A DNA stretch of 64,000 nucleotides, taken from positions 1 to 64,000 of the forward strand of contig CANHGK010000007.1 in assembly GCA_947460235.1 (NCBI GenBank). Direction: 5' to 3'. Shown one piece after another: positions 1-64,000 of the stretch. The notes below the pieces were generated by a model, which was not told the origin of the DNA, made no database searches, and saw only the letters and a program-made list of their open reading frames with translations. Made by a program: the position numbers and the translations under genes. The stretch is from Paenibacillaceae bacterium. Its GTDB lineage: Bacteria; Bacillota; Bacilli; Paenibacillales; CANHGK01. Numbering within the stretch: the first letter of the stretch is position 1; each line of letters starts with the position of its first letter.

Positions 1-471
1 GCGGAACAACAAGCTCGTCAACGGAGTAAAGATGCTGTTCCAGACGTTTTACCGGCTTACATGAATGCGGAGAGACACCTACTTACTGTGATGTTGAGTG
101 ATGCGAATTTGGCACATTATGTGCAACAAACGTTGGAAGATGATTTCATTCATGAATCGCACGCGGCCATTGCATCTTATTTATATGCTTACTATGCCTC
201 TGGTCATGCGCCTGATGGCTCTGCATTTTTATTAACATTGCACGACGAACGTTTGGAACGGATTGTCAGCGGTTTGCTCATTAAGGAACCGGTTCCACTG
301 AGTGGAGATGTGCTCAGAGATTACATTTCGCAGATTCAGAAGGCGAGAATGAACATCGAGCGTAAACACTATGCGGAACAGCTTGAGATGGCTAAACGTG
401 CGGATGATTTTGCAATGGGAACAGAACTGACTTTGAAAATCATGTCTCTGGATAAGAAGTTACGGGGTTAG
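1..471 (+). CDS. dnaG: DNA primase DnaG, C-terminal part (5' truncated by window)
   Basis: This is the tail of DNA primase, which makes RNA primers at the replication fork. The ORF track starts at the ATG at base 61, but the same frame is open from base 1 ([10 protein letters not shown]...), so the gene continues from outside the window. The visible part is the helicase-interacting C-terminal domain: a run of helices with conserved features such as [12 protein letters not shown] and a helical end (MSLDKKLRG). The catalytic TOPRIM and zinc domains are not in the window. Identity rests on this domain plus the immediately downstream sigA, the classical dnaG-sigA operon order of Bacilli. The gap to sigA is only 23 bases, with no terminator, so the two are probably cotranscribed. 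Confidence 0.88.
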
Positions 472-494
472 GATCCAGAGAGGAGGGGAATACC

Positions 495-1619
495 ATGTCG
501 AAAGAACCATTAAAAGAAATTGAACCAGAAGAATTAACGCTCGAACAAGTGAAAGATCAGATTATCGAACTCGGAAAAAAACGGAATTCCCTTACGTTCA
601 AAATGATTTATGAGCGTTTGAGCACATTTGATCAAGATGTCGATCAAATGGACGAGTTTTTTGAGCAATTGGGTGAGATGGGTATTGACCTTGTTAATGA
701 GAGTGATGAAGATAGCGATAGCCCGAACGAAGCCGAACCAGGTGCTGAAGAATTCGGTGCCGAGGACGATTTGTCATTGCCCGCGGGGCTTAAGATCAAT
801 GATCCTGTGCGCATGTATTTGAAAGAAATTGGCCGCGTTCAATTGCTTTCCGCAAATGATGAAGTTCAATTGGCGAAGCGGATTGAGAATGGCGATGATG
901 AAGCGAAACGTCGGTTAGCAGAAGCAAACTTGCGCCTCGTTGTCAGTATTGCGAAACGTTATGTCGGACGAGGGATGTTGTTCCTTGATTTGATTCAAGA
1001 AGGAAATATGGGACTGATCAAGGCCGTTGAGAAATTCGACTATAACAAAGGTTATAAATTTAGTACCTACGCAACGTGGTGGATTCGTCAGGCGATTACT
1101 CGCGCGATCGCGGACCAGGCGCGTACGATTCGAATTCCGGTGCACATGGTTGAAACGATCAATAAGTTAATCCGTGTGTCTCGTCAATTGTTACAAGAAC
1201 TCGGACGCGAACCGTCACCAGATGAAATCGCAGCCGAAATGGAATTAAACGTAGAAAAAGTACGTGAAATCCAGAAAATTGCCCAAGAGCCTGTTTCACT
1301 AGAAACACCAATTGGTGAAGAAGATGATTCACATCTTGGAGATTTTATCGAAGATCAAGAAGCGCTTGCACCTGCGGATGCTGCGGCATATGAATTGCTC
1401 AAAGAGCAGTTGGAAGACGTGCTCGATACATTGACCGAGCGCGAAGAAAATGTACTTCGACTTCGTTTTGGACTTGATGATGGACGTACGCGAACGTTAG
1501 AAGAAGTTGGCAAAGTGTTTGGTGTGACGCGCGAGCGGATCCGTCAAATTGAAGCAAAAGCGCTTCGTAAATTGCGTCATCCGAGTCGCAGTAAACGACT
1601 AAAAGATTTTCTTGAATAG
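495..1619 (+). CDS. sigA: RNA polymerase primary sigma factor SigA (RpoD)
   Basis: This is the housekeeping sigma-70 factor that directs RNA polymerase to TTGACA/TATAAT promoters. The 374-aa length matches Bacillus SigA, which lacks the long E. coli insert. An acidic region 1.1 covers about residues 1-95. Region 1.2 begins at [11 protein letters not shown] (about 104). Regions 2.1-2.4 contain [25 protein letters not shown] and [10 protein letters not shown]. Region 4.2 with its helix-turn-helix is [18 protein letters not shown] near the C terminus. The start has a strong ribosome binding site (GAGAGGAGGGG) and follows dnaG by 23 bases. A terminator hairpin lies just downstream. Nothing unusual is seen, and the identification is secure. 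Confidence 0.98.
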
Positions 1620-1627
1620 TAAGGAAA

Positions 1628-1653
1628 AGGACCTTCGCAAGAAGGTTCTTTTT
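1628..1653 (+). terminator. Rho-independent terminator of dnaG-sigA
   Basis: AGGACCTTC, loop GCAA, GAAGGTTCT followed by a T run, immediately after sigA. The stem contains one G-U pair. Confidence 0.8.
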
Positions 1654-1681
1654 CTTCTAGCAAAGGTAGAGGAGGCTTACC

Positions 1682-2479
1682 ATGAACGAATCGACATTAT
1701 CCAATCGACTGCAAGCTGTGCTCAAGTTGGTGCCGACGGGTTTTGTATTTGTTGATATCGGAACGGACCATGCATATTTGCCGATAGCAGCAATTTTGTC
1801 GGGCATTGCGAGCCGAGTCATTGCTGGTGATGTTCGCAACGGGCCGTGGCAAGTGGCAAAACAACATATTGAACAAGCCGGTGTGGAACATTTGATTGAA
1901 GTTCGACTCGGGGACGGATTGGACGTTGTACAAGCTGGCGAAGTCGATGCCGTGACGATTTGCGGGATGGGTGGTCCGCTTATTCGGGATATTTTACAAC
2001 AAGGCTATAATTCGGGGAAATTACAGGGCGTGAAACGATTAATTTTGCAACCGAATATCGGAGAGTTAACGGTTCGTCGCTGGCTTCGGGAAAATGCTTT
2101 TGTGATCATCCATGAAGAATGGGTCGAAGAAGACGGATATGTATATCCGATATTATGTGCAGAACCAACCGAAAATCAGTTTGGTGGCGAGTCTGCATTA
2201 GATAATCAATTAATTATTTGTCCGGACGGATGTACGCAGGAATTGCGCGATGCAATTGCTGATGTTGAATGGCAGGATCGTCTTGGGTGGTTAAATTTAC
2301 TACGTCCGTCGCGTGGATGGTGGGTCAAATGGAGCCGTGAATGGAATAAAGGGGAAGCAATAATCCGTTCTTTGCATAATGCACAATCGGACGAATCGAA
2401 GGAACGACTCATCCGACTTGAATTTGAACAATTGATTTTGGGTGAGGTGCTGCTGCGATGGAAAACGCTGACCGAATAG
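1682..2479 (+). CDS. trmK: tRNA (adenine(22)-N1)-methyltransferase TrmK
   Basis: This SAM-dependent methyltransferase modifies N1 of adenine 22 in tRNA. The N-terminal Rossmann part (residues 1-150) shows the SAM motif FVDIGTDHAYLPI, the acidic turn after AGDV, and the catalytic-loop region AVTICGMGGPLI. A helical C-terminal segment, typical of TrmK, follows from about residue 170. The 265-aa length is slightly above the B. subtilis protein. The ATG has the ribosome binding site GTAGAGGAGG. The gene lies between sigA and a Nif3 family gene, the order conserved in many Bacilli, and its end overlaps the next gene by 22 bases, suggesting translational coupling. Confidence 0.92.
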   Translation: MNESTLSNRLQAVLKLVPTGFVFVDIGTDHAYLPIAAILSGIASRVIAGDVRNGPWQVAKQHIEQAGVEHLIEVRLGDGLDVVQAGEVDAVTICGMGGPLIRDILQQGYNSGKLQGVKRLILQPNIGELTVRRWLRENAFVIIHEEWVEEDGYVYPILCAEPTENQFGGESALDNQLIICPDGCTQELRDAIADVEWQDRLGWLNLLRPSRGWWVKWSREWNKGEAIIRSLHNAQSDESKERLIRLEFEQLILGEVLLRWKTLTE

Positions 2480-3579
2480 CTAAGTGGGTCGAAAAACTTG
2501 CTCCGAAACAACTCGCCATCGGTGAAGATCCGATTGGGTGGCAGATCGGTGACCCTTCAGAGCAGATCAACCACGTGTTAGTTGCGCTTGAATTAACGAC
2601 TAAAGTGATCGATTATGCAATAAACATTGGTGCAAAGATGATTGTTACGCATCATCCGGTGTTTTTCCGTCCAATGAAATCACTTCGAACAGACCAACCA
2701 AAAGGTCGTCTTATTCAACGTTGTATCCAAGATGGAATTTGCGTGTATTCGGCGCACACGAATTTGGACGTTGCACGAGGCGGCTTAAATGATTGGCTCG
2801 CGGAGTCGATTGGTCTTGAACAAGTCAAACATTTTTCACAGACGCGATTTGATCAGCATCTGAAATTGGTCGTGTATGTTCCTGCGGAAGCAGAAGAACT
2901 CGTCACCTCAGCGATGTTTGGAGCTGGCGCTGGTTGGATTGGCGAATATAGCCATTGTAGTTTCCGGCAATCAGGCACAGGTACCTTTCAACCACAGGTG
3001 GGTTCGAATCCCTACATAGGTAAGGTAGGCGAAGTAGAATCGGTCAATGAAATCCGCATCGAAACGATCGTCCCTAGCGCACAAAAGGATCGCGTCATCC
3101 AAGCGATGATCGCCGCACACCCTTACGAAGAAGTTGCATATGATGTATTTCAATTGGAAGGCATCGGACAGCCGCAATCAATCGGCCGAATCGGTTTTCT
3201 TCCAATGCCAATAACGCTTGAACAATTTACGCAGCAACTAAAAACGACGTTTGCATTGAAGGGAATACGATTTGTTGGTGATGCCAATCGCTTGATCAAG
3301 AAGGTTGCGATTATCGGCGGTGCGGCGAGAAGTTATTGGCCATCGGCGCAACAAGCTGGCGCGGATGTATTTATTACTGGAGATATCGATTATCATACCG
3401 CCGTTGATGCACTTGAAGCAGGCATGTCACTCATTGACCCAGGTCATCATGTGGAATCAATCATGCAACAACAGCTAACCAATTGGCTAATACAATGTGC
3501 CGATCAACAGGGCGGAGATGCTCCAAACGTGATGATATCTGCATATCCAAATGACAATAATCCGTTCCAATTCGTTTAA
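2458..3579 (+). CDS. Nif3-like dinuclear metal center protein (YqfO type)
   Basis: This belongs to the Nif3 / GTP cyclohydrolase I type 2 homologue family (DUF34), with a dinuclear metal site and no firmly assigned in vivo reaction. At 373 aa it is the long form: two Nif3 halves flanking an inserted CutA/PII-like domain (about residues 130-235, including VNEIRIETIVPSAQKDRVIQAM and HPYEEVAYDV). Metal-binding residues are visible in MIVTHHPVFF near residue 65, in SAHTNLD, and in the C-terminal DPGHHVES. The start overlaps the 3' end of trmK, with GAGGTG ahead of the ATG. The trmK-Nif3 pair is widely conserved in Bacilli. Confidence 0.9.
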   Translation: MENADRIAKWVEKLAPKQLAIGEDPIGWQIGDPSEQINHVLVALELTTKVIDYAINIGAKMIVTHHPVFFRPMKSLRTDQPKGRLIQRCIQDGICVYSAHTNLDVARGGLNDWLAESIGLEQVKHFSQTRFDQHLKLVVYVPAEAEELVTSAMFGAGAGWIGEYSHCSFRQSGTGTFQPQVGSNPYIGKVGEVESVNEIRIETIVPSAQKDRVIQAMIAAHPYEEVAYDVFQLEGIGQPQSIGRIGFLPMPITLEQFTQQLKTTFALKGIRFVGDANRLIKKVAIIGGAARSYWPSAQQAGADVFITGDIDYHTAVDALEAGMSLIDPGHHVESIMQQQLTNWLIQCADQQGGDAPNVMISAYPNDNNPFQFV

Positions 3580-3583
3580 TCAG

Positions 3584-3612
3584 TTGATGAATCGAGTTTC
3601 ATTTGATATACT
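3584..3612 (+). promoter_or_regulatory. SigA-type promoter of rnpB
   Basis: TTGATG and TATACT are separated by exactly 17 bases. The predicted start lies about 7-10 bases downstream, just before the first helix of the RNase P RNA. Confidence 0.75.
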
Positions 3613-3621
3613 GCAGTTCGG

Positions 3622-4054
3622 TTAAAAAGTTTGACAGACAATCGCTGGTCGTGTGGGAGACTGCACAACGAGAGGAAAGTCCGGGCTCCACAAGGCAGGG
3701 TGCTGGATAACATCCAGTCAGCGCGAGTTGAAGGAAAGTGCCACAGAAATGGACCGCCGATGATCCGGTTTGTACCGGATACAGGCAAGGGTGGAACCGG
3801 GGTGTAAGAGACCCCGAAGCAAACTGGCGACTGTTTGCTTGGTAAACCCCATCTGGAGCAAGACCAAAGGTAACGCCGGTTCGGCCTCACGGTGCGGACA
3901 ATCCTAGCCTGGGATGCGTTGGGTAGGTCGCTGGAGCGCGTCAGTAATGGCGGGCCTAGATAGATGATTGTCGCTTCAATCTGTGGGAGGAAGCTTTCGC
4001 GCGACCGTAATACCACAGGAAGATACAGAACCCGGCTTATGGCAAACTTTTTGA
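3622..4054 (+). ncRNA. rnpB: RNase P RNA, bacterial class A architecture
   Basis: This is the catalytic RNA of RNase P, which matures the 5' ends of tRNAs. Hallmarks are GAGGAAAGTCCGGGCTCC near the 5' end, GCCGATG plus AGGCAAGGGTG in the specificity domain, GGTAAACCCC, GGCCTAGATAGATGATTGTC, and ACAGAACCCGGCTTAT near the 3' end. P1 is AAAAAGTTTG (3624-3633) pairing with CAAACTTTTT (4043-4052). P2 is GACAATC pairing with GATTGTC. The segment order follows the E. coli (class A) molecule through P11-P14 and P6/P16/P17 rather than Bacillus class B. An additional CTGTGG...CCACAG helix near the 3' end looks like P19. Ends are approximate. The 160-aa antisense ORF here is an artefact. Confidence 0.96.
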
Positions 4055-4099
4055 CCAACTTACATATATTCCGATCACACGAGAATTGGAGTGAGACTG

Positions 4100-4540
4100 A
4101 TGAGTAATGCCGTTCAAAATTACAAAAACCATCGTCGTATGGAACCAGCTACGTATTATATTTTATTACCGCTTAACTTAGTGGTACTTGCTGGAATCGT
4201 TACGGCATGGATCAGTTATGCTGACCTTCGGATTACCTTATGGGAAGCGCTTCTTGCTTCAAGTGCTGGAATCGCATTGTTCACCGTGTCGATGAAAGCA
4301 AGATCTTTTGCGATTATTGCTCAGGACAGAGCGATACGGGCAGAGGAAACGTTGCGTTATTTCATTTTGACGGGTCAGCGCCTGCCCAATGGCTTAAGTA
4401 ACGCACAAATCATTGCACTGCGTTTTGCGTCCGATGAAGAAGTGGTGTCACTCGTGAAACGAGCAGTGAATGAGTCGTTAACGGCGAATCAAATTAAGCA
4501 AGCGATCCAGACGTGGCGTGCAGATACCCACCGCGTCTAG
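4100..4540 (+). CDS. DUF6526-like small membrane protein
   Basis: This is a 146-aa protein of unknown function. It opens with QNYKNHRRMEPATYY, resembling the N-terminal signature of DUF6526 proteins. Two hydrophobic segments follow (about residues 22-42, YILLPLNLVVLAGIVTAWI, and 48-68, LWEALLASSAGIALF), then a soluble helical tail with RAIRAEETLRYFILTGQRLP. It should sit in the cytoplasmic membrane with most of its mass in the cytoplasm. The track begins at GTG 4091, but ATG 4100 is better because GGAG lies 8 bases upstream of it and overlaps the GTG. It lies alone between rnpB and a terminator. Confidence 0.75.
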   Translation: MSNAVQNYKNHRRMEPATYYILLPLNLVVLAGIVTAWISYADLRITLWEALLASSAGIALFTVSMKARSFAIIAQDRAIRAEETLRYFILTGQRLPNGLSNAQIIALRFASDEEVVSLVKRAVNESLTANQIKQAIQTWRADTHRV

Positions 4541-4557
4541 TTCAAACTAATACGTCA

Positions 4558-4597
4558 GACCAATCCCTTGAAATATGCTGGGATTGGTCTTTTTTTA
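4558..4597. terminator. Intergenic terminator between convergent genes
   Basis: GACCAATCCC and GGGATTGGTC enclose a 12-base loop and are followed by eight T residues. It ends the DUF6526-like gene. The facing subtilase gene ends just beyond it, so it may serve both strands. Confidence 0.85.
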
Positions 4598-4605
4598 TCG
4601 TTGAT

Positions 4606-6030
4606 TTAATCGGTAATCCAAGTCGGCGTAAACGGTGCAAATTGTAATCGATTTGGCCAATCCAATCCTTTTAATGCATCGGTGGCGTTCAATAATCCAT
4701 ATCCGGAATTGGGGTCGCGGGATTTTTGATGGTTGGCCGTCGAAGTCGCATTCAATAAAATTTGATTGACAACTTGTTCAGCTGACCAATTAGGATGTTG
4801 GCTACAAATAAGCGCTGCAATTGCGGCGACATGGGGACTTGCCATGGATGTTCCGCTTAAGGATGCATAATTTCCTCGCAAAAATGTACTCGCAATATGA
4901 CTTCCCGGTGCCAAAATATCAACCCAAGGACCGTAATTTGAGTACTCCGCACGATCTCCCCATTCGTTGGTCGCTCCAACATCAATGACACCAGCATAGG
5001 CGGCAGGATAATCAGCTTGGCGTAACCCATCATTTCCAGCTGCGGCGACGATGACGACTTGTTTACTCCGTGCGTAGTTAATCGCATTTTCAATGATCGA
5101 AGACGTTTGTGAGTCGCCCAAACTTAAATTGATTACTTTTGCTCCATGGTCACTCGCCCAAACGATTCCTTTTGCAACGGTATACGCATCACCTTCGCCA
5201 GTATCATCAAGCACTTTTACTGGCATAATTGATATGTTTCCACCGATGCCAGCAACCCCTTGACGATTGTTTGTGGCAGCGGCAATAATTCCTGAAACAT
5301 GAGTACCGTGGCCAATACGGTCATTCGGTGGTAATGATGGATTAATCGAATTATAACCTGGCACCAGATGATTTTTTAAGTCAGGGTGCGACAAATCAAC
5401 TCCGCTGTCCACGACAGCAACGATCACGGATTGATCGTTTTGTTTCATCAAAAATGGTGGCGAAAAATAAGCAACTTTTTTGAATGATTTCCACGCCGAA
5501 GGCATATGGATAGCAGGTAAATTCCATTGATACGGAGAATATAATGGATCATTCGGAGTTGAGTTTGACTGTTTTCCGAATGTCAAAAGTGTTTCAACGT
5601 GACGGATGGTTGAACCTAATTTTTTATCGTTTATGAGCTTGTTTTTAAACTTGCTTGCGTCATCCATCGTGGTATGCACAATCAAATGATTTTTTAATTG
5701 GTGCATCGCGACAATTTTGTATTTTTTCACGAAATAGTGTAGATCAGAAAGGCTCATGGCATGAGTCAGTTGTAAAACAAACTTATGTTTCATGATTTTT
5801 TTTGAGCGAACTTGGTTTGAAGATGTGGACTTTCCGGCTAGAATATGATTTGTATGATGCCATGAGTTCCAATCTGTAATTCGTTTCGCATTCATCTGCT
5901 GGGTTCGAATCAGATCCGTCCACGAATTCTCATCTTGGACCACGAATTCCGAGGCAAACACCTGCATCGTCGCATTAATATTGCAAACGCAAAACAAGAA
6001 CAAAATGACAATGATTTTGTATTTGGACAC
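4606..6030 (-). CDS. Secreted subtilisin-like serine protease (S8 family)
   Basis: This is an extracellular endopeptidase of the subtilase family. The catalytic triad is plain: Asp in AVVDSGVDLSHPDL (about residue 205), His in GHGTHVSGIIAA (about 240) and Ser in GTSMASPHVAA (395). The oxyanion Asn is in AAAGNDG. The N-terminal part has a hydrophobic signal segment (YKIIVILFLFCVCNINATMQVFA) and then an I9-like propeptide region with FVLQLTHAMSLSDLHYFVKKY. The track start at 6114 gives an unnatural 28-residue leader. A GTG at 6030 preceded by GGAGGG at 5-base spacing places the signal peptide at residue 1, giving 474 aa. It is a single gene facing a shared terminator, and its nutritional role is inferred. 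Confidence 0.92.
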   Translation of the reverse strand: MSKYKIIVILFLFCVCNINATMQVFASEFVVQDENSWTDLIRTQQMNAKRITDWNSWHHTNHILAGKSTSSNQVRSKKIMKHKFVLQLTHAMSLSDLHYFVKKYKIVAMHQLKNHLIVHTTMDDASKFKNKLINDKKLGSTIRHVETLLTFGKQSNSTPNDPLYSPYQWNLPAIHMPSAWKSFKKVAYFSPPFLMKQNDQSVIVAVVDSGVDLSHPDLKNHLVPGYNSINPSLPPNDRIGHGTHVSGIIAAATNNRQGVAGIGGNISIMPVKVLDDTGEGDAYTVAKGIVWASDHGAKVINLSLGDSQTSSIIENAINYARSKQVVIVAAAGNDGLRQADYPAAYAGVIDVGATNEWGDRAEYSNYGPWVDILAPGSHIASTFLRGNYASLSGTSMASPHVAAIAALICSQHPNWSAEQVVNQILLNATSTANHQKSRDPNSGYGLLNATDALKGLDWPNRLQFAPFTPTWITD

Positions 6031-6201
6031 GAAATCCCTCCGTTGATCAATTAAAGTAGCTATCGGAGAGTATGCCGCAATCCACTCAAAATCATGCCAT
6101 AAAAATTTGTTCACATCAAAATTGACTGTACCTGTTTGTTTTTTGATGTGATAGAATTAAACGTATGTAGCAGCTGTTCATCTTTGGAAGGGGGACTTAA
6201 C

Positions 6202-6705
6202 ATGGCAAACGCAGTTAACGCATTAAGTGAGAAGACATACCAAAAATTGAAAGAGGTCGTCAGCAAACTCGAGCAGTTTTTGAACCATCACACCTTATCC
6301 CAATTAAACCCGGGTCAAGATGAATCATTACAGGAATTTTATCGCGGGTATCTCGCGGATATGCGTCATTTAATTGTCCAATCCGAAGTTGTATATGAAA
6401 AAATCGGTTTGCAATTACGTCGTCCTCAGTTTAGTGAGGAAGCTACCGAGAAGGCATTGTTTGAAGCATATCATCAATGCGTAAATGGATTTTACTATCC
6501 GAAACATGAATGCTACTCCGAAGATGGACGTTATGCATACACGGGACAGGATTCTATCCGGTTTCGCAAAATGCCAGTTCGAGCGTTGCGCGAAGTAACG
6601 GTTGAATTATCGAAAGTGTTTGAAGTGATGCGTGAAGAATTGGCATTTTATGAATCAGATTATGCGACGCAGCGTCGTATGCAAGGTGAAAAAGTTAGTC
6701 ATTAA
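6202..6705 (+). CDS. YpuI family protein (DUF3907)
   Basis: This is a cytoplasmic protein of unknown function matching B. subtilis YpuI. Recognisable family features are the central YHQCVNGFYYPK, the DGRYAYTGQDSIRFRKMP block, and the C-terminal REELAFYESDYATQ. It is all-helical, with no signal peptide or membrane segment. The track starts at 6136, but the ATG at 6202 has a good ribosome binding site (GGAAGGGGG), giving 167 aa, close to the family length. The family is largely restricted to Bacilli, which helps place the organism. It stands alone before a strong terminator. Confidence 0.87.
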   Translation: MANAVNALSEKTYQKLKEVVSKLEQFLNHHTLSQLNPGQDESLQEFYRGYLADMRHLIVQSEVVYEKIGLQLRRPQFSEEATEKALFEAYHQCVNGFYYPKHECYSEDGRYAYTGQDSIRFRKMPVRALREVTVELSKVFEVMREELAFYESDYATQRRMQGEKVSH

Positions 6706-6710
6706 TATCG

Positions 6711-6735
6711 AAGGGAGAGAAATCTCCCTTTTTTT
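6711..6735 (+). terminator. Terminator after the ypuI homologue
   Basis: AAGGGAGA, loop GAAA, TCTCCCTT followed by a T run. Confidence 0.85.
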
Positions 6736-6765
6736 GCTGATTTTATACACTTGGAGGGATAAAAA

Positions 6766-8658
6766 GTGTTTGCGCCAATCATCAACTTGTTAAATCGAAT
6801 GTCTTTTATCTGGAAGTTTAGCTTAGTAGGTGTAATTATTTTTTCAGGTCTTGGTTACATGACCTATTCTCTTTTGGATAAGTTAAAATCGGACATTGAA
6901 TTTATTCAACTCGAGCTTAAAGGGGTTGAAAACCTTCAAGAAGCATACCCATTAATCGATTTATTAAGTAAAAATAGAGATCATTCATTAACTGATTCAA
7001 ACGCGATTGATTCATTGATTCAAAAAATCGATCGGAAGGTAACGTCGAACGCAGATGTGCTTGACGTGACGGCGAAATGGGCGAATTTGAAAAATAAGTG
7101 GGGAGCTCTTAAAGATGGTTCGATGAGCGAAACCGCAAGAAAAGAAAAACATGATCAAATCATTGGACAAGCCCTTGAATTTATTACTTCGATTGCAGAT
7201 GCTTCCAAATTGACACTCGATCCTGAATTAGACACCTATTATTTAATGAGTTTAGTCACGAGTGCTGTTTTGAATGAAGCGGATTCACTTGGGCAATTGC
7301 GAAATGCTCGAATCGGTTTAGGTCGAGCGATGGCACAGGTCGTACCTTCCGTGAGTGCCAAACAGAAAGAAGAATTATCACTTGCCATTGCACTGTTTCA
7401 GCTCAACTCTTCAAATGTACTGAAACAATTACGTACAATTGCTTCTGTTGATATGGCATTATCATCAAAATTCGCTTCAGATATTGTCTCTACGAAAGAA
7501 AAATCTGATGGATTACTTCAGCAATGGCAAATCGTTAGTGAGTTAAAACAAGGTGGAGAACAGTCGAAATTTATTCAACTCGAATCAGATATGGCTCAAG
7601 TGATTGGTACACTTAACGATAAAGGAATCAATGAATTAGATGAACGATTAACGAGTCGTTTAGATGGGCTGAATTCATCGTACACCGAATTTATTGTCGT
7701 GGTCGGAATTACATTACTTATTTTGTTGTATATGTTCTCGGGATTATTCATTTCGATCAAATCATCCTTAAATAAGATGGTCGTTTATTTGACACGAATT
7801 GGTGGTGGGGATTTTCGTAAAATCGAACCGATTCAATCAAATGATGAGATTGGTGATATGTCCAAAACCATTGTTGTGATGAATGATAACATTGCGAAAA
7901 TTATCGAAAATATGCAAAATTCTGCGACGCAAGTAAAAGCAAGTTCTGATGAAATTGCAAAAGGAAATATGGATCTTGCACAGCGTACCGAAGAACAATC
8001 TGCACAATTGGAAGATATCACCAATCGAGTGATCACGATATCAGACAATATTTCGAATTCAACGATACGAAGCGATCAGTCTGAAATGATTTCGATGAAA
8101 AATTTGCAAATCGTTAAAAAAGGTTATGTGACCGTTGGGCAATTGCGCAAATCAATTGAAGAAATTACACAAAGTAATCAAATGATTGCAGTAATGATTT
8201 CGAAAGTAAATGATATTGCGTTTCAAACGAATTTGCTTGCCTTGAATGCGGCGGTTGAAGCAGCACGCGCAGGCGAATCTGGTAGAGGCTTTTCGGTTGT
8301 TGCCGCAGAAGTACGAAGTCTGGCTGGTCGTGCTACTGAGTTTTCGAGTGAAATCGCTCAGACCATTAAGAAAAATATGCTAGTTGTCGAACAAGGGAAC
8401 GAAAGCATGGAAGAAACAAGTCATGCGTTTGAAGATATTCTGAACAATACAGAAGAAGCAGTAAAAATGATTTCTGAAGTTGCGAATTTGCTGCGAGAAC
8501 AAGCACAATCTACGAAAACCATTCAAAAATCAGTACGTGAATTAAGCGATGTGACGCATCAAAATGCCGCGTTTGTTGAGGAAGTTTCTTCATTGAGTGA
8601 AGAAATGAATCAACAAGCGAGTCAAATGAACGAGAATACTCGCCGATACAAAATTTAA
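6766..8658 (+). CDS. Methyl-accepting chemotaxis protein
   Basis: This is a transmembrane chemoreceptor feeding CheA/CheW. TM1 is about residues 15-35. A helical periplasmic-type sensor region (about 36-307) contains [15 protein letters not shown]2 is about 308-330, followed by a HAMP domain (about 330-385). The cytoplasmic hairpin tip is [23 protein letters not shown] near residue 490. Adaptation-helix text such as [18 protein letters not shown] resembles proteobacterial Tar/Tsr-type receptors more than typical long Bacillus receptors, and the signalling domain looks short. The start is GTG with GGAGGG 8 bases upstream. The ligand is unknown. No chemotaxis genes are adjacent. Confidence 0.94.
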
Positions 8659-8675
8659 TAAAAATCAATTGAACA

Positions 8676-8722
8676 TGTCCTCACAAATGTCGTTCCAATC
8701 GGCATGTGAGGACATTTTTTTT
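8676..8722 (+). terminator. Terminator after the chemoreceptor gene
   Basis: TGTCCTCACA and TGTGAGGACA form the stem, followed by eight T residues. Confidence 0.85.
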
Positions 8723-8795
8723 ATAGGAATGCAGGATAATTTATGATAAAAACAGAAAATTAAGAAGAATCAGTTTAAATTTTTCTTGAGTACGG

Positions 8796-8821
8796 TAAAA
8801 AAACTTGTCGTCCGTCGATAA
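8796..8821 (+). promoter_or_regulatory. Possible SigD-type promoter of the M6 protease gene
   Basis: TAAA, a 14-base spacer, then GTCGATAA, against the motility-sigma consensus TAAA-N15-GCCGATAA (one base and one spacing position off). It lies about 36 bases upstream of the protease start. No clear SigA promoter was seen in the 135-base gap. Confidence 0.4.
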
Positions 8822-8857
8822 TGTCTTTGCGTTACCGATTGAAAGGGGATGTTGGCC

Positions 8858-11800
8858 ATGTTTCAAACCTTCACAAACAAGCGTCAAATTCAAATCGGAG
8901 TGTATTTAGCGATCGTTGTATGTATACTTTTCTATTTGTCATTGTTACCGCAAACGGTGCATGCCGGTGCTGCGGCACTGCGCTCGGAAACGATTGCCCA
9001 GCCGAATGGGGATAAATTCAAGGCGAGTACATATGGAGACGAATGGGTAAACTGGACAACTACTCAAACCGGAGATGTCGTCATTAAAAATACGGATGGA
9101 TATTGGAATTACGGAAAAGTGGTTGGAGATGAATTAAAACCCAGTTCGAAACGTTTTGATCCAGATACGGCGAATGTCAAAATTAAACCATACAGTTTTT
9201 CATTGAAACAAGCAGATGCGGCGGGCTTTGCAAAAAGTGCTTGGGCATCAAAAGCGGCGGCAAGAAGCGCGATGGCAGGTCCTTCCAAAGCTACCTCATC
9301 TAACTCCTCCACCACTTCTTCAGAGGTAGTAAGCGCAGGGGCAAGTACGCCATTTTTAGGGAATGTCAAAATGTTGACGATTTTAGTTGAATTTAATGAC
9401 GCAAAAATTAAAAATACGGATGCGACATGGAACGCAAAAATGTTCTCCTCAACTGGGAATAGCGTTCGTAATTACTATAATGAAACTTCAAATGGTAAGT
9501 TAATTTTGATGCCTGCTGAAGAAACAAACGGCATTTCAAATGATGGGATTGTAAAAGTTTGGATCAAGACGAACCATCCAAATCCAACTTCGACTGGCGC
9601 AATCAATCAACAAATTGTAAAAGATGCATTAACGTTGGCGGATCAATATGTGAATTTTTCTTCGTTTGATACGAACCACGATGGGACGCTAACGAATAAT
9701 GAACTAGATCTGGTTACGATTGTCGCTGGATATGAAATGTCCTACGATTCGTCGACGCCGCATGTTTGGGCGCACAAATGGTCTTTATATGGCAGTACAT
9801 TAGCGCAATATGATGGAGTTTATGTTGCAGGTAATGATACGAATTCAAGTTATGCTCAATTTGGCGAGTTTCATGGATTGGTTAATACGGCATCCATTGG
9901 GGTCATTTGTCATGAGTTGGGTCATACGCTGGGGTTGCCGGATTTGTATGATACGACTGGGAAATCTGCCGGGATTGGCATTAGTAGTATTATGGCTTAT
10001 GGTAGTTGGAATACGATTCCGGGCGGTCAATTAGGAGATACGCCGGATCATTTTGATGCGTGGTCCAAACAACAATTGGGTTTTGTGACACCGGAAGTTA
10101 TCGCGACTTCTGTGAATCAAACGTATACGTTGAAATCAATTAGCACCGGCCAATACAATGCCATTCGGATTAATACATCCTTACCTTATGAATATTTCTT
10201 ATTAGAGAATCGTCAATTCGAAAAATATGATCGGAGTCTAAATCCGCGCGTAGACAAAGGCGGTATTGCAATCTGGCATATTGATGAATCGAAGTCTGGA
10301 AATCAGACCGTTACACAAAAACTCGTGGATTTGATGGAAGCAAATGAAGGAATCATCGGATACAGTGAAAATGATACAAGTCAGGCGTATTCACCGTCGA
10401 GACCTTATTATTCCGTTGGAAATGTGACCGATGCGAATCAAACTTCCAAGCCGAACACGAATTTTAATTCAAATTACCCATCTGGGTTATCAATTTCTGT
10501 AAAAAGCGCTCCATCGCCTTCCATGGATGTACTTATTAATTATAAAATTAATGATTTATCACCACCATCGCAACCAATGGATTTAATTGCAAGTGCGAAT
10601 GGTGCAACTGGTGTTACTTTGAGTTGGTCTCCTTCTTATGATAATTATGGTGTAACAGGGTACAGTATATTCCAAGACTTAAGTCCGATTGGCACCAGTT
10701 CAACAAGTTCATTCTCACTATCTGGTTTGACACCTGGTCAAAGTTATTCATTTAGTGTTCAAGGTTATGATGCAGCTGGAAATAAATCTCCGATGTCAAC
10801 ATCGGTTTCGATCACACTGCAAGTCGTGTCATCACCACCGCTGTTAATTTACTATAAATCGTCATTTACAGGTGCGCCATATATGCATTACCGTCTTACT
10901 GGCGGAACGTGGACGACCACTCCGGGGATATTAATGAATGGATCAGATGTAAGTGGTTATTCCAGTCTAATGATTGATCCAATGACAGCACCATCGATCG
11001 AGGCAGCATTTACGAATGGTGATGGTGTGACGTGGGATAATAAAGGTGGAACTAACTATATTATTCCTGTTGGGAGTGCTGCTGTAACGATTGAAAACAA
11101 TCAAATGAAAATCGGAAAACCGGTTATTGTTACTACTGTGATTGATACATCAGCACCGACAGTTCCGACAACAATTGTTTCATTAGCAAAAACGGATACA
11201 ACCGTAAATTTGAGTTGGACAGCATCTACAGATGATATTGGCGTTACCGGTTATGAAATTTCTCGCAATGGTGTGAAAGTCGGAAATAGTACAGCGACAA
11301 CGTATAATGACGCCGGATTAATTGCGAATACGTCTTACGGTTATACGGTTCGAGCGTTCGATGCATCGGGAAATTATTCTGCGGCGAGTACTGCACTTTC
11401 TGTGATTACGAATCCAAAGATCGTGACGACTGTCAATTCAGTTACGGTTTATTACAAACGCACAATCACGACAGGTACACAATACATTCACTGGAGACCC
11501 GTTGGTGGAACATGGACAACAGCACCTGGACTTGCAATGTCAGTTGCAGAAGTGAATGGTTATGCAAAAGCGACACTTTCAATCGGTACTGCAACATCTA
11601 TTGAAGCAGCATTTAATATCAATGGGAGTTGGGATAGTAAAGGTGGGTTAAATTATTCAATTCCTATGGGGATTCAGACGGTCGAAGGTGGAATTGTTAA
11701 AGCAGGCGCACCAGCAGGCGTTACAATCGATTCCATCGCACCAACGGTTCCAACGAATGTAACATCTCCGTCGAAAACCACTACATCGGTTGGATTAAGT

Positions 11801-14068
11801 TGGACAGTATCCACGGATAATCTTGGTGTAACAGGTTATAACATATTGCGCAATGGGACGAAAGTGGGCACATCGACAACCGCTTCGTATACCGATACCG
11901 CTTTACTCGCGAATACGGCCTATAGTTATACAATTGTAGCCTTTGATGCAGCGAACAACTTATCTTCAGCAAGTACGCCGTTGATTGTTACAACAAATCC
12001 TGCAACACCGGTCATTAATAATACCTTAACGATATATTACAAACGCATAGTGACAACGGGAAATCAATACATGCACTGGCATCCAGTTGGTGGGGCATGG
12101 ACGACGGCTCCTGGACTTGCGATGACTCCGGCAGAAGTGGCAGGATATGCAAAATCTACGGTTTCCATCGGAAGTGCAACATCAATCGAGGCTGCATTTA
12201 CCGTTAATGGTTCTACATGGGACAACAAAGGTGGGTCTAACTATTTCATTTCAATGGGGACACAAACCGTAGAAAACGGTGTAGTCAAATCGGGCGTTCC
12301 TGTAGTAGTCATTGCGGATACAACGGCTCCAAGTATCCCTTCGAATGTGACATCACCATCAAAAACGGATACTACGGTTGGATTGAGTTGGAATGCATCG
12401 ACAGATAATATTGCAGTCACAGGGTACAATGTATTGCGCAATGGAACGAAAGTTGGAACAACGGTAACGACCGCGTATTCCGATAATGGATTAGTTGCAA
12501 ACACAGCTTATAGTTACACGATTCAAGCATTTGATGCAGCAAATAACTTATCTTCAGCAAGTATGCCGTTGACTGTTACAACGAATCTTGCAACACCGGT
12601 CATTAATAATTCGCTTACAATTTACTATAAACAATCAATATCAACAGGAAATCAATACATGCACTGGCATCCAGTTGGTGGGACATGGACGACGGCTCCT
12701 GGACTTGCGATGACACCCGCAGAAGTGGCAGGTTATGCAAAAACTACGGTTTCAATCGGAAGTGCAACGTCAATCGAAGCCGCATTTACAAAGGATGGGA
12801 AAGTTTGGGATAATAAAAACGGTGCGAATTATTTGATTCCAATGGGAATACAGACGATCGATAATGGTTTGATCAAAATAGGTGTACCTACATCAGTTAT
12901 TGCAGACACGGTTGCACCAAGTATCCCTTCTAATGTGACATCACCATCAAAAACGGATACTACGGTTGGATTGAGTTGGAATGCATCGACAGATAATATT
13001 GGTGTAACGGGTTACAACATATTGCGCAATGGAACGAAAATTGGAACAACGGTAACGACCGCGTATTCCGATAATGGATTAGTTGCAAACACAGCTTATA
13101 GTTACACGATTCAAGCATTTGATGCATCGAACAATGCGTCATTAGCAAGCGCGGCCATTAGCATAACGACGAATCCATCGACTCCTGTCACCAATAACAC
13201 AATCACCATTTACTACAAACGCACTGGATTAAGTGGTACGCAATATTTGCACTGGCGTCCAACAGGAGGGAACTGGACGGTAGCCCCGGGGCTTGCAATG
13301 ACTGCTTCTGACGTTTCCGGTTACGACAAAGTGACGATCTCAATTGGAGCGGCAACTACAATTGAAGCTGCATTCAATTGTAATGGTGTTTGGGATAATA
13401 AAGGTGGGCCAAATTATACGATTCCAATGGGTACTCAAACAGTCGAGAATAGTGCAATAAAAACTGGTGCGCCTACGGTGACTGTTACCCCGACAGATAC
13501 GACTGCTCCAAGCATACCGGTGAATTTGATTTCTCAATCTAAAACGGACAAATCGGTGCAATTGGTTTGGACTGCTTCGACTGATAATATAGGGGTTGTT
13601 GGTTATGAGATATATCGAAGTGGCACAAAAATTGGAACATCATCAACAACGTCGTACTCTGATAGTGGTCTGACGGCAAATACAGCGTATAGCTACACGG
13701 TAAAAGCTTATGATGCTGCGGCGAACTATTCGGCGACCAGTTCGGCACTGAGTGTGACGACGAATCCGGTAATTGCAGCGGTGAACACGGTCACGGTATA
13801 TTACAAACGCAAAGTGGCAACGGGCACGCAAAACATCCATTACCGTCCGATTGGCGGAACTTGGACGGCTGCACCTGGTGTTCCAATGACGAATGATTTG
13901 AATGGATTTGCAAAAATCACAGTTACAATTGGTTCAGCTTCTGGGATTGAAGCTGCTTTTAACGCAAGCAATACAAATTGGGATTCAAATAATAACATGA
14001 ACTACAAAACGGGTACTGGTGACTGGACGATTGATAACGGGGTTTTAAAAGCCGGAAAGCCGTATTAA
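8858..14068 (+). CDS. Secreted M6-family metalloprotease with six FN3-CBM25 units
   Basis: This is a giant exoenzyme of 1736 aa. A signal peptide covers about residues 1-33 (GVYLAIVVCILFYLSLLP...VHA). The peptidase domain, of the immune inhibitor A (M6) type, covers about 170-560. It has the zinc motif HELGHTLGLPDLYD at about 352 and a calcium-loop-like DTNHDGTLTNNEL near 270. From about residue 567 the chain is six alternating pairs of a fibronectin type III domain and a CBM25 starch-binding domain (YYKR...HWRPVGGTWT...GLAM...IEAAFN...WDNKGG.NY). No sortase motif or SLH domain is seen at the C terminus. ATG 8858 is preferred over ATG 8849, which touches the AAAGGGG ribosome binding site. Cleavage of starch-associated proteins is inferred from the architecture. 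Confidence 0.93.
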   Translation: MFQTFTNKRQIQIGVYLAIVVCILFYLSLLPQTVHAGAAALRSETIAQPNGDKFKASTYGDEWVNWTTTQTGDVVIKNTDGYWNYGKVVGDELKPSSKRFDPDTANVKIKPYSFSLKQADAAGFAKSAWASKAAARSAMAGPSKATSSNSSTTSSEVVSAGASTPFLGNVKMLTILVEFNDAKIKNTDATWNAKMFSSTGNSVRNYYNETSNGKLILMPAEETNGISNDGIVKVWIKTNHPNPTSTGAINQQIVKDALTLADQYVNFSSFDTNHDGTLTNNELDLVTIVAGYEMSYDSSTPHVWAHKWSLYGSTLAQYDGVYVAGNDTNSSYAQFGEFHGLVNTASIGVICHELGHTLGLPDLYDTTGKSAGIGISSIMAYGSWNTIPGGQLGDTPDHFDAWSKQQLGFVTPEVIATSVNQTYTLKSISTGQYNAIRINTSLPYEYFLLENRQFEKYDRSLNPRVDKGGIAIWHIDESKSGNQTVTQKLVDLMEANEGIIGYSENDTSQAYSPSRPYYSVGNVTDANQTSKPNTNFNSNYPSGLSISVKSAPSPSMDVLINYKINDLSPPSQPMDLIASANGATGVTLSWSPSYDNYGVTGYSIFQDLSPIGTSSTSSFSLSGLTPGQSYSFSVQGYDAAGNKSPMSTSVSITLQVVSSPPLLIYYKSSFTGAPYMHYRLTGGTWTTTPGILMNGSDVSGYSSLMIDPMTAPSIEAAFTNGDGVTWDNKGGTNYIIPVGSAAVTIENNQMKIGKPVIVTTVIDTSAPTVPTTIVSLAKTDTTVNLSWTASTDDIGVTGYEISRNGVKVGNSTATTYNDAGLIANTSYGYTVRAFDASGNYSAASTALSVITNPKIVTTVNSVTVYYKRTITTGTQYIHWRPVGGTWTTAPGLAMSVAEVNGYAKATLSIGTATSIEAAFNINGSWDSKGGLNYSIPMGIQTVEGGIVKAGAPAGVTIDSIAPTVPTNVTSPSKTTTSVGLSWTVSTDNLGVTGYNILRNGTKVGTSTTASYTDTALLANTAYSYTIVAFDAANNLSSASTPLIVTTNPATPVINNTLTIYYKRIVTTGNQYMHWHPVGGAWTTAPGLAMTPAEVAGYAKSTVSIGSATSIEAAFTVNGSTWDNKGGSNYFISMGTQTVENGVVKSGVPVVVIADTTAPSIPSNVTSPSKTDTTVGLSWNASTDNIAVTGYNVLRNGTKVGTTVTTAYSDNGLVANTAYSYTIQAFDAANNLSSASMPLTVTTNLATPVINNSLTIYYKQSISTGNQYMHWHPVGGTWTTAPGLAMTPAEVAGYAKTTVSIGSATSIEAAFTKDGKVWDNKNGANYLIPMGIQTIDNGLIKIGVPTSVIADTVAPSIPSNVTSPSKTDTTVGLSWNASTDNIGVTGYNILRNGTKIGTTVTTAYSDNGLVANTAYSYTIQAFDASNNASLASAAISITTNPSTPVTNNTITIYYKRTGLSGTQYLHWRPTGGNWTVAPGLAMTASDVSGYDKVTISIGAATTIEAAFNCNGVWDNKGGPNYTIPMGTQTVENSAIKTGAPTVTVTPTDTTAPSIPVNLISQSKTDKSVQLVWTASTDNIGVVGYEIYRSGTKIGTSSTTSYSDSGLTANTAYSYTVKAYDAAANYSATSSALSVTTNPVIAAVNTVTVYYKRKVATGTQNIHYRPIGGTWTAAPGVPMTNDLNGFAKITVTIGSASGIEAAFNASNTNWDSNNNMNYKTGTGDWTIDNGVLKAGKPY
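12005..13180 (+). repeat. Tandem 588-bp FN3-CBM25 repeat units inside the M6 protease gene
   Basis: Two adjacent units (about 12005-12592 and 12593-13180) match over long stretches of DNA, for example AATCAATACATGCACTGGCA and the FN3 segment starting AAGTATCCCTTC (12331 and 12919). The 588-bp period equals 196 codons. The high DNA identity points to a recent in-frame duplication. The other four units are more diverged. Confidence 0.85.
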
Positions 14069-14079
14069 GAGGTTTATTG

Positions 14080-14120
14080 AAGAATGCTTTTGCGTCCAAT
14101 GTGGCGCAAAAGCATTCTTT
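14080..14120. terminator. Terminator-like hairpin after the M6 protease gene
   Basis: AAGAATGCTTTTGCG and CGCAAAAGCATTCTT form a 15-bp perfect stem with a 10-base loop. The T run after it is short. Confidence 0.7.
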
Positions 14121-14129
14121 GTATATAAA

Positions 14130-14163
14130 AACGCCCGAACGAGTTAACGTTCGGGCGTTTTTA
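14130..14163. terminator. Bidirectional terminator between M6 protease and glucosidase genes
   Basis: AACGCCCGAACG and CGTTCGGGCGTT form a perfect stem. T-rich sequence follows on the + strand and A-rich sequence precedes it, so it can serve both convergent genes. Confidence 0.85.
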
Positions 14164-15846
14164 TTATTTATCGAGTAAATAGACTCTGCATTCATATGGT
14201 CGTAATTTAATTTGACCAAGATCACTGTTGTCATCGACAGGATAATTATGGATGATAAGTTGTTTAGTAGAATACGCGCGATACACAGGCATATTCCAAT
14301 CTGCCTGATGAAATGCAAAATTACATATGACCAGTAACACTTGCGTATCTAGTTTTCGAATATATCCATAAATATGCATATGATTTGGTTGAATTAATTC
14401 ATATTCACCATACACGATAATTGAATGAGTTTTGCGAGCTTCAATTAGCTTACGGTAATGATGCAAAATAGAATCTTCATCAGCAATTGCAGATTCGACA
14501 TTGATCTCATCATGATTTTGATTCACGCGAATCCAAGGTGTTCCAGACGTGAATCCTGCATGGTCCGAAGTGTTCCATTGCATCGGTGTACGTGCATTAT
14601 CGCGGCCCTTTGCAAAAATAGAAGTCATCGCTTCATCAATTTCCATACCTTTTGAAGTAACATCATGAAACCAGTTCAATGTTTCAATGTCTTTATAGTC
14701 TTCAATGGAATCAAATTGGACGTTGGTCATTCCAATTTCTTCACCTTGATAAATAAAAGGTGTGCCTTGCATCATGTGCAAACAGGTAGATAACATTTTA
14801 GCGGATTCAACGCGATAGCGGAAATCATCGCCGAAGCGAGAAACTAACCTTGGTTGATCGTGATTATTCAAATATAAGCTATTCCAACCGCGCCCTTGAA
14901 TGCCAGTTTGCCATTTAGACATTACTTTTCGAAAATCAAATAATGACCAAGGTACGAGGTCCCATTTCCCGTTCGAACCACTATCCAAATCCATGTGTTC
15001 GAATTGGAATAGCATCTGTAGTTCTTGACGTTCAGAACCGATATATAACAGAGCGAGTTCAGGTGATACACCAGGTATTTCGCCAACGGTAATCAAATCA
15101 TGATTATTCAAAACGGATTTGTTCATTTCTTGCAAATATTCGTGAACATGTGGGCCGTTCATAAATGACAGATGTCCGGAACCGTACGTTTGATCCTCTT
15201 GTTTCTCGCCATCTGGTAGTTCAGGATCTTTAGAAATCATATTGATGACATCCATGCGGAACCCGTCAACACCTTTATCGATCCACCATTGCATCATCTT
15301 ATATATTTCTTCGCGAACGGACGTGTTTTCCCAGTTTAGATCAGGTTGTTTTTTTGAAAAAAGATGTAAATAATATTGATCACTAGGTACATCATATTCC
15401 CAAGCCGAACCACTAAAAATCGATCCCCAATTATTTGGTTCGTTTCCATCCTTGCCATCACGCCAAATGTAATAATCGCGGTAGGGAGACTCTTTACTTT
15501 TACGGGATTCAACAAACCAAGGATGTTCATCTGATGTATGATTGACGACGAGATCCATCATTAACTTCATTCCACGATCGTGTAGACCGTCGCGAAGTTG
15601 CTCCCAGTCTCGGATTGTTCCGAATTCATTCATGATTTCTTGATAATCACTGATGTCATAGCCATTATCATCATTTGGTGAGCGGTATACTGGTGACAAC
15701 CAAATCACATCGACGCCTAGCCACTTCAAATAATCAAGTTTTGATATTATTCCTTGAAGATCTCCAATTCCGTCAGCGTTGGAATCCATGAAACTTCGCG
15801 GATAGATCTGATAAACGACACTCTCTTTCCACCATGCTTGTTGCAC
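14164..15846 (-). CDS. Oligo-1,6-glucosidase / alpha-glucosidase (GH13)
   Basis: This is a cytoplasmic glycoside hydrolase that releases glucose from short oligosaccharides. The 560-aa length and N-terminal WWKESVVYQIYPRSFMDSN are typical of the oligo-1,6-glucosidase subfamily. Catalytic residues are the nucleophile Asp199 in GFRMDVIN, the acid/base Glu in TVGEIPG (about 256), and the transition-state Asp in NNHDQPR (about 330). Val directly after the nucleophile is the residue associated with alpha-1,6 preference in this subfamily, whereas alpha-1,4 enzymes usually have Thr. There is no signal peptide. The start is GTG behind a strong GGAGGTG. It would act on isomaltose-type products of the pullulanases in this window, which is inference from function. 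Confidence 0.93.
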   Translation of the reverse strand: MQQAWWKESVVYQIYPRSFMDSNADGIGDLQGIISKLDYLKWLGVDVIWLSPVYRSPNDDNGYDISDYQEIMNEFGTIRDWEQLRDGLHDRGMKLMMDLVVNHTSDEHPWFVESRKSKESPYRDYYIWRDGKDGNEPNNWGSIFSGSAWEYDVPSDQYYLHLFSKKQPDLNWENTSVREEIYKMMQWWIDKGVDGFRMDVINMISKDPELPDGEKQEDQTYGSGHLSFMNGPHVHEYLQEMNKSVLNNHDLITVGEIPGVSPELALLYIGSERQELQMLFQFEHMDLDSGSNGKWDLVPWSLFDFRKVMSKWQTGIQGRGWNSLYLNNHDQPRLVSRFGDDFRYRVESAKMLSTCLHMMQGTPFIYQGEEIGMTNVQFDSIEDYKDIETLNWFHDVTSKGMEIDEAMTSIFAKGRDNARTPMQWNTSDHAGFTSGTPWIRVNQNHDEINVESAIADEDSILHHYRKLIEARKTHSIIVYGEYELIQPNHMHIYGYIRKLDTQVLLVICNFAFHQADWNMPVYRAYSTKQLIIHNYPVDDNSDLGQIKLRPYECRVYLLDK

Positions 15847-15937
15847 GGGAAAGCACCTCCGATTTTATCTGTTTTCTAGCATATGTAGATAAATTGCATA
15901 CAATCTAGTATAACTAGTTTTGAAGGAGTTGAACACT

Positions 15938-16663
15938 ATGAATATTGACCCTAGATTAATGAGCGAATACATTAAAGCACAATTATTAAATGGTAGTTTA
16001 ATCGGTCAAACGGACAATGCAAACGATTCGACAAAAATTGGACAAAATTCTCAAAACAATCAGTTTAATGCTGTCTTTCAACTTGCGATGATGATGCAAA
16101 ACATGGTAGATTCAGATGGGAAAATTATTGAAAACCCTATACCAACCAAATTAACTGAAAATTCATCTCAAATTAAAAATACACGTGGTCAAATTGGGGA
16201 ATTTCCAGCCTATCTAATGAAAGCAAGTACATTCGAACCCATCGTGCAACGTGCGGCGGAGCAACATCAAGTGCCAACCGCATTAATCCGTGCAGTGATG
16301 CAAGCAGAATCTGGTTTTAATCCGAATGCTGTATCGTCTGCAGGTGCAAAAGGTTTAATGCAATTGATGGACGGGACAGCGCAGGGACTTGGTGTAGATG
16401 ATTCGTTAGATCCAGAACAAAATGTATTTGGAGGAACGAAATATTTATCAGGTTTGCTTAAAAAGTATAATGGAAATGAAGCGATCGCCGCGGCTGCATA
16501 TAATGCTGGTCCTGGACGTGTGGATCATCTTGGAATTACAGATCAAGCTTCATTAGATGTAAATTTTGAACGATTGCCTTCAGAAACGCAAACATACGTG
16601 AAACGTGTGATGGAAAATCGCGAAAAATGGACCGAACGAGAAATAAATCAAAAATTTGATTGA
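15938..16663 (+). CDS. CwlQ-like lytic transglycosylase (SLT domain), no signal peptide
   Basis: This is a murein lytic transglycosylase with the goose-lysozyme-like SLT fold. The C-terminal domain (about residues 105-230) has the catalytic Glu in MQAESGFNPNA, then AGAKGLMQLM and AAYNAGPGRVD. The N-terminal hundred residues are polar, low in complexity and without a signal peptide, as in B. subtilis CwlQ (YjbJ), a flagellum-associated hydrolase. The ATG at 15938 has AAGGAG 9 bases upstream; the track start at 15920 is a TTG overlapping that site. The next gene encodes a flagellin-like protein, so export through the flagellar apparatus or a motility role is a reasonable inference. Confidence 0.87.
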   Translation: MNIDPRLMSEYIKAQLLNGSLIGQTDNANDSTKIGQNSQNNQFNAVFQLAMMMQNMVDSDGKIIENPIPTKLTENSSQIKNTRGQIGEFPAYLMKASTFEPIVQRAAEQHQVPTALIRAVMQAESGFNPNAVSSAGAKGLMQLMDGTAQGLGVDDSLDPEQNVFGGTKYLSGLLKKYNGNEAIAAAAYNAGPGRVDHLGITDQASLDVNFERLPSETQTYVKRVMENREKWTEREINQKFD

Positions 16664-16754
16664 AAATATAAATAAAGTATTTACTTTGGGACACTCGTTG
16701 CCGATGAATTCTTTGGGCCCAATCCAAATCGTTTCTGAATGAGGTGAACGAGCG

Positions 16755-17360
16755 ATGATACAATCCGTAACAACAAACACAACAACTTTCGAACCACGCG
16801 TTCAACGTGAAGTTGAACGTACAATGGCATACCAATCGATGCAAAAGTCGCAATCGCATTGGGCCCAATTCAAGAATGATTCGACTTCTGATACTGCTCG
16901 TGATGGGGTGTCACTCACGATTTCTGGTGTTGCGAGAAATAAAGTTTCATTGAATCCATCAGGTAACGATTCAACGACGACTGCACAAGCAGAAGTGGTT
17001 AATGCAAGTTCTGAGGCGGTCGCGGGAAATTTAAGTGTGTTGATGGATCGGATTCGCAGCTTATCACTTGAGTCTGGCAAAGATTCAATCTCTGATCATC
17101 AAAGAAACCAAATGTATCAAGAAATGCGAAAATTGCTTGAAGAAGCAGAGCATATTAATAAAGGTTCGAAATCATCTTTGCAAGGATTTGTGAAAGACCC
17201 GGTTAGAGCAATGAATGTTCAACGTGCGCATGTTGCTTTCCAAGCGCAAAAAAATTCTGCTTCAAATGCTCAAGTGGTAACATCGAGACCAGTAATTGAA
17301 ACGTCAGTTGTTGCACATTTGCAAGGTGGACAAGTCCTTTCGTTAAGTCAAAATCGATAA
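16755..17360 (+). CDS. Hypothetical protein with a flagellin-like helical segment
   Basis: This 201-aa protein is not one I recognise. It has no signal peptide, no membrane segment and no cysteine. The N-terminal half is Ser/Thr/Gln-rich. The segment VLMDRIRSLSLESGKD... followed by QMYQEMRKLLEEAEHINKG (about residues 95-135) resembles the conserved flagellin/FlgL N-terminal helix that reads roughly RDLAVQAANGT..R..LQ.E...L..EI.RIA. The ATG has GAGGTG 8 bases upstream. It follows a CwlQ-like gene after a 91-base gap containing GCCGATGA (16700-16707), which resembles a SigD -10 box but lacks a matching -35. A terminator follows. A flagellar or exported role is a guess from these clues. Confidence 0.7.
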   Translation: MIQSVTTNTTTFEPRVQREVERTMAYQSMQKSQSHWAQFKNDSTSDTARDGVSLTISGVARNKVSLNPSGNDSTTTAQAEVVNASSEAVAGNLSVLMDRIRSLSLESGKDSISDHQRNQMYQEMRKLLEEAEHINKGSKSSLQGFVKDPVRAMNVQRAHVAFQAQKNSASNAQVVTSRPVIETSVVAHLQGGQVLSLSQNR

Positions 17361-17371
17361 CTAAAATGAGG

Positions 17372-17410
17372 ACCCTAAAACCATATGTGGAGTAAGGGTT
17401 TTTTGTTTTT
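17372..17410 (+). terminator. Weak terminator after the flagellin-like gene
   Basis: ACCCT...AGGGT with an inner CCA/TGG pairing, then a T-rich tail. Confidence 0.55.
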
Positions 17411-17437
17411 AATAAGCAATAGTTAGGGGGAGTACAC

Positions 17438-18070
17438 TTGTCTTCCATCTTATACATAACAGCAAATCCAAATACAAAATCGAAATCATATAGTTTACAA
17501 CTTGGTGAAGCATTCATTTGTGCATACGAAGCGACACATCCAATGGATCGGATTCAGCGCATTGATTTGTATAAACAAACGCCGCCAACAATCGATGAAG
17601 ATGTGCTTGCGGCACGTGAACAGTTAATTCAAGGTGACCCGTTTCGAGATTTAAATTCCGTGCAACAACAAAAGTTATTTTTGTTGAATCAAGCGTCAGA
17701 CCAATTTATTCAGGCAGATAAATGGGTTTTTGTTTCACCGATTTGGAATTGGGGAGTGCCGCCAATCATGAAGCAATACATTGATGCTGTAATGGCTCCG
17801 GATCGTGCATACAAGATAGGCCCTTCTGGTGTGGAAGGATTATTAAAAGGGAAAAAGGCCATGATCATCCAAACATCAAATGTTTCTGGTGTTTTTAATC
17901 AGGAAGGCGATGATTATAGTTATCTGTATTTGAAGTCTGTTTTGAATAAAATAGGTGTTCAAGATGTTGGGGATTTGTTGTTTGATCAATTTTTATCGGA
18001 TCAACAGGAGATGAATGTTCGCTTTGAAGAATGGATTGTTGAAGTGGAACGACAAGCCATTGGATTTTGA
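17438..18070 (+). CDS. azoR: FMN-dependent NADH:quinone oxidoreductase / azoreductase (AzoR type)
   Basis: This flavodoxin-fold reductase uses FMN and NADH to reduce quinones and azo compounds. It shows the N-terminal FMN phosphate loop region (ITANPNTKSKSYSLQLGEAF), the central PIWNWGVPPIMKQYIDAV, characteristic of AzoR, and a C-terminal ILIQTSN-like strand (MIIQTSNVSGVFN). The 210-aa length is standard. The start codon is TTG, supported by TAGGGGGAG about 5 bases upstream. The gene is monocistronic between two terminators. Protection against quinone or thiol stress is the usual role, but nothing here shows its regulation. Confidence 0.92.
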   Translation: MSSILYITANPNTKSKSYSLQLGEAFICAYEATHPMDRIQRIDLYKQTPPTIDEDVLAAREQLIQGDPFRDLNSVQQQKLFLLNQASDQFIQADKWVFVSPIWNWGVPPIMKQYIDAVMAPDRAYKIGPSGVEGLLKGKKAMIIQTSNVSGVFNQEGDDYSYLYLKSVLNKIGVQDVGDLLFDQFLSDQQEMNVRFEEWIVEVERQAIGF

Positions 18071-18088
18071 ATATGCATAAAAAAATAT

Positions 18089-18132
18089 TGTGTTGTTTGG
18101 TTGAATAATTCCAATCAAACAACACATTTTTT
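18089..18132 (+). terminator. Terminator after azoR
   Basis: TGTGTTGTTTG(GTTG) and CAATCAAACAACACA form a long stem followed by six T residues. Confidence 0.85.
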
Positions 18133-18153
18133 GTTTAAATACCTAACACGAAA

Positions 18154-18183
18154 TTGACTTCAACGATGATTCGGATGTAATAT
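18154..18183 (+). promoter_or_regulatory. Putative SigA promoter of the ATP-grasp operon
   Basis: TTGACT and TAATAT are separated by 18 bases, about 90 bases upstream of the chosen start. Confidence 0.5.
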
Positions 18184-18273
18184 ATAGATAAAACTAACGA
18201 ATATCATTTATTTGTGTTAGTTTACATAACACAAATAGAACAAGGTATGTTAAAAATTGCTGGGGGGAATGTT

Positions 18274-19728
18274 ATGTATCCTGTAGATAAAAAAATATAT
18301 CGCCAGCAGCAGCCGATGGATGAAGCCTATCTATCAAACGGTGGTGTCAAGGAGTATTACCAGAAAATAATGAAATATTTTCATGATATGACGATTGATC
18401 AACGTAATAAACTCAAAGGAACTTGCGACAGACGTATGATGGAAGAAGGCGTAACCTTTACGTTGTATCGTCAAGAAGATCATGCTGCACTCGAACGCAC
18501 AATTCCGTTTTGTCCAATACCGCGCGTTATCCCTGAACAAGAATGGAAAGTTCTCGAAAAAGGACTAATACAACGAATTCGCGCATTAAATCGGTTTATC
18601 TGGGATATCTATCATGAACAGAATATTGTTAAAGATGGAATTTTAAGTCGCAAAGATGTGTTATCAAATTGTTATTTTTCATTAGAAATGACAAAAATCC
18701 GAATGGCACACGACGCATATGTTGCCATTGCTGGAATTGATTTGATTCGTGATTCGAATGGTGATTATTTGGTGCTTGAAGATAATTTGCGAACACCTTC
18801 AGGATTTTCATATTTATATAAAAGTCGGGATTTAATGATGAGGCAAGCGTCGGATATTTTTTCGAAACATCCAGTCCGGGATTTGAACTCCAGTTTTAAT
18901 TCATTTATTGATGTACTAAAAAGTTTAGATCCAGGTCAAAAATCGAATCCGGTCATTGCTTTACTGACACCTGGGCGATTCAATGCTGCATATTATGAAC
19001 ACGTGTATTTGGCACAGCAAATGGGGCTCGAACTTGTCGAAGGTCAAGATTTAATTCATATTGATCAGAAAATCTACATTAAACATACGCATGGATTGAA
19101 GAAAGTCGATGTCATTTACCGAAGGTTGGATGATGATTATATTGATCCATTATGTTTCAGATCTGACTCCTTGCTTGGCGTTCCAGGACTCATGAGCGCA
19201 TTCCGCGCGGGAAATGTAATGATTACGAATGCACCGGGTACGGGGATTGCGGATGATAAGGCAATTTATCGTTTCGTCCCTAAATTTATTAAATATTATT
19301 TAAACGAAGAACCAATATTGAAAAATGTACCGACCTATGTAATGTCAAATCCTGAAGAACGTGAATTTGTACTGCAAAGGTTAGAACAAATGGTCGTCAA
19401 GGAAACATCACTTTCTGGGGGTTATGGGATGTTAATTGGACCAACAGCGTCAGAAGAAGAAGTGGAGTTATTCCGCAAAAAAATTATCAATGAACCTGAA
19501 AAATATATTGCACAACCTACCATTTCGCTAAGCACATCACCTACCATCGATAACGGGCAAATTGTACACCGGCATATCGATTTACGCGCTTTTGTTTTAT
19601 CCGGAGGTGACCGAAATGTACACGTGATACCAGGCGGGTTGACACGTGTAGCGATGAAAGAAGGTTCTCTCGTCGTCAACTCCTCACAGGGTGGCGGCGT
19701 AAAAGATACATGGGTTTTGAACAATTAA
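18274..19728 (+). CDS. Circularly permuted ATP-grasp family protein (DUF404/DUF407 type)
   Basis: This ATP-grasp ligase has a permuted domain order and is thought to catalyse ATP-dependent amide or peptide bond formation; its substrate is unknown. Characteristic text includes FCPIPRVIPEQEWKVLEKGL, DLIRDSNGDYLVLEDNLRTPSG (metal/ATP site), VIYRRLDDDYIDP, NAPGTGIADDKAIYRFVP and the C-terminal RHIDLRAFVLSGG. ATG 18274 behind GGGGGG gives 484 aa, the usual family length; the track's ATG 18214 has no clear ribosome binding site. The gene heads a three-gene operon with alpha-E and transglutaminase-like genes, the conserved partners of this family. No membrane segment or signal peptide is seen. Confidence 0.9.
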   Translation: MYPVDKKIYRQQQPMDEAYLSNGGVKEYYQKIMKYFHDMTIDQRNKLKGTCDRRMMEEGVTFTLYRQEDHAALERTIPFCPIPRVIPEQEWKVLEKGLIQRIRALNRFIWDIYHEQNIVKDGILSRKDVLSNCYFSLEMTKIRMAHDAYVAIAGIDLIRDSNGDYLVLEDNLRTPSGFSYLYKSRDLMMRQASDIFSKHPVRDLNSSFNSFIDVLKSLDPGQKSNPVIALLTPGRFNAAYYEHVYLAQQMGLELVEGQDLIHIDQKIYIKHTHGLKKVDVIYRRLDDDYIDPLCFRSDSLLGVPGLMSAFRAGNVMITNAPGTGIADDKAIYRFVPKFIKYYLNEEPILKNVPTYVMSNPEEREFVLQRLEQMVVKETSLSGGYGMLIGPTASEEEVELFRKKIINEPEKYIAQPTISLSTSPTIDNGQIVHRHIDLRAFVLSGGDRNVHVIPGGLTRVAMKEGSLVVNSSQGGGVKDTWVLNN

Positions 19729-19753
19729 GGGAATGTCTCGGAGGTGGGGTTTT

Positions 19754-20692
19754 ATGTTAAATCGATTGGTCGAACATTTTTATTGGTTAGGAAGTTATAT
19801 GGAACGTGCGGAGAATCAGACGAGATTGCTAAGGACATTTTATCAATTGCAATCAATGCCGAATCATCAAGGTGAATTTGTGAAACAGGTGTTGGCGAAT
19901 ATTGTGTTTGATCACCCGGTAAATGAACCTCCATGTTTGTATACGTCAGCAGGAATGCATGATTATTTCTTCAATTTACAAGTAACAAACTCACTTTATT
20001 TTTCAATTAAATGTGCAAGAACGAACTTGTTTGCCGTTCGACATCGCATGCCATCAGAAGTATGGGATATGTTGAACGGAGTGTATCTAGAAATGAGTAC
20101 AACAACGATTTCTGATATTTTAGATCAAACGCCAGATCGCTATTTGCGTGAGTTGTCGCATAAGTTTCTAGCGATAAACGGGATGATTTGTCAACAAATG
20201 TTGCAAGATTCGGAATGGGAAATGTATGAAGTTGGCCGTACGATGGAACGAATTGAGAATGTGTTGCGTTTACATCGGATTATGCTAATTTCATGTGAAA
20301 ATGAAAATTATGGAGAATGGTGCTGGCGAGGTATTTTGGATTCGATTGGATCGGTTGAGGCATATCGAAGTTCTTCGATGGATGGATTCCGCTTTGATTC
20401 AGTCGCATCATTTTTATTCCTAAATGAGAAATATCCAAAATCGGTGAATCGCTCCGTGACAAAGTTGGATCAACATTTGCGTAAGTTGTTATTAGAAGAA
20501 TCAGATGTCTCATTTATGCAACCTCGCGGGATGCGAGTGATTGAACAGTTACGTGCTTTACTTGCTTTAGTTGAATTTGATGGAATCACAAAAGTAGAAG
20601 CGTTGCAATGGATCGATCAATTCAATTTGATTACGAATAAATTGAGTGCGGTGCTTCAACGTGATTGGGTTATTGAGGGGGTAGTTGCATGA
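19754..20692 (+). CDS. Alpha-E domain protein (DUF403)
   Basis: This is an all-helical cytoplasmic protein of the alpha-E family, found with permuted ATP-grasp enzymes; its biochemical role is unknown. The family signature MLNRLVEHFYWLGSYMERAEN begins at the first residue. RYLRELSHKFLAINGM and the conserved VGRTMERIENVLRL follow in the middle. The track starts at ATG 19733, which overlaps the ribosome binding site; ATG 19754 after GGAGGTGGGG is correct and gives 312 aa. It lies 25 bases after the ATP-grasp gene and overlaps the transglutaminase gene by 4 bases (ATGA), so the three are translated as one unit. Confidence 0.9.
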   Translation: MLNRLVEHFYWLGSYMERAENQTRLLRTFYQLQSMPNHQGEFVKQVLANIVFDHPVNEPPCLYTSAGMHDYFFNLQVTNSLYFSIKCARTNLFAVRHRMPSEVWDMLNGVYLEMSTTTISDILDQTPDRYLRELSHKFLAINGMICQQMLQDSEWEMYEVGRTMERIENVLRLHRIMLISCENENYGEWCWRGILDSIGSVEAYRSSSMDGFRFDSVASFLFLNEKYPKSVNRSVTKLDQHLRKLLLEESDVSFMQPRGMRVIEQLRALLALVEFDGITKVEALQWIDQFNLITNKLSAVLQRDWVIEGVVA

Positions 20693-21564
20693 AATTGGAA
20701 GTCCGGCACACCACAACGTATCGTTACGGAAATCCGGTCACCAATAGCATCAATGAAATCCGCCTGACACCACGTACGAATCGCTCACAATCATGTCATC
20801 ATCATCGGTTGCTCGTCTATCCCAATGTCACTTTGTTTTCATTTGAAGATTATTTTGGGAACCGTGTACACTCATTTACATTACATCATCCGCATCATGA
20901 ATTGGTCATCGAATCATCATTTACGATTTCCAAACGAGATCAAGTTACCCCGTCGTGGGAACCGTTTGTTTCGCTCGAAAAAGAATTAATTGCACGTAAA
21001 GAGACGGTATATCTTGATAAATATGCTGAATACTTGATTCCGACAAATCGCACAAAAATGTCAGAGTTGGTGCAATTATTTATTGATGAGCATGTCGATG
21101 TGATGGAATCAACTTCGATTTTTGAGTTTGCGAAGAATTTGTGTAAATTAATTCGTGATTCGTTTACCTATGATCCAGATGCGACGAATGTCAATACGAC
21201 GTTGGAAGAGATGTTGACGCTAAAACGCGGGGTGTGCCAAGATTTTGCACATTTGATGATAACGATTAGCAGATTGAAAGGAATTCCGACTCGTTATATT
21301 AGCGGATATCATTTTGTTGGTGACTTAAACAAGGAAATGAAAGATTTTCAGCATGCATCACATGCGTGGGTAGAAATGCATATCCCTGGAAGAGGTTGGT
21401 TAGGGATTGATCCGACGAATGACACGATTGCCAACTGGCGCTATATCAAACTGGCACACGGTAGAGATTACAATGATATCGTACCTGTAAAAGGTGTTTA
21501 TACTGGGACACCATTGCATGAAATGGATGTACATGTAGATGTACGATTGCTTGATGAGGCATAA
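20689..21564 (+). CDS. Transglutaminase-like cysteine protease family protein
   Basis: This is a transglutaminase-fold enzyme of 291 aa. The N-terminal beta domain (about 1-100, beginning LEVRHTTTYRYGNPV) is the family's bacterial N-terminal module. The catalytic triad is Cys in KRGVCQDFAHLM (about 183), His in ASHAWVEMH and Asp in GIDPTND. There is no signal peptide, so it probably works in the cytoplasm. In bacteria such proteins more often act as peptidases or amide-transferring enzymes than as cross-linkers. Its tight coupling to alpha-E and ATP-grasp genes suggests one enzyme of the set makes, and another cuts or transfers, an amide bond on a shared unknown substrate. Confidence 0.92.
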   Translation: MKLEVRHTTTYRYGNPVTNSINEIRLTPRTNRSQSCHHHRLLVYPNVTLFSFEDYFGNRVHSFTLHHPHHELVIESSFTISKRDQVTPSWEPFVSLEKELIARKETVYLDKYAEYLIPTNRTKMSELVQLFIDEHVDVMESTSIFEFAKNLCKLIRDSFTYDPDATNVNTTLEEMLTLKRGVCQDFAHLMITISRLKGIPTRYISGYHFVGDLNKEMKDFQHASHAWVEMHIPGRGWLGIDPTNDTIANWRYIKLAHGRDYNDIVPVKGVYTGTPLHEMDVHVDVRLLDEA

Positions 21565-21585
21565 AAAATCGAAAGTACACATAAA

Positions 21586-21626
21586 ATGACCTTTGAACGC
21601 GTTGTTTAAAGGTCATTTTTATTTTT
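21586..21626 (+). terminator. Terminator after the ATP-grasp operon
   Basis: ATGACCTTT and AAAGGTCAT form the stem, followed by TTTTATTTTT. Confidence 0.85.
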
Positions 21627-21644
21627 AAAATAAACTATACACGA

Positions 21645-21673
21645 TTGATATAATTGTATAGGGAATGTATAAT
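21645..21673 (+). promoter_or_regulatory. SigA promoter of the RND pump-TetR operon
   Basis: TTGATA and a perfect TATAAT are separated by 17 bases. The predicted start is near 21680, directly abutting the palindromic operator. Confidence 0.85.
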
Positions 21674-21680
21674 ATCTATA

Positions 21681-21698
21681 TGACTGACTGGTCAGTCA
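21681..21698. promoter_or_regulatory. TetR-type palindromic operator
   Basis: TGACTGAC, 2-base spacer, GTCAGTCA: a perfect 8-bp inverted repeat of the kind bound by TetR-family dimers. It sits at the predicted transcription start of the pump operon, so binding there would block initiation. The likely ligand protein is the TetR regulator encoded at the end of the same operon. Confidence 0.8.
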
Positions 21699-21729
21699 CA
21701 CCAACTATTTTATGGAGGTCATGAATTCT

Positions 21730-24700
21730 ATGAATGGAATTACTCGTTTTAGCTTAAAGAATCCATTTGCTGTAATGATTTTGGCTGCATTAATGGTCAT
21801 GTTAGGGGTCAATTCTTTCACATCATTAAAGGTTGATTTGCTTCCGAATATCGAATTCCCACAAATGACGATTCAGTCGGTATATCCTGGTGCGTCGCCG
21901 ACGGATGTCAATGAGAAAGTGACAACCCCACTTGAGAAGAAATTGAAAGAGATTTCAGGCATTGAGAAGTTAACGAGTCAATCATTTGACAGTATTTCAA
22001 TTGTCAGTTTATCTTTTCCGCTCGGGTCGGATATGGATGACATTGAACGAAAAGTAAATGATGTATTAAAAACTACGGCATTGCCGGATACAGTGAAACC
22101 AGAAATCAAACGATTTTCATTTGGTGCGTTTCCGATCATGCAAGTGGCGATGTTTGCCAAAGGTAAAGTTAACTTAAACCAATTGGTTGAAGATCAATTG
22201 AAACCAGAATTGGAACGAATTCCTGGCGTTGCGAGTGTTGCATTTGGTGGTACCCGTGATGAGCTCATGGAAATTATCGTAGATAATGAAAAAGCGAAAA
22301 AAGCTTCGGTTACACTCAGCTCGATTCAGCAAAAAATCAATGGATTACAAATGTCCTTTCCAGCTGGAACAGTTACTCAAGACAGTGTGACTGTACCGGT
22401 GCGAGTTGATTTGAAATTAAAAACAATGGAACAGTTAAAAGCATTGCGTTTCCAAGTTCCGCAATCACCCAAACCACAAACCTTTAATTCAGCTGCAATG
22501 TCTGGGGCTGGGGCTGGGGCGATGCCAAGTGCGGGCGGTGCTGCAGGTGGTGCGAACGGGTTCGGTGGGGCAACTGCAGGAACTGGTGCAGGTGCAGGAT
22601 TCAATATGACTGCGATGTTCCAAGCACAGCCAACCTCGAAGCCAGTGTATATGAGCGTTGGTGAGATGACGGAAATCAATCAAATCTCAGAAAAACGTGA
22701 ATCCACACGATATGATGCAAAAGAAGCATTATCCTTGACGATCACGAAAAAACAAGATTCGAATACCGTTGAATTGGCGAAAAAAGTGAATGATGTGTTC
22801 GCGAAATACAATGATAAAGTTGATACGTATAAAGTATTTGATCAATCACAAGGAATTGAAAAATCAGTAAATAGTTTACGTAATGAAGGGTTGTTTGGTG
22901 CGTTATTCGCATCACTTGCAGTATTACTCTTTTTACGTCGTTTCGTGGCAACGATTATTGCAATTTTATCGATTCCATTATCATTGCTAGTAGCAAGTAT
23001 TTTTCTAGCTAATTATGGCATTACATTAAATATCATGACACTTGGTGGGATGGCGATTGCGGTCGGTCGGGTCGTTGATGACTCGATTGTCGTAATCGAA
23101 AATATATTCCGTCGATTTAGCAAAATGGAAGGTGAATTTGACCGTCGTGCATTGACAATGGATGCAACGAAAGAAATGTTAAAAGCGATAACTGCATCCA
23201 CGGTAACAACCATTGTTGTATTTTTGCCGATCGGTTTGGTTGGTGGAATTACAGGAGAATTCTTCTTGCCATTCGCATTGACGGTAGTATTCTCACTTGT
23301 TGCGTCCTTGATCGTAGCATTGACAATTGTTCCGGTGCTTTCATATTTCACGTTCCGTAAAGTGGTGCATGAAGAGAAAGAGTCTGCGGTACAACGAATC
23401 TATGGTAATTTAATTGCGTGGTCGTTAAATCATAAATGGGTCATTATTTTGGCTTCGATTGTGATTTTGATTTCATCGTTCGTTCCAATCGGATTAGGCA
23501 AAATCGGTGCGGTCTTTATTCAAAATGAAAAGCAAAAACTTATTACCGTTTCCATGACGTTACCTGCATCTACAAAATTAGATCGCACGAATGAAGTCTC
23601 CAAAAAAATCGAATCATTCTTGATCAAACGGAATACGGTGGAACACGTACTTACGGGAGTTGGTAGCCGTGACTTCCGAACGGGTCTGAAAAATACGAAC
23701 GTCGCTCAATATTTTGTTACTTTAAAAGAAACAGCAGATGTAAAAGCAGAAATTGACGCATTACAAGGTAAAATATCTGGTCTAGCTGAAAAAGAAGACA
23801 AAGCTGCAAAAGTTAGTGTGGCAGAAGTCTCTTCCAGTGGACCTCCAAGTAACAACAATGTCGATATCGACTTATATTCACAAGATGTTGCGTCGCTTGA
23901 AAAAGCAGCAGGTTTAATCGAAGTGGAAATGAAGAAAGATACGCGTCTTCGTTATGTAACAAACAATTTCCAAGAAACGCAAAAACAATGGCAAGTAGTG
24001 ATTGATCCTGTCAAAGCTGACGAAAAAGGTGTGTCAGGGTTTGCGGTGCTATCACTCGTATCCGATAAAACACGACCAATAGACATGGGGAAACTAACAC
24101 TTGATGGCGTTGAACGTAACGTACAACTTCGTTACAAAGATGATGTGAACAAAAAAGAAGAACTTGAAGATTTGAAAGTGTTCAGCAGCAGCGGTCTAAT
24201 TAAATTGACAGAGGTAGCAGAAGTATCTGAAGTTGATACAGTAACTTCGATTCAAAAATTAGACGGTAAAATTTATGCGCGAGTTTCCGCACAAATCGAA
24301 GGAAATAATGTACTTGCAACGTCGACAGAAGTGACGAAAAATATGCAAAATGTAAAATTACCGGATGGCGTTACGATGAATACGGGTAGTGGTTCCGATC
24401 AAACGACGAAAACGTTTATCGATCTTGGTATTGCGGTTCTTATTGCCATTGGACTCGTGTATATCGTCATGTTGATCACATTTGGAAAAGCACGTATTCC
24501 ATTAATCATTTTGATTTCACTCTTGTTCGTTCCGATCGGAAGTTTGTACGGATTGTGGATCGTTAATGAACCATTCTCATTATCAGTTGGTATTGGATTA
24601 CTCATGTTAGTCGGTATCGTCGTTACCAATGCGATCGTATATGTCGATCGTGTTGGGCAAAATCGTGATGGTGGCATGGCGATTCGAGAATCACTAATTG

Positions 24701-24930
24701 AAGCGGGAAAAACACGTCTTCGTCCAATTGTGATGACGGCATTTGCAACAGTTTGTGCATTGATTCCGCTCGCGATGACGCAAAGTGAGGGGAATTTGAT
24801 CTCAAAAGGCTTGGCGGTTGCCGTGATTGGTGGATTGACGACATCAACATTACTCACGCTGATTATTGTTCCAGTATTTTATGAAATTTTCCACTTCATC
24901 CAAGTTCGACGTGAGTTGAGTAAAGGATGA
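21730..24930 (+). CDS. SwrC-like RND-family efflux permease
   Basis: This is a proton-driven inner-membrane exporter of the AcrB/HAE superfamily, 1066 aa, resembling B. subtilis SwrC (YerP), which exports surfactin and other amphiphiles. TM1 is near residues 10-30, and two large extracytoplasmic porter loops follow TM1 and TM7. The TM4 proton-relay motif is GRVVDDSIVVIENI, and TM bundles occur near 390-560 and at the C-terminal end. Near residues 250-300 there is an unusual Gly/Ala/Met-rich stretch (SGAGAGAMPSAGGAAGGANG). ATG 21730 is chosen because GGAGGTC lies 10 bases upstream; the earlier ATGs touch it. It is cotranscribed with a TetR gene that overlaps by 4 bases. Confidence 0.93.
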   Translation: MNGITRFSLKNPFAVMILAALMVMLGVNSFTSLKVDLLPNIEFPQMTIQSVYPGASPTDVNEKVTTPLEKKLKEISGIEKLTSQSFDSISIVSLSFPLGSDMDDIERKVNDVLKTTALPDTVKPEIKRFSFGAFPIMQVAMFAKGKVNLNQLVEDQLKPELERIPGVASVAFGGTRDELMEIIVDNEKAKKASVTLSSIQQKINGLQMSFPAGTVTQDSVTVPVRVDLKLKTMEQLKALRFQVPQSPKPQTFNSAAMSGAGAGAMPSAGGAAGGANGFGGATAGTGAGAGFNMTAMFQAQPTSKPVYMSVGEMTEINQISEKRESTRYDAKEALSLTITKKQDSNTVELAKKVNDVFAKYNDKVDTYKVFDQSQGIEKSVNSLRNEGLFGALFASLAVLLFLRRFVATIIAILSIPLSLLVASIFLANYGITLNIMTLGGMAIAVGRVVDDSIVVIENIFRRFSKMEGEFDRRALTMDATKEMLKAITASTVTTIVVFLPIGLVGGITGEFFLPFALTVVFSLVASLIVALTIVPVLSYFTFRKVVHEEKESAVQRIYGNLIAWSLNHKWVIILASIVILISSFVPIGLGKIGAVFIQNEKQKLITVSMTLPASTKLDRTNEVSKKIESFLIKRNTVEHVLTGVGSRDFRTGLKNTNVAQYFVTLKETADVKAEIDALQGKISGLAEKEDKAAKVSVAEVSSSGPPSNNNVDIDLYSQDVASLEKAAGLIEVEMKKDTRLRYVTNNFQETQKQWQVVIDPVKADEKGVSGFAVLSLVSDKTRPIDMGKLTLDGVERNVQLRYKDDVNKKEELEDLKVFSSSGLIKLTEVAEVSEVDTVTSIQKLDGKIYARVSAQIEGNNVLATSTEVTKNMQNVKLPDGVTMNTGSGSDQTTKTFIDLGIAVLIAIGLVYIVMLITFGKARIPLIILISLLFVPIGSLYGLWIVNEPFSLSVGIGLLMLVGIVVTNAIVYVDRVGQNRDGGMAIRESLIEAGKTRLRPIVMTAFATVCALIPLAMTQSEGNLISKGLAVAVIGGLTTSTLLTLIIVPVFYEIFHFIQVRRELSKG

Positions 24931-25502
24931 GCGCAAAAAGCGATGATAAAGAAATTTTGATTTTGGAAGCGGCGCTCCGAATATTTAGCGAAAAAGGATA
25001 TGCGCAAACCCGTTTATCCGACGTCGCTGATGAAGTCGGCGTGGCAAAAGGAACATTGTATCTTTATTTTTCGAGTAAAGAAGATTTGTTTCGCGCTGCA
25101 ATTATACGCGAACTTCATCTTGGGGAAGCTGATGTGGAACAAATTGCGAATCGATCCGAGTTACTACCTCACGAACGTCTGGCAGCAATTTGTGAAAATC
25201 ATTTGAATTATTTTGCAGCACGTCGTACGTGGAGAATTTGGATTACCGATCGCTTTGAACATGATCAAAAGCTTTCAGAAGAGATGCAAGATTTTATGCA
25301 ACGTTACATGCAGCGAATTGAACGGATCATGGAAGAAGAGCAAGTAGAAAATGTTCGCATCGCTACGCTCGCATTCATGGGGATACTCGATTCATTCCGG
25401 AACGAATTGATGATGCAAAAGCAAATTGTAGATATGCATCAGCATATTCAGGAACGTGTAAATTTTGTTCGAAGTTGGTTTCATCGTCCAAATAACATTT
25501 AA
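24927..25502 (+). CDS. TetR/AcrR family transcriptional regulator (YerO-like)
   Basis: This is a 191-aa dimeric repressor. The N-terminal helix-turn-helix (about residues 8-55) is canonical: ILEAALRIFSEKGYAQTRLSDVADEVGVAKGTLYLYFSSKEDLF. The C-terminal helical domain would bind an inducer, likely a pump substrate. The ATG overlaps the pump stop codon (ATGA). A TetR gene next to a SwrC-like pump parallels yerO-swrC in B. subtilis. The perfect TGACTGAC-N2-GTCAGTCA palindrome over the operon start is the obvious target, making this a self-regulated efflux unit. The operator assignment is inferred from position and symmetry. Confidence 0.93.
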   Translation: MSAKSDDKEILILEAALRIFSEKGYAQTRLSDVADEVGVAKGTLYLYFSSKEDLFRAAIIRELHLGEADVEQIANRSELLPHERLAAICENHLNYFAARRTWRIWITDRFEHDQKLSEEMQDFMQRYMQRIERIMEEEQVENVRIATLAFMGILDSFRNELMMQKQIVDMHQHIQERVNFVRSWFHRPNNI

Positions 25503-25520
25503 TTGAAGAATTGTAATTGA

Positions 25521-25557
25521 GCAAATAGTCATTCTCGACTATTTGCTTTTTTATTTG
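25521..25557 (+). terminator. Terminator after the tetR gene
   Basis: GCAAATAGTC, loop ATTCTC, GACTATTTGC, then six T residues. Confidence 0.9.
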
Positions 25558-25636
25558 TAAAATTTAAATTTTTGAGTAGGAATTTATGTTCCTGTCGCGA
25601 AAGTAAACGATAGATATGGAATGAGGTGTTACGCAG

Positions 25637-26227
25637 ATGGCAGTTGAACAAATCACGATGTTATACGATGGGAAAATTCTCAAGGGTAATATGCTGACGT
25701 ATCGTGAAGAATATGTTGAAGCGACCGTAGAAGAAACCGTGACATTAATTGTAGGCGATCATATACAAATGTTTTATAAAGGCCGTTCTTATGATATGCG
25801 TATTTTGCAATCTCGTCCGCATTGGGTCGCGCTTTTTCCTGCGACATCTGAATTGTTTCAATTAACATCCAAACGTGTCACGGAAGACGATCGGAGAAAA
25901 ACACACCGTTTTAATTTTGAAAGTATTGCAGTTATCTTTGATGGACAACGTCATGTGTTTGCGAATACGGTAGATATTAGTAGGGGCGGACTAGGGATTG
26001 TGCTCTCCAATTCTGTGATCAGTACGAATAAATTCAAAATGAACATAAATATGAACTACCAAGCAAGTTTAGGTTGTTCGGAAGAATGGATCAGTTTTCA
26101 ATTTGTTGTGCGAAATGTGATGGAAACGCAACATGGACTCCGCTACGGTACTGAAATTTTACACATTGGCGAAAAAGAATTAAATAACATGCGTTATTAT
26201 ATTGTATCTACTCAACTTCAAGCATAA
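25637..26227 (+). CDS. PilZ domain protein (c-di-GMP receptor)
   Basis: This is a 196-aa cytoplasmic protein. The C-terminal PilZ domain (about residues 88-190) keeps both c-di-GMP motifs: the RxxxR switch in RRKTHRF and the DxSxxG motif as DISRGGLG. The N-terminal half is a small beta domain (GDHIQMFYKGRSYDMRIL) resembling the YcgR N-terminal type that couples PilZ to flagellar or other targets. The ATG has GAGGTG 8 bases upstream. It is followed 19 bases later by a gene for a PilZ-fold-like protein. With a FapA protein and an EAL protein also in the window, a role in c-di-GMP control of motility is plausible but not shown. Confidence 0.85.
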   Translation: MAVEQITMLYDGKILKGNMLTYREEYVEATVEETVTLIVGDHIQMFYKGRSYDMRILQSRPHWVALFPATSELFQLTSKRVTEDDRRKTHRFNFESIAVIFDGQRHVFANTVDISRGGLGIVLSNSVISTNKFKMNINMNYQASLGCSEEWISFQFVVRNVMETQHGLRYGTEILHIGEKELNNMRYYIVSTQLQA

Positions 26228-26246
26228 ATCATCGGGGGAGATTACC

Positions 26247-26675
26247 ATGCGTCAATTGAATGAACATCCGATGGAATTAAATTTGCGATTGGTAACCTAT
26301 CGTCAAAAACCGTTGCAAGAACAGGCCTCGGTTCCAGTATTAATGATTGGATTAAGTGCCGAATTTGCGATGTTTTGCTCCGATGTGAAATTTCCGTCAG
26401 ATGCGAATTATGGGTTTGATTCAAGTTTTTCATTGATAGGGGAAGAATTAGTCGTACCGGCTACCGTGGATTCGCGAAAACAACTTCCAAATGGATTATT
26501 TGAATATCGTTTGAGTTTTCAGTTTAAGGAACAGGAACAATTTATGTCAATGTATCGATTAACAGCCGATTTAGAAAAACATTTGAAATCCGATCCCAAT
26601 TATTCTAACTTTAAAAATATGGCGATTTGGGAGTTATGGATGAAACGTCAAAATCCTGCACAGTCGTTAACATAA
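26247..26675 (+). CDS. PilZ-like protein lacking c-di-GMP motifs (tentative)
   Basis: This is a 142-aa hypothetical cytoplasmic protein. It has a pattern of short beta strands (ASVPVLMIGLSAEFAMFCSD, FEYRLSFQFKEQEQF) that can be laid over a PilZ barrel where the DxSxxG region would be (here GLSAEF), followed by a C-terminal helix. The RxxxR and DxSxxG motifs are absent, so c-di-GMP binding is not expected. ATG 26247 with GGGGGAG 6 bases upstream is the right start; the track start at 26202 lies inside the previous gene. It follows the bona fide PilZ gene by 19 bases and shares its terminator, so the two may be partners. Fold assignment is tentative. Confidence 0.7.
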   Translation: MRQLNEHPMELNLRLVTYRQKPLQEQASVPVLMIGLSAEFAMFCSDVKFPSDANYGFDSSFSLIGEELVVPATVDSRKQLPNGLFEYRLSFQFKEQEQFMSMYRLTADLEKHLKSDPNYSNFKNMAIWELWMKRQNPAQSLT

Positions 26676-26677
26676 CG

Positions 26678-26721
26678 AAACGCGAACTTCCGAAGGTGGA
26701 CTTCGAAGTTCGCGTTTTTTT
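26678..26721. terminator. Terminator between the PilZ operon and the PhoX-like gene
   Basis: AAACGCGAACTTC and GAAGTTCGCGTTT form a long stem, followed by a T run on the + strand. The upstream A run makes it usable from the opposite strand. Confidence 0.85.
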
Positions 26722-26745
26722 GTCACAAATATGGATTGAACTGTC

Positions 26746-28929
26746 TTAATTTTTCACTGCAATGATCGCATTATTCATTTTTACTAAAGTAGCGTGTAAC
26801 GATTTTGTGATCAGTTGTGCAGGTACATACAAAGAACCGTTATTCATTGTGATCGAACGTTTTAAATATTGTTTTTCACCATCAACATAGATTACGTTGC
26901 TTTTCGGCTTGAATTTAACAACATAACCATTTGTAGCTAATGAATATTGTTTTTCTTTTTTGGAGAACGATAATTTCAAATTCAATGGTTGAAGTATATC
27001 TTTAAGTTTTACAATTTCTTCGTCAGCTACTGGTAAGCGCATTTGTGATGGCATGCCTGAAAGGTAACCGATGAGTCCGCCTTTTTGATCCGTACGCGAT
27101 GTAATCGCTAATTTTAATGCGGAAGGTACGGTCGTGTTTTCTGCAAGATCACCTGGATGTTGTGTGTTCGCCATGATGTAACTAAATCCATTCAAGTTAT
27201 CAACCATTTGCAAACCAGTGACTTCTCCGCCAGCCGGTGCAGATAAAATACGAACCATTTCTTTTGTGTCTACATTATATGCCCACAAGAAATTGTTTAA
27301 GTGCATCCCGCTATCTTCACCGATAAACAAATAACGTAAGGTTTCAGAATAGGATAGATTGTCTGGATTTGCAATTTTATTAACAACAGCGGTATTACCA
27401 ACGGAATCCGCAGTGGCTAAATCTTCACCGAGTACAATGGCTTTTATATCGGTTTGCACATATTCACTTGAAATATCTTGAGCGTTGTTATCTTTTTGAC
27501 CACCATTTAATGACAATTCATACACAGCACCAGCTTTGATACGCGGAAGTTTAATATCATCTTTTGGTGCTGCAGCATCTGCAAGCATTGCTTTATCAAT
27601 TGCGGAAATTGCGATGTATGATTTTTTATCTTTTGCATTAAATGTAACGCCTTCAAATTTGTTAAACTCCGTCGTTGCGCCAACAATGGCTGCATAACGG
27701 CGAGATTCTAAGAATGCCGCTGCTTTTTCCATCCCTGTTTTTACTTTTAACCACTCATCTTTTGCAGTTGGATACGTTCTGATTTTCGTGAAACCAGGAG
27801 TATCTACTGATGCAGTTTCGAAAATTTTGCTAAATGTAGTGCTTAGTGCGAGGTCGCGAATTTCAGCATCATTCGCATGTCCTAATTTAATCCAAGATAG
27901 CGTAGCTTCTCCGCCGTTTTTGTCGGACGTTTGATTCCATTTTGCAGCATAGAGTGTACCTTCCGTCAAATCCATCGGACGGTCTGCGATGTACATGAAC
28001 ATTGCTGTATTCCCACCGTCATCACCAAAATATACCGTACGATTGTCGGGCATTACACTTGCAAGCTCATTTGATTTTCGACCCATGCTAAAATGTTTTA
28101 CGGCAGTTGTTTTTTGGTTCGCATCTACAGTGATTTCGCTAATATAACCGACGATATACGGATTTGGTTTTACATCTTTTCCAAAATACAAATTGGAATA
28201 GGAAGTTAACGATTTATCTTTTGGTGTGGCACTTTCATTATCGCGTGCATCCGGTTCATACTCTTCACTGCTCAAATGTGTGTTCCAAGGTGATAATGAA
28301 CCTGCGCAAGGAATCCAAACCCCATAGGCAGGTGACATATCAACTTTTTTCCAGGATAATGCGTTTAATTCACCACTGTTAACGTTTTGATCGATGTTTG
28401 AGTAGCCGATACTTGCAGGTGTATTGCCGTAAGCAGACGTGCCTTTATTGTTTAATGTTGTATATTCGTAATGTGTAATGAGATTGAGTGAATTGCCGCC
28501 AGTACTTGTTGGAGCTGATCCATTTACATAGAATAACGTATTCGCATCGGGTCCATCGGAAATATAATCGGACACCTTTGCCGGATCGGTTGTATCTTGG
28601 ATCGGATTTCCTTTCGCGTCAATGACTGCGCCAGGTGTTTGTCCTTTTGATGTTTCGTTTGATTTGAATAATGTTTTGTACGTAAGTGGGAATCCTTGTA
28701 CATCCCCGTTGCTATAAGTAACCTCTACGATCGATTTGGAGTATGCTCCCAAACGTTCTGCCAAGCTTTCTGGGGCCGGTTGTCCATAAATTTTCACAGA
28801 TTTCATTGTGATTGCTGCAGGTGCAGCGGGAGCAGGGGAAATTAACATTGGTGCTGCAGTTGCCGCGGAGGTTCCGAGCATTGAGGTAACGAGTGCGGTA
28901 CTAAGTACCATAAGTAACTTGTTGTTCAT
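26746..28929 (-). CDS. Secreted PhoX-like (DUF839) phosphatase with C-terminal stalk-type domain
   Basis: This is a 727-aa exported protein. The signal peptide is about residues 1-26 (LLMVLSTALVTSMLGTSAATAA). The body matches the DUF839/PhoX propeller: CAGSLSPWNTHLSSEEYEPD is the PhoX metal-ligand motif (C.GS.TPW.T.LS.EE), and PDNRTVYFGDDGGNTAMFMY and EDSGMHLNNFLWAY are further blade motifs. PhoX enzymes are Ca/Fe phosphomonoesterases acting outside the cytoplasm. The last ~75 residues (SLATNGYVVKFKPKSNVIYV...SLYVPAQLI) look like a copper amine oxidase N-terminal-like stalk domain, common on secreted proteins of this group. The ATG has AAAGGAG. No convincing Pho box was found upstream, so phosphate control is unproven. 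Confidence 0.87.
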   Translation of the reverse strand: MNNKLLMVLSTALVTSMLGTSAATAAPMLISPAPAAPAAITMKSVKIYGQPAPESLAERLGAYSKSIVEVTYSNGDVQGFPLTYKTLFKSNETSKGQTPGAVIDAKGNPIQDTTDPAKVSDYISDGPDANTLFYVNGSAPTSTGGNSLNLITHYEYTTLNNKGTSAYGNTPASIGYSNIDQNVNSGELNALSWKKVDMSPAYGVWIPCAGSLSPWNTHLSSEEYEPDARDNESATPKDKSLTSYSNLYFGKDVKPNPYIVGYISEITVDANQKTTAVKHFSMGRKSNELASVMPDNRTVYFGDDGGNTAMFMYIADRPMDLTEGTLYAAKWNQTSDKNGGEATLSWIKLGHANDAEIRDLALSTTFSKIFETASVDTPGFTKIRTYPTAKDEWLKVKTGMEKAAAFLESRRYAAIVGATTEFNKFEGVTFNAKDKKSYIAISAIDKAMLADAAAPKDDIKLPRIKAGAVYELSLNGGQKDNNAQDISSEYVQTDIKAIVLGEDLATADSVGNTAVVNKIANPDNLSYSETLRYLFIGEDSGMHLNNFLWAYNVDTKEMVRILSAPAGGEVTGLQMVDNLNGFSYIMANTQHPGDLAENTTVPSALKLAITSRTDQKGGLIGYLSGMPSQMRLPVADEEIVKLKDILQPLNLKLSFSKKEKQYSLATNGYVVKFKPKSNVIYVDGEKQYLKRSITMNNGSLYVPAQLITKSLHATLVKMNNAIIAVKN

Positions 28930-29115
28930 GTTTCAATCTCCTTTTTATCTTGTCATTGTTCAACATAAGGATAAAAAATGAACTTCATCTGAAAACATGT
29001 GAAGTATTAAACGTATAATAAATTTTTAGTTATTTATTAAATTTGTAAAATTGCACCGAGTCTAGGCTGGGTGTACAGTTAGGTGGACGTTGAAAACGTA
29101 GTCGGAGGAAATGAT

Positions 29116-30867
29116 ATGCAAGTTTCGTTTTTGAAAAGAGTACTACAATTATTTGTGCCATATCGCATTCGATTTCTATGGATTTTTACGTTTGCGTTGG
29201 TTTCTGCAAGCATTTCAGCGATGCCGCCACTTTTGATGAAGTGGATGGTGGATGATGCGTTTGCGTCGAAAAACATATCGATTTGGTTGTGGTCAGTAAT
29301 TGGTTTGGCAATTTTACCTTTGATTTCAGGATTATTAGGCATTTGGCAAAATCATTGGAACAATCAAGTTGCACTAGGGATCATGCAAAAATTACGCACG
29401 ATGATGTTTGATCGATTGCAAAAGCAGTCTATTTTGTTTTTTACAAATGCTCGTAGCGGTGAAGTTGCATCGCGGATGTCTACAGATGTCGAAGCGGTAC
29501 AAGATGTGTTGAACAAATTAGTGATGAACGGTTTGATGCAGTCACTGATTTTGATTAGTAGCGCAGTTGTACTACTTTGGATGGATGCGGGATTGGCGAT
29601 CATTGCACTGATTGGATTGCCACTACTCATTTGGCCGATGAAAAAAGTAGGGAATATGCGTAAAGGGATTAAATCACGTGCGCAAAAAGAGAAAGCTGAA
29701 TTGTCTGCGATGATGAACGAGTGGTTTGGGGTTTCTGGTGTGTTAACTACGCGTTCACTCGGACTTGAATCCATTCATAAGGCTAAATTTGAAACCTTAA
29801 ACGAGTCCATTCACACGAATGAATTAGCATTGCAATGGATTGGTCGCTGGTTTTTTATGACGATGATGACGATGGGTCCTTTAGGTGCAGCTTTGATTTA
29901 TGCCTATGGTGGATGGGGCGTCATGATGGATCGTTTGAGTGTCGGCGAGTTGATTGCGTTTGCCGCATATATGTCGAGGTTGTATGCACCGGTATCGCAG
30001 TTGATGAATTTACACGTCGAATGGACGACTGGAAAGGCAGTGTTTGAACGGCTATTCGCGTACATTGATTTGCCCGACGGATTAGCCGATTCAAACGGAG
30101 GAGATTTTAATTTCAAGAATCAATCTTCGAGAGATCTTATTGTTTCAGGAGTGAAGTTTCAATATCAACAAAACGCGTTACTCGAGGACATTCATCTGAG
30201 GATTCGAGCGGATGAACAAGTTGCCATTGTGGGAACAAGTGGTGCAGGGAAATCAACATTATTGACGATTTTGGCAAGATTAGTTGAACCGCTTGAGGGC
30301 AAGATTACACTTGGCGGATTTGACCTCAAAGCAATTCCAATTGATGAATTAAGAAAACAAATTATATTTGTTGCACAAGAAAGTTTTTTGTTTTATGGAA
30401 CTCTCTCGGAAAATTTACGACTTGCCGTTCCAACTGCTTCGGATGCGGAACTTGAAGAAGTGCTAGAACTGGTTGCGTTACTTGATTTAGTTCAGTCACT
30501 TCCGGAAAGACTGCATACGAAAGTCGGGGAACGCGGATACCGAATGAGCGGGGGCGAGCGGCAACGCGTCGCGCTTGCAAGAGCACTTTTAAGAAATCCT
30601 GCAGTGTTGCTGTTGGATGAGGCGACATCACATTTGGATTCAATCACCGAAGCACACATCATCGAAAGGATTAGTAAATGGAGACGTGGGAAGATGACGA
30701 TTTGGGTGGCACATCGACTGTCTACCATTCGTGCGGCCAATCAAATCCACGTGATGGAGTACGGTAGGATCGTTGAGTCGGGAACACATGAGCAATTGAT
30801 GGAAAAGGACGGTGCATATGCTGAACTCGTCAAAAAACAAGTGCTCAGCGATCAAGAGGAGAAGTGA
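29116..30867 (+). CDS. ABC-type exporter, fused permease and ATPase
   Basis: This is a half-transporter of 583 aa that dimerises to export a lipid, peptide or drug. An N-terminal six-helix membrane domain (about residues 1-315, starting VPYRIRFLWIFTFALVSASI) is fused to a nucleotide-binding domain. That domain shows Walker A GTSGAGKST, signature MSGGERQRVALARA, Walker B VLLLDEATSHLD and switch His in VAHRLSTI. ATG 29116 behind GGAGGAA is chosen; the track GTG at 29083 has no ribosome binding site. It is a single gene upstream of the thiamine-type transporter but separated from it by a promoter and riboswitch. The substrate cannot be told from the sequence. Confidence 0.92.
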   Translation: MQVSFLKRVLQLFVPYRIRFLWIFTFALVSASISAMPPLLMKWMVDDAFASKNISIWLWSVIGLAILPLISGLLGIWQNHWNNQVALGIMQKLRTMMFDRLQKQSILFFTNARSGEVASRMSTDVEAVQDVLNKLVMNGLMQSLILISSAVVLLWMDAGLAIIALIGLPLLIWPMKKVGNMRKGIKSRAQKEKAELSAMMNEWFGVSGVLTTRSLGLESIHKAKFETLNESIHTNELALQWIGRWFFMTMMTMGPLGAALIYAYGGWGVMMDRLSVGELIAFAAYMSRLYAPVSQLMNLHVEWTTGKAVFERLFAYIDLPDGLADSNGGDFNFKNQSSRDLIVSGVKFQYQQNALLEDIHLRIRADEQVAIVGTSGAGKSTLLTILARLVEPLEGKITLGGFDLKAIPIDELRKQIIFVAQESFLFYGTLSENLRLAVPTASDAELEEVLELVALLDLVQSLPERLHTKVGERGYRMSGGERQRVALARALLRNPAVLLLDEATSHLDSITEAHIIERISKWRRGKMTIWVAHRLSTIRAANQIHVMEYGRIVESGTHEQLMEKDGAYAELVKKQVLSDQEEK

Positions 30868-30869
30868 AT

Positions 30870-30898
30870 TTGACTTTTAATCACCTGAGAAGTACAGT
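30870..30898 (+). promoter_or_regulatory. SigA promoter of the thiZXY operon
   Basis: TTGACT and TACAGT are separated by 17 bases, about 25 bases upstream of the TPP riboswitch. Confidence 0.7.
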
Positions 30899-30922
30899 AA
30901 ATGAAAATCAAATCAATTTTTG

Positions 30923-31015
30923 TCACTAGGGGAGCTATAGAATAGCTGAGACTGGACGTCGTCGTCCTAAACCCTTCGAACCTGATCTGGGTGATTCCAG
31001 CGGAGGGAAGTGCTT
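30923..31015 (+). promoter_or_regulatory. TPP riboswitch (THI element)
   Basis: This is a thiamine pyrophosphate sensor in the leader RNA. The conserved core is clear: CTAGGGGAGC, GCTGAGACTGG, ACCCTTCGAACCTGATCTGGGT, CCAGCGGAGGGAAGTG. A terminator hairpin follows 20 bases later and precedes the ribosome binding site of the transporter genes, so control is probably by premature termination when TPP is abundant. Confidence 0.97.
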
Positions 31016-31035
31016 ACTCGTAATCAATTACGATC

Positions 31036-31065
31036 AGCCACCCTTCAACTTGGGTGGCTTTTTTA
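31036..31065 (+). terminator. Riboswitch expression-platform terminator
   Basis: AGCCACCC, loop TTCAACTT, GGGTGGCT, then a T run, between the TPP aptamer and the first gene. Confidence 0.9.
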
Positions 31066-31084
31066 GTGTGTCGGAGGTGGGTAG

Positions 31085-31873
31085 ATGGCTTTAGTTTCAA
31101 TGAAAGATGTATCTTTTGCATTTTCTGATCAATTGCCAGTCATGGAAAAATTGTCGATAGACATTCAAGAAGGTGAAGTTGTCGCTTTAGTTGGTCCAAG
31201 TGGTAGCGGGAAAAGTACCTTGTTTCGAATACTGAGCGGATTGCTCGAATCGGATTCTGGTCATGTCTTTTGGAATGATCAGGTAAAAAATGCAGCGGAA
31301 CGTCTTGGGAATGTAAGTTATGTACCACAGCAACCACAATTGTTGCCATGGCGGAACACCGCAGAAAATGCTTCGATATCGCTTGAAATTGCAGGAATGA
31401 GCCGCAAAAAAGCAGTTCAAACCGTGTTGCCTCTTTTGCAACGATTTGGATTACACGATTTTGCGAATGCACTTCCGCCGCAATTATCTGGAGGAATGCG
31501 TCAGCGCGTATCTTTAATGCGTGCGATGTTACATCCGGCGCCGCTACTGTTGATGGATGAGCCATTTAGCGCGCTCGATTCGTTAACGAGAATGGACATG
31601 CATGATTGGCTACTCGAACTTTGGGAAACCGAGGCGCGTACCGTTTTATTAATTACACATGATATCGATGAGGCGATATTACTTGCGGATCGAATTTTGC
31701 TTGTTGCGGAAATTCCGATGAGGACATTGATTGAGATACCTGTTCCTTTTAAGCGTCCTAGGCGTTCTTCGATCGAATGGACCGAACCGTTCATGCAGCT
31801 TAAGAGAGACATCCTTGCACATCTTGGGCACCGCGTAGAACTTGCTCGAAGTACTGCGGAGGTGCAGCTATGA
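31085..31873 (+). CDS. thiZ: ABC transporter ATPase, thiamine-precursor uptake (ThiZ type)
   Basis: This is a 262-aa cytoplasmic ATPase subunit of an importer. It has Walker A GPSGSGKST, the Q loop in YVPQQPQLLPWR, signature LSGGMRQRVSLMRA, Walker B LLLMDEPFSALD and switch region ITHDIDEA. It resembles the nitrate/taurine/pyrimidine-precursor subclass. The TPP riboswitch directly upstream, plus NMT1-like binding protein and permease genes downstream, identify it as the ATPase of a thiamine-precursor (HMP or formylaminopyrimidine) importer. The ATG has GGAGGTGGG, and the stop overlaps the next start (ATGA). Confidence 0.9.
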   Translation: MALVSMKDVSFAFSDQLPVMEKLSIDIQEGEVVALVGPSGSGKSTLFRILSGLLESDSGHVFWNDQVKNAAERLGNVSYVPQQPQLLPWRNTAENASISLEIAGMSRKKAVQTVLPLLQRFGLHDFANALPPQLSGGMRQRVSLMRAMLHPAPLLLMDEPFSALDSLTRMDMHDWLLELWETEARTVLLITHDIDEAILLADRILLVAEIPMRTLIEIPVPFKRPRRSSIEWTEPFMQLKRDILAHLGHRVELARSTAEVQL

Positions 31874-32640
31874 TGCTAATCTGGAGACGGTATGGATTAT
31901 CAATTTTGTTTTTTTTATTAATGATCATGGGTTGGCAAGTTTCGGTTACAACGCTTAAAGTTCCGTTTTACATTTTGCCTTCACCGCTACGGATCATGGA
32001 AGCACTAATCGAAAAGTGGTCGATATTTCCTCGTCATATCGGAATGACGTTACTTGAAACGTTGCTTGGTTTGGGTATTGCAATCGGACTAGGAATCCTA
32101 TTTGCTGTATGGATTCATTTTTCGTCATTCATATCCAAAGTGTTATTTCCGCTCTTGATTGCGAGTCAAGCAATTCCGCTAATTACGATTTCACCGGTTC
32201 TCAATGTGTGGTTTGGGTACTCGATTTGGAGTAAAGTGACCATAGTTGTCATTTGGACCTTTTTTCCGATTACGGTGACATTGGTGCAAGGACTTCGGTC
32301 GGTTGATCCTGCGCTATTGGATGTCCTGCGTACGATGCGGGCGACGAGATGGCAATTATTTCGAATGGTGGAATGGCCATCGTCTTTGCCAAGTTTATTT
32401 GCGGGTCTCAAAATGGCTGCACTCTTCAGTGTTGTTGGGGCGACAGTTGGCGAATGGCTCGGTTCGGAATATGGGCTCGGTGTTTTGACGCGCCGCGCGT
32501 CGAGTTCGATGCAAACTGATTTATTATTTGCAGGTTCATTTGTGTTGATGGCATTAGGCTTACTATTGTTTTTAGGTGTCAAATGGTGGGAACATCATGT
32601 TTTATTTTGGAAAAAATCAGATCAGAATCTAAAGGAGTAA
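31870..32640 (+). CDS. thiX: ABC transporter permease, thiamine-precursor uptake (ThiX type)
   Basis: This is a 256-aa integral membrane subunit with about six hydrophobic helices. It carries the EAA-like loop that contacts the ATPase, visible in LLDVLRTMRATRWQLFRMVEWPSSLPSLFAGL. Its N-terminal text (VPFYILPSPLRIMEAL) is typical of the SsuC/TauC/ThiX permease subclass. It overlaps the ATPase gene by 4 bases and is followed by the binding-protein gene after one base, behind an AAAGGAG. Co-regulation through the upstream TPP riboswitch supports thiamine-precursor transport. The precise substrate is not decided by sequence. Confidence 0.9.
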   Translation: MMLIWRRYGLSILFFLLMIMGWQVSVTTLKVPFYILPSPLRIMEALIEKWSIFPRHIGMTLLETLLGLGIAIGLGILFAVWIHFSSFISKVLFPLLIASQAIPLITISPVLNVWFGYSIWSKVTIVVIWTFFPITVTLVQGLRSVDPALLDVLRTMRATRWQLFRMVEWPSSLPSLFAGLKMAALFSVVGATVGEWLGSEYGLGVLTRRASSSMQTDLLFAGSFVLMALGLLLFLGVKWWEHHVLFWKKSDQNLKE

Positions 32641-32641
32641 T

Positions 32642-33655
32642 ATGAATATGAGTGGATGGATGAAAAAACTGGCGGCAGGTGTCGTAGCAATCTTGATGCT
32701 TGGAGTAACGGCATGTTCACAAACACCTGCAACAACATTAACAAAAGAAGATAAACCGTTACAACCATTTACCGTGATGTTGGATTGGTACCCGAATTCG
32801 GTACACACATTTTTATATGTTGCTAAAGAAAAAGGATATTTTAAGGAAGCAGGACTTGATGTCACATTGCAACCACCTTCCGATGCAAATGACCCGGTTA
32901 AATTGGTTGCAGCGGGTCAAGCAGATGTCGCTCTAAGTTATATGCGCCAAGTTGTGATTTCACGTGCACAGCAAATTCCAGTTGTATCGCTTGCAGCGAT
33001 CGTTCGTCATCCGCTAAATCAGTTGATGGTTCGTGCAGATGTGGGTGTGAATTCGCCAAAAGATTTGGTTGGAAAAACGATCGGGTATGCGTCAAGCGAT
33101 TTAGATGTTTCACTTGTGAAAACCATGATTACAAGCGATGGTGGTGATCCTGAAGCTGTAAAGTTTGTCGATGTCGGATACGACCTTATTCCAGCGATGT
33201 TAACCAAGAAAGTGGATGGGATTATCGGCGGATATATCAATCATGAAAAATTATTAATTGAAAAATCAGGAATGGCGTTAAAAACATTTTCGCCGAGTGC
33301 ATATGCTGCGCCAAATCAATATGAATTAGTGCTAATTACTGGAGAGAAAACGGTCAAAGAAAAAGAATCACAAATCAGAGCCTTTTGGGCTGCTTGCCAA
33401 AAAGCGCAAGCAGAAGTTACCGCTGATCCAGACAAGGCACTACAAACATTGCTAACCGCACAAATGAAAGAATTCCCACTAGATGAGTCTGTCGAAAAAC
33501 AAGGATTACAAATGTTACTACCGATGATGAATGGAGAAAATGTAACTTTCGGCGCTCAAGAAGAGTCTGAATGGAAAACGTTAATTGACTGGATGGTTGC
33601 AAACAAACACATCGAAGCACCAATCAAAGCATCCGATATGTTTCGAAACTTGTGA
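32642..33655 (+). CDS. thiY: Substrate-binding lipoprotein of the thiamine-precursor transporter (ThiY type)
   Basis: This is a 337-aa extracytoplasmic binding protein of the NMT1/THI5 family, which binds HMP or formylaminopyrimidine. A lipoprotein signal occupies about residues 1-25, with the probable lipidated Cys in MLGVTACSQ. Family text includes VMLDWYPNSVHTFLYVAKEKGYFKEAGLDV, followed by the pyrimidine-site region QADVALSYMRQVV. A nearby second ATG (32648) is an alternative start. It is the last gene of the riboswitch-controlled operon. No tenA or thiM gene is beside it, so salvage after uptake must rely on genes elsewhere. Confidence 0.92.
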   Translation: MNMSGWMKKLAAGVVAILMLGVTACSQTPATTLTKEDKPLQPFTVMLDWYPNSVHTFLYVAKEKGYFKEAGLDVTLQPPSDANDPVKLVAAGQADVALSYMRQVVISRAQQIPVVSLAAIVRHPLNQLMVRADVGVNSPKDLVGKTIGYASSDLDVSLVKTMITSDGGDPEAVKFVDVGYDLIPAMLTKKVDGIIGGYINHEKLLIEKSGMALKTFSPSAYAAPNQYELVLITGEKTVKEKESQIRAFWAACQKAQAEVTADPDKALQTLLTAQMKEFPLDESVEKQGLQMLLPMMNGENVTFGAQEESEWKTLIDWMVANKHIEAPIKASDMFRNL

Positions 33656-33664
33656 GGCGATATG

Positions 33665-33705
33665 GAGCAGTTCGTCCCCGAATAGACGGGATGAACTGCT
33701 TTTTC
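33665..33705 (+). terminator. Terminator of the thiZXY operon
   Basis: AGCAGTTCGTCCC and GGGATGAACTGCT form a near-perfect stem followed by TTTT. Confidence 0.85.
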
Positions 33706-33751
33706 ATTCTAAAAAAGAGGGTTCCGTCGCTAAATCGTCACATCAAAATGC

Positions 33752-33780
33752 TTTTCAATCCTGTGCAAACGTTTTATAAT
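33752..33780 (+). promoter_or_regulatory. Putative SigA promoter of glmS
   Basis: TTTTCA and a perfect TATAAT are separated by 17 bases. The leader to the glmS ATG would be only about 25 bases, too short for a glmS ribozyme. Confidence 0.65.
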
Positions 33781-33812
33781 TGGAATTATTCAAGAATTGT
33801 GGAGGTACGCAT

Positions 33813-35642
33813 ATGTGTGGCATTGTAGGATACATTGGATACCGTGATACGGTACCTGTTTTATTAAATGGATTACGTCGTTTAGAATATCGTGGATATG
33901 ATTCTGCGGGAATCGCCGTTTGGAATGAACAACAAATTGATGTTCGTAAAGCACAAGGTAGACTTGCGAATTTGGAGTCTTTGATTGAAGTTTCGCCTGT
34001 TGAAGCTACGATTGGGATTGGACATACGCGTTGGGCGACGCACGGAAAACCATCACACATAAACTCGCACCCACATACTGATGTCCATCGAACGTTCTCT
34101 ATCGTGCACAATGGTATTATCGAAAATTATTTACAATTAAAAGATGAATTAACTGCCAAAGGCTACGTGTTCGTCTCTGAAACGGATACGGAAGTCATTT
34201 CGCATTTGCTTGCAGACTGCTACACGGAGTCTGTATTTGATGCCGTTCAGAAGGCCACGAAAAGAATGCGCGGCGCTTTTGCACTTGCAGTACTAAGTAT
34301 TTATGAACCGGATCGTCTCTATGCGGTTCGTTACGCAAGCCCGCTGATCGTAGGCATAGGCGTAGGAGAACAATTTATTGCTTCAGATATTCCAGCCATT
34401 TTGGAATATACACGTGATGTAATCATTTTGAATGATGGCGAAGTTGCGATTTTGACGCGTGATGGAGTTGAGGTAAGAACATTCGAAGGACAAGCAGTGG
34501 ATTGTAATTTATTAAAAGTAGACTGGGATGTAAGTACTGCCGAAAAAGGCGGATATGAGCATTTTATGCTGAAAGAAATTCATGAACAACCTTCTGCACT
34601 TCGTAAAACATTAACTGGACGAATTGAAACAGATTACCACCGCATTAAACTAGACGATCTCGGAATGAAAGTGAACGATGTCAAAAATATCGAGCGTATC
34701 CATATTGTCGCTTGTGGCACCGCATTTCACGCTGGATTAATCGGTAAAACGGTATTAGAGCGGTTGCTACGCGTTCCGGTTCAAACGGAGATTGCTTCCG
34801 AATACCGTTATGCCAATCCGATCATCACTGCAAATACGTTAGTCATCGTGGTCAGTCAATCTGGCGAAACAGCAGATACCCTTGCTGCACTTCGTGAAGC
34901 GAAGAGACAAGGTGCAAACGTATTGGCAATTACGAACGTCGTCGGAAGTTCCGTTGCGCGCGAAGCAGATCATGTATTTTTAACATGGGCGGGTCCAGAA
35001 ATTGCAGTTGCATCGACCAAAGCATATACAACCCAATTACTCGGTTTTTACTTGATTTCATTGTATTTTGCACAACTACGCGGCGCATTGTCGAGCATTC
35101 AAATCGGTGATTACATTGCGGCGTTGCAACAAATCCCAGATCAAGTGGAACATATTTTGGAATCGTTTGAGTCTTTTATTTCGTATGCGAAACAATTGAA
35201 TGAGAAAAACAATTTGTTTTTTATCGGTCGAGGAACAGATTACGGAGTATGTTTGGAAGGTTCGCTAAAACTAAAAGAAATCTCATACATTCATTCCGAA
35301 GCATATGCTGCCGGTGAATTGAAGCATGGCACGCTGGCATTAATCGAAGAAGGTACGCCAGTTGTCGCACTTTTGACGCAAGATGACTTGTTCGAAAAAA
35401 CATTAAGCAACATCAAGGAAGTGAAGGCGCGTGGTGCGAATGTGCTAGCAATTGCCAATGCGGATCATGCCTCTTTACGCGATGCAAGTGATGCGCAATT
35501 TTTCATTCCTCAGACGAATGCATTGTTCCACGCGATCACAGCAGTCATTCCAATGCAATTAATTGCATATTATGCGGCTTGGTTAAAAGGTCATGATGTC
35601 GACAAGCCGCGAAATCTTGCCAAAAGTGTTACGGTAGAATAA
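33813..35642 (+). CDS. glmS: Glutamine--fructose-6-phosphate aminotransferase GlmS
   Basis: This cytoplasmic enzyme makes glucosamine-6-phosphate from fructose-6-phosphate and glutamine, the first step toward UDP-GlcNAc. The nucleophile Cys2 must be N-terminal, so the start is ATG 33813 (MCGIVGYIGY), not the track start at 33780. GGAGG lies just upstream. The glutaminase domain covers 1-~240, and two SIS sugar-isomerase domains follow (VVSQSGETADTLAALREAK and the second near FFIGRGTDYGVCLEGSLKLKE). The C-terminal motif DKPRNLAKSVTVE is intact. The 609-aa length is standard. Many Bacilli control this gene by a self-cleaving ribozyme; none is visible here. Confidence 0.97.
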   Translation: MCGIVGYIGYRDTVPVLLNGLRRLEYRGYDSAGIAVWNEQQIDVRKAQGRLANLESLIEVSPVEATIGIGHTRWATHGKPSHINSHPHTDVHRTFSIVHNGIIENYLQLKDELTAKGYVFVSETDTEVISHLLADCYTESVFDAVQKATKRMRGAFALAVLSIYEPDRLYAVRYASPLIVGIGVGEQFIASDIPAILEYTRDVIILNDGEVAILTRDGVEVRTFEGQAVDCNLLKVDWDVSTAEKGGYEHFMLKEIHEQPSALRKTLTGRIETDYHRIKLDDLGMKVNDVKNIERIHIVACGTAFHAGLIGKTVLERLLRVPVQTEIASEYRYANPIITANTLVIVVSQSGETADTLAALREAKRQGANVLAITNVVGSSVAREADHVFLTWAGPEIAVASTKAYTTQLLGFYLISLYFAQLRGALSSIQIGDYIAALQQIPDQVEHILESFESFISYAKQLNEKNNLFFIGRGTDYGVCLEGSLKLKEISYIHSEAYAAGELKHGTLALIEEGTPVVALLTQDDLFEKTLSNIKEVKARGANVLAIANADHASLRDASDAQFFIPQTNALFHAITAVIPMQLIAYYAAWLKGHDVDKPRNLAKSVTVE

Positions 35643-35676
35643 TGAAGAGAATCAACTAAAAAGTGGTATTGCCTAG

Positions 35677-35710
35677 CACGGTCCAACATCGTTTGGACTG
35701 TGTTTTTTTT
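35677..35710 (+). terminator. Terminator of glmS
   Basis: CACGGTCCAA, loop CATCGT, TTGGACTGTG, then eight T residues. Confidence 0.88.
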
Positions 35711-35744
35711 GAAAAGATATGATACAATTAAAGTAAGCAAATGT

Positions 35745-35795
35745 GCTGTAGTTCCTTGAAAATCATTGATTTTTCTAGGTATTGCGGCTTTTTTT
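35745..35795 (+). promoter_or_regulatory. Terminator-like leader hairpin upstream of the FapA gene
   Basis: GCTGTAGTTCCTTGAAAATCA pairs imperfectly with TGATTTTTCTAGGTATTGCGGC and is followed by seven T residues, only about 27 bases before the FapA start. It lies downstream of the true glmS terminator, so it may attenuate fapA or be a second terminator. No known riboswitch motif is recognised. Confidence 0.55.
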
Positions 35796-35822
35796 GTACG
35801 TTACTCGTGAGGAGGGGAGATT

Positions 35823-37802
35823 ATGGAAATCATCAGGGAAGGTAACTCCATCGATGAAGCGATTCAATCCGTGCTACTCGAAAAAGGTTGGTCAAAAGAA
35901 CAAGTACAAGTCGAAACGTTACAAGAATCAAAAGCGAGTTTTTTTAAACGCCAAAAAGCCATTGTAAAAGTCATTCATCTTGATTTACTACTTGAAAAAT
36001 TGACTGAATATTCTGAATCAGAGACAAAGAAAATCGTGGTTTTTGATGGCAAGCGAATGCTGGTCATGCCACCAAACCGTTATGATTTATATCAATTTAA
36101 TCCCCCAAAACGATTCAAAGTGATGATCGAAGATCACGAAGTAACAGCGCAACAATCATTTTTGCCAGAGGAGAAAATTGAAGTACAAGTACCATCGTTT
36201 GAAGACCAACTAGAGTTCATCATCTCAGAAAATAAAATGGAGTGTACTTTGCGCTTCAAAAATGAAAGCGGTTTCTCAATCATTCCAATCGTGAAAACAA
36301 CGGAGAAACAATTTAATTTGTATTTTGACGAATTGCGAATTTCGCATGCTGAATGGACGGTACAGCGTGTTGTTGAGAAAATGAAAGAATTAAACATCGT
36401 GTATGGTGTTGATGAACAAGCAATCAATTTGTGGTTGGATCAACCTGAAAAATGGTCAGAAGGAATCATTGCAGCACGCGGCAAAAATCGAGTGGACGGA
36501 ATCCCAACACATTATGAACTCCTTTTCAAAAAAAGAAATCCTATCGCCAAAGCGAAAGCGGATTCCAAAGAATCAATCGATTATTATGGATTTTCGCCAA
36601 TTCAAACTGCAAAAGTCGGAGACGAATTAATCCTTGTGACGCCACCAACGTCCGGTGAAAATGGGTACAACGTACTAGGTGTAGTTGATGAAGCGATTCC
36701 AGGCGCAAATAACCCTTTAATCCTAGGGGATAACGTGCATATGGCGCCAGATGGCGTAACGGTCATAGCCGATCTTGAAGGACTTGTGGATCATGTCGAT
36801 AATAAAATTGCGATGTCACCACTATTCACAGTGAACGGAGATGTTGGTCTCAATACTGGAAGTATACGGTTTGCCGGGAGTATCGTCGTGAATGGTAGTG
36901 TTCTAGATGGCATGATTGTCGAAGCGACTGATAATGTGCACATTACTGGATCGGTTAGTGAATCAACGATTCGAGCCGGGAAAAATGTTGAGATACAAGG
37001 AAATGTCTTGATGAGTCGTATATACACTGGAACGCAAAATGTCAACGGGATGAAACAATTACTCTGGATACGGCATATGAACGAACATTTGCAAACTGCG
37101 CTTATTGAAAGAGGACATGTTAAAGATAGTAATGTTAAACATCAAACACATGGACCACATGGTAGTCACTCTGCAATTGAACAGAAACATTTATTCGTCC
37201 TAAAATGGTTTCAAGAAGGACAAACCATTGTAAAATGGGACAGCAAAGAAGATCATGTTGTTCGGCTCAAAGATTGGATGGACCGTGCAAAAATGGCGTT
37301 TCTTGGTCGGGCGGAAAGCGCGCATGCGATGGAGAAAATGGAAGAGTGGTTGTTCGACGAGGGGGCAGCATTGGAGTTGATTTGGTTGCAACATTTGGAC
37401 GAACCACATGATGCCAAAGTGTTTAATTCGCATATGTCGACGATTTTATCTACTGGAACCGTTCAAGTGATCGGAAAAAGCAGCTATATTTCCACGCTTG
37501 TTGCCGGTGATCGTGTTATTGTTTTTGAAGGTGAAGGTTTTGTGCGAGGTGGAATGGTACTTGCGGGGAATGCGATTTTAGTCAAAAACTTAGGTAGCCC
37601 TTCTGGTGCGCATACGCGTTGTAAAGTGCTTCATGATGACGGTACGATCGGCATGGATACTGGATATCCAGGGGTGTTTGCATGGGTAGGACACCATCGC
37701 ACCATATTGAATTCAGTGATGAAACGCTGTTTAATATCTTTTGATCATGAGAAAAACACCATTGCTTTTGGTGTATTAAAAGATAAGCCGAAAGGAAAAT
37801 GA
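35823..37802 (+). CDS. Jag-N / FapA (DUF342) domain protein
   Basis: This is a 659-aa cytoplasmic protein. Residues 1-55 (IIREGNSIDEAIQSVLLEKGW...ASFFKRQKAIVKV) resemble the Jag N-terminal domain. A FapA (flagellar assembly protein A, DUF342) region covers about 115-620. It contains a right-handed beta-helix of short repeats (FTVNGDVGLNTGSIRFAGSI, VVNGSVLDGMIVEATDN) and then an insertion of charged helices. FapA proteins influence flagellar placement or polar localisation in some bacteria and resemble MinC-type beta-helices; the molecular role is not established. The ATG has GGAGGGGAG. The gene is single between a leader hairpin and a terminator. A cell-surface or motility role is inferred. 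Confidence 0.87.
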   Translation: MEIIREGNSIDEAIQSVLLEKGWSKEQVQVETLQESKASFFKRQKAIVKVIHLDLLLEKLTEYSESETKKIVVFDGKRMLVMPPNRYDLYQFNPPKRFKVMIEDHEVTAQQSFLPEEKIEVQVPSFEDQLEFIISENKMECTLRFKNESGFSIIPIVKTTEKQFNLYFDELRISHAEWTVQRVVEKMKELNIVYGVDEQAINLWLDQPEKWSEGIIAARGKNRVDGIPTHYELLFKKRNPIAKAKADSKESIDYYGFSPIQTAKVGDELILVTPPTSGENGYNVLGVVDEAIPGANNPLILGDNVHMAPDGVTVIADLEGLVDHVDNKIAMSPLFTVNGDVGLNTGSIRFAGSIVVNGSVLDGMIVEATDNVHITGSVSESTIRAGKNVEIQGNVLMSRIYTGTQNVNGMKQLLWIRHMNEHLQTALIERGHVKDSNVKHQTHGPHGSHSAIEQKHLFVLKWFQEGQTIVKWDSKEDHVVRLKDWMDRAKMAFLGRAESAHAMEKMEEWLFDEGAALELIWLQHLDEPHDAKVFNSHMSTILSTGTVQVIGKSSYISTLVAGDRVIVFEGEGFVRGGMVLAGNAILVKNLGSPSGAHTRCKVLHDDGTIGMDTGYPGVFAWVGHHRTILNSVMKRCLISFDHEKNTIAFGVLKDKPKGK

Positions 37803-37826
37803 TGTTAAATCTAGCTGATTTGAAAA

Positions 37827-37864
37827 AAGAACTGAGACATGATAACTGTCTCAGTTCTTTTTTA
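37827..37864 (+). terminator. Terminator of the FapA gene
   Basis: AAGAACTGAGAC, loop ATGATAACT, GTCTCAGTTCTT, then a T run. Confidence 0.9.
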
Positions 37865-37952
37865 TATATTTATAGATATTGGAAGGTAAAATTGTCAGAA
37901 AAATCGAATTGTATCTAGGTTCATAATTTACTCGTATTGGGGGAACAAGGTA

Positions 37953-40900
37953 ATGATTGCCAAATTGTTTTTGAAATCCCGTAAGTGGACATCAATCAGT
38001 CTTGTGATGATGTTGATTGTCCAAATCATGGCAGCATGGATTACATCAGTGGCAGCATTTGCAGTTACATCTTCAATTAGTATGGCGAGCTTTACGGAAC
38101 AACCAGGAGGTAAGGCTGCTTGGACAATTCCAGGTGATTTTAACAGCTGGGACAAGACAGCTGGGTTCAAATTGAAACATTTAGCAAATGGTGATTTTTA
38201 TGGTTATTCTGCTAATTTAACGGCTGGAACTTATGGATTCAAATTCGTGTTAAATGACGATTGGAATCAATCCATTGGTGATGGCGCAAACAATTTTAGT
38301 TTGACATTAGCGAACGATGGGATTGTAAATTTCTACATCAAGGGGAATTCAACGGGGGATGCACAAATCCGCGTTGAAGGAGCAACAGTGGCGGGGATTA
38401 CTTCTTATTCACCTACTAGAGATTCATCCAATTGGCCTCGCCTGGTCGGTAGTACAGCTGGTTTACTTGGTGTAACAGCTGATGGTGGTTGGTCACCGAG
38501 TACATCTGATTTATATTTCATAGATTATAATTTTGATAACACAGTATATATGCTTCAACGAGATTTATCTGTTGGATCATCAGACGCAAAGGTCGTTTTT
38601 GGCTCGAGTTGGAGTGATCCGAACTATGGGGTTGGAAGTGGTAATTTAACAGTTGACGTAACCGATGCTGCAGTACCGGTTGTGTTGAAAATTGATGCGT
38701 CTGCGCAGACACCGGAATTGTCACAAGTAACATCTCCTACACAAAATGTTGTTGGCGTTGATATGACTAGTTTTCCAGTACAACCGGGCGGGATTGCTAC
38801 ATGGACGATTCCAGGAGATTTTAACAGTTGGGATAAAACAGATGGATTCAAATTGAAACATTTATCAAATGGTGATTTTTATGGATATTCTGCTGATTTG
38901 AAAGCTGGAACTTATGGATTCAAGTTTGTTTTAAATGATGATTGGAATCAATCGATTGGTAATGGTTCAAATAACTTTAGTTTGACATTAGCGAATGATG
39001 GAATTGTGAATTTCTACATTAAGGGTAATACAACGGGTAATGCAGTAATCCGAGTTGAAGGAACGACGGTAGCAGGGATTACTTCGTATACACAAGCTCG
39101 AAATTTGTCAAATTGGCCTCGACTTGTTGGGGGAACTGCAGGATTACTAGGTGTAACAGCAGATGGTGGCTGGTCACCAAGTACGTCTGATTTGTATTTT
39201 GTCGATTATAATTTTGATGGTTCAGTATATTATTTACAGCGTAATTTGCCAGTGGGTTCCTCAGATGCAAAGGTTGTATTTGGTTCGAGTTGGAGTGACC
39301 CGAACTATGGGGTTGGAAGTGGAAATTTATCCGTTAACGTAACCGACGCCACAGAACCAGTTGTATTGAAAATTGATGCGTTCGCAGAAACAAAACAATT
39401 ATCACAACGTACAGTTGGTCAAATTGATCCTGTTGCAGATGTTATTGCCGAACAACCAGGCGGATTGGTTAAGTGGACAATACCAGGTGATTTTAACAGT
39501 TGGAATGAATCGACAGGTTTCAAAATGAAACATATCGCCAATGGTGATTATTATGAGTACTCAACCGTGTTAGACCCTGGTACGTATTCTTTTGCATTTG
39601 TCATGAATGGAAGTTGGGATAATAAGGTATCAAACAATGGATTAAATTATAGTATGACCGTATCTAAACAATCCAAAGTGAATTTTTATGTGCGTGGAAC
39701 GAAACCTGATAATACGGTCGTTCGGGTAACTGGTGCGACGGTTCCAGCGATTCCTGTTTATGTCCCATCGCGAGATGAATCAAATTTGCCAAGACTTGTT
39801 GGTTCAATTGCTAAACCACTGGGAGTTACAGCGAATGACGGCTGGTCGCCGAGCACTTCGGAATTGTATTTTGTAGATTACAACTTTGATGGTTCTGTGT
39901 ACCTTTTACAACGTGATGTACCGAAAGGTAATTATGATGCAAAAGTAACACTAGGCACAAATTGGGATGAAAATTACGGTGGCAACGGACCAGGAGATCC
40001 AAACTTAAGTTTAAATCTGATTGATCCGTCTAATCGACTATTGTTTACTTTTGATGCTTCACAACCGGAAGGTCAACGGAAATTAGAGGCTAAACTACTT
40101 ACGGACGGCTTTGATGGCGTGGTTTCTGCTGGTTCTGTTTATTACGATAGCCGCAACGAATTGTTTAAAACACCGTTTGGAGCGCTCAAACAAGCGCAAC
40201 AAGATTTAACATTACGAATCCAAGCGGATGAAAAAGATGTTCAACGTGCAAGGGTTGAATTGATGCATCCGGATCAGTCGACAACAACTTATGATATGCA
40301 TTTTGCATTCAGAAAAGCTAACAAAGATTACTTTGAAGTGACAATTCCAAAAGCTGAGTTTGATCAATATGGTATTTGGGGTTATAAGTTTGTATTAACA
40401 GATGGCCAGTCAAAAGTAGAGTATGGTGAAGATAACAAACGCGGAGGAAGCGGGAATGCAACCGCGGACGATGCGCTTACGTATGATTTGACGGTATATA
40501 AATCGGATTTCCAACCTCCGACTTGGTTGCAAAGTGCACGCATTTATCAAATTTTCCCGGATCGTTTCTTCGATGGTGACAAGTCCAATAACCGTGCAAA
40601 AGTTGTTGATGGATCACGCGGATATCGTAATGAAGGGGATATGAACAACTATCGCAAGAGCCAAAAAATAGAGTATTTTGATGGTGGAGTTGCAAATGAT
40701 CCTGTTCCAGATCAAGTGTGGGGAACTACTGCGGATTATCCAGAAAATCCACAACGTAGTTATCCAGAAAATAAGGCGTACTTTCCAGATGCGAAAAGTG
40801 ATGGAGAATGGTCTAATGAATTTTATGGTGGGGACTTACAAGGGATAACTCAAAAACTGAATTATATTAAATCTCTTGGATTTAATACAATCTACTTAAA

Positions 40901-43900
40901 TCCAGTCGAGTGGTCAGAATCGAACCATAAATATAATGCGACTGACTATAATCATGTGGATCCAATGTTTGCTCAACCAGTATACAATACACCTGGAGAA
41001 CCGAAATCTGGATTGAATTACGCAGCAACAAGGATTGCATCAGATAAGGTGTTTACAGACTTAGCCAAAGCAGCAGATGAAGTTGGCATTCGTTTGATCG
41101 CAGACGGGGTATTTAATCACATCGGTGATGATTCCATTTACTTTGACCGTTATGAAAAATATCCGGAAATCGGTGCGTATGAATATTGGGCAAAAGTGTT
41201 TGATCGGATGAAATCAGCTAGTTTAACCCAAACTGCTTCAGAACAGGCAATTAAAAACGAATTTAAAAATAAAGTGAATCCGACGACTGGTCAAAAGTAT
41301 ATAGATGAGGATTTCAAATATACTTCCATGTTTACGATCACTAATGATTATCGTTTCTGGGATCAAAAGAAATTGTTCTCGTCGTATAATTTTAATGGTT
41401 GGTATGGCAACGATTCATTGCCTGAATTTGATTCCAAATCCCAAGACCAGAATGAACTAGAAGATATTCCAGGGATGAATGAATGGAATAACAAAGTTTA
41501 TCGTGATCTTGTAATCGGTTATGACCTTAATGGTAAAACAGATCAACAAAAATTAAGTGCAGTACAAAATACAGCTTCACAACGTTGGTTGTGGATGGGG
41601 GCAAATGCTTGGCGTTTAGACGCGGCGCGTGATGTATCCTCAGGTACGTGGAAGCAGTTCCGAAAAGCGGTGAAATCTGTCGCTGGGTTGGATAACGTCA
41701 ATGGCAAAACCATTGAAGAACCAGCCTTGATTGCGGAGGATTGGGGAAATGCGAGTGATTTGTTGCTTGGAGATCAATTCGATACTGTCATGAACTATCG
41801 TTTTATTGGAGCCATTGAACCGTTTTTAACGGGAATTAATGATGCAACTGCTGCTGATACAGCGGAAAGTTTAGAGTCAATTCGAGAAGATTATCCGCCT
41901 TATGTATGGAAATCATTATTAAATTTACTTGATTCTCATGACACAACACGATTTATTACGCGAATGGATGATTATAAATTAAATCAAGAATCATTAAAAG
42001 TAGCACCTGAACCAAAAAATGACGCATATCAACGCGCAGCACTTGGAATTATTATGCAATACGCTTACCCTGGTGCACCAATGGTTTATTACGGTGATGA
42101 AGTTGGTCTTCCAGGAACAAAAGATCCGGATTCAAGACGCTTCTTCCCTTGGTCAAAAATTCAAGGTTCTAATAACTCCTATTCTGCAACAGGAGCAGGT
42201 TCTGAACTGTTTACTTTGTATAAAAAGCTTGGACAAGCACGTTCAGATCATAGTGTGTTTGCAGATGGCGATGTGAAAATTTTATATGCTGAAGGCGACG
42301 TAATTGTGATTGGACGTCGAAATGCGACCGAAAGCGCAATTGTTGCGCTAAATCGTGCCGATACTTCGAAAAAAGTTACTTTAAATCTAAAGGGTTATAT
42401 TGCTAATGGAATAACATTTAGTGACGCATTAGATAATGTATCAGATGTCTCTGCTACAAATGGAAGTATTGAATTGACCATTCCAGCTGTAAAAGGTGTC
42501 GTCTTAATCAGTAATGCTCAACTCAATGTTCCACAAATTCCGCAAAACGTTGTTGAGAATGTTGGACAAAATGGTGTGGATTTAACGTGGGATGTTGTAT
42601 CTTCAACGTCTTATGATGTATATCGCAGTGAGTGGCCAGGTGAAATCGGTTCTAAAATTGGTACCATTGCCGCTGGCGATAATGGAGCATATACGGATTC
42701 AGTAGTTTCAAAAGGTCAGCACTACTATTACCAAATCGTTGCACGAAAAGATTCTGGTGAAACATCTGCTCCATCAAGTCAATTGGATGTATATGTACCA
42801 TGGACCGTTAGTTCGGTTTCAGCACCAGATATAACGGGTGCTACTGTTGATCTAGATAATGGAACACAGACGGGAGCGATCAAGGTAACAATTGACGTTC
42901 CGGGGGTGACCAACGATTCGAATCTTGCAGACCTAAAAGCCAACGTGATTCTAGGAGATTTGGAAATACTTTTAAATGGTGAAATTATTCAAAGATCACC
43001 TCTGAAATATTTGGAAGATTCTTCTGGTAAAAAAGTGTATTATGCTACATTCCAGCCGCTTTCTGCAGATACATTCGATGTTCGCGCACGCGTTTCGACG
43101 GATTTTGGAAATCACTATACTACTTCCAGTTCCACGCAAATTACGATCGCAAAAACATCAAGTGATACGACTGCACCTGATGCTGTAACGCTTAGTGCAA
43201 TCAATGAGCAATCCAATCAGGCGCATTTGAATTGGAGTGCAGCAACTCAAGATGTGAAATTACTTGTGATTCAACGTAAAAAACAAAGTGAACAAAGTTA
43301 TGAAAATATTGCATTCTTACAATCAGATGCAATTCAGTATGCTGATGTAAATGTGCACAATGGCGTTACCTATGAATATCGTGTTGTTGCCTATGATCAA
43401 GCGATGAATGTTGCAAATTCGAATACGGTGTCCGTAACACCACAAATGGCGATCATTGATGTTACCTTGCATTTACACATGAATGATGATTTAGGTGATA
43501 CGGATAATGTCAACGTCTCAGGTACATTTAACAATTGGTCGACAACATCATCGATTTTGCAAGTTCCATCTGGTGCAACGACTCGAGAAACTTTAGAATA
43601 TAAATTCAAAATGTTCTCAGGTAAACAAATCCAGTACAAATACAACCGAGGTGACTGGAACACCGAAGCATTGACTTCAAATGTCGCTGAAGATATTAAT
43701 TCACATAAAAACTTTGCATTCTCCACAACTGGAGACAATATGCAAGTAACGATTATGGATCAAGGCGATCATAAAATGCTTGTTGATGATTATGTTCTTC
43801 GCTGGGTTGATTTACCAGTAATTGTGTATTTACCGAAAAAACAAGCAGTCTCAAGATTTAAAGATACAACGCAAGAAGTCACTTATGAAACGACTTCCGA

Positions 43901-45002
43901 TACGACTGATCTGAAATTAAAAGTTCCATTTGGAGTTGATGTGAAAGTAAACAATCAACTCGTAGGTTCATCTGAACATGATGGTGTCGGAAACCTTTGG
44001 ATTAAAAACATTAGTACTGCCGTTAAAACGACGACCTTGAACGTTGCGGTTGCTCCTAGTGCTGAAACTCTTGCACTTTCTTGGTTTCCAAAAGTTGGAG
44101 AAGATTTTACGAAGAATGTAGCGAAATCGACACAAAATTTCAAGGTTACGATCACGAATCCAAATTATACTGCAACAAAACTTGAATCGTTCAAATTATC
44201 AAATTCTATTATTGATAACAATGATGCAGGGATTAATGTGAGTTGGAATTCGGTTGCAGATCAAAGCATAACCGAATATCGTATTTATGTTGATGGTGTC
44301 GCAGTTGCAAAAGTTCCAGCGAACAAAACAAGTTATGAAATAACTGGTCTTTTACCAGACACTGTTTATAAAGTTACCATGGGAACTGGAAATGGGTCAG
44401 GTAAATTCTTGTTGTCAGATTCCAAAAACTTCCGTACCGCGGAGTTGCCAGTGGCTATACCGGTGCCAACATCGGTGCCAACACTAGTTCCGACTCAAGT
44501 GCCAGTATCAACACCAACGCCAATGGTTACAGCTACACCGGTTCCAACAGCATCACCAACTACGGCAGCATCAGCAACGCCAATACCAATCGTAGTTGTA
44601 CCAACACCAACAATTGTAGTACCAATTACGACACCGACCGTAATTTCTGGTTCAACACCATCAAGTACACAACCAACGGTGATTTTTAACCCAATTATCT
44701 TAACTCCAGTTAAGATTACAAATGCAACAGCAACAGCAACTATTCCTGAGTTTGATAAGACGGGTAGTTACAAGCAAACGCTTAAAATTGAAGCAAATTC
44801 GATTCAGGCAACTTTCTTGGTAGGTAATATTGATAAGCGATTGAAAGTGTCGTTCGTAGTACCAAAAAACCAACGTCGAGCAATCGAATCATTTAATTAC
44901 ACGATTTTCAAAAATAGCACCTTAAAAGTTTGGGTAAAATTAAAACAATCATACAAATATCCGATTGCCATTGATTTGGTATTTGGAATCGTTGAGAAAT
45001 AA
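37953..45002 (+). CDS. Secreted modular amylopullulanase (GH13)
   Basis: This giant extracellular starch-debranching amylase is 2349 aa. The signal peptide is about 1-36. Three ~225-residue units (about 49-725) follow, each two X25/CBM48-like modules (IPGDFNSWD...GTYGFKFVLNDDWNQ). An N-terminal amylase domain covers about 726-845 and the GH13 barrel about 850-1520, with nucleophile Asp in AWRLDAARDV (about 1222), Glu in LIAEDWGNA and Asp in LLDSHDTTRF. The rest is FN3 (about 1525-1615), a beta module, FN3, a CBM20-like domain (VSGTFNNWSTTSSILQ, about 1836-1930), FN3, a Pro/Thr linker and an unassigned C-terminal domain. No SLH domain is present. Cleavage of alpha-1,4 and alpha-1,6 bonds is expected from family resemblance. 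The ATG follows GGGGGAACAAGG. Confidence 0.92.
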   Translation: MIAKLFLKSRKWTSISLVMMLIVQIMAAWITSVAAFAVTSSISMASFTEQPGGKAAWTIPGDFNSWDKTAGFKLKHLANGDFYGYSANLTAGTYGFKFVLNDDWNQSIGDGANNFSLTLANDGIVNFYIKGNSTGDAQIRVEGATVAGITSYSPTRDSSNWPRLVGSTAGLLGVTADGGWSPSTSDLYFIDYNFDNTVYMLQRDLSVGSSDAKVVFGSSWSDPNYGVGSGNLTVDVTDAAVPVVLKIDASAQTPELSQVTSPTQNVVGVDMTSFPVQPGGIATWTIPGDFNSWDKTDGFKLKHLSNGDFYGYSADLKAGTYGFKFVLNDDWNQSIGNGSNNFSLTLANDGIVNFYIKGNTTGNAVIRVEGTTVAGITSYTQARNLSNWPRLVGGTAGLLGVTADGGWSPSTSDLYFVDYNFDGSVYYLQRNLPVGSSDAKVVFGSSWSDPNYGVGSGNLSVNVTDATEPVVLKIDAFAETKQLSQRTVGQIDPVADVIAEQPGGLVKWTIPGDFNSWNESTGFKMKHIANGDYYEYSTVLDPGTYSFAFVMNGSWDNKVSNNGLNYSMTVSKQSKVNFYVRGTKPDNTVVRVTGATVPAIPVYVPSRDESNLPRLVGSIAKPLGVTANDGWSPSTSELYFVDYNFDGSVYLLQRDVPKGNYDAKVTLGTNWDENYGGNGPGDPNLSLNLIDPSNRLLFTFDASQPEGQRKLEAKLLTDGFDGVVSAGSVYYDSRNELFKTPFGALKQAQQDLTLRIQADEKDVQRARVELMHPDQSTTTYDMHFAFRKANKDYFEVTIPKAEFDQYGIWGYKFVLTDGQSKVEYGEDNKRGGSGNATADDALTYDLTVYKSDFQPPTWLQSARIYQIFPDRFFDGDKSNNRAKVVDGSRGYRNEGDMNNYRKSQKIEYFDGGVANDPVPDQVWGTTADYPENPQRSYPENKAYFPDAKSDGEWSNEFYGGDLQGITQKLNYIKSLGFNTIYLNPVEWSESNHKYNATDYNHVDPMFAQPVYNTPGEPKSGLNYAATRIASDKVFTDLAKAADEVGIRLIADGVFNHIGDDSIYFDRYEKYPEIGAYEYWAKVFDRMKSASLTQTASEQAIKNEFKNKVNPTTGQKYIDEDFKYTSMFTITNDYRFWDQKKLFSSYNFNGWYGNDSLPEFDSKSQDQNELEDIPGMNEWNNKVYRDLVIGYDLNGKTDQQKLSAVQNTASQRWLWMGANAWRLDAARDVSSGTWKQFRKAVKSVAGLDNVNGKTIEEPALIAEDWGNASDLLLGDQFDTVMNYRFIGAIEPFLTGINDATAADTAESLESIREDYPPYVWKSLLNLLDSHDTTRFITRMDDYKLNQESLKVAPEPKNDAYQRAALGIIMQYAYPGAPMVYYGDEVGLPGTKDPDSRRFFPWSKIQGSNNSYSATGAGSELFTLYKKLGQARSDHSVFADGDVKILYAEGDVIVIGRRNATESAIVALNRADTSKKVTLNLKGYIANGITFSDALDNVSDVSATNGSIELTIPAVKGVVLISNAQLNVPQIPQNVVENVGQNGVDLTWDVVSSTSYDVYRSEWPGEIGSKIGTIAAGDNGAYTDSVVSKGQHYYYQIVARKDSGETSAPSSQLDVYVPWTVSSVSAPDITGATVDLDNGTQTGAIKVTIDVPGVTNDSNLADLKANVILGDLEILLNGEIIQRSPLKYLEDSSGKKVYYATFQPLSADTFDVRARVSTDFGNHYTTSSSTQITIAKTSSDTTAPDAVTLSAINEQSNQAHLNWSAATQDVKLLVIQRKKQSEQSYENIAFLQSDAIQYADVNVHNGVTYEYRVVAYDQAMNVANSNTVSVTPQMAIIDVTLHLHMNDDLGDTDNVNVSGTFNNWSTTSSILQVPSGATTRETLEYKFKMFSGKQIQYKYNRGDWNTEALTSNVAEDINSHKNFAFSTTGDNMQVTIMDQGDHKMLVDDYVLRWVDLPVIVYLPKKQAVSRFKDTTQEVTYETTSDTTDLKLKVPFGVDVKVNNQLVGSSEHDGVGNLWIKNISTAVKTTTLNVAVAPSAETLALSWFPKVGEDFTKNVAKSTQNFKVTITNPNYTATKLESFKLSNSIIDNNDAGINVSWNSVADQSITEYRIYVDGVAVAKVPANKTSYEITGLLPDTVYKVTMGTGNGSGKFLLSDSKNFRTAELPVAIPVPTSVPTLVPTQVPVSTPTPMVTATPVPTASPTTAASATPIPIVVVPTPTIVVPITTPTVISGSTPSSTQPTVIFNPIILTPVKITNATATATIPEFDKTGSYKQTLKIEANSIQATFLVGNIDKRLKVSFVVPKNQRRAIESFNYTIFKNSTLKVWVKLKQSYKYPIAIDLVFGIVEK
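38100..40080 (+). repeat. Three tandem ~675-bp X25-type module pairs in the amylopullulanase gene
   Basis: The motif CCAGGTGATTTTAACAG recurs at 38130, 38811 (one base changed) and 39483, giving periods of 681 and 672 bases. The first two copies are highly similar in DNA; the third is more diverged. Confidence 0.85.
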
Positions 45003-45020
45003 TTGAATCCTTATGGTGTT

Positions 45021-45049
45021 ACCTGCCCCAATTTTGGGGCAGGTTTTTT
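45021..45049 (+). terminator. Terminator of the amylopullulanase gene
   Basis: ACCTGCCCCAA and TTGGGGCAGGT, then a T run. Confidence 0.9.
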
Positions 45050-45061
45050 CTTGTAAATAAG

Positions 45062-45090
45062 TTGGAATTGAAGGCGTTATCAAGTATAGT
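45062..45090 (+). promoter_or_regulatory. Promoter of pulA with a cre-like CcpA site in the spacer
   Basis: TTGGAA and TATAGT are separated by 17 bases. The spacer contains TGAAGGCGTTATCA (45069-45082), one mismatch from the catabolite-responsive element consensus TGWNANCGNTNWCA. CcpA bound here would block the polymerase, giving glucose repression of the pullulanase gene. Confidence 0.65.
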
Positions 45091-45131
45091 ATGCTAAGGG
45101 AAATAGTTTATTTTTTTGGGAGGAATACATA

Positions 45132-47117
45132 ATGGCGGTTCAGCGTGACATGCGACAGTACATCGATTATGGGGATGTTAATGTAACCAATGGAATTTCT
45201 GTTTTTGATTGGTCATTTGATGACCATTTTGCATATGATGGTGATGATTTAGGTATTACGTATTCAGAGCAATCTACGAAATTTGCGCTTTGGGCACCAA
45301 CGGCTTCTGAAGCCAATGTTATTTTGTATGAGCGTTGGAATGGTCCGCGCGATCAGATTATCTCGATGGAGCGTACAGACCAAGGTGTTTGGCGTTATGA
45401 ATACGATGGTGATTTACGAGGGAAATTATACACGTTCAGTGTAAAAATAGGTAAGCAATGGAACGAAGCCGCAGATCCTTATGCGAAGGCCGTAGCGGTT
45501 AACGGTGATCGTGGAGTCATTCTTGATTTAAGTTCTACGAATCCTGAACGTTGGAATGACGAGAAACCACCACTTCATAAGGCAACTGATGCCATTATTT
45601 ATGAAGCTTCAATCCGTGATTTTACCGCACATCCATCAAGTGGTGTGGATCATCCTGGTACATTTGTGGGTGCTTGTCAAGCGGGCACAACAACACCAGG
45701 TGGCTTCACGTCGGGGATGGATTATTTGAAAGAGTTAGGCATTACGCATGTTCAATTTTTACCGATGTATGATTTTTGTGAACGGAGTGTAGATGAAACT
45801 CGTCCAGTTCAAGGTCAATATAACTGGGGTTATGATCCGAAAAACTATAATGTCCCAGAAGGTTCTTATTCAACCAATGCGTTTGATCCAATTTGTCGGA
45901 TTCGTGAAATGAAACAAATGATTCAGACACTTCACGATAATGGATTGCGTGTAATTATGGACGTTGTATATAACCATGTTTATGATATTTTTGAGATTAA
46001 TTTTAATAAATTGGTGCCAGGCTATTATTTCCGCTACCATCCTCATGATCGTTCGGTAAGCAATGGATCTGGTTGTGGTAACGATACGGCGAGCGAACGC
46101 AAAATGATGCGTAAATTCATGGTCGAATCTGTCGTATATTGGGTTAAAGAATATCATTTGGATGGATTCCGCTTTGATTTGATGGGTCTTCACGATATCG
46201 AGACAATGATAATGATTCGTCAAAAATTAGATGAAATTGATCCGAATTTAATTATTCTCGGCGAAGGCTGGAATTTGAATACGGCACTCATGTTCGATCA
46301 GCGAGCAGTTCAAATGAATGCGTTCCAGATGCCGCGGATCGCACATTTTAATGATCGGATTCGTGATGCGTTAAAAGGTAGCGTATTCTTTAATGGAGAT
46401 GCGGGATTCATCAACGGGAAACCGTATTTAGAACGTGAAATCGAGAAGGGGATTGCGGCATCGATCCATTTTGATCTTGAGCGTTATGGTTTTGCGAATG
46501 AACCGGTGCAGACGATTACGTATGTCGAGGCGCATGATAACAACACATTATGGGATAAGCTATCGATGACGAATGGTTATCATAGTGAGGAAGTTCGTCG
46601 TGCCATGCAACGGATGAGTATGGCGATTATTTTAACTTCACAAGGGATTCCATTCCTACATGCTGGGATGGAGTTTATGCGTACTAAGTATGGTGAGGAA
46701 AATAGTTATAAATCATCCATCGAAATCAATCAGATGGATTGGGAACGTCGTGGTTGGTTTGATTTTGACGTGCAATATGTTAGAGAACTAATTAAAATCC
46801 GCAAAGAGCATCCTGCATTCCGGATGCCAACGGCAAAAATGATTCGTCAACATTTACATTTTGAACCAGCACCGATGCGTGCAGTTGCCTTTACGCTTCG
46901 TGGTCATGCGAATAATGACCCAAGCCTAAATATCTACGTTGCACATAATGCCAATGGACATGAAGAGTCGCTTGAAATTCCGAATTTGGGTGAGTGGAAA
47001 TCATTGTTTGGGGATGTGCAGTGGATTCGTCATAAACATGCAGCGGCGGACGATGCGATGCAACACGCGAGAATTGCACCGCATACGACTGTTATTCTGA
47101 CTTGTGATGAAGAGTAA
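45132..47117 (+). CDS. pulA: Type I pullulanase (GH13)
   Basis: This debranching enzyme hydrolyses alpha-1,6 links in pullulan and limit dextrins. It is 661 aa with no signal peptide, so it is cytoplasmic. A CBM48-type N-terminal domain (FALWAPTASEANVILYERWNG) precedes the catalytic barrel. The type I pullulanase marker YNWGYDP is present. Catalytic residues are Asp in GFRFDLMGLHD, Glu in LGEGWN and Asp in VEAHDNNTL. The ATG has TTGGGAGGAA upstream. It follows the secreted amylopullulanase but has its own promoter with a cre-like site. Its last 26 bases overlap the end of the opposite-strand NAD(P)-binding gene. It presumably trims branched oligosaccharides after import. Confidence 0.96.
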   Translation: MAVQRDMRQYIDYGDVNVTNGISVFDWSFDDHFAYDGDDLGITYSEQSTKFALWAPTASEANVILYERWNGPRDQIISMERTDQGVWRYEYDGDLRGKLYTFSVKIGKQWNEAADPYAKAVAVNGDRGVILDLSSTNPERWNDEKPPLHKATDAIIYEASIRDFTAHPSSGVDHPGTFVGACQAGTTTPGGFTSGMDYLKELGITHVQFLPMYDFCERSVDETRPVQGQYNWGYDPKNYNVPEGSYSTNAFDPICRIREMKQMIQTLHDNGLRVIMDVVYNHVYDIFEINFNKLVPGYYFRYHPHDRSVSNGSGCGNDTASERKMMRKFMVESVVYWVKEYHLDGFRFDLMGLHDIETMIMIRQKLDEIDPNLIILGEGWNLNTALMFDQRAVQMNAFQMPRIAHFNDRIRDALKGSVFFNGDAGFINGKPYLEREIEKGIAASIHFDLERYGFANEPVQTITYVEAHDNNTLWDKLSMTNGYHSEEVRRAMQRMSMAIILTSQGIPFLHAGMEFMRTKYGEENSYKSSIEINQMDWERRGWFDFDVQYVRELIKIRKEHPAFRMPTAKMIRQHLHFEPAPMRAVAFTLRGHANNDPSLNIYVAHNANGHEESLEIPNLGEWKSLFGDVQWIRHKHAAADDAMQHARIAPHTTVILTCDEE

Positions 47118-47832
47118 TTGATTCATGAAAAAATACTGCGCTTGGTGAAGTGTCATATCCTTTAGGAATTGGCGGAACCGGCCACTCGTTCATAATTCCG
47201 ATCATTGCACGCGAAAGTTGCGTCGCTGTGATCGGTTTTTGTTTTGCCAAAAATCCTTTGTAGATCCATGGAAATAGATTGCTAAACATTATTGCAAACC
47301 GCTCGCCCGATCTTTTTTCGGTTCGCTCGCCAATGAGTAGGGAAGGTCTGACGATATGTGCGATCGGTAATTCTGCAGTGATGATCGCTTGTTCCATCTC
47401 TGCTTTGCATTTTAAATAGAAAAATGGGGACGAAACCGATGCACCAATGGACGAAATTACAACGAAACGCTGAATGTCATTATGTTTCGCCAACGTTGCG
47501 ATTGCGATCGGAAAATCGACATCAACATGCCGAAAGGCAGCAGCACTTCCAGCAACCCGCATTGTCGTTCCCACGCAGACAAACACATCAGTAACGCCCA
47601 ACCAATCTATTTGTTGGAGTGCATTCGTCCAATCAGTACCAGTAGGTACGTCAAAAAGTACGTGGTTCGTAATTGTAGAAGCTGTTGGATGCCACCATGA
47701 ACTGGGTTGCGGGGTTCGAGTGACCGCGATGATTTGTTCGAAATTTGTTTGTTCTGATAGGTTGGTAACGACTTGGCGTCCAACTAGACCAGTTGCCCCG
47801 AAGACGATTGCTTTTTTACGCAGTAGTGTCAT
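47092..47832 (-). CDS. NAD(P)-binding oxidoreductase-like protein (Rossmann fold)
   Basis: This is a protein of about 246 aa with an N-terminal dinucleotide motif GATGLVGRQVV, typical of the atypical short-chain dehydrogenase / HTATIP2-like group. Later text includes DVFVCVGTTMRVAGSAAAFRHVDVDF and RFVVISSIGASVSSPFFYLKCKAEMEQ, where the Y...K pair matches the SDR catalytic Tyr-Lys. HIVRPSLLIGERTEKRSGER is also typical. The substrate is unknown. The track start is GTG 47841; ATG 47832 with AGGCGG upstream reads better. The start overlaps the end of the photolyase gene and the end overlaps pulA on the other strand, so the region is very tightly packed. Confidence 0.85.
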   Translation of the reverse strand: MTLLRKKAIVFGATGLVGRQVVTNLSEQTNFEQIIAVTRTPQPSSWWHPTASTITNHVLFDVPTGTDWTNALQQIDWLGVTDVFVCVGTTMRVAGSAAAFRHVDVDFPIAIATLAKHNDIQRFVVISSIGASVSSPFFYLKCKAEMEQAIITAELPIAHIVRPSLLIGERTEKRSGERFAIMFSNLFPWIYKGFLAKQKPITATQLSRAMIGIMNEWPVPPIPKGYDTSPSAVFFHESITLHHKSE

Positions 47833-49186
47833 TCCTTGCACCGCCTAAAATTAGTTTGTATTTTTCGATTGCCTGAACGCGAGAAGATGCTAAATCGACA
47901 ACAGGTGTTCCGTATGGCAAATGAATTTCTTTATCCGATTTTGATCGAAGTTCTGGCATCCACCTACGCAAATAAGTGCCTCCGGCGTCAAATCGCTGTG
48001 ATTGTGTGACCGGATTCATGATTCGAAAATACGGTGAGGCGTCGTAACCGAAAGATGACGACCACAACCAACCTCCACGATTTAAGATGTTATCGTAGTC
48101 CGCTAGGTGTATACGGAAATACTGTTCACCCCAAGTAAACGGACATTGCATATTTTTTGTTAAAAACATCGCTGTAACCATGCGTAATCGATTCGGCATT
48201 TCTCCCGTTGTATTTAATTGTCTCATCGCGGCATCGATCACTGGAATGCCAGTCGTACCCGTACACCATCGCGAAAATTCAGCAGGCTCGAGCAACGTTA
48301 AATCGAATTTTAGTTCAAACCGGAAAAAATCTGGACTTAATTGAGCTTGATACAAATAGAAATCCCGCCATGCCAATTGCCGAATCCACGTTTCGCGCAT
48401 GCTGCTTGGTTGTTTTAGTGCTTCGAAATACAACTCACGTGCCGAAATGACTCCGCTATTTGTAAATATACTCATATTGCTACAGGAATCCGTTGCATAA
48501 AAATCTCTAGCCGTCGAATACTCATGTAAATGATCATTAAAGAATCGTCGCAAACGTTCTTGAGGTGTTTCCTCAAAAACTGAAAACTCTGACCAGTTGA
48601 AGGGGAAGTTTTGAAATGATCTATCGTTCGACATCCTAAATGGTTCGGATAATAACGAAGTTTGTAGTTGCGCGATGGACGTCTTTAATGGTGATGACGC
48701 ATCCATAGCTAAATAATTTGACCATTTGCGATAAAATGGTGTGAATACTTGATATGGTGCCGTTTTCCCGGCAAATTGTTGAAACCGATCAATGTGCATC
48801 AACGATAAGTCGTCAAAAATTTGAAGTTCTATTTGTTGTTGGTGCGCGATTTCAATTAGTGAACGATCCCGTTCAATCGCATATGGGGTATAGTCTGCAT
48901 GGAATACCAGGGTGTCAATCGGATGCGATTGTAGCAGTGATAAAAGTACGTCTTTTGGATTGCCAAAGAGCACATGTAAATGTGCTTGATGGTGTTGATA
49001 TTGCTCTTTTAATGAATTGACATGTTTCAAGAATGTTTTACCGCTATGTTGGTGATAACGATCGGATCCGACTAATGAAGGGTCGATAATTAACACGTGA
49101 AGTGACGGACGTTGTTGCTTGCGAATCCATTCAAAAGCGGGTAAATCAGAAATGCGCAAATCTTTGCGATGGATAAATAAGATCAT
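47816..49186 (-). CDS. phrB: Deoxyribodipyrimidine photolyase (cryptochrome/photolyase family)
   Basis: This light-driven DNA repair enzyme splits UV-induced pyrimidine dimers, using FAD and an antenna chromophore. It is 456 aa. The N-terminal antenna domain has LFIHRKDLRISDLPAF and VFHADYTPYAIERD. The C-terminal FAD domain has TGIPVIDAAMRQLNTTGEMPNRLRM, followed by LNRGGWLWSSSFGYDASPYFRIMNP. The usual form there is DLASNNGGWQW..GTG.DA.PYFRIFNP, so this copy differs at several normally conserved positions (NRGGWLWSSSFGYD) while keeping the overall motif. The start is an ATG at the end of a short leader. It is translationally coupled to the NAD(P)-binding gene. Confidence 0.93.
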   Translation of the reverse strand: MILFIHRKDLRISDLPAFEWIRKQQRPSLHVLIIDPSLVGSDRYHQHSGKTFLKHVNSLKEQYQHHQAHLHVLFGNPKDVLLSLLQSHPIDTLVFHADYTPYAIERDRSLIEIAHQQQIELQIFDDLSLMHIDRFQQFAGKTAPYQVFTPFYRKWSNYLAMDASSPLKTSIAQLQTSLLSEPFRMSNDRSFQNFPFNWSEFSVFEETPQERLRRFFNDHLHEYSTARDFYATDSCSNMSIFTNSGVISARELYFEALKQPSSMRETWIRQLAWRDFYLYQAQLSPDFFRFELKFDLTLLEPAEFSRWCTGTTGIPVIDAAMRQLNTTGEMPNRLRMVTAMFLTKNMQCPFTWGEQYFRIHLADYDNILNRGGWLWSSSFGYDASPYFRIMNPVTQSQRFDAGGTYLRRWMPELRSKSDKEIHLPYGTPVVDLASSRVQAIEKYKLILGGARNDTTA

Positions 49187-49250
49187 ATGGGGAATCGCTC
49201 CTGCGGGATCGTTTAGAGTTTAAGTTTATCATATGAATTGGGGTGGTGAA

Positions 49251-49805
49251 ATGGTTTGGTTGGAGTGGCTTGGCGTTGTTACGAACGTAATATCGAACTA
49301 TTTTTTATTTAAAAAGCGAAGCGGTTACTGGGTTTGGAGTATTGCGGGGAATATACTCTGGCTCATTTATTTTTTCGCGGCGCATAAATGGATGGCTTCC
49401 GGATTGCAATTTACGTTTATTTTATTTTCACTTTATGGATGGTGGCGCTGGCGCAAAGAGGAAAGAGGTAATGAAATTGGAGATGGCGATGAGCGGCTTG
49501 GCATTGGATTGTCATTGCTCGTTATGCTTTTAAGTGTAAGGATGACGAATTTTAATGGTGCTGATCCGATATTAGAAGCGGTGGGTGTCAGTATTTTTAG
49601 TTTGGCGAATTGGATGACCATGAAAAAATGGCGTCAAAGTTGGTATGTTTGGATGATCGGTAATATTGTGTTCGGTGTGTGGTCGTGGCGGATGAGCGCT
49701 TATGGAATGGTTGTGGCACAATGTATTTTTTTAGTGATGTCTGTTTGGGGATTAAAAACGTGGCTTGAAGATGAATTGAAGAAAAAAACGCACCTGCAGG
49801 CTTAA
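49251..49805 (+). CDS. PnuC-like nicotinamide riboside/mononucleotide transporter
   Basis: This is a membrane protein of 184 aa with about six or seven hydrophobic helices. Family-like text is WSIAGNILWLIYFFAAHKWMASGLQFTFILFSLYGWWRWRK, matching the PnuC pattern of Trp-rich helices and LQ...YGWW.W, and later MIGNIVFGVWSWRMSAYGMVVAQCIF. PnuC proteins take up the NAD precursor nicotinamide riboside by facilitated diffusion. ATG 49251 after GGGTGGTG is chosen; the track ATG at 49233 has no ribosome binding site. No riboswitch or nadR is adjacent, so the exact vitamin is uncertain. The stop lies inside the shared terminator hairpin. Confidence 0.72.
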   Translation: MVWLEWLGVVTNVISNYFLFKKRSGYWVWSIAGNILWLIYFFAAHKWMASGLQFTFILFSLYGWWRWRKEERGNEIGDGDERLGIGLSLLVMLLSVRMTNFNGADPILEAVGVSIFSLANWMTMKKWRQSWYVWMIGNIVFGVWSWRMSAYGMVVAQCIFLVMSVWGLKTWLEDELKKKTHLQA

Positions 49806-49835
49806 TGCATCAGCATTGGCCGTGGTGCGTTTTTA
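49788..49835. terminator. Bidirectional terminator between pnuC-like and desaturase genes
   Basis: AACGCACC and GGTGCGTT with a long loop and flanking A and T runs. It overlaps the last codons of the pnuC-like gene. Confidence 0.75.
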
Positions 49836-50747
49836 TTAGTATATGCCTTTTGCAGCAAGGCGGTCGGAGATCCGTTTCAATTTTAATGAGTAATTCAATA
49901 AATCCTCTTTCGCGCGCATTGCCTCGGAACGACTCGGTTGCAAATCGGCAATTCCCCATGACTCAATTAGTGGTAAAAAAACCTGGTTGAAATAAGAAAC
50001 AGGACCATAATGAGCTTCTTTGGAGATTAAATCCATGCGTTCTCGGAAGTTCGGCATGTCCGCACCTGGCATTGCAAAAGCGATCATCGCTTTATGAATA
50101 AAATAAACATAGTTGTGATCCAGTTTTAAATATGCTTTTACTGCATCGCGATAAAATGCAAAATGTAACGATTCATCTTTGGAAATTCGTCGGAGTAGTG
50201 CAGCGAGATCCTTGTCATAATTGCTAGCGCCTTTTGCTACATTATTGTAGAAAACCATCGTCGCAAGTTCCTGTATCGAGGTGTACACCATCGTTTCGAT
50301 CGCAGTATCAAAATCTGGTTCGAATCCTTGTTCAACAACGGTTTTGCGTAATCGGTGCAATTCATCCGGATCGGCATTTCGTGAAACGATCAAATACGTT
50401 TCGAGCAATGAGGAATGTTGATCTTCTTCAGATACCCATGTGCGCACGAAATCTTGTAAAACTTTCAATCCACCTTTAAATGTGACAGCGAGGTGTTTAT
50501 AAAAAAATGGTAGATTAACTTCAGTTAACAAAGACGTCTCGACGGCTGTATAAATCGATAAAGGTAGTGTGCGTTGTTCAGGTTTCCATGGATCTTCCTT
50601 AAATGAACGCGCTTTTTCCCATGGAATATATTCATGGTAACTCCAATCAATTTTTGCGGCGCGATCACGGTGCACTTGAAAAAGTTCATTTAGTTCGGGT
50701 TCGAGACGTGAATCGAACGGGTTTAATCGGTAATGTTCAACTAACAT
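49836..50747 (-). CDS. Acyl-ACP desaturase (soluble diiron type)
   Basis: This soluble desaturase introduces a double bond into acyl carrier protein-bound fatty acids. It is 303 aa with no membrane helix. Diiron ligands are visible in the four-helix bundle: Glu in YTAVETSLLTE, the EExxH motif WVSEEDQHSSLLE, Glu in TSIQELATMV, and the second carboxylate-His site SKDESLHFAFYRDAV. The family is best known in plants and Actinobacteria (DesA), whereas Bacilli usually use membrane Des enzymes. The ATG follows GGGGTCCCTC, a weak site. It is a single gene with a bidirectional terminator. A role in membrane fluidity is inferred. Confidence 0.9.
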   Translation of the reverse strand: MLVEHYRLNPFDSRLEPELNELFQVHRDRAAKIDWSYHEYIPWEKARSFKEDPWKPEQRTLPLSIYTAVETSLLTEVNLPFFYKHLAVTFKGGLKVLQDFVRTWVSEEDQHSSLLETYLIVSRNADPDELHRLRKTVVEQGFEPDFDTAIETMVYTSIQELATMVFYNNVAKGASNYDKDLAALLRRISKDESLHFAFYRDAVKAYLKLDHNYVYFIHKAMIAFAMPGADMPNFRERMDLISKEAHYGPVSYFNQVFLPLIESWGIADLQPSRSEAMRAKEDLLNYSLKLKRISDRLAAKGIY

Positions 50748-51016
50748 GAGGGACCCCTTTATTGATTGTTATCATTCTATGTCATAATATCATATTTTCG
50801 ATTTCGTTACACAATCAACACATTGAAATTTCTGAAAGTGGGTGCTAATATGAAATTAAGGTTCGCTAAATTAATGCTACACGCATCTACTTGCGCAAAC
50901 GCAATCACTGACGTTGTCTTGTGCAAACATTTGCTTGAATTCATTTTTTGTTTTTAAGGTTGAACGAACCTGAATATATTGAATTTTTATAAGTTGAGAG
51001 GGGTTGCCATCTGCTG
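50748..51016 (+). other. Intergenic region upstream of the starch-binding protein gene
   Basis: No convincing gene is seen in these 269 bases. A possible promoter TTGAAA-N17-TAATAT lies at 50823-50851. The tract also encodes a 35-residue ORF (MKLRFAKLML...) from 50850, but it would overlap the -10 box and has only a weak ribosome binding site. The remainder is AT-rich, with GAGAGGGG serving as the ribosome binding site of the next gene. Confidence 0.45.
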
Positions 51017-54000
51017 ATGCGACACACGAAAATTTGGATGATGATTAAAATTGTACTTTCCATGATCTTGATAATGACAAGTGTATTTCCGGCGTTCGGA
51101 TTTGCTGCTACCGTTACATCAGGACAAGCTTCTTCAATAACATTATGGGTGAAATGGGATGTGAATGCTACGTATTTGCATTATCGTCTACCCACTCAAT
51201 CATGGGCAAAGTCTAGTGTTTTACCTTTAATGAACACGACAATTCCTGGGTTTAAAGGTGCGACGATTCAATTGGGCCGGCTAAAAAATGCGGAAATAAT
51301 AGTAACGAACTCTAAAGCAATACCTAATTATAAGAAGTCAACACGATATACATTGAATGGCGGTACGTACACGATTTCGAAAAAAGGATTCGTAAAAGGA
51401 ATGCCTATTAATCATAAGGCGATTGTGTTTTTTCCGGATAATGAGTTTAATCAAACGTATCTTCAATATAAAATTGAAGGTTCCTCATGGATTTCTTATC
51501 CAGGAAAAATTATGGCACCAAGCACAATTCCAGGTTATTTGACGAAAACGATTTCAATGGGTGAAGCAAAATCATTACTTGTACGCATAAATGATGGGAC
51601 GTTAGTTAATGGAGGGGATACTGAAGCTGTTTATCAGATGACTGATTCAGTTTATACAATCCTTAACGGGAAGATCATTCCTGGTGCACCAAATGATACG
51701 GAACCACCCGTTATCAGTCCAATTGTCGTGCCGACAAATACACCGATGCCGGTTGCAACAATTACACCAGTTGTTTCATCGGGGAATAATTCGATCAATA
51801 CTGCAACTCCAATTAGTACACCAACGCCTGTACCAACAGCATATGTAGATGTCACAGCACCAACAATTCCAAGCAATGTTCAATTGTCAATTTTGGCAAG
51901 TGGCGCAGTAGGTATTACATGGAATCTTTCAACGGATCTTTCCGGAATTGATGCGTATATCATTTATCGTAATGATGTGAAACAACAAGTCGTTTCTGGT
52001 AATTCATTTGTAGATAAAGGGTTTTCACCAAATAACACATACATTTATAAAGTGCAAGCGATCGATAAAGCAAATAATTTATCGTCATTAAGTGAAGGTG
52101 TGAAATATCAGGCTCCTGCAGACATTTCTCCACCAACGGCGCCACTATTAAATTTGACATCAAGTTCGGAGACGAAAGTGTCGATCGGATGGACAGCATC
52201 TGAAGATAATTATGGTGTGGCTGTTTATGAAGTATATCGAGATGGCATTAAAGTTGCAGAATCGAAAGATCTTGTATTTAGTGAGAGTGGTTTGGCACCT
52301 AAACAATCGGTTAAATATTCGATTCGATCTGTAGACGTTGCAGGGAATCGCTCACTTTTTTCAAATGAAATTATCGCGGTAACGCCAGAAGACAAAGAAC
52401 CACCGACTGCTCCCACTTCATTAACAGCAATTGGACGTTCGGACAATTCCATCACGGTTTTATGGGGTCAGGCAACTGATAATGTTCAAGTGAAATTGTA
52501 CGAAGTGTTGCGTAATAATGTTGTAGTCAATACAACGACATCAACATTTTTTACAGATAAAGGACTTAAACCAAATGAAGTTTATCAATACAATGTAAAA
52601 GCAATCGATAGCTCAGGAAATCGTTCGTTGAAAGCAGTTGAATTGTTGACATCCACAACTGATGATAAAGTGGCTCCGACGGCACCTACTGTGACCCAAT
52701 TGCTAAGTAAGAATGATTCGGCTGTCAAAATTGGTTGGAACCCAGGTAGTGATAATAATGTGGTTTCTGGTTATCAAATTTTCCGAAATGGTAAACAAAT
52801 ATCTGTCGTAGGTTCAGTCAATAATTTTGAAGATACAAGTGTTTCATCCGGTACCGAATATACGTATACCGTTCGGTCGGTTGATGCGAGCGGAAATGTT
52901 TCTGCAGATAGTGTTGTTTTGAAAGTAACAACCGATCTTCCGGTTACGATTTATTACAAATCCACCGGAACAACGTATGTAAGTTACGGTTATGTTTCAA
53001 GTGGAACAACAGCATCCCAATGGACGGTTTCACCTGGAGTAAAATTAGACGAATCTGAATATATCGGTTACAAAAAAATCGATATTAAATTAGGTTCATA
53101 CAGTTCGATTCAAGCGGCCTTTAACAATGGAGATGGAATTTGGGATAACAATAACTATAAAAACTATTCGTTCACGAAAGGGCTATATACGATTGTTGAT
53201 AAAGTGATTGTAACGGGTAAACCAGTAGCGTCATTACGACCTACGACGACACCAGTTGTTACATCAACTCCACTTGCAACAGGAACACCATATGTGAAAC
53301 CGTCTTCGAGTCCGAATGGTACCGACACAGAGAAACCATCAGTTCCATTGAATTTAAAAGTATTAAATCGCACGGCAACAACAATTCAATTTGGTTGGTC
53401 TGCATCTTCAGATAATGTTGAAGTGACCAAATATGATGTCTATGAGAATGGTGTCTTTGTTGCAAGTGTTTCAGCTGGAATTCAACTGATCAAACAAATT
53501 AATTTAAGCCCGGATTCCATTTATGCCTATTCCGTTGTTGCGATTGATAAAGCAGGTAATCGTTCTGCCGCTTCTGCAACATTAACAACATCGACGACAA
53601 ATCAAATGGTTTCTGTATTTTATAACACGTCGATTACTCAACCGATGTTTCATTATCGCTTGGAAGGTTCAAATCAATGGACGATTCAACCAGGAATTCC
53701 GATGAATCAAACAAATTTAAAAGATTGGTTTAAGGTTGATATTGATTTGGCTGCTGCACAAAATGTTGCAGAAGCTGCATTTTATGTGGGTATGGGTTCA
53801 TTGCCATGGGATAATAATGGAAACAAAAATTATCGTTTTGAGCCTGGAACGTGGTCGGTTTCCAAAGGAGTAATGACAAAAGGAACACCTGCAGGTTATG
53901 CAACACTTACACCATTGCCTACTGCTACACCGACCATTAGTCCGTTAACGACACCGGTTATTGCGAAACAAGCAACGGTTTACTATTACTCCAATGAGTC

Positions 54001-54670
54001 GGTTGCAAACTTGCATTACACATTGGATGGAATTACGTGGACAACGCTACCTGGATTAGAAATGATAAAATCTGAGTTTGCGGATTATTACAAGAAAACG
54101 ATAACCATCGGGAGTGCCAAAAACGCACAAGTAGCATTCAATAATGGTAAAAGTGTTTGGAATAGTAATGGAAATAAAAACTATCTGATTTCAGAAGGAG
54201 TCTGGACTGTAAATAATGAGAACCAATTGTTGGCAGGAACTCCGGTTCCAGCAGTTGGTGTAACGACTTCTCCCAATACGATAGCAACACCATTGCCAAC
54301 GCCAATTGTAGTAACGGAAACACCGCTACCAACGTCAAGCATTACTCCGGTAACAACGACAACACCAGTTCCAGCGCAAGTGGTTGTAACCTTAAAAGTG
54401 AATTATGATACACAAGGTTTGGGCGATATTTGGTGTTATTTCAGAAATGAAGTCGGGGCATGGTCCAACACAAAAATGACGATGGATTCAGGAAACAATT
54501 GGACGATCTCTGAATTGTTAACACCTGGTTTGACGTATCAATATAAATATTTTAAGCTAATTGGTACGGATAAAGCATGGGAATCAATTGATTCGAAAAA
54601 TCATGTACTCATTCCTACTACGGCAAATATTCAAACACAAATAGACACATGGGGATTAAACTTAAAATAA
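51017..54670 (+). CDS. Secreted non-catalytic multi-domain starch-binding protein (CBM25/FN3)
   Basis: This 1217-aa protein has a signal peptide (about 1-30, VLSMILIMTSVFPAFGFAA) and no recognisable catalytic domain. Modules in order: two diverged CBM25-like domains (about 38-225), a Pro/Thr linker, four FN3 domains (about 276-650), a CBM25 (about 650-745, AAFNNGDGIWDNNNYKNYSF), a linker, an FN3 (about 770-860), two CBM25 (about 862-1060, HYRLEGSNQWTIQPGIPM and LHYTLDGITWTTLPGLEM), a Pro/Thr linker, and a terminal domain with CBM20/26-like text (DIWCYFRNEVGAWSNTKM). It may act as a starch-binding scaffold or adhesin. ATG 51017 sits 13 bases after AGAGGGG, so an in-frame CTG at 51011 is a possible alternative start. 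Confidence 0.88.
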   Translation: MRHTKIWMMIKIVLSMILIMTSVFPAFGFAATVTSGQASSITLWVKWDVNATYLHYRLPTQSWAKSSVLPLMNTTIPGFKGATIQLGRLKNAEIIVTNSKAIPNYKKSTRYTLNGGTYTISKKGFVKGMPINHKAIVFFPDNEFNQTYLQYKIEGSSWISYPGKIMAPSTIPGYLTKTISMGEAKSLLVRINDGTLVNGGDTEAVYQMTDSVYTILNGKIIPGAPNDTEPPVISPIVVPTNTPMPVATITPVVSSGNNSINTATPISTPTPVPTAYVDVTAPTIPSNVQLSILASGAVGITWNLSTDLSGIDAYIIYRNDVKQQVVSGNSFVDKGFSPNNTYIYKVQAIDKANNLSSLSEGVKYQAPADISPPTAPLLNLTSSSETKVSIGWTASEDNYGVAVYEVYRDGIKVAESKDLVFSESGLAPKQSVKYSIRSVDVAGNRSLFSNEIIAVTPEDKEPPTAPTSLTAIGRSDNSITVLWGQATDNVQVKLYEVLRNNVVVNTTTSTFFTDKGLKPNEVYQYNVKAIDSSGNRSLKAVELLTSTTDDKVAPTAPTVTQLLSKNDSAVKIGWNPGSDNNVVSGYQIFRNGKQISVVGSVNNFEDTSVSSGTEYTYTVRSVDASGNVSADSVVLKVTTDLPVTIYYKSTGTTYVSYGYVSSGTTASQWTVSPGVKLDESEYIGYKKIDIKLGSYSSIQAAFNNGDGIWDNNNYKNYSFTKGLYTIVDKVIVTGKPVASLRPTTTPVVTSTPLATGTPYVKPSSSPNGTDTEKPSVPLNLKVLNRTATTIQFGWSASSDNVEVTKYDVYENGVFVASVSAGIQLIKQINLSPDSIYAYSVVAIDKAGNRSAASATLTTSTTNQMVSVFYNTSITQPMFHYRLEGSNQWTIQPGIPMNQTNLKDWFKVDIDLAAAQNVAEAAFYVGMGSLPWDNNGNKNYRFEPGTWSVSKGVMTKGTPAGYATLTPLPTATPTISPLTTPVIAKQATVYYYSNESVANLHYTLDGITWTTLPGLEMIKSEFADYYKKTITIGSAKNAQVAFNNGKSVWNSNGNKNYLISEGVWTVNNENQLLAGTPVPAVGVTTSPNTIATPLPTPIVVTETPLPTSSITPVTTTTPVPAQVVVTLKVNYDTQGLGDIWCYFRNEVGAWSNTKMTMDSGNNWTISELLTPGLTYQYKYFKLIGTDKAWESIDSKNHVLIPTTANIQTQIDTWGLNLK

Positions 54671-54673
54671 AAA

Positions 54674-54700
54674 AACCTGTTGCGGAATTCTCAACAGGTT
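54674..54700 (-). terminator. Terminator for the leftward ytpI homologue
   Basis: AACCTGTTG, loop, CAACAGGTT; read leftward it ends in a run of T, read rightward it does not. Confidence 0.75.
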
Positions 54701-54701
54701 G

Positions 54702-54738
54702 GGGACTGACTCCATGACTTGAGACAGAGGTCAGTCCC
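54702..54738. repeat. REP/MITE-like palindrome GGGACTGAC...GTCAGTCCC
   Basis: A perfect 9-bp inverted repeat with a 19-base loop lies between two terminator hairpins and is not explained by either gene. The motif resembles GGGACTGACCCC-type palindromes associated with REP elements in other bacteria, but only one copy is seen in this window. Confidence 0.5.
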
Positions 54739-54741
54739 TTG

Positions 54742-54776
54742 GCCGTCCGGTTTAATCCCGGGCGGTTTAATTTTTC
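54742..54776 (+). terminator. Probable terminator of the starch-binding protein gene
   Basis: CCGTCCGG and CCGGGCGG (one G-U pair) form a GC-rich stem followed by TTTAATTTTT. Confidence 0.6.
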
Positions 54777-54845
54777 AAAAAAACAGAACATATATTCGTA
54801 TTCACTATTCAAATTAAGTATTATTTTAGGTATAATCAAATTGCA

Positions 54846-55148
54846 TTATTTATTTGTTTCTTTCCAATTTTTAAATCCAGCAAATAAATTGTATCCGCCG
54901 AGCAATACGCAGATGCCTACGAAAATATAGCGTGGTGTGGAGATGATAGGCGCACTTAATTGGATGCCTGCAATGCCCAGCATTAGTGCACCCATAGACA
55001 TATTTAGTTTGCCATGAACGTGTCGGTTCCGTTCGGAGTTCTGGGCACCGTGTCTGGATTGAATACTGAATCGGATGGATAAGATCATTGCGCCGATTAC
55101 GACAATGAAAAGAATGATTTGAATGATAAATTCGATATTGATTTGCAT
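54846..55148 (-). CDS. YtpI family membrane protein
   Basis: This is a 100-aa membrane protein of unknown function, matching B. subtilis YtpI in length and layout: an N-terminal helix (IEFIIQIILFIVVIGAMIL), a short basic loop (SRHGAQNSERNRHVHGKLN), then two further helices (LMLGIAGIQLSAPII and FVGICVLLGGYNLFAGFKNW). The track start at 55301 is wrong. ATG 55148 has a textbook AAAGGAGGTC at 7 bases, giving the family length. In B. subtilis ytpI lies close to dnaE, as here, which supports the call. It is divergent from dnaE, with about 90 bases between the starts. Confidence 0.85.
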   Translation of the reverse strand: MQINIEFIIQIILFIVVIGAMILSIRFSIQSRHGAQNSERNRHVHGKLNMSMGALMLGIAGIQLSAPIISTPRYIFVGICVLLGGYNLFAGFKNWKETNK

Positions 55149-55240
55149 TTTTTCGACCTCCTTTTGGAGAAATTGTAACAGTCTTTTTATGGAATGTCGA
55201 TTTTTAGCCGAGATATGATCATCATTGGGGAGGTTTTGAA

Positions 55241-58200
55241 GTGAGGACATTTGTTCATTTGCATGTTCATAGTGAATACAGTCTTTTGGATGGTGTTGCA
55301 CGAATTCAAGATCTCGTCAAAACAGCGAAACAACATCAAATGTCAGCGATTGCACTGACCGATCACGGTGTCATGTATGGTGCAATCTCTTTTTATCGTA
55401 CATGTATAGATCACGGTATTAAACCGATTATTGGATGTGAATTTTATATAACGAGTGGTGAACTGTCAGATCGTTCCAAACCTGAACTTGGATTAAATCA
55501 TATTACGATTTTAGCAATGAATGATATTGGTTATCGTAATTTATTAAAGTTGAATTCGATTGCTCATTTGGATGGATTTTATTATAAACCACGAATTGAT
55601 GAACTTACATTATTTGAACATAATGCGGGGTTAATTGTACTTAGCGGATGCTTAAAAGGCATTATTCCGCAATTGTTGTTGCAACATCGATGGGATGAGG
55701 CGGAAGCTACAGCAATTCGGTATCGCGACCAATTTGGTGATCGGTTTTATTTAGAGATTCAGGATCATGGATTGGCATCGCAACAAAGAATACGACCATA
55801 TTTAATTGAGTTGGCAAACAAATGTAATATTCTAATGGTAGCCACGAACGATGTGCACTATATTACTAAGGAAGATGCGGAAATACAGGACATATGTTTA
55901 TGTATTGCAACGGGGAAGACTGTAGATCAAGTGGATCGGTTTCGTATTGAAGGTGATCAGCTATATTTTAGGTCAACGACCGAAATGAACGAATTGTTTT
56001 ATGATATTCCTCAAGCAGTCGATGAAAGCGTGCGAATTGCAGAGCGCTGTAATTTAACAATTGAATTCGGTAAATTCCAAATGCCTTCATTTCCGTCCAA
56101 TGATCGCGATTCTCTGCTTATGTTGCGGGACCTTTGCGATCAAAGTATGTTGACTATCTTTTCGAAGCGAATTGACGATTCGGACCGACGATTGCAAATG
56201 ACACAAAGACTTGAATATGAATTAGAAATGATTCATCGAATGGGGTATACAGATTATTTTTTAATTGTATGGGATTTTATGCGGTTCGCAAAATCGCAAG
56301 GGATTCGTACTGGACCTGGACGTGGCTCTTCTGCAGGTAGTTTTGTTGCCTATTTATTAGGGATTACACAAGTGAATCCTCTTGATTACGGATTAATATT
56401 TGAGCGTTTTTTGAATCCTGCTCGTGTTTCAATGCCAGATATCGATATCGATTTTCCAGACGATCGACGTGATGAGGTCATACAATATGTTAAGCTACGC
56501 TACGGGGAAGATCGTGTAGCGCAAATTATTACCTTTGGAACGATGGCAGCAAAAGCAGCAATTCGCGATGTAGGTCGTGCGATGGGATTACCTTTTTATG
56601 AGGTCGATCAATTGGCAAAGTCAATCCCGAATCAAGTTGGAATAACATTAACAGAAGCTGAATTGGAATCAGAATTGATGCGTGGGTTGCTATCCAAAAA
56701 TGAATCGATGCGTAAACTAATGAGTATTGCCAAACGAGTTGAAGGTTTGCCGCGTCATGTCTCTACACACGCTGCTGGGATTGTCATCGCACCACGTCCA
56801 TTAACTGAACTTGTACCTTTGCAGGAGGGCCATTCTGGGATGGCAATGACACAATATGCAATGGAACAGTTAGAATCCGTAGGATTATTAAAGATGGATT
56901 TTCTAGGGTTACGGACATTAACGATTATCGATCGGACCGTTGCTTTGTTGCGTGCTTCTGGGTATGAACAGCAATTATTTCCGCCCGATGACCTAATGAA
57001 CGATCCTATTACGTTTCAAAGCTTATGTAAAGGCGAATCTAGTGGCGTTTTTCAACTTGAATCCAAGGGGATGCGAAACGTATTGAAGGAGTTAAAACCA
57101 AGTTGTTTTAACGACTTGATTGCGATTTTAGCGTTGTATCGACCAGGACCTATGGAATTTATCCCGGAGTATATTGCTTGTAAGCATGGACGCCAAGACA
57201 TTCGCTTACCACACCACTTGCTTGGGCCAATATTAAATGATACCTATGGAATTATTGTTTACCAAGAGCAAATTATGCGTATTGCTTCTGAGATGGCTGG
57301 TTTTACGCTCGCGGAAGCGGATTTGCTACGTAGGGCGATATCAAAGAAAAAGAAAGAAATACTCGATGAGCAACGCGAAAAATTCGTTTCTGGTTGTTTG
57401 AAAGGTGGATTCACTCTAGCTGAATCGGATCAGGTGTACGATCTGATTGTACGGTTTGCAGATTACGGATTTCCAAGGGCACATGCTGCGGCTTATGCAG
57501 TGCTTGCATATCAGACAGCATACTTAAAAGCACATTTTACACTCGAATTTATGGCATCAACGATCTCATCTTCAATGTCCCAACAAAATAAAGTTTCTGA
57601 ATATGTGGATTCTGCACGTCAATTGGGCATACAAATTTTAATGCCGGATATAAATAAAAGCGAGTCTGGATTTAGCGTTTCTAGGCAGGAAAATGGGATT
57701 CGGTTTGGGTTGTTGGCAATTAAAAATGTAGGTATTTATGCAACACAGGCGATTTTGAAAGAACGCAAAAAGAAATCATTTATGCACTTACGTGATTTTT
57801 GCAGACGCGTGGATTTACGTGTTGTCACGAAGCGAGTGGTAGAATCATTGATTCAAAGTGGAGCTACTTCGTCGTTACAAGGTACGCGCAAAGAGCAATT
57901 GGCAATGTTGGATGACCTCATGGAAGAGTCCATCCGTTGGCGCAAAGATCGTGAAATGTTACAGTTAGATCTATTTGATTTTCATGAGCAAGATACTGCA
58001 CCAACGGCAATCCGAACGATGATTAAAGATAGCATTTGGGAAGTGCTTGCCTGGGAAAATGAGTTGTTAGGAATGGCTGTTAGTGCACACCCAATGGATG
58101 AATATCAAGATGAATTAACGAAGTTAACGATAGATCCAATTGTTCTTTTGGATGAAATGAAAGATGGTCACGAAATTTGGACGACTGGCGTTGTGATTGA

Positions 58201-58714
58201 CCTTCAGAAAATAATGACAAAGAAAAAGCTTCCGATGGCTTTTGCGAGTATTTCGGACCGAACAAGTGACATTGAGTTATTACTTTTCCCGAACGTTTGG
58301 CGCAAAGTTCAAGAATGGATGTCTTCACAAAGAAGAGTTGCAGTTCGTGGAACATTACAATTTCAAGACGAAAAGAAACAAATATTAGTCGAAGAAATTC
58401 TGAATTTGGACGATACAACTGCTTGGTCAATCCTGCGTTCCAAAACACGAAAGGAATCATTATCTAATGATTTGGTTCTGTTCATCCGAATTTCAAAATG
58501 GAATAAAAATGAATCTAAAATGATAAAATTAAACGAAATATTACAGAAATATCCAGGAAATACACCAGTTTGTTTATTCTATGATGAGACGAAACAAGTC
58601 GTACATCTTGGAGAACATTGTAAAATCAAACCGAACTTTTCCATGGAAAAAGAAATCAAACATTTATTAGGGCAAGATTCTTATAAAATTAAATCAGTCC
58701 ATCAAAAATTTTGA
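55241..58714 (+). CDS. dnaE: DNA polymerase III alpha subunit DnaE
   Basis: This replicative polymerase extends RNA primers, mainly on the lagging strand in Bacilli. It is 1157 aa. The PHP domain comes first (HLHVHSEYSLLDG, ALTDHGVMYG). The polymerase palm and catalytic aspartates are in MPDIDIDFPDDRRDEV (about residue 400), with GPGRGSSAGSFVAYLLG before it. Further blocks are FGTMAAKAAIRDVGR, PRHVSTHAAGIVIA, YRPGPMEFIPEYI and FNKSHAAAYA-like PRAHAAAYAVLAYQTAYLK. A C-terminal OB domain is in MAFASISDRTSDIELLLFP. The start is GTG with GGGGAGG 7 bases upstream. The accD gene follows. Confidence 0.97.
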   Translation: MRTFVHLHVHSEYSLLDGVARIQDLVKTAKQHQMSAIALTDHGVMYGAISFYRTCIDHGIKPIIGCEFYITSGELSDRSKPELGLNHITILAMNDIGYRNLLKLNSIAHLDGFYYKPRIDELTLFEHNAGLIVLSGCLKGIIPQLLLQHRWDEAEATAIRYRDQFGDRFYLEIQDHGLASQQRIRPYLIELANKCNILMVATNDVHYITKEDAEIQDICLCIATGKTVDQVDRFRIEGDQLYFRSTTEMNELFYDIPQAVDESVRIAERCNLTIEFGKFQMPSFPSNDRDSLLMLRDLCDQSMLTIFSKRIDDSDRRLQMTQRLEYELEMIHRMGYTDYFLIVWDFMRFAKSQGIRTGPGRGSSAGSFVAYLLGITQVNPLDYGLIFERFLNPARVSMPDIDIDFPDDRRDEVIQYVKLRYGEDRVAQIITFGTMAAKAAIRDVGRAMGLPFYEVDQLAKSIPNQVGITLTEAELESELMRGLLSKNESMRKLMSIAKRVEGLPRHVSTHAAGIVIAPRPLTELVPLQEGHSGMAMTQYAMEQLESVGLLKMDFLGLRTLTIIDRTVALLRASGYEQQLFPPDDLMNDPITFQSLCKGESSGVFQLESKGMRNVLKELKPSCFNDLIAILALYRPGPMEFIPEYIACKHGRQDIRLPHHLLGPILNDTYGIIVYQEQIMRIASEMAGFTLAEADLLRRAISKKKKEILDEQREKFVSGCLKGGFTLAESDQVYDLIVRFADYGFPRAHAAAYAVLAYQTAYLKAHFTLEFMASTISSSMSQQNKVSEYVDSARQLGIQILMPDINKSESGFSVSRQENGIRFGLLAIKNVGIYATQAILKERKKKSFMHLRDFCRRVDLRVVTKRVVESLIQSGATSSLQGTRKEQLAMLDDLMEESIRWRKDREMLQLDLFDFHEQDTAPTAIRTMIKDSIWEVLAWENELLGMAVSAHPMDEYQDELTKLTIDPIVLLDEMKDGHEIWTTGVVIDLQKIMTKKKLPMAFASISDRTSDIELLLFPNVWRKVQEWMSSQRRVAVRGTLQFQDEKKQILVEEILNLDDTTAWSILRSKTRKESLSNDLVLFIRISKWNKNESKMIKLNEILQKYPGNTPVCLFYDETKQVVHLGEHCKIKPNFSMEKEIKHLLGQDSYKIKSVHQKF

Positions 58715-58730
58715 TCCTCTTTGAAATTGG

Positions 58731-58760
58731 TTGCGTGCAATTTAAACCCTATGATATTAT
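58731..58760 (+). promoter_or_regulatory. Putative promoter of accDA-pyk
   Basis: TTGCGT and TATTAT are separated by 18 bases, about 105 bases upstream of accD. The leader to accD holds no obvious known riboswitch. Confidence 0.45.
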
Positions 58761-58865
58761 GGTTTGGATGAACAGCGGGTTATACTGCAGGCTCCTTACT
58801 TAATATAGATTTCATGCTTGTCATGCGTCTCAGGTGTCGTCGGATGGACCGGATTGGAGGATTTT

Positions 58866-59801
58866 GTGACTGTATTTGATCAACTGTTTCCAAGAAAGAA
58901 AGTGTACATCAATATTCCTGCGGAGCGTCGCACGCCAACGGTGAAGCCGATTGCTTCCGTAGAAGAATCATTAGATGAAGTCGTACAATCGCCGAAAGAA
59001 TTGCCGAACAATTTGATTTATAAATGTCCTCGTTGTACGAAACAATACTTCACCAAAGAGTTTGAGAAGAATGAAAAGGTTTGTCCAGCTTGTAATTTCC
59101 ATGGACGTTTGAATGCGATCGAGCGTATTCAAATTACACTTGATGAGGGTACATTTGAAGAATATCAAGCAGATATGGTAAGTGTGGACCCTCTGAATTT
59201 TCCGGGCTATAAAGAGAAGTATGCAAAACATCAATTGAATACTGGTTTCCGGGACGCGATTATTACGGGTCAAGGTGAAATTACAGGAAATCCAGTGATC
59301 ATTGCCGCAATGAGTTTTGAATTTTTTGGTGGGAGTATGGGCTCCGTCGTCGGTGAGAAAATTGCTTACGCGATTGAACAAGCAATCCATAGTAAACACC
59401 CGTTAATTATTTTCTCTACATCTGGCGGTGCTCGGATGGAAGAAAGTATTCTAAGCTTGATGCAAATGGCAAAAACAAGTGCTTTACTTTCTCAACTGGC
59501 TGAAGAGCGTGGGTTATTTATTTCCGTATTAACAGATCCGACGCTTGGCGGTGTTAGTGCGAGTTTTGCGATGCTCGGAGATGTAAATATTGCTGAACCT
59601 GGTGCAATAGTTGGATTTACTGGACGTCGTGTCATCGAACAGACGATTCGTCAAAAGTTGCCGGATAATTTCCAAACATCAGAATTTAACTTGAAGCATG
59701 GTCAATTAGACATGGTTGTACATCGTCAAGAATTAAAATCAGTATTAGGTAATTTGCTCGATATGCATCGAGTCACACCATCTGTTGTGGAGGGATTCTG
59801 A
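58866..59801 (+). CDS. accD: Acetyl-CoA carboxylase carboxyltransferase subunit beta AccD
   Basis: This is the beta subunit of the carboxyltransferase that moves CO2 from biotin to acetyl-CoA to make malonyl-CoA for fatty acid synthesis. The N-terminal zinc ribbon [11 protein letters not shown]...VCPACNFHG is intact (four Cys). Crotonase-fold motifs include [24 protein letters not shown] and [24 protein letters not shown]. The start is GTG 58866 (TVFDQLF...) behind GGAGG, not the track ATG at 58818 inside the leader, giving 311 aa. It overlaps accA by one base (TGATG), so the subunits are translated in step. Confidence 0.97.
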
Positions 59802-60832
59802 TGGCAGGAGAAGCTTCATTCGAGCAACCGTTAGTTCAACTTCGAACAAAAATCGAAGAGACGAAGAAGTTTTCAGCGGCGCAAAAAGTAGATATGAGTG
59901 ATATGATTTCCAAGTTGGAGCAGGAATATACAACTATAGAGCAATCAATCTACGAAAATCTAAAGCCTTCAGAAAAAATGCAATTAGCGAGACATGCTCA
60001 ACGTCCTACGACGCTTGAATATATTGCTGAAATTTTCACAGATTTTATAGAACTCCATGGTGATCGTTCTTATGGCGATGATTTAGCCATTGTCGGAGGA
60101 ATTGCGAAGTTGAACGGCTTGCCGGTCACGGTTGTCGGACATCAAAAAGGTAAGGATACAAAAGATAATATAGCCCGCAATTTTGGAATGCCTCATCCTG
60201 AAGGATTCCGAAAAGCATTGCGATTAATGCAACAAGCGGACAAATTTTCGAGACCGATCATTACTTTTATTGATACACCAGGTGCATTTCCAGGTAGTGC
60301 TGCAGAAGAACGCGGACAAGGGGAAGCAATTGCACGGAATTTACGCGAAATGGCTTCATTCGGAGTTCCAATCATTTGCATCGTTATTGGTGAAGGTGGA
60401 AGTGGTGGTGCGTTGGCACTGGGCGTTGGAAATCGCGTATTAATGCTTGAGCACTCGATTTATTCTGTAAGTTCACCTGAAGCTGCGGCTTCGATCTTAT
60501 GGAAAGATGCCACCCAAGCTCACCGTGCAGCCGAGGCGATGCGCATTACATCGAAAGATATGTTAGAATTAGGTGTAGTCGATCAAATCATTGTTGAACC
60601 GCTGGGTGGATCACATCGCGATACAACACTTCAGGCTCAATTCATGAAAGATGCCATTATCTCTAACTTAAAAGAAATGTTGCCAATGACTCCGCATCAA
60701 TTAAAAATGGATCGTTGTGCGAAATTCCGACGAATTGGTCAGTTTATGATGATTGGATCTCCAAATGACAATGCCGTTTCCTCATCTACTACAAATGCTA
60801 AATTGCAACAAAATGGGTTAAAAGTAAACTAA
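59801..60832 (+). CDS. accA: Acetyl-CoA carboxylase carboxyltransferase subunit alpha AccA
   Basis: This is the alpha subunit of the same carboxyltransferase, 343 aa. N-terminal helices ([18 protein letters not shown]) precede the catalytic fold with [73 protein letters not shown] and [17 protein letters not shown]. The ATG shares its A with the accD stop codon. The C-terminal tail of about 25 residues is polar and variable. In B. subtilis pfkA would follow; here pyk comes next, with no phosphofructokinase gene between. Confidence 0.97.
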
Positions 60833-60852
60833 TAAAATATAAACACTATGGT

Positions 60853-60877
60853 CCGGCCTTCCCCATTGGATGGCCGG
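60853..60877. other. GC-rich hairpin in the pyk leader
   Basis: CCGGCC and GGCCGG with a 13-base loop lie between accA and the pyk ribosome binding site. There is no T run, so it is not a terminator. It may only separate the two reading frames. Confidence 0.4.
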
Positions 60878-60901
60878 TTCGCATGGGTAGGAGGAGCAAG
60901 T

Positions 60902-62656
60902 ATGCGTAAGACAAAAATCGTTTGCACTATTGGTCCATCGAGTGAATCCTTGGAAAATATCAAGAAATTAATGCTCGCTGGAATGAATGTAGCGCGATTA
61001 AACTTTTCACATGGTGATTTTGAAGAGCACGGTGCACGTATTCTCAATTTGAAACAAGCACGAGAAGAATTGAATTTACCGGTTGCCATTTTATTGGACA
61101 CGAAAGGTCCAGAAATTCGCACAGGTAAATTAAGCGTTGATTCCGTTGAACTGGTTCAAGGAGATCAATTAATTTTGACAACGCAAGAAATTCTTGGTGA
61201 TGCTACGCGAATGCATATCACATATGATAAATTGCCCCAAGATGTTACAATTGGCGATACCATTTTAATCGATGATGGTTTAATCGGTTTGACAGTTGAT
61301 CGTGTTGAGGGAACTGAGATTTTCACTACGATCAAAAATGGTGGTACCGTGAAAAGTAAAAAAGGTGTAAATGTTCCTGGCGTTAAAATTACGTTACCTG
61401 GTATTACTGAAAAAGACCGTGCGGATATTGTTTTTGGTATTGAACAAGGGATCGATTTTATTGCTGCTTCTTTCGTGCGTAAAGCTCATGACGTAATGGA
61501 TATCCGTGAATTACTTGAGAAACATAATGCAACAAAGATTCAAATTATCTCTAAAATTGAGAATCAAGAGGGTGTCGATAATCTTGATTCAATTCTCGAA
61601 GTTTCGGATGGATTGATGGTTGCTCGTGGAGATTTGGGCGTTGAGATTCCAGCGGAAGATGTTCCAATTGTTCAAAAATTAATGATTCAAAAGGGCAATA
61701 AAGCAGGTAAACCAGTCATTACAGCTACTCAAATGTTGGATTCTATGCAACGCAATCCACGTCCAACGCGTGCGGAAGCAAGCGACGTTGCGAATGCCAT
61801 TTTTGATGGTACAGATGCAATTATGTTGTCTGGCGAAACTGCTGCAGGAAAATATCCAATTGAATCCGTTGAGACGATGGCTCGGATTGCAGTAAAGGCA
61901 GAATCTTCCTTGCAATATCGTGAAATTTTTGAACGGACAAGCCATGAGCGCCAAGTAACCATTACAGAAGCAATTAGCCAATCGGTTGCGAATATTGCTT
62001 TGGACTTAGATGCAAAAGCGATTATTACAGCGACAGAATCTGGTTTTACCGCTCGTATGGTTTCAAAATATCGTCCTAAATCACCAATCATTGCCGTAAC
62101 TCCTGATAAGGGTAATTTGCGTCGGATGAACTTGGTATGGGGATTAATTCCACTTCATTGCGACATGGTTTCTACAACGGATGAAATGCTAGAAACTGCT
62201 GTTGAAACCGCAATGAAAACAGGTCGTTTGAATGTAGGGGATACAGTTGTCATCACTGCGGGTGTACCTGTTGGTCGCTCAGGAACGACGAATCTTGTGA
62301 AAGTCCACACGATTGGCGAATTGATCGCACGTGGTCAAGGAATCGGAAGTTTACGTGCAAAAGGCATTGTTGTTTCAGGTTCAACACCGCAAGAGGTTGA
62401 ATCCAACATGATTGATGGTGCAATTTTGGTTGCTCCTGCAACAGATAAAGAATGGATGCCATTAATCAAACGTGCTTCAGCATTAATCACGGAGCAAGGT
62501 GGAATTACTTCACATGCAGCGGTTATTGGTGTTAGTCTTGGCATTCCAGTCATTGTTGGTGTTGAGAAGGCATTGCAAAAGCTTGTTAGTGGCTCTGATG
62601 TTACGGTGTATTCTGAAGCCGGTTTAATTTATTCCGGTAAGGCGAAGGTCATCTAA
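60902..62656 (+). CDS. pyk: Pyruvate kinase with C-terminal PEP-utiliser-like domain
   Basis: This enzyme makes pyruvate and ATP from PEP and ADP, the last step of glycolysis. It is 584 aa. N-terminal [14 protein letters not shown], substrate and metal motifs [21 protein letters not shown] and [26 protein letters not shown] are intact. The extra C-terminal ~110 residues carry the phosphohistidine swivelling domain ([24 protein letters not shown]) typical of Bacilli enzymes. ATG 60902 with AGGAGGAG is correct; the track start at 60848 adds a spurious leader. It overlaps the thioesterase gene by one base (TAATG). It sits directly after accDA, without pfkA. Confidence 0.97.
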
Positions 62657-63093
62657 TGCCATCTCTTTGGCAACAATTTAAGATTAGAGTTCGTTATCAA
62701 GAAACAGATCAAATGGGTGTTGTTTACCATACAAATTATTTGAATTGGTTTGAATGGGGACGAACGGAGTGGATTCGAACGTTTGGTCTTAGTTATAAAC
62801 AATTCGAAGAGGCTGGACTATTACTTCCTGTAATAGAGGCATCCATCAAGTATCATGCTGCTGCAGCATATGATCAGGAATTGATTATCCGTACAAGAGT
62901 TGAGAGCGTTCAGCCGATGACGATAAAATTCAACTCTGAAATTGTTGATGCGATGAATCTAGATCAAAAAATTGCTTCAGGTTGGACCGAACACGTATGG
63001 ATGAATACTTCCAAGAAGGTGCTTCGATTGGATCGGAATTCACCTGACTGGTATGAGCTACTTAAATCTACGATCGTGAATGCTAATGAATAA
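62656..63093 (+). CDS. YbgC/FadM-like acyl-CoA thioesterase (hotdog fold)
   Basis: This is a 145-aa hotdog-fold thioesterase of the YbgC/4-hydroxybenzoyl-CoA thioesterase group. The catalytic Asp is in the signature VRYQETDQMGVVYHTNYLNWFEWGRTEW, near the N terminus. The long central helix and the strands VIEASIKYHAAAAYDQELIIRTRV fit the fold. It probably hydrolyses an acyl-CoA or acyl-ACP, but the substrate is not known. The ATG uses the last base of the pyk stop codon, so it is translated from the same message. A very strong terminator follows, ending the accD-accA-pyk-thioesterase unit. Confidence 0.88.
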   Translation: MPSLWQQFKIRVRYQETDQMGVVYHTNYLNWFEWGRTEWIRTFGLSYKQFEEAGLLLPVIEASIKYHAAAAYDQELIIRTRVESVQPMTIKFNSEIVDAMNLDQKIASGWTEHVWMNTSKKVLRLDRNSPDWYELLKSTIVNANE

Positions 63094-63096
63094 AAT

Positions 63097-63146
63097 AAGG
63101 GATGTATTTAACGGTTAGTTCAAACCGTTAAATACATCCCTTTTTG
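63097..63146. terminator. Terminator of the accDA-pyk operon and the facing EAL gene
   Basis: AAGGGATGTATTTAACGGTT and AACCGTTAAATACATCCCTT form a perfect 20-bp stem with a 6-base loop, followed by T residues on the + strand and preceded by A-rich sequence. It is likely bidirectional. Confidence 0.92.
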
Positions 63147-63161
63147 TTTCGATTAATTCAG

Positions 63162-64000
63162 TTAACCGATTGCTGCAAGCGACATTGGAAACTGACGAAT
63201 TTCATCAATTAACATTTGTTCAAGTTTTTTTGCCGGTTCTGGTCTAGAAATAAAGTAACCTTGAATACCGTCACATCCAAGTCGATGAAGTAAATCAAAC
63301 CATTCTTGAGTTTCAACACCTTCAGCAATAACGGTAAGATTTAATGATTTGGCTAGATCAATCATTGAGCGTACGATAATTTCACGTTGTACAATTTTCG
63401 TGTCGTTCATCAAGAAACGAAGGTCCATTTTCAATGTATTTACTGGGAAATGATATAAATACTCGTAAGAGCTATAACCGGTGCCGAAATCATCGATCGA
63501 GAGATGCACACCATATGAACGAATTTTATTCATTGTATCTAATACTAAAGGCAATTGATGAATAGATTCAGTTTCAGTAATTTCAAGTTCGATCCATTTT
63601 GGGTCAACACCGGTGCGTTCAATAATTTCTTTGACCTGTTCAGCGAAGCCGGATCGTTGTAATTGACAAGCGGATACATTCACACTAATTGGAATCGTAG
63701 GTAATCCGCGGCGATTCCAAAGTTTTAATTGTTTACACGTTTCTTCAAGTACCCATTCACCAACTGCGTGGATTAACCCAGTTTTTTCTGCTAGCGGTAT
63801 GAATTCACCAGGCGAGATCGGACCAAGTCTTGGATGAGTCCAACGGATTAACGTTTCTGCACCAATTAATTTCCTGTTTTTCGGTGCGACTTTCGGTTGG
63901 TAATGCAAAATGAATTCGCCTCTTCGAAGTGCTCCAACGAGTTCTTGCTCGATAAGTCTTGTCCGTTTACTTGATTCGATTAATTCATGTGAATAAATAT
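63162..64000 (-). CDS. EAL domain c-di-GMP phosphodiesterase (N-terminal part beyond window)
   Basis: This is the C-terminal domain of a c-di-GMP phosphodiesterase. The frame stays open to the window edge (reading IYSHELIESSKRTRLI before the track's start), so an upstream domain, often GGDEF or PAS, lies outside. EAL motifs are present: the signature site is ETLIRW in place of EALIRW, then IELEITETE, SIDDFGTGYSSYEYL, VIAEGVETQEW and GIQGYFISRP. The Lys-containing motif appears as LKMDLRFL. The metal-binding residues look intact, so hydrolysis to pGpG is likely. It faces the thioesterase gene across a shared terminator and would oppose the PilZ receptor encoded near 26 kb. Confidence 0.93.
   Translation of the reverse strand, partial: IYSHELIESSKRTRLIEQELVGALRRGEFILHYQPKVAPKNRKLIGAETLIRWTHPRLGPISPGEFIPLAEKTGLIHAVGEWVLEETCKQLKLWNRRGLPTIPISVNVSACQLQRSGFAEQVKEIIERTGVDPKWIELEITETESIHQLPLVLDTMNKIRSYGVHLSIDDFGTGYSSYEYLYHFPVNTLKMDLRFLMNDTKIVQREIIVRSMIDLAKSLNLTVIAEGVETQEWFDLLHRLGCDGIQGYFISRPEPAKKLEQMLIDEIRQFPMSLAAIG

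Follow-up and report, generated by a model that had tools for sequence, protein, structure and literature searches.

The rnpB gene of the window (the whole stretch of 64,000 nucleotides analysed here) is, with high probability, an ancestral class A RNase P RNA gene that was inherited vertically at the old trmK–nif3 site, class B being the derived form that replaced class A separately in several lineages of Bacilli. In addition, genomes carrying both classes were found in the family Tumebacillaceae and once outside Bacilli, and these look like intermediates of such a replacement.

The class A rnpB gene of the window

RNase P RNA and the RnpA protein mature the 5' ends of tRNAs. A cmscan search identified a class A RNase P RNA (RF00010) at positions 3626–4054 of the forward strand with a score of 262.6 bits (E = 1.7e-84), the gathering cut-off of the model being 100 bits. 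The match covered positions 1–367 of the RNaseP_bact_a model completely, including both ends, with no truncation. No other RNase P family was reported at this position under relaxed thresholds, lower-scoring matches of the same clan being suppressed, and the class B model (RF00011) gave no match at E <= 0.001 in the window genome. The gene is present in a single copy in the assembly (2.72 Mb, 99.2% complete), and class A was the only class over its cut-off in this genome.

A pattern check of the sequence showed that conserved regions I, IV and V are intact. Based on the sequence and the model alignment, conserved region I (GAGGAAAGTCC) is located at 3672–3682 and conserved region V (ACAGAACCCGGCTTA), which is the 3' strand of P4, at 4025–4039, both on the forward strand. 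Compared with RF00010, the window gene shares the full-length match, all conserved regions and the aligned class A elements; it differs in lineage-level detail alone, namely a slightly extended P19 helix (CUGUGG/CCACAG). Class B RNAs (RF00011, the Bacillus subtilis type) have the same function and catalytic core as class A, but their helix set is different and their genes elsewhere are often located in tRNA/rRNA operons. As a class A rnpB, the window feature is normal, and it is new only as a further member.

The added helix is formed by CTGTGG (3981–3986) and CCACAG (4013–4018) and lies between conserved region IV/P2 and conserved region V, which is the P19 position. Together with a CTTC/GAAG pairing, it makes up a stem-loop at 3974–4022 of the forward strand with a segment fold of -15.5 kcal/mol. 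A homologous GUGG/CCAC helix was found in all 23 Paenibacillales sequences checked, and across the order the stem showed a few compensated changes, mostly in its outer part. Since P19 is present in class A and class B alike (Table 3, PMC2858038), it is no class marker.

A consensus scan revealed a candidate sigma-70-type promoter (TTGATG-17-TATACT with an extended -10 TG) at 3584–3612 of the forward strand, the second hexamer of which ends 14 nt upstream of where the model match begins; the scan found 2 such sites against 1.2 expected and is weak evidence on its own. The RNA is predicted to be the catalytic subunit of RNase P and, together with RnpA, would cleave the 5' leaders off precursor tRNAs.

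Upstream of rnpB, on the same strand, the window contains the syntenic neighbours sigA (rpoD, primary sigma factor; 495–1619; Pfam sigma-70 regions 1.1 to 4) and trmK (yqfN, tRNA m1A22 methyltransferase; 1682–2479; PF04816, 5.6e-52). They are followed by nif3/DUF34 (yqfO; 2458–3579; PF01784, 1.2e-78), which precedes class A rnpB in class A lineages and whose nearest named relatives belong to Paenibacillus species. Downstream of rnpB lies a DUF6526 gene (ORF 4091–4540), and ORF 6136–6705 was attributed to DUF3907.

The earlier note had proposed a class A RNA with a P19-like helix in a genome of Bacilli. Scoring with both Rfam models, which it had suggested as a check, upheld the class, the helix was located at the P19 position and conserved in the order, and the organism belongs to the order Paenibacillales, within Bacilli. 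A YtpI homologue that it had placed nearby was not confirmed, ORF 4091–4540 being the DUF6526 gene.

Two other features of the window were recorded. A TPP riboswitch (30918–31025, 76.5 bits) is located upstream of an apparent ABC transporter operon (31085–33655). A predicted secreted protein of 1739 aa (gene position 8849–14068) has a motif, HELGH, resembling that of zinc proteases, and its C-terminal half includes several similar repeats.

Distribution of the two classes in Bacilli

Class A RNA scored over the cut-off in all 41 Paenibacillales genomes sampled (25 genera, 12 families), and thus class A in the window genome is the norm of its order. Among 151 Bacilli genomes sampled, 55 passed the class A cut-off and 97 passed the class B cut-off.

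The arrangement of nif3 followed by class A rnpB was found in five Paenibacillus records, in Chengkuizengella, in Tumebacillus and in Sporomusa (Negativicutes, outside Bacilli). Besides the window, class A rnpB was located just downstream of nif3 in all 20 relatives from the order that were examined. The distance between the two genes was within 70–350 bp in families f18, f28, f32, f41, f42 and f50, and the link was looser in f17, f23 and f26. No full adjacent nif3 was found in the few kb fetched for the class A families f16, f30, f34, f35 and f43, so the nif3 site is not universal. The site downstream of trmK–nif3 would be older as an rnpB location than the split between Bacilli and Negativicutes. 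In the class A sequence tree, the window gene groups with Paenibacillales, and the shared old site together with this matching tree favours retention.

An RpoB tree built from 63 genomes places the class B bearers of Bacilli in five separate clades interspersed with class A lineages, which corresponds to at least 5 changes. A tree in which all class B bearers were forced into one clade was rejected (delta lnL 216.7, p-AU 2e-12), this species tree being that of one gene with some weak forks.

Under the opposite history, class B would have been present in an ancestor of Paenibacillales and class A reacquired by horizontal transfer. This would fit the high frequency of class B elsewhere in Bacilli (the 97 of 151 genomes mentioned above). 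It would also fit the mobility of rnpB, a second class B copy in one genome (G133, see below) being grouped with the class B of another family. However, class A lies behind nif3 alike in Paenibacillales, other class A families and Sporomusa, and a regain would require insertion at this same ancestral site. In addition, the order stays together in the class A tree, and the class B clades are surrounded by class A lineages in the RpoB tree. We consider a regain very improbable. The reading of the earlier note was thus borne out in part. Beyond the class, the taxon and the P19 helix, its suggestion that the ancestral class had been kept agrees with the nif3 site shared as far as Sporomusa and with the class A tree; its view of class A as unusual for the lineage conflicts with the counts above, and its other suggestion, a regained class, conflicts with the same syntenic site in Sporomusa and other class A lineages.

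Class B rnpB was often located in or beside tRNA arrays or right behind 5S or 23S rRNA genes in many families (loci L285, L287, L288, L290, L291, L165, L168 and L169). It lies behind 5S rRNA in f24 and within a tRNA array behind 23S in f46, and it adjoins tRNA genes in f13, f22, f29, f31 and f38. Three f38 genomes (G072, G169 and G180; L163–L169) contain 2–3 class B copies each that fall into two sequence groups and resemble the outcome of an old duplication. In the f33 genome G133, a second class B copy (L171, G133:C12:235459-235856) groups with the clade of Tumebacillaceae, f24 and f39, which points to horizontal transfer and suggests a horizontally placed copy, such transfer confusing the class history. 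Carriage of the class B gene by plasmids or phages was unsupported, as the search against their sequences gave partial matches alone with 60–80% identity; the sole class B match over 80% of the query was a Geobacillus plasmid record. Class A on phages was likewise dismissed, with weak partial matches only.

Genomes with both classes and a probable loss of class A

Six of the seven genomes of Tumebacillaceae (f47) contained both class A and class B RNA at different loci (G139, G149, G159, G181, G182 and G183; L153–L162). They represent six species of two genera, and one of them, G149, is Tumebacillus permanentifrigoris DSM 18773 (rnpB at 79500–79900 of G149:C15, NZ_QGGL01000015.1, 141,342 bp). 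The class A RNAs scored 300–306 bits and the class B RNAs 261–298 bits, both over the cut-offs. Within one genome the two RNAs were 62–65% identical; among five species of the family, the pairwise identity was 89–97% for class A and 82–93% for class B.

The class A gene of the dual carriers, both in Tumebacillaceae and in the genome G293 described below, is a homologue of the window gene; in Tumebacillaceae it occupies the same old nif3 locus. Unlike the window genome, the dual carriers have a second rnpB of class B. The class B gene lies 14–36 nt from a tRNA gene in G139, G149, G159 and G170. In G149 it is located behind the 3' end of 23S and tRNAs, and in G181 it is 238 nt before the 16S gene. 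One rnpA was found per Tumebacillaceae genome with a match, and none was found in G159, a 95% complete draft.

Two readings of the class B genes were rejected. The variant of conserved region IV in genus g102 of Tumebacillaceae (AGTCAAATGG) is not a mark of a decaying gene, as the same or similar variants occur in f38, f24 and others. The short class B match in G182 is not a deletion, as the sequence runs into masked N beside rRNA.

Contamination or mis-binning of the assemblies could also produce genomes with both classes, and the estimated contamination of the dual Tumebacillaceae genomes was 2–6%. However, class A and class B lie together on one single-contig chromosome in G181 and again in G182, and both classes recur in six species of two genera. 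The class A copies are at the ancestral site, and the class B copies agree with one another and follow the species tree. Such an artefact is scarcely credible, and we regard the dual possession as genuine.

The class B RNAs of Tumebacillaceae group with those of f24, f39 and f46, which are the neighbours of the family in the RpoB tree and have class B only. Class B was therefore probably in the line before these families diverged, and the two classes must have lasted together for some time in the Tumebacillaceae line. After the split, class A was probably kept in Tumebacillaceae alone.

The genome G170, from the genus of G139, G149 and G159, contained class B (275.8 bits), and the class A model matched nowhere in the genome. 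Its nif3 locus (L219, G170:C8) is intact, gap-free and collinear with that of G149 (L162), except that positions 9422–9910 are skipped, about 490 bp comprising class A rnpB with the region upstream of it. The locus keeps the gene before the missing stretch and, after it, the terminator and the next gene. Since the dual relatives hold the ancestral arrangement, the simplest reading of this alignment is that class A was deleted in G170, which would then be an end point of class replacement.

Outside Bacilli, the complete genome G293 (3.31 Mb) contained class A (305 bits) and class B (191 bits) RNAs (L308, L309). Its class B gene is located 19 nt before tRNA-Met, likewise in two relatives with class B only. 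Taken together, the dual genomes and G170 look like intermediates and the end point of class replacement.

Possible course of class replacement

Type A and type B RNAs have been reported to be interchangeable at the level of RNA and protein (review, PMC2858038), so a cell could operate the two with a single RnpA and afterwards dispense with either one. Replacement may start when a class B gene arises or arrives, typically lodged in rRNA/tRNA operons. Class A and class B would then coexist, as seen in Tumebacillaceae and G293, and class A would later be deleted, as in one Tumebacillaceae genome. For lineages without intermediates, the order of events is one that we infer. Where the class B gene lies about 20 nt before a tRNA, its 3' end may be freed by RNase P cleavage of that tRNA.

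It appears rather likely that lineage does not fix the class of RNase P RNA in Bacillota, and that class B genes of rRNA/tRNA operons displaced class A several times in Bacilli through dual intermediates surviving today (Tumebacillaceae and, as a separate case outside Bacilli, G293), G170 representing a completed loss. The dual species would share one RnpA, and class A, in its own unit, and class B, with rRNA/tRNA genes, may differ in expression. A different course, tenable though somewhat improbable, is that class B arose once early, persisted beside class A over a long period and was then sorted among lineages by differential loss, with no repeated arrival. The fit of one model to all class B RNAs, the many class B genes in tRNA/rRNA operons across families and the grouping of the Tumebacillaceae class B with its RpoB neighbours f24, f39 and f46 are consistent with a single origin. 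However, it would need dual possession along many deep branches, and dual genomes were found in two families only; in addition, at least one class B copy was likely placed horizontally (G133). These alternatives concern the wider history, and the window gene is a retained class A gene either way.

In the literature searched, no report of dual type A/type B carriers was found, nor any paper combining Tumebacillus with RNase P, nor anything relevant on Paenibacillus, rnpB and RNase P. Extant lineages with both classes, and a genome in which the loss of class A is complete, thus seem to be unreported there, most subscription journals being outside the search and an earlier notice being possible.

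The window gene corrects the shorthand that Bacilli have class B, as entire orders of Bacilli rely on class A. The dual-class lineages and the completed loss of class A merit a dedicated study; in particular, the dual-class Tumebacillus is culturable and makes the exchange of an essential ribozyme for a structurally different one directly testable.

Follow-up and report, generated by a model that had tools for sequence, protein, structure and literature searches.

To our knowledge, bacterial starch degradation has been studied almost only through amylases. Among the closest described systems are the GH13 amylases MaAmyA and MaAmyB of Microbacterium aurum, in which an array of FN3 and CBM25 domains targets granular starch; MaAmyA requires its CBM25 domains to act on granular starch, though not on soluble starch, and FNIII is regarded as a linker (PMC5093618). 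The amylosome of Ruminococcus bromii contains a peptidase-dockerin protein, Doc14 (PMC9112005, Table 1), i.e., a peptidase physically attached to a starch-degrading system. On the protease side, the immune inhibitor A family (MEROPS M6; InhA2, PDB 4YU5/4YU6) comprises secreted enzymes with an N-terminal pro-region and the motif HEXXHXXGXXD, an Asp-zincin pattern (PMC3890501). Here we describe a gene whose predicted product resembles this family in catalytic-domain fold, zinc motif, secretion and pro-region, but in which six FN3-CBM25 units replace the classical InhA C-terminal part. Like those of MaAmyA and MaAmyB, its FN3-CBM25 array is predicted to target granular starch, whereas the catalytic domain is a zinc protease instead of an amylase. 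We consider, with a probability of roughly 60%, that this secreted, starch-tethered protease removes granule or matrix proteins, exposing the glucan.

An M6-type protease with six FN3-CBM25 units

The window (the whole stretch of DNA that was analysed, 64,000 nucleotides from a Paenibacillaceae bacterium) carries on its forward strand an ORF at 8849-14068; the earlier note takes as its start the in-frame ATG at 8858, three codons downstream. The encoded protein runs from a signal peptide and a pro-region through an M6-type zinc protease to six FN3-CBM25 units, as follows.

8849..14068, +, whole gene, 1739 aa, predicted secreted M6 metalloprotease carrying six FN3-CBM25 units
8849..8965, +, predicted signal peptide, aa 1-39 (by eye: basic N-region, hydrophobic core, cut near TVHA/GA)
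8966..9376, +, pro-region-like N-terminal segment, aa 40-176 (QPxGxxFxxxxxGDE motif, from alignment)
9377..10279, +, M6 peptidase domain, aa 177-477 (TIGR03296, Peptidase_M6)
9911..9943, +, zinc-binding motif HELGHTLGLPD (HEXXHXXGXXD), aa 355-365 (from alignment)
10568..10810, +, FN3 domain 1, aa 574-654 (Pfam)
10847..11104, +, CBM25 domain 1, the most divergent copy (69.7 bits)
11153..11413, +, FN3 domain 2 (Pfam, bounds approximate)
11429..11722, +, CBM25 domain 2 (95.3 bits; 78% identity to a CBM25 of the GSDH protein of the same genome)
11729..12004, +, FN3 domain 3 (Pfam, bounds approximate)
12020..12289, +, CBM25 domain 3 (85.8 bits)
12329..12586, +, FN3 domain 4 (Pfam, bounds approximate)
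12608..12871, +, CBM25 domain 4 (91.7 bits)
12917..13174, +, FN3 domain 5 (Pfam, bounds approximate)
13190..13462, +, CBM25 domain 5 (91.5 bits)
13490..13765, +, FN3 domain 6 (Pfam, bounds approximate)
13781..14044, +, CBM25 domain 6 (96.4 bits)

The fusion of an M6 protease with an intact HELGH site to six FN3-CBM25 units, proposed in the earlier note, was confirmed by Pfam, NCBIfam and relatives in the PDB. Pfam recovered CBM_25 (E 1.5e-138) and fn3 (E 3e-40) in six stretches each, together with Peptidase_M6 (E 6e-14; PF05547, 52.5 bits against a cut-off of 22), and aa 177-477 matched the full TIGR03296 profile of NCBIfam (positions 1-286, E 8e-54, 183 bits against a cut-off of 110.8). By sequence, the PDB relatives are immune inhibitor A (InhA2, 4yu5) for the protease part, the FN3 of chitinase A1 (1k85) for the FN3 part and, for CBM25, modules from the beta/alpha-amylase of Paenibacillus polymyxa (2lab/2laa) and from an amylase of Bacillus halodurans (2c3v). 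The motif HELGHTLGLPD is intact, its His, Glu, His and Asp being invariant, along with the surrounding residues, in an alignment of 12 relatives, and the pro-region-like segment is conserved in all aligned M6 relatives. Modelled with AlphaFold (mean pLDDT 80), the M6 part adopts a predicted InhA-like fold: Foldseek ranks the InhA2 zymogen structures 4yu6/4yu5 first among its PDB matches (E 2e-15, TM 0.65 by query length), with Akkermansia glycopeptidases next. Identity to InhA2 is nevertheless low (15% in the structural match), and the protease, compared with the InhA family, sits in the TIGR03296 branch. By analogy with the InhA2 zymogen structures, the pro-region may keep the enzyme in a zymogen form, and we infer that the M6 domain, once activated, is proteolytic.

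The six FN3-CBM25 units recur every 195-200 aa with 42-77% mutual identity (unit 1 being the most divergent), which excludes chance as the source of the repeats. All six modules that had been called CBM25 from the letters lie well above the Pfam cut-off (70-96 bits each against 27.3). The binding site of the B. halodurans CBM25 consists of W34, W74, H26, D81 and N76 (PMC4625611). Equivalents of 2C3V H26, W34 and W74 are kept in every one of the six aligned copies, the N76 position holds Asn in four and Ser in two, and the D81 position is Asn throughout; the same H/W/W triad recurs in the eight copies of three related M6 proteins, so that none of the 14 copies in this set of four lacks it. In a longer structure model that includes the first CBM25 (mean pLDDT 71), the FN3 matches that of chitinase A1, and the CBM25 resembles the maltotetraose-bound 2c3w/2c3x (TM about 0.86, rmsd about 1.9 A). 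Given that the triad is kept in all six copies, starch binding by the tail is likely, judging from the conserved site. The domain assignments of the earlier note are well supported, and so is its idea of an endopeptidase bound to starch.

Relatives and origin of the fusion

The search for an M6 domain followed by CBM25 that the earlier note had called for recovered this architecture in two other species of the same order, both of one genus, as M6-FN3-CBM25-FN3-CBM25-CBM20 proteins (L067 and L070), and the fusion is therefore not unique. These proteins share with the protease the order of M6 and FN3-CBM25, the catalytic motif and the starch modules, but carry two CBM25 and one CBM20 in place of six CBM25. 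They are the only M6-CBM25 cases among 100 genomes of their genus, in which CBM25 proteins are few. Beyond the own genome, no M6-CBM25 protein was found in 399 genomes of the phylum or in 400 of the class, and none was seen on plasmids; a scan of named genomes returned only a distant protein of Longilinea arvoryzae (43% identity) that lacks CBM25, and no description of an M6-CBM25 protease was found in the open-access PMC literature. Most M6 relatives are devoid of starch modules (the tails of the nearest others are Big_2, SLH, FN3-only or absent), so M6 activity in itself is not specially tied to starch.

The tails of M6-CBM25 proteins from different genomes are related to different local proteins. 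The terminal CBM25-CBM20 of L067 and L070 is mostly 65-74% identical to ORF tails in about half of the genomes of that genus, and two inspected ORFs with such a matching tail carry GH13 amylase sequence. The CBM25 copies of the protease, for their part, are closest to those of a GSDH protein (L041, up to 78%) and then of an M6 paralogue (up to 73%), both of the same genome, and this nearness fits FN3-CBM25 blocks having been copied from gene to gene within the genome, as described for MaAmyA/MaAmyB (PMC5093618). Two independent origins of the fusion were also considered and are not demonstrated, given that trees of the M6 domain do not reject a grouping of the four proteins in one clade (AU p 0.279).

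CBM25 across the genome

The genome (2.72 Mb, 99.2% complete, 0% contamination) is the sole representative of its family in the comparison set and holds 98 CBM25 matches, 95 of them above the Pfam cut-off. They are distributed among about 40 ORFs on many contigs, some of these ORFs being contig-edge fragments. Grouped by hand from their Pfam domains, the CBM25 proteins include about 13 GH13-type glycosidases (one isoamylase-type among them), three GH15, three GH57 and one GH31. The premise of the earlier note that CBM25 sits on glucan-active enzymes fails here, as the module is also found on proteases, phosphoesterases, a dehydrogenase and a pilin-like protein. The proteases are the one at 8849-14068, an M6 paralogue (L020:3754-8382, 1543 aa, M6 domain 60% identical) and an S8 subtilase with six CBM25 (L030:5599-10827, reverse strand). 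Two secreted-type PF04185 phosphoesterases bear three CBM25 each (L016:4299-6665, reverse strand, and L019:3405-5735, forward strand) and could target starch-bound phosphate or granule phospholipids. A glucose/sorbosone dehydrogenase (GSDH, PQQ-type) likewise bears three (L041:5604-9785, reverse strand), and a possible starch-binding pilus component (L037:11587-13140, reverse strand) starts like a type-IV pilin (QRGLSLVELL) and continues with FN3, CBM25 and CBM20. In about 13 CBM25 proteins no catalytic domain was found, e.g., a protein of 1580 aa with 13 CBM25 and a CBM35-type domain (L013:4598-9337, forward strand). Taken across this genome, CBM25 looks like a general starch address tag.

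At least one CBM25 was present in 125 of 399 genomes of the order, per-genome counts being lower bounds (at most 11 candidates scored in each). A second small genome of the order, from another family (G002, 2.5 Mb), has 38 CBM25 matches in ORFs of up to 2859 aa and, despite this richness, no M6 match. Two contigs of the genome studied here (G000 C16:1 and C37:1; L045, L023) share one GH13-CBM25-CBM20 gene fragment at their start, where a repeat has probably interrupted the assembly. The only LPMO_10 of the genome belongs to a chitin-type GH18-CBM5/12 protein without CBM25 (L030:1904-4156), encoded directly downstream of the S8 subtilase, and a starch-active LPMO partner was therefore rejected.

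Within the window, the direct neighbours of the protease gene encode a chemotaxis receptor, a subtilase without CBM and an intracellular-type GH13 glucosidase, and together they form no obvious operon. Genes for circularly permuted ATP-grasp, Alpha-E and transglutaminase-like proteins are clustered at 18214-21561 on the forward strand. Further along lie members of the starch-directed set.

37953..45002, +, GH13 enzyme of 2349 aa, starch-attack set (at least six X25_BaPul_like starch-binding-type domains in the first 1000 aa)
45132..47117, +, CBM48-GH13 pullulanase-type enzyme, starch-attack set, following the previous gene (domain profiles)
51017..54670, +, FN3-repeat secreted-type protein of 1217 aa, starch-attachment set (five CBM25 matches, of which four exceed the cut-off; Pfam recovers no catalytic domain)

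Some CBM25 proteins of the genome also have SLH domains and hence sit at the cell surface, which could mean that the protease is held by CBM25 not on food starch but on an alpha-glucan belonging to the surface or biofilm of the cell itself. We regard this as very improbable, given that wall attachment of those proteins is already provided by SLH, which leaves their CBM25 free for an external ligand, and that most catalytic CBM25 proteins are amylases. The protease might instead trim the cell's own starch-bound CBM25 enzymes, releasing catalytic domains or remodelling them: some multidomain amylases are cut after secretion, e.g., the beta/alpha-amylase of P. polymyxa, and about 40 CBM25-tagged proteins are potential partners. 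However, no GH14-type beta/alpha-amylase with CBM25 was present among the own-genome proteins scanned, and the fusion recurs in another genus, where CBM25 proteins are few. Such self-processing would also leave the co-tethered phosphoesterases unexplained; together with the pilin-like protein, they are better explained by an attack on the granule as a whole, and we consider self-processing improbable.

Proposed protein stripping on the starch granule

We postulate that the protein would be exported by its signal peptide, that its N-terminal pro-region would be removed or displaced, and that the six CBM25 domains, on flexible FN3 linkers, would hold the protein on the starch granule through avidity. 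Its M6 domain would then cut proteins on and around the granule, i.e., granule-bound proteins and the storage-protein matrix, which are its inferred substrates on the assumption that the bacterium meets protein-coated plant granules. Removal of these proteins would expose the glucan to the many CBM25-bearing amylases of the cell and free peptides beside it, the protease being one member of a putative starch-attack system of about 40 CBM25-tagged proteins that would work without a scaffold protein.

Granules contain 0.1-0.8% protein, the removal of which raises the hydrolysis rate 2- to 3-fold (PMC10180094), and protease treatment of sorghum flour takes away most of the protein and moderately raises raw-starch digestibility (PMC10931417). 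That about forty predicted secreted proteins share a starch anchor suggests a removal of granule proteins during amylase digestion, and the presence of CBM25 on a pilin-like protein, on both phosphoesterases and on all three proteases, coupled with the slowing of amylolysis by granule proteins, favours protein stripping, the first of the two ideas in the earlier note. The same three tethered proteases could also serve nitrogen acquisition, with the granule as only an address: storage protein and starch are found side by side in seeds and tubers, and a tail that only parks the enzyme in such tissue would bring a gain in peptides rather than glucan. The extent of protein removal from sorghum flour agrees with this (PMC10931417), but the tagged phosphoesterases, dehydrogenase and pilin-like protein imply granule-directed work beyond nitrogen; the activity itself is that of protein stripping and hard to separate from it by sequence, and we hold nitrogen as the chief gain to be unlikely. 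Pancreatic amylase can be inhibited by surface protein (PMC10180094), and the heavy investment in secreted amylases would make it worthwhile to degrade plant amylase inhibitors or defence proteins on or near the granule, protecting the cell's own enzymes. As the chemistry is identical, this too is inseparable from protein stripping by sequence, and we give it little credence as the main role.

A removal of granule proteins would place a peptidase within a starch-degrading system much as in R. bromii, here as a prediction from the gene's domains, but with a different attachment: Doc14 is tethered by dockerin/cohesin to a scaffold, whereas the protease would be held directly by CBM25. A profile search found no Dockerin_1 match in the genome, and a dockerin-based amylosome was accordingly rejected. 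More tentatively, and with odds we place slightly below even, the genome may encode a scaffold-free amylosome, in which CBM25 is the universal tag on about 40 secreted proteins attacking native granules and the M6 protease is the protein-stripping arm. If this is true, the amylases are joined by proteases, phosphoesterases, a PQQ-type dehydrogenase and a pilus component in a complete granule-dismantling system. The protease may find use in starch processing that is limited by granule proteins, and a natural, starch-anchored protease, along with many tagged non-amylases, makes the microbial removal of the non-starch coat of granules directly testable.
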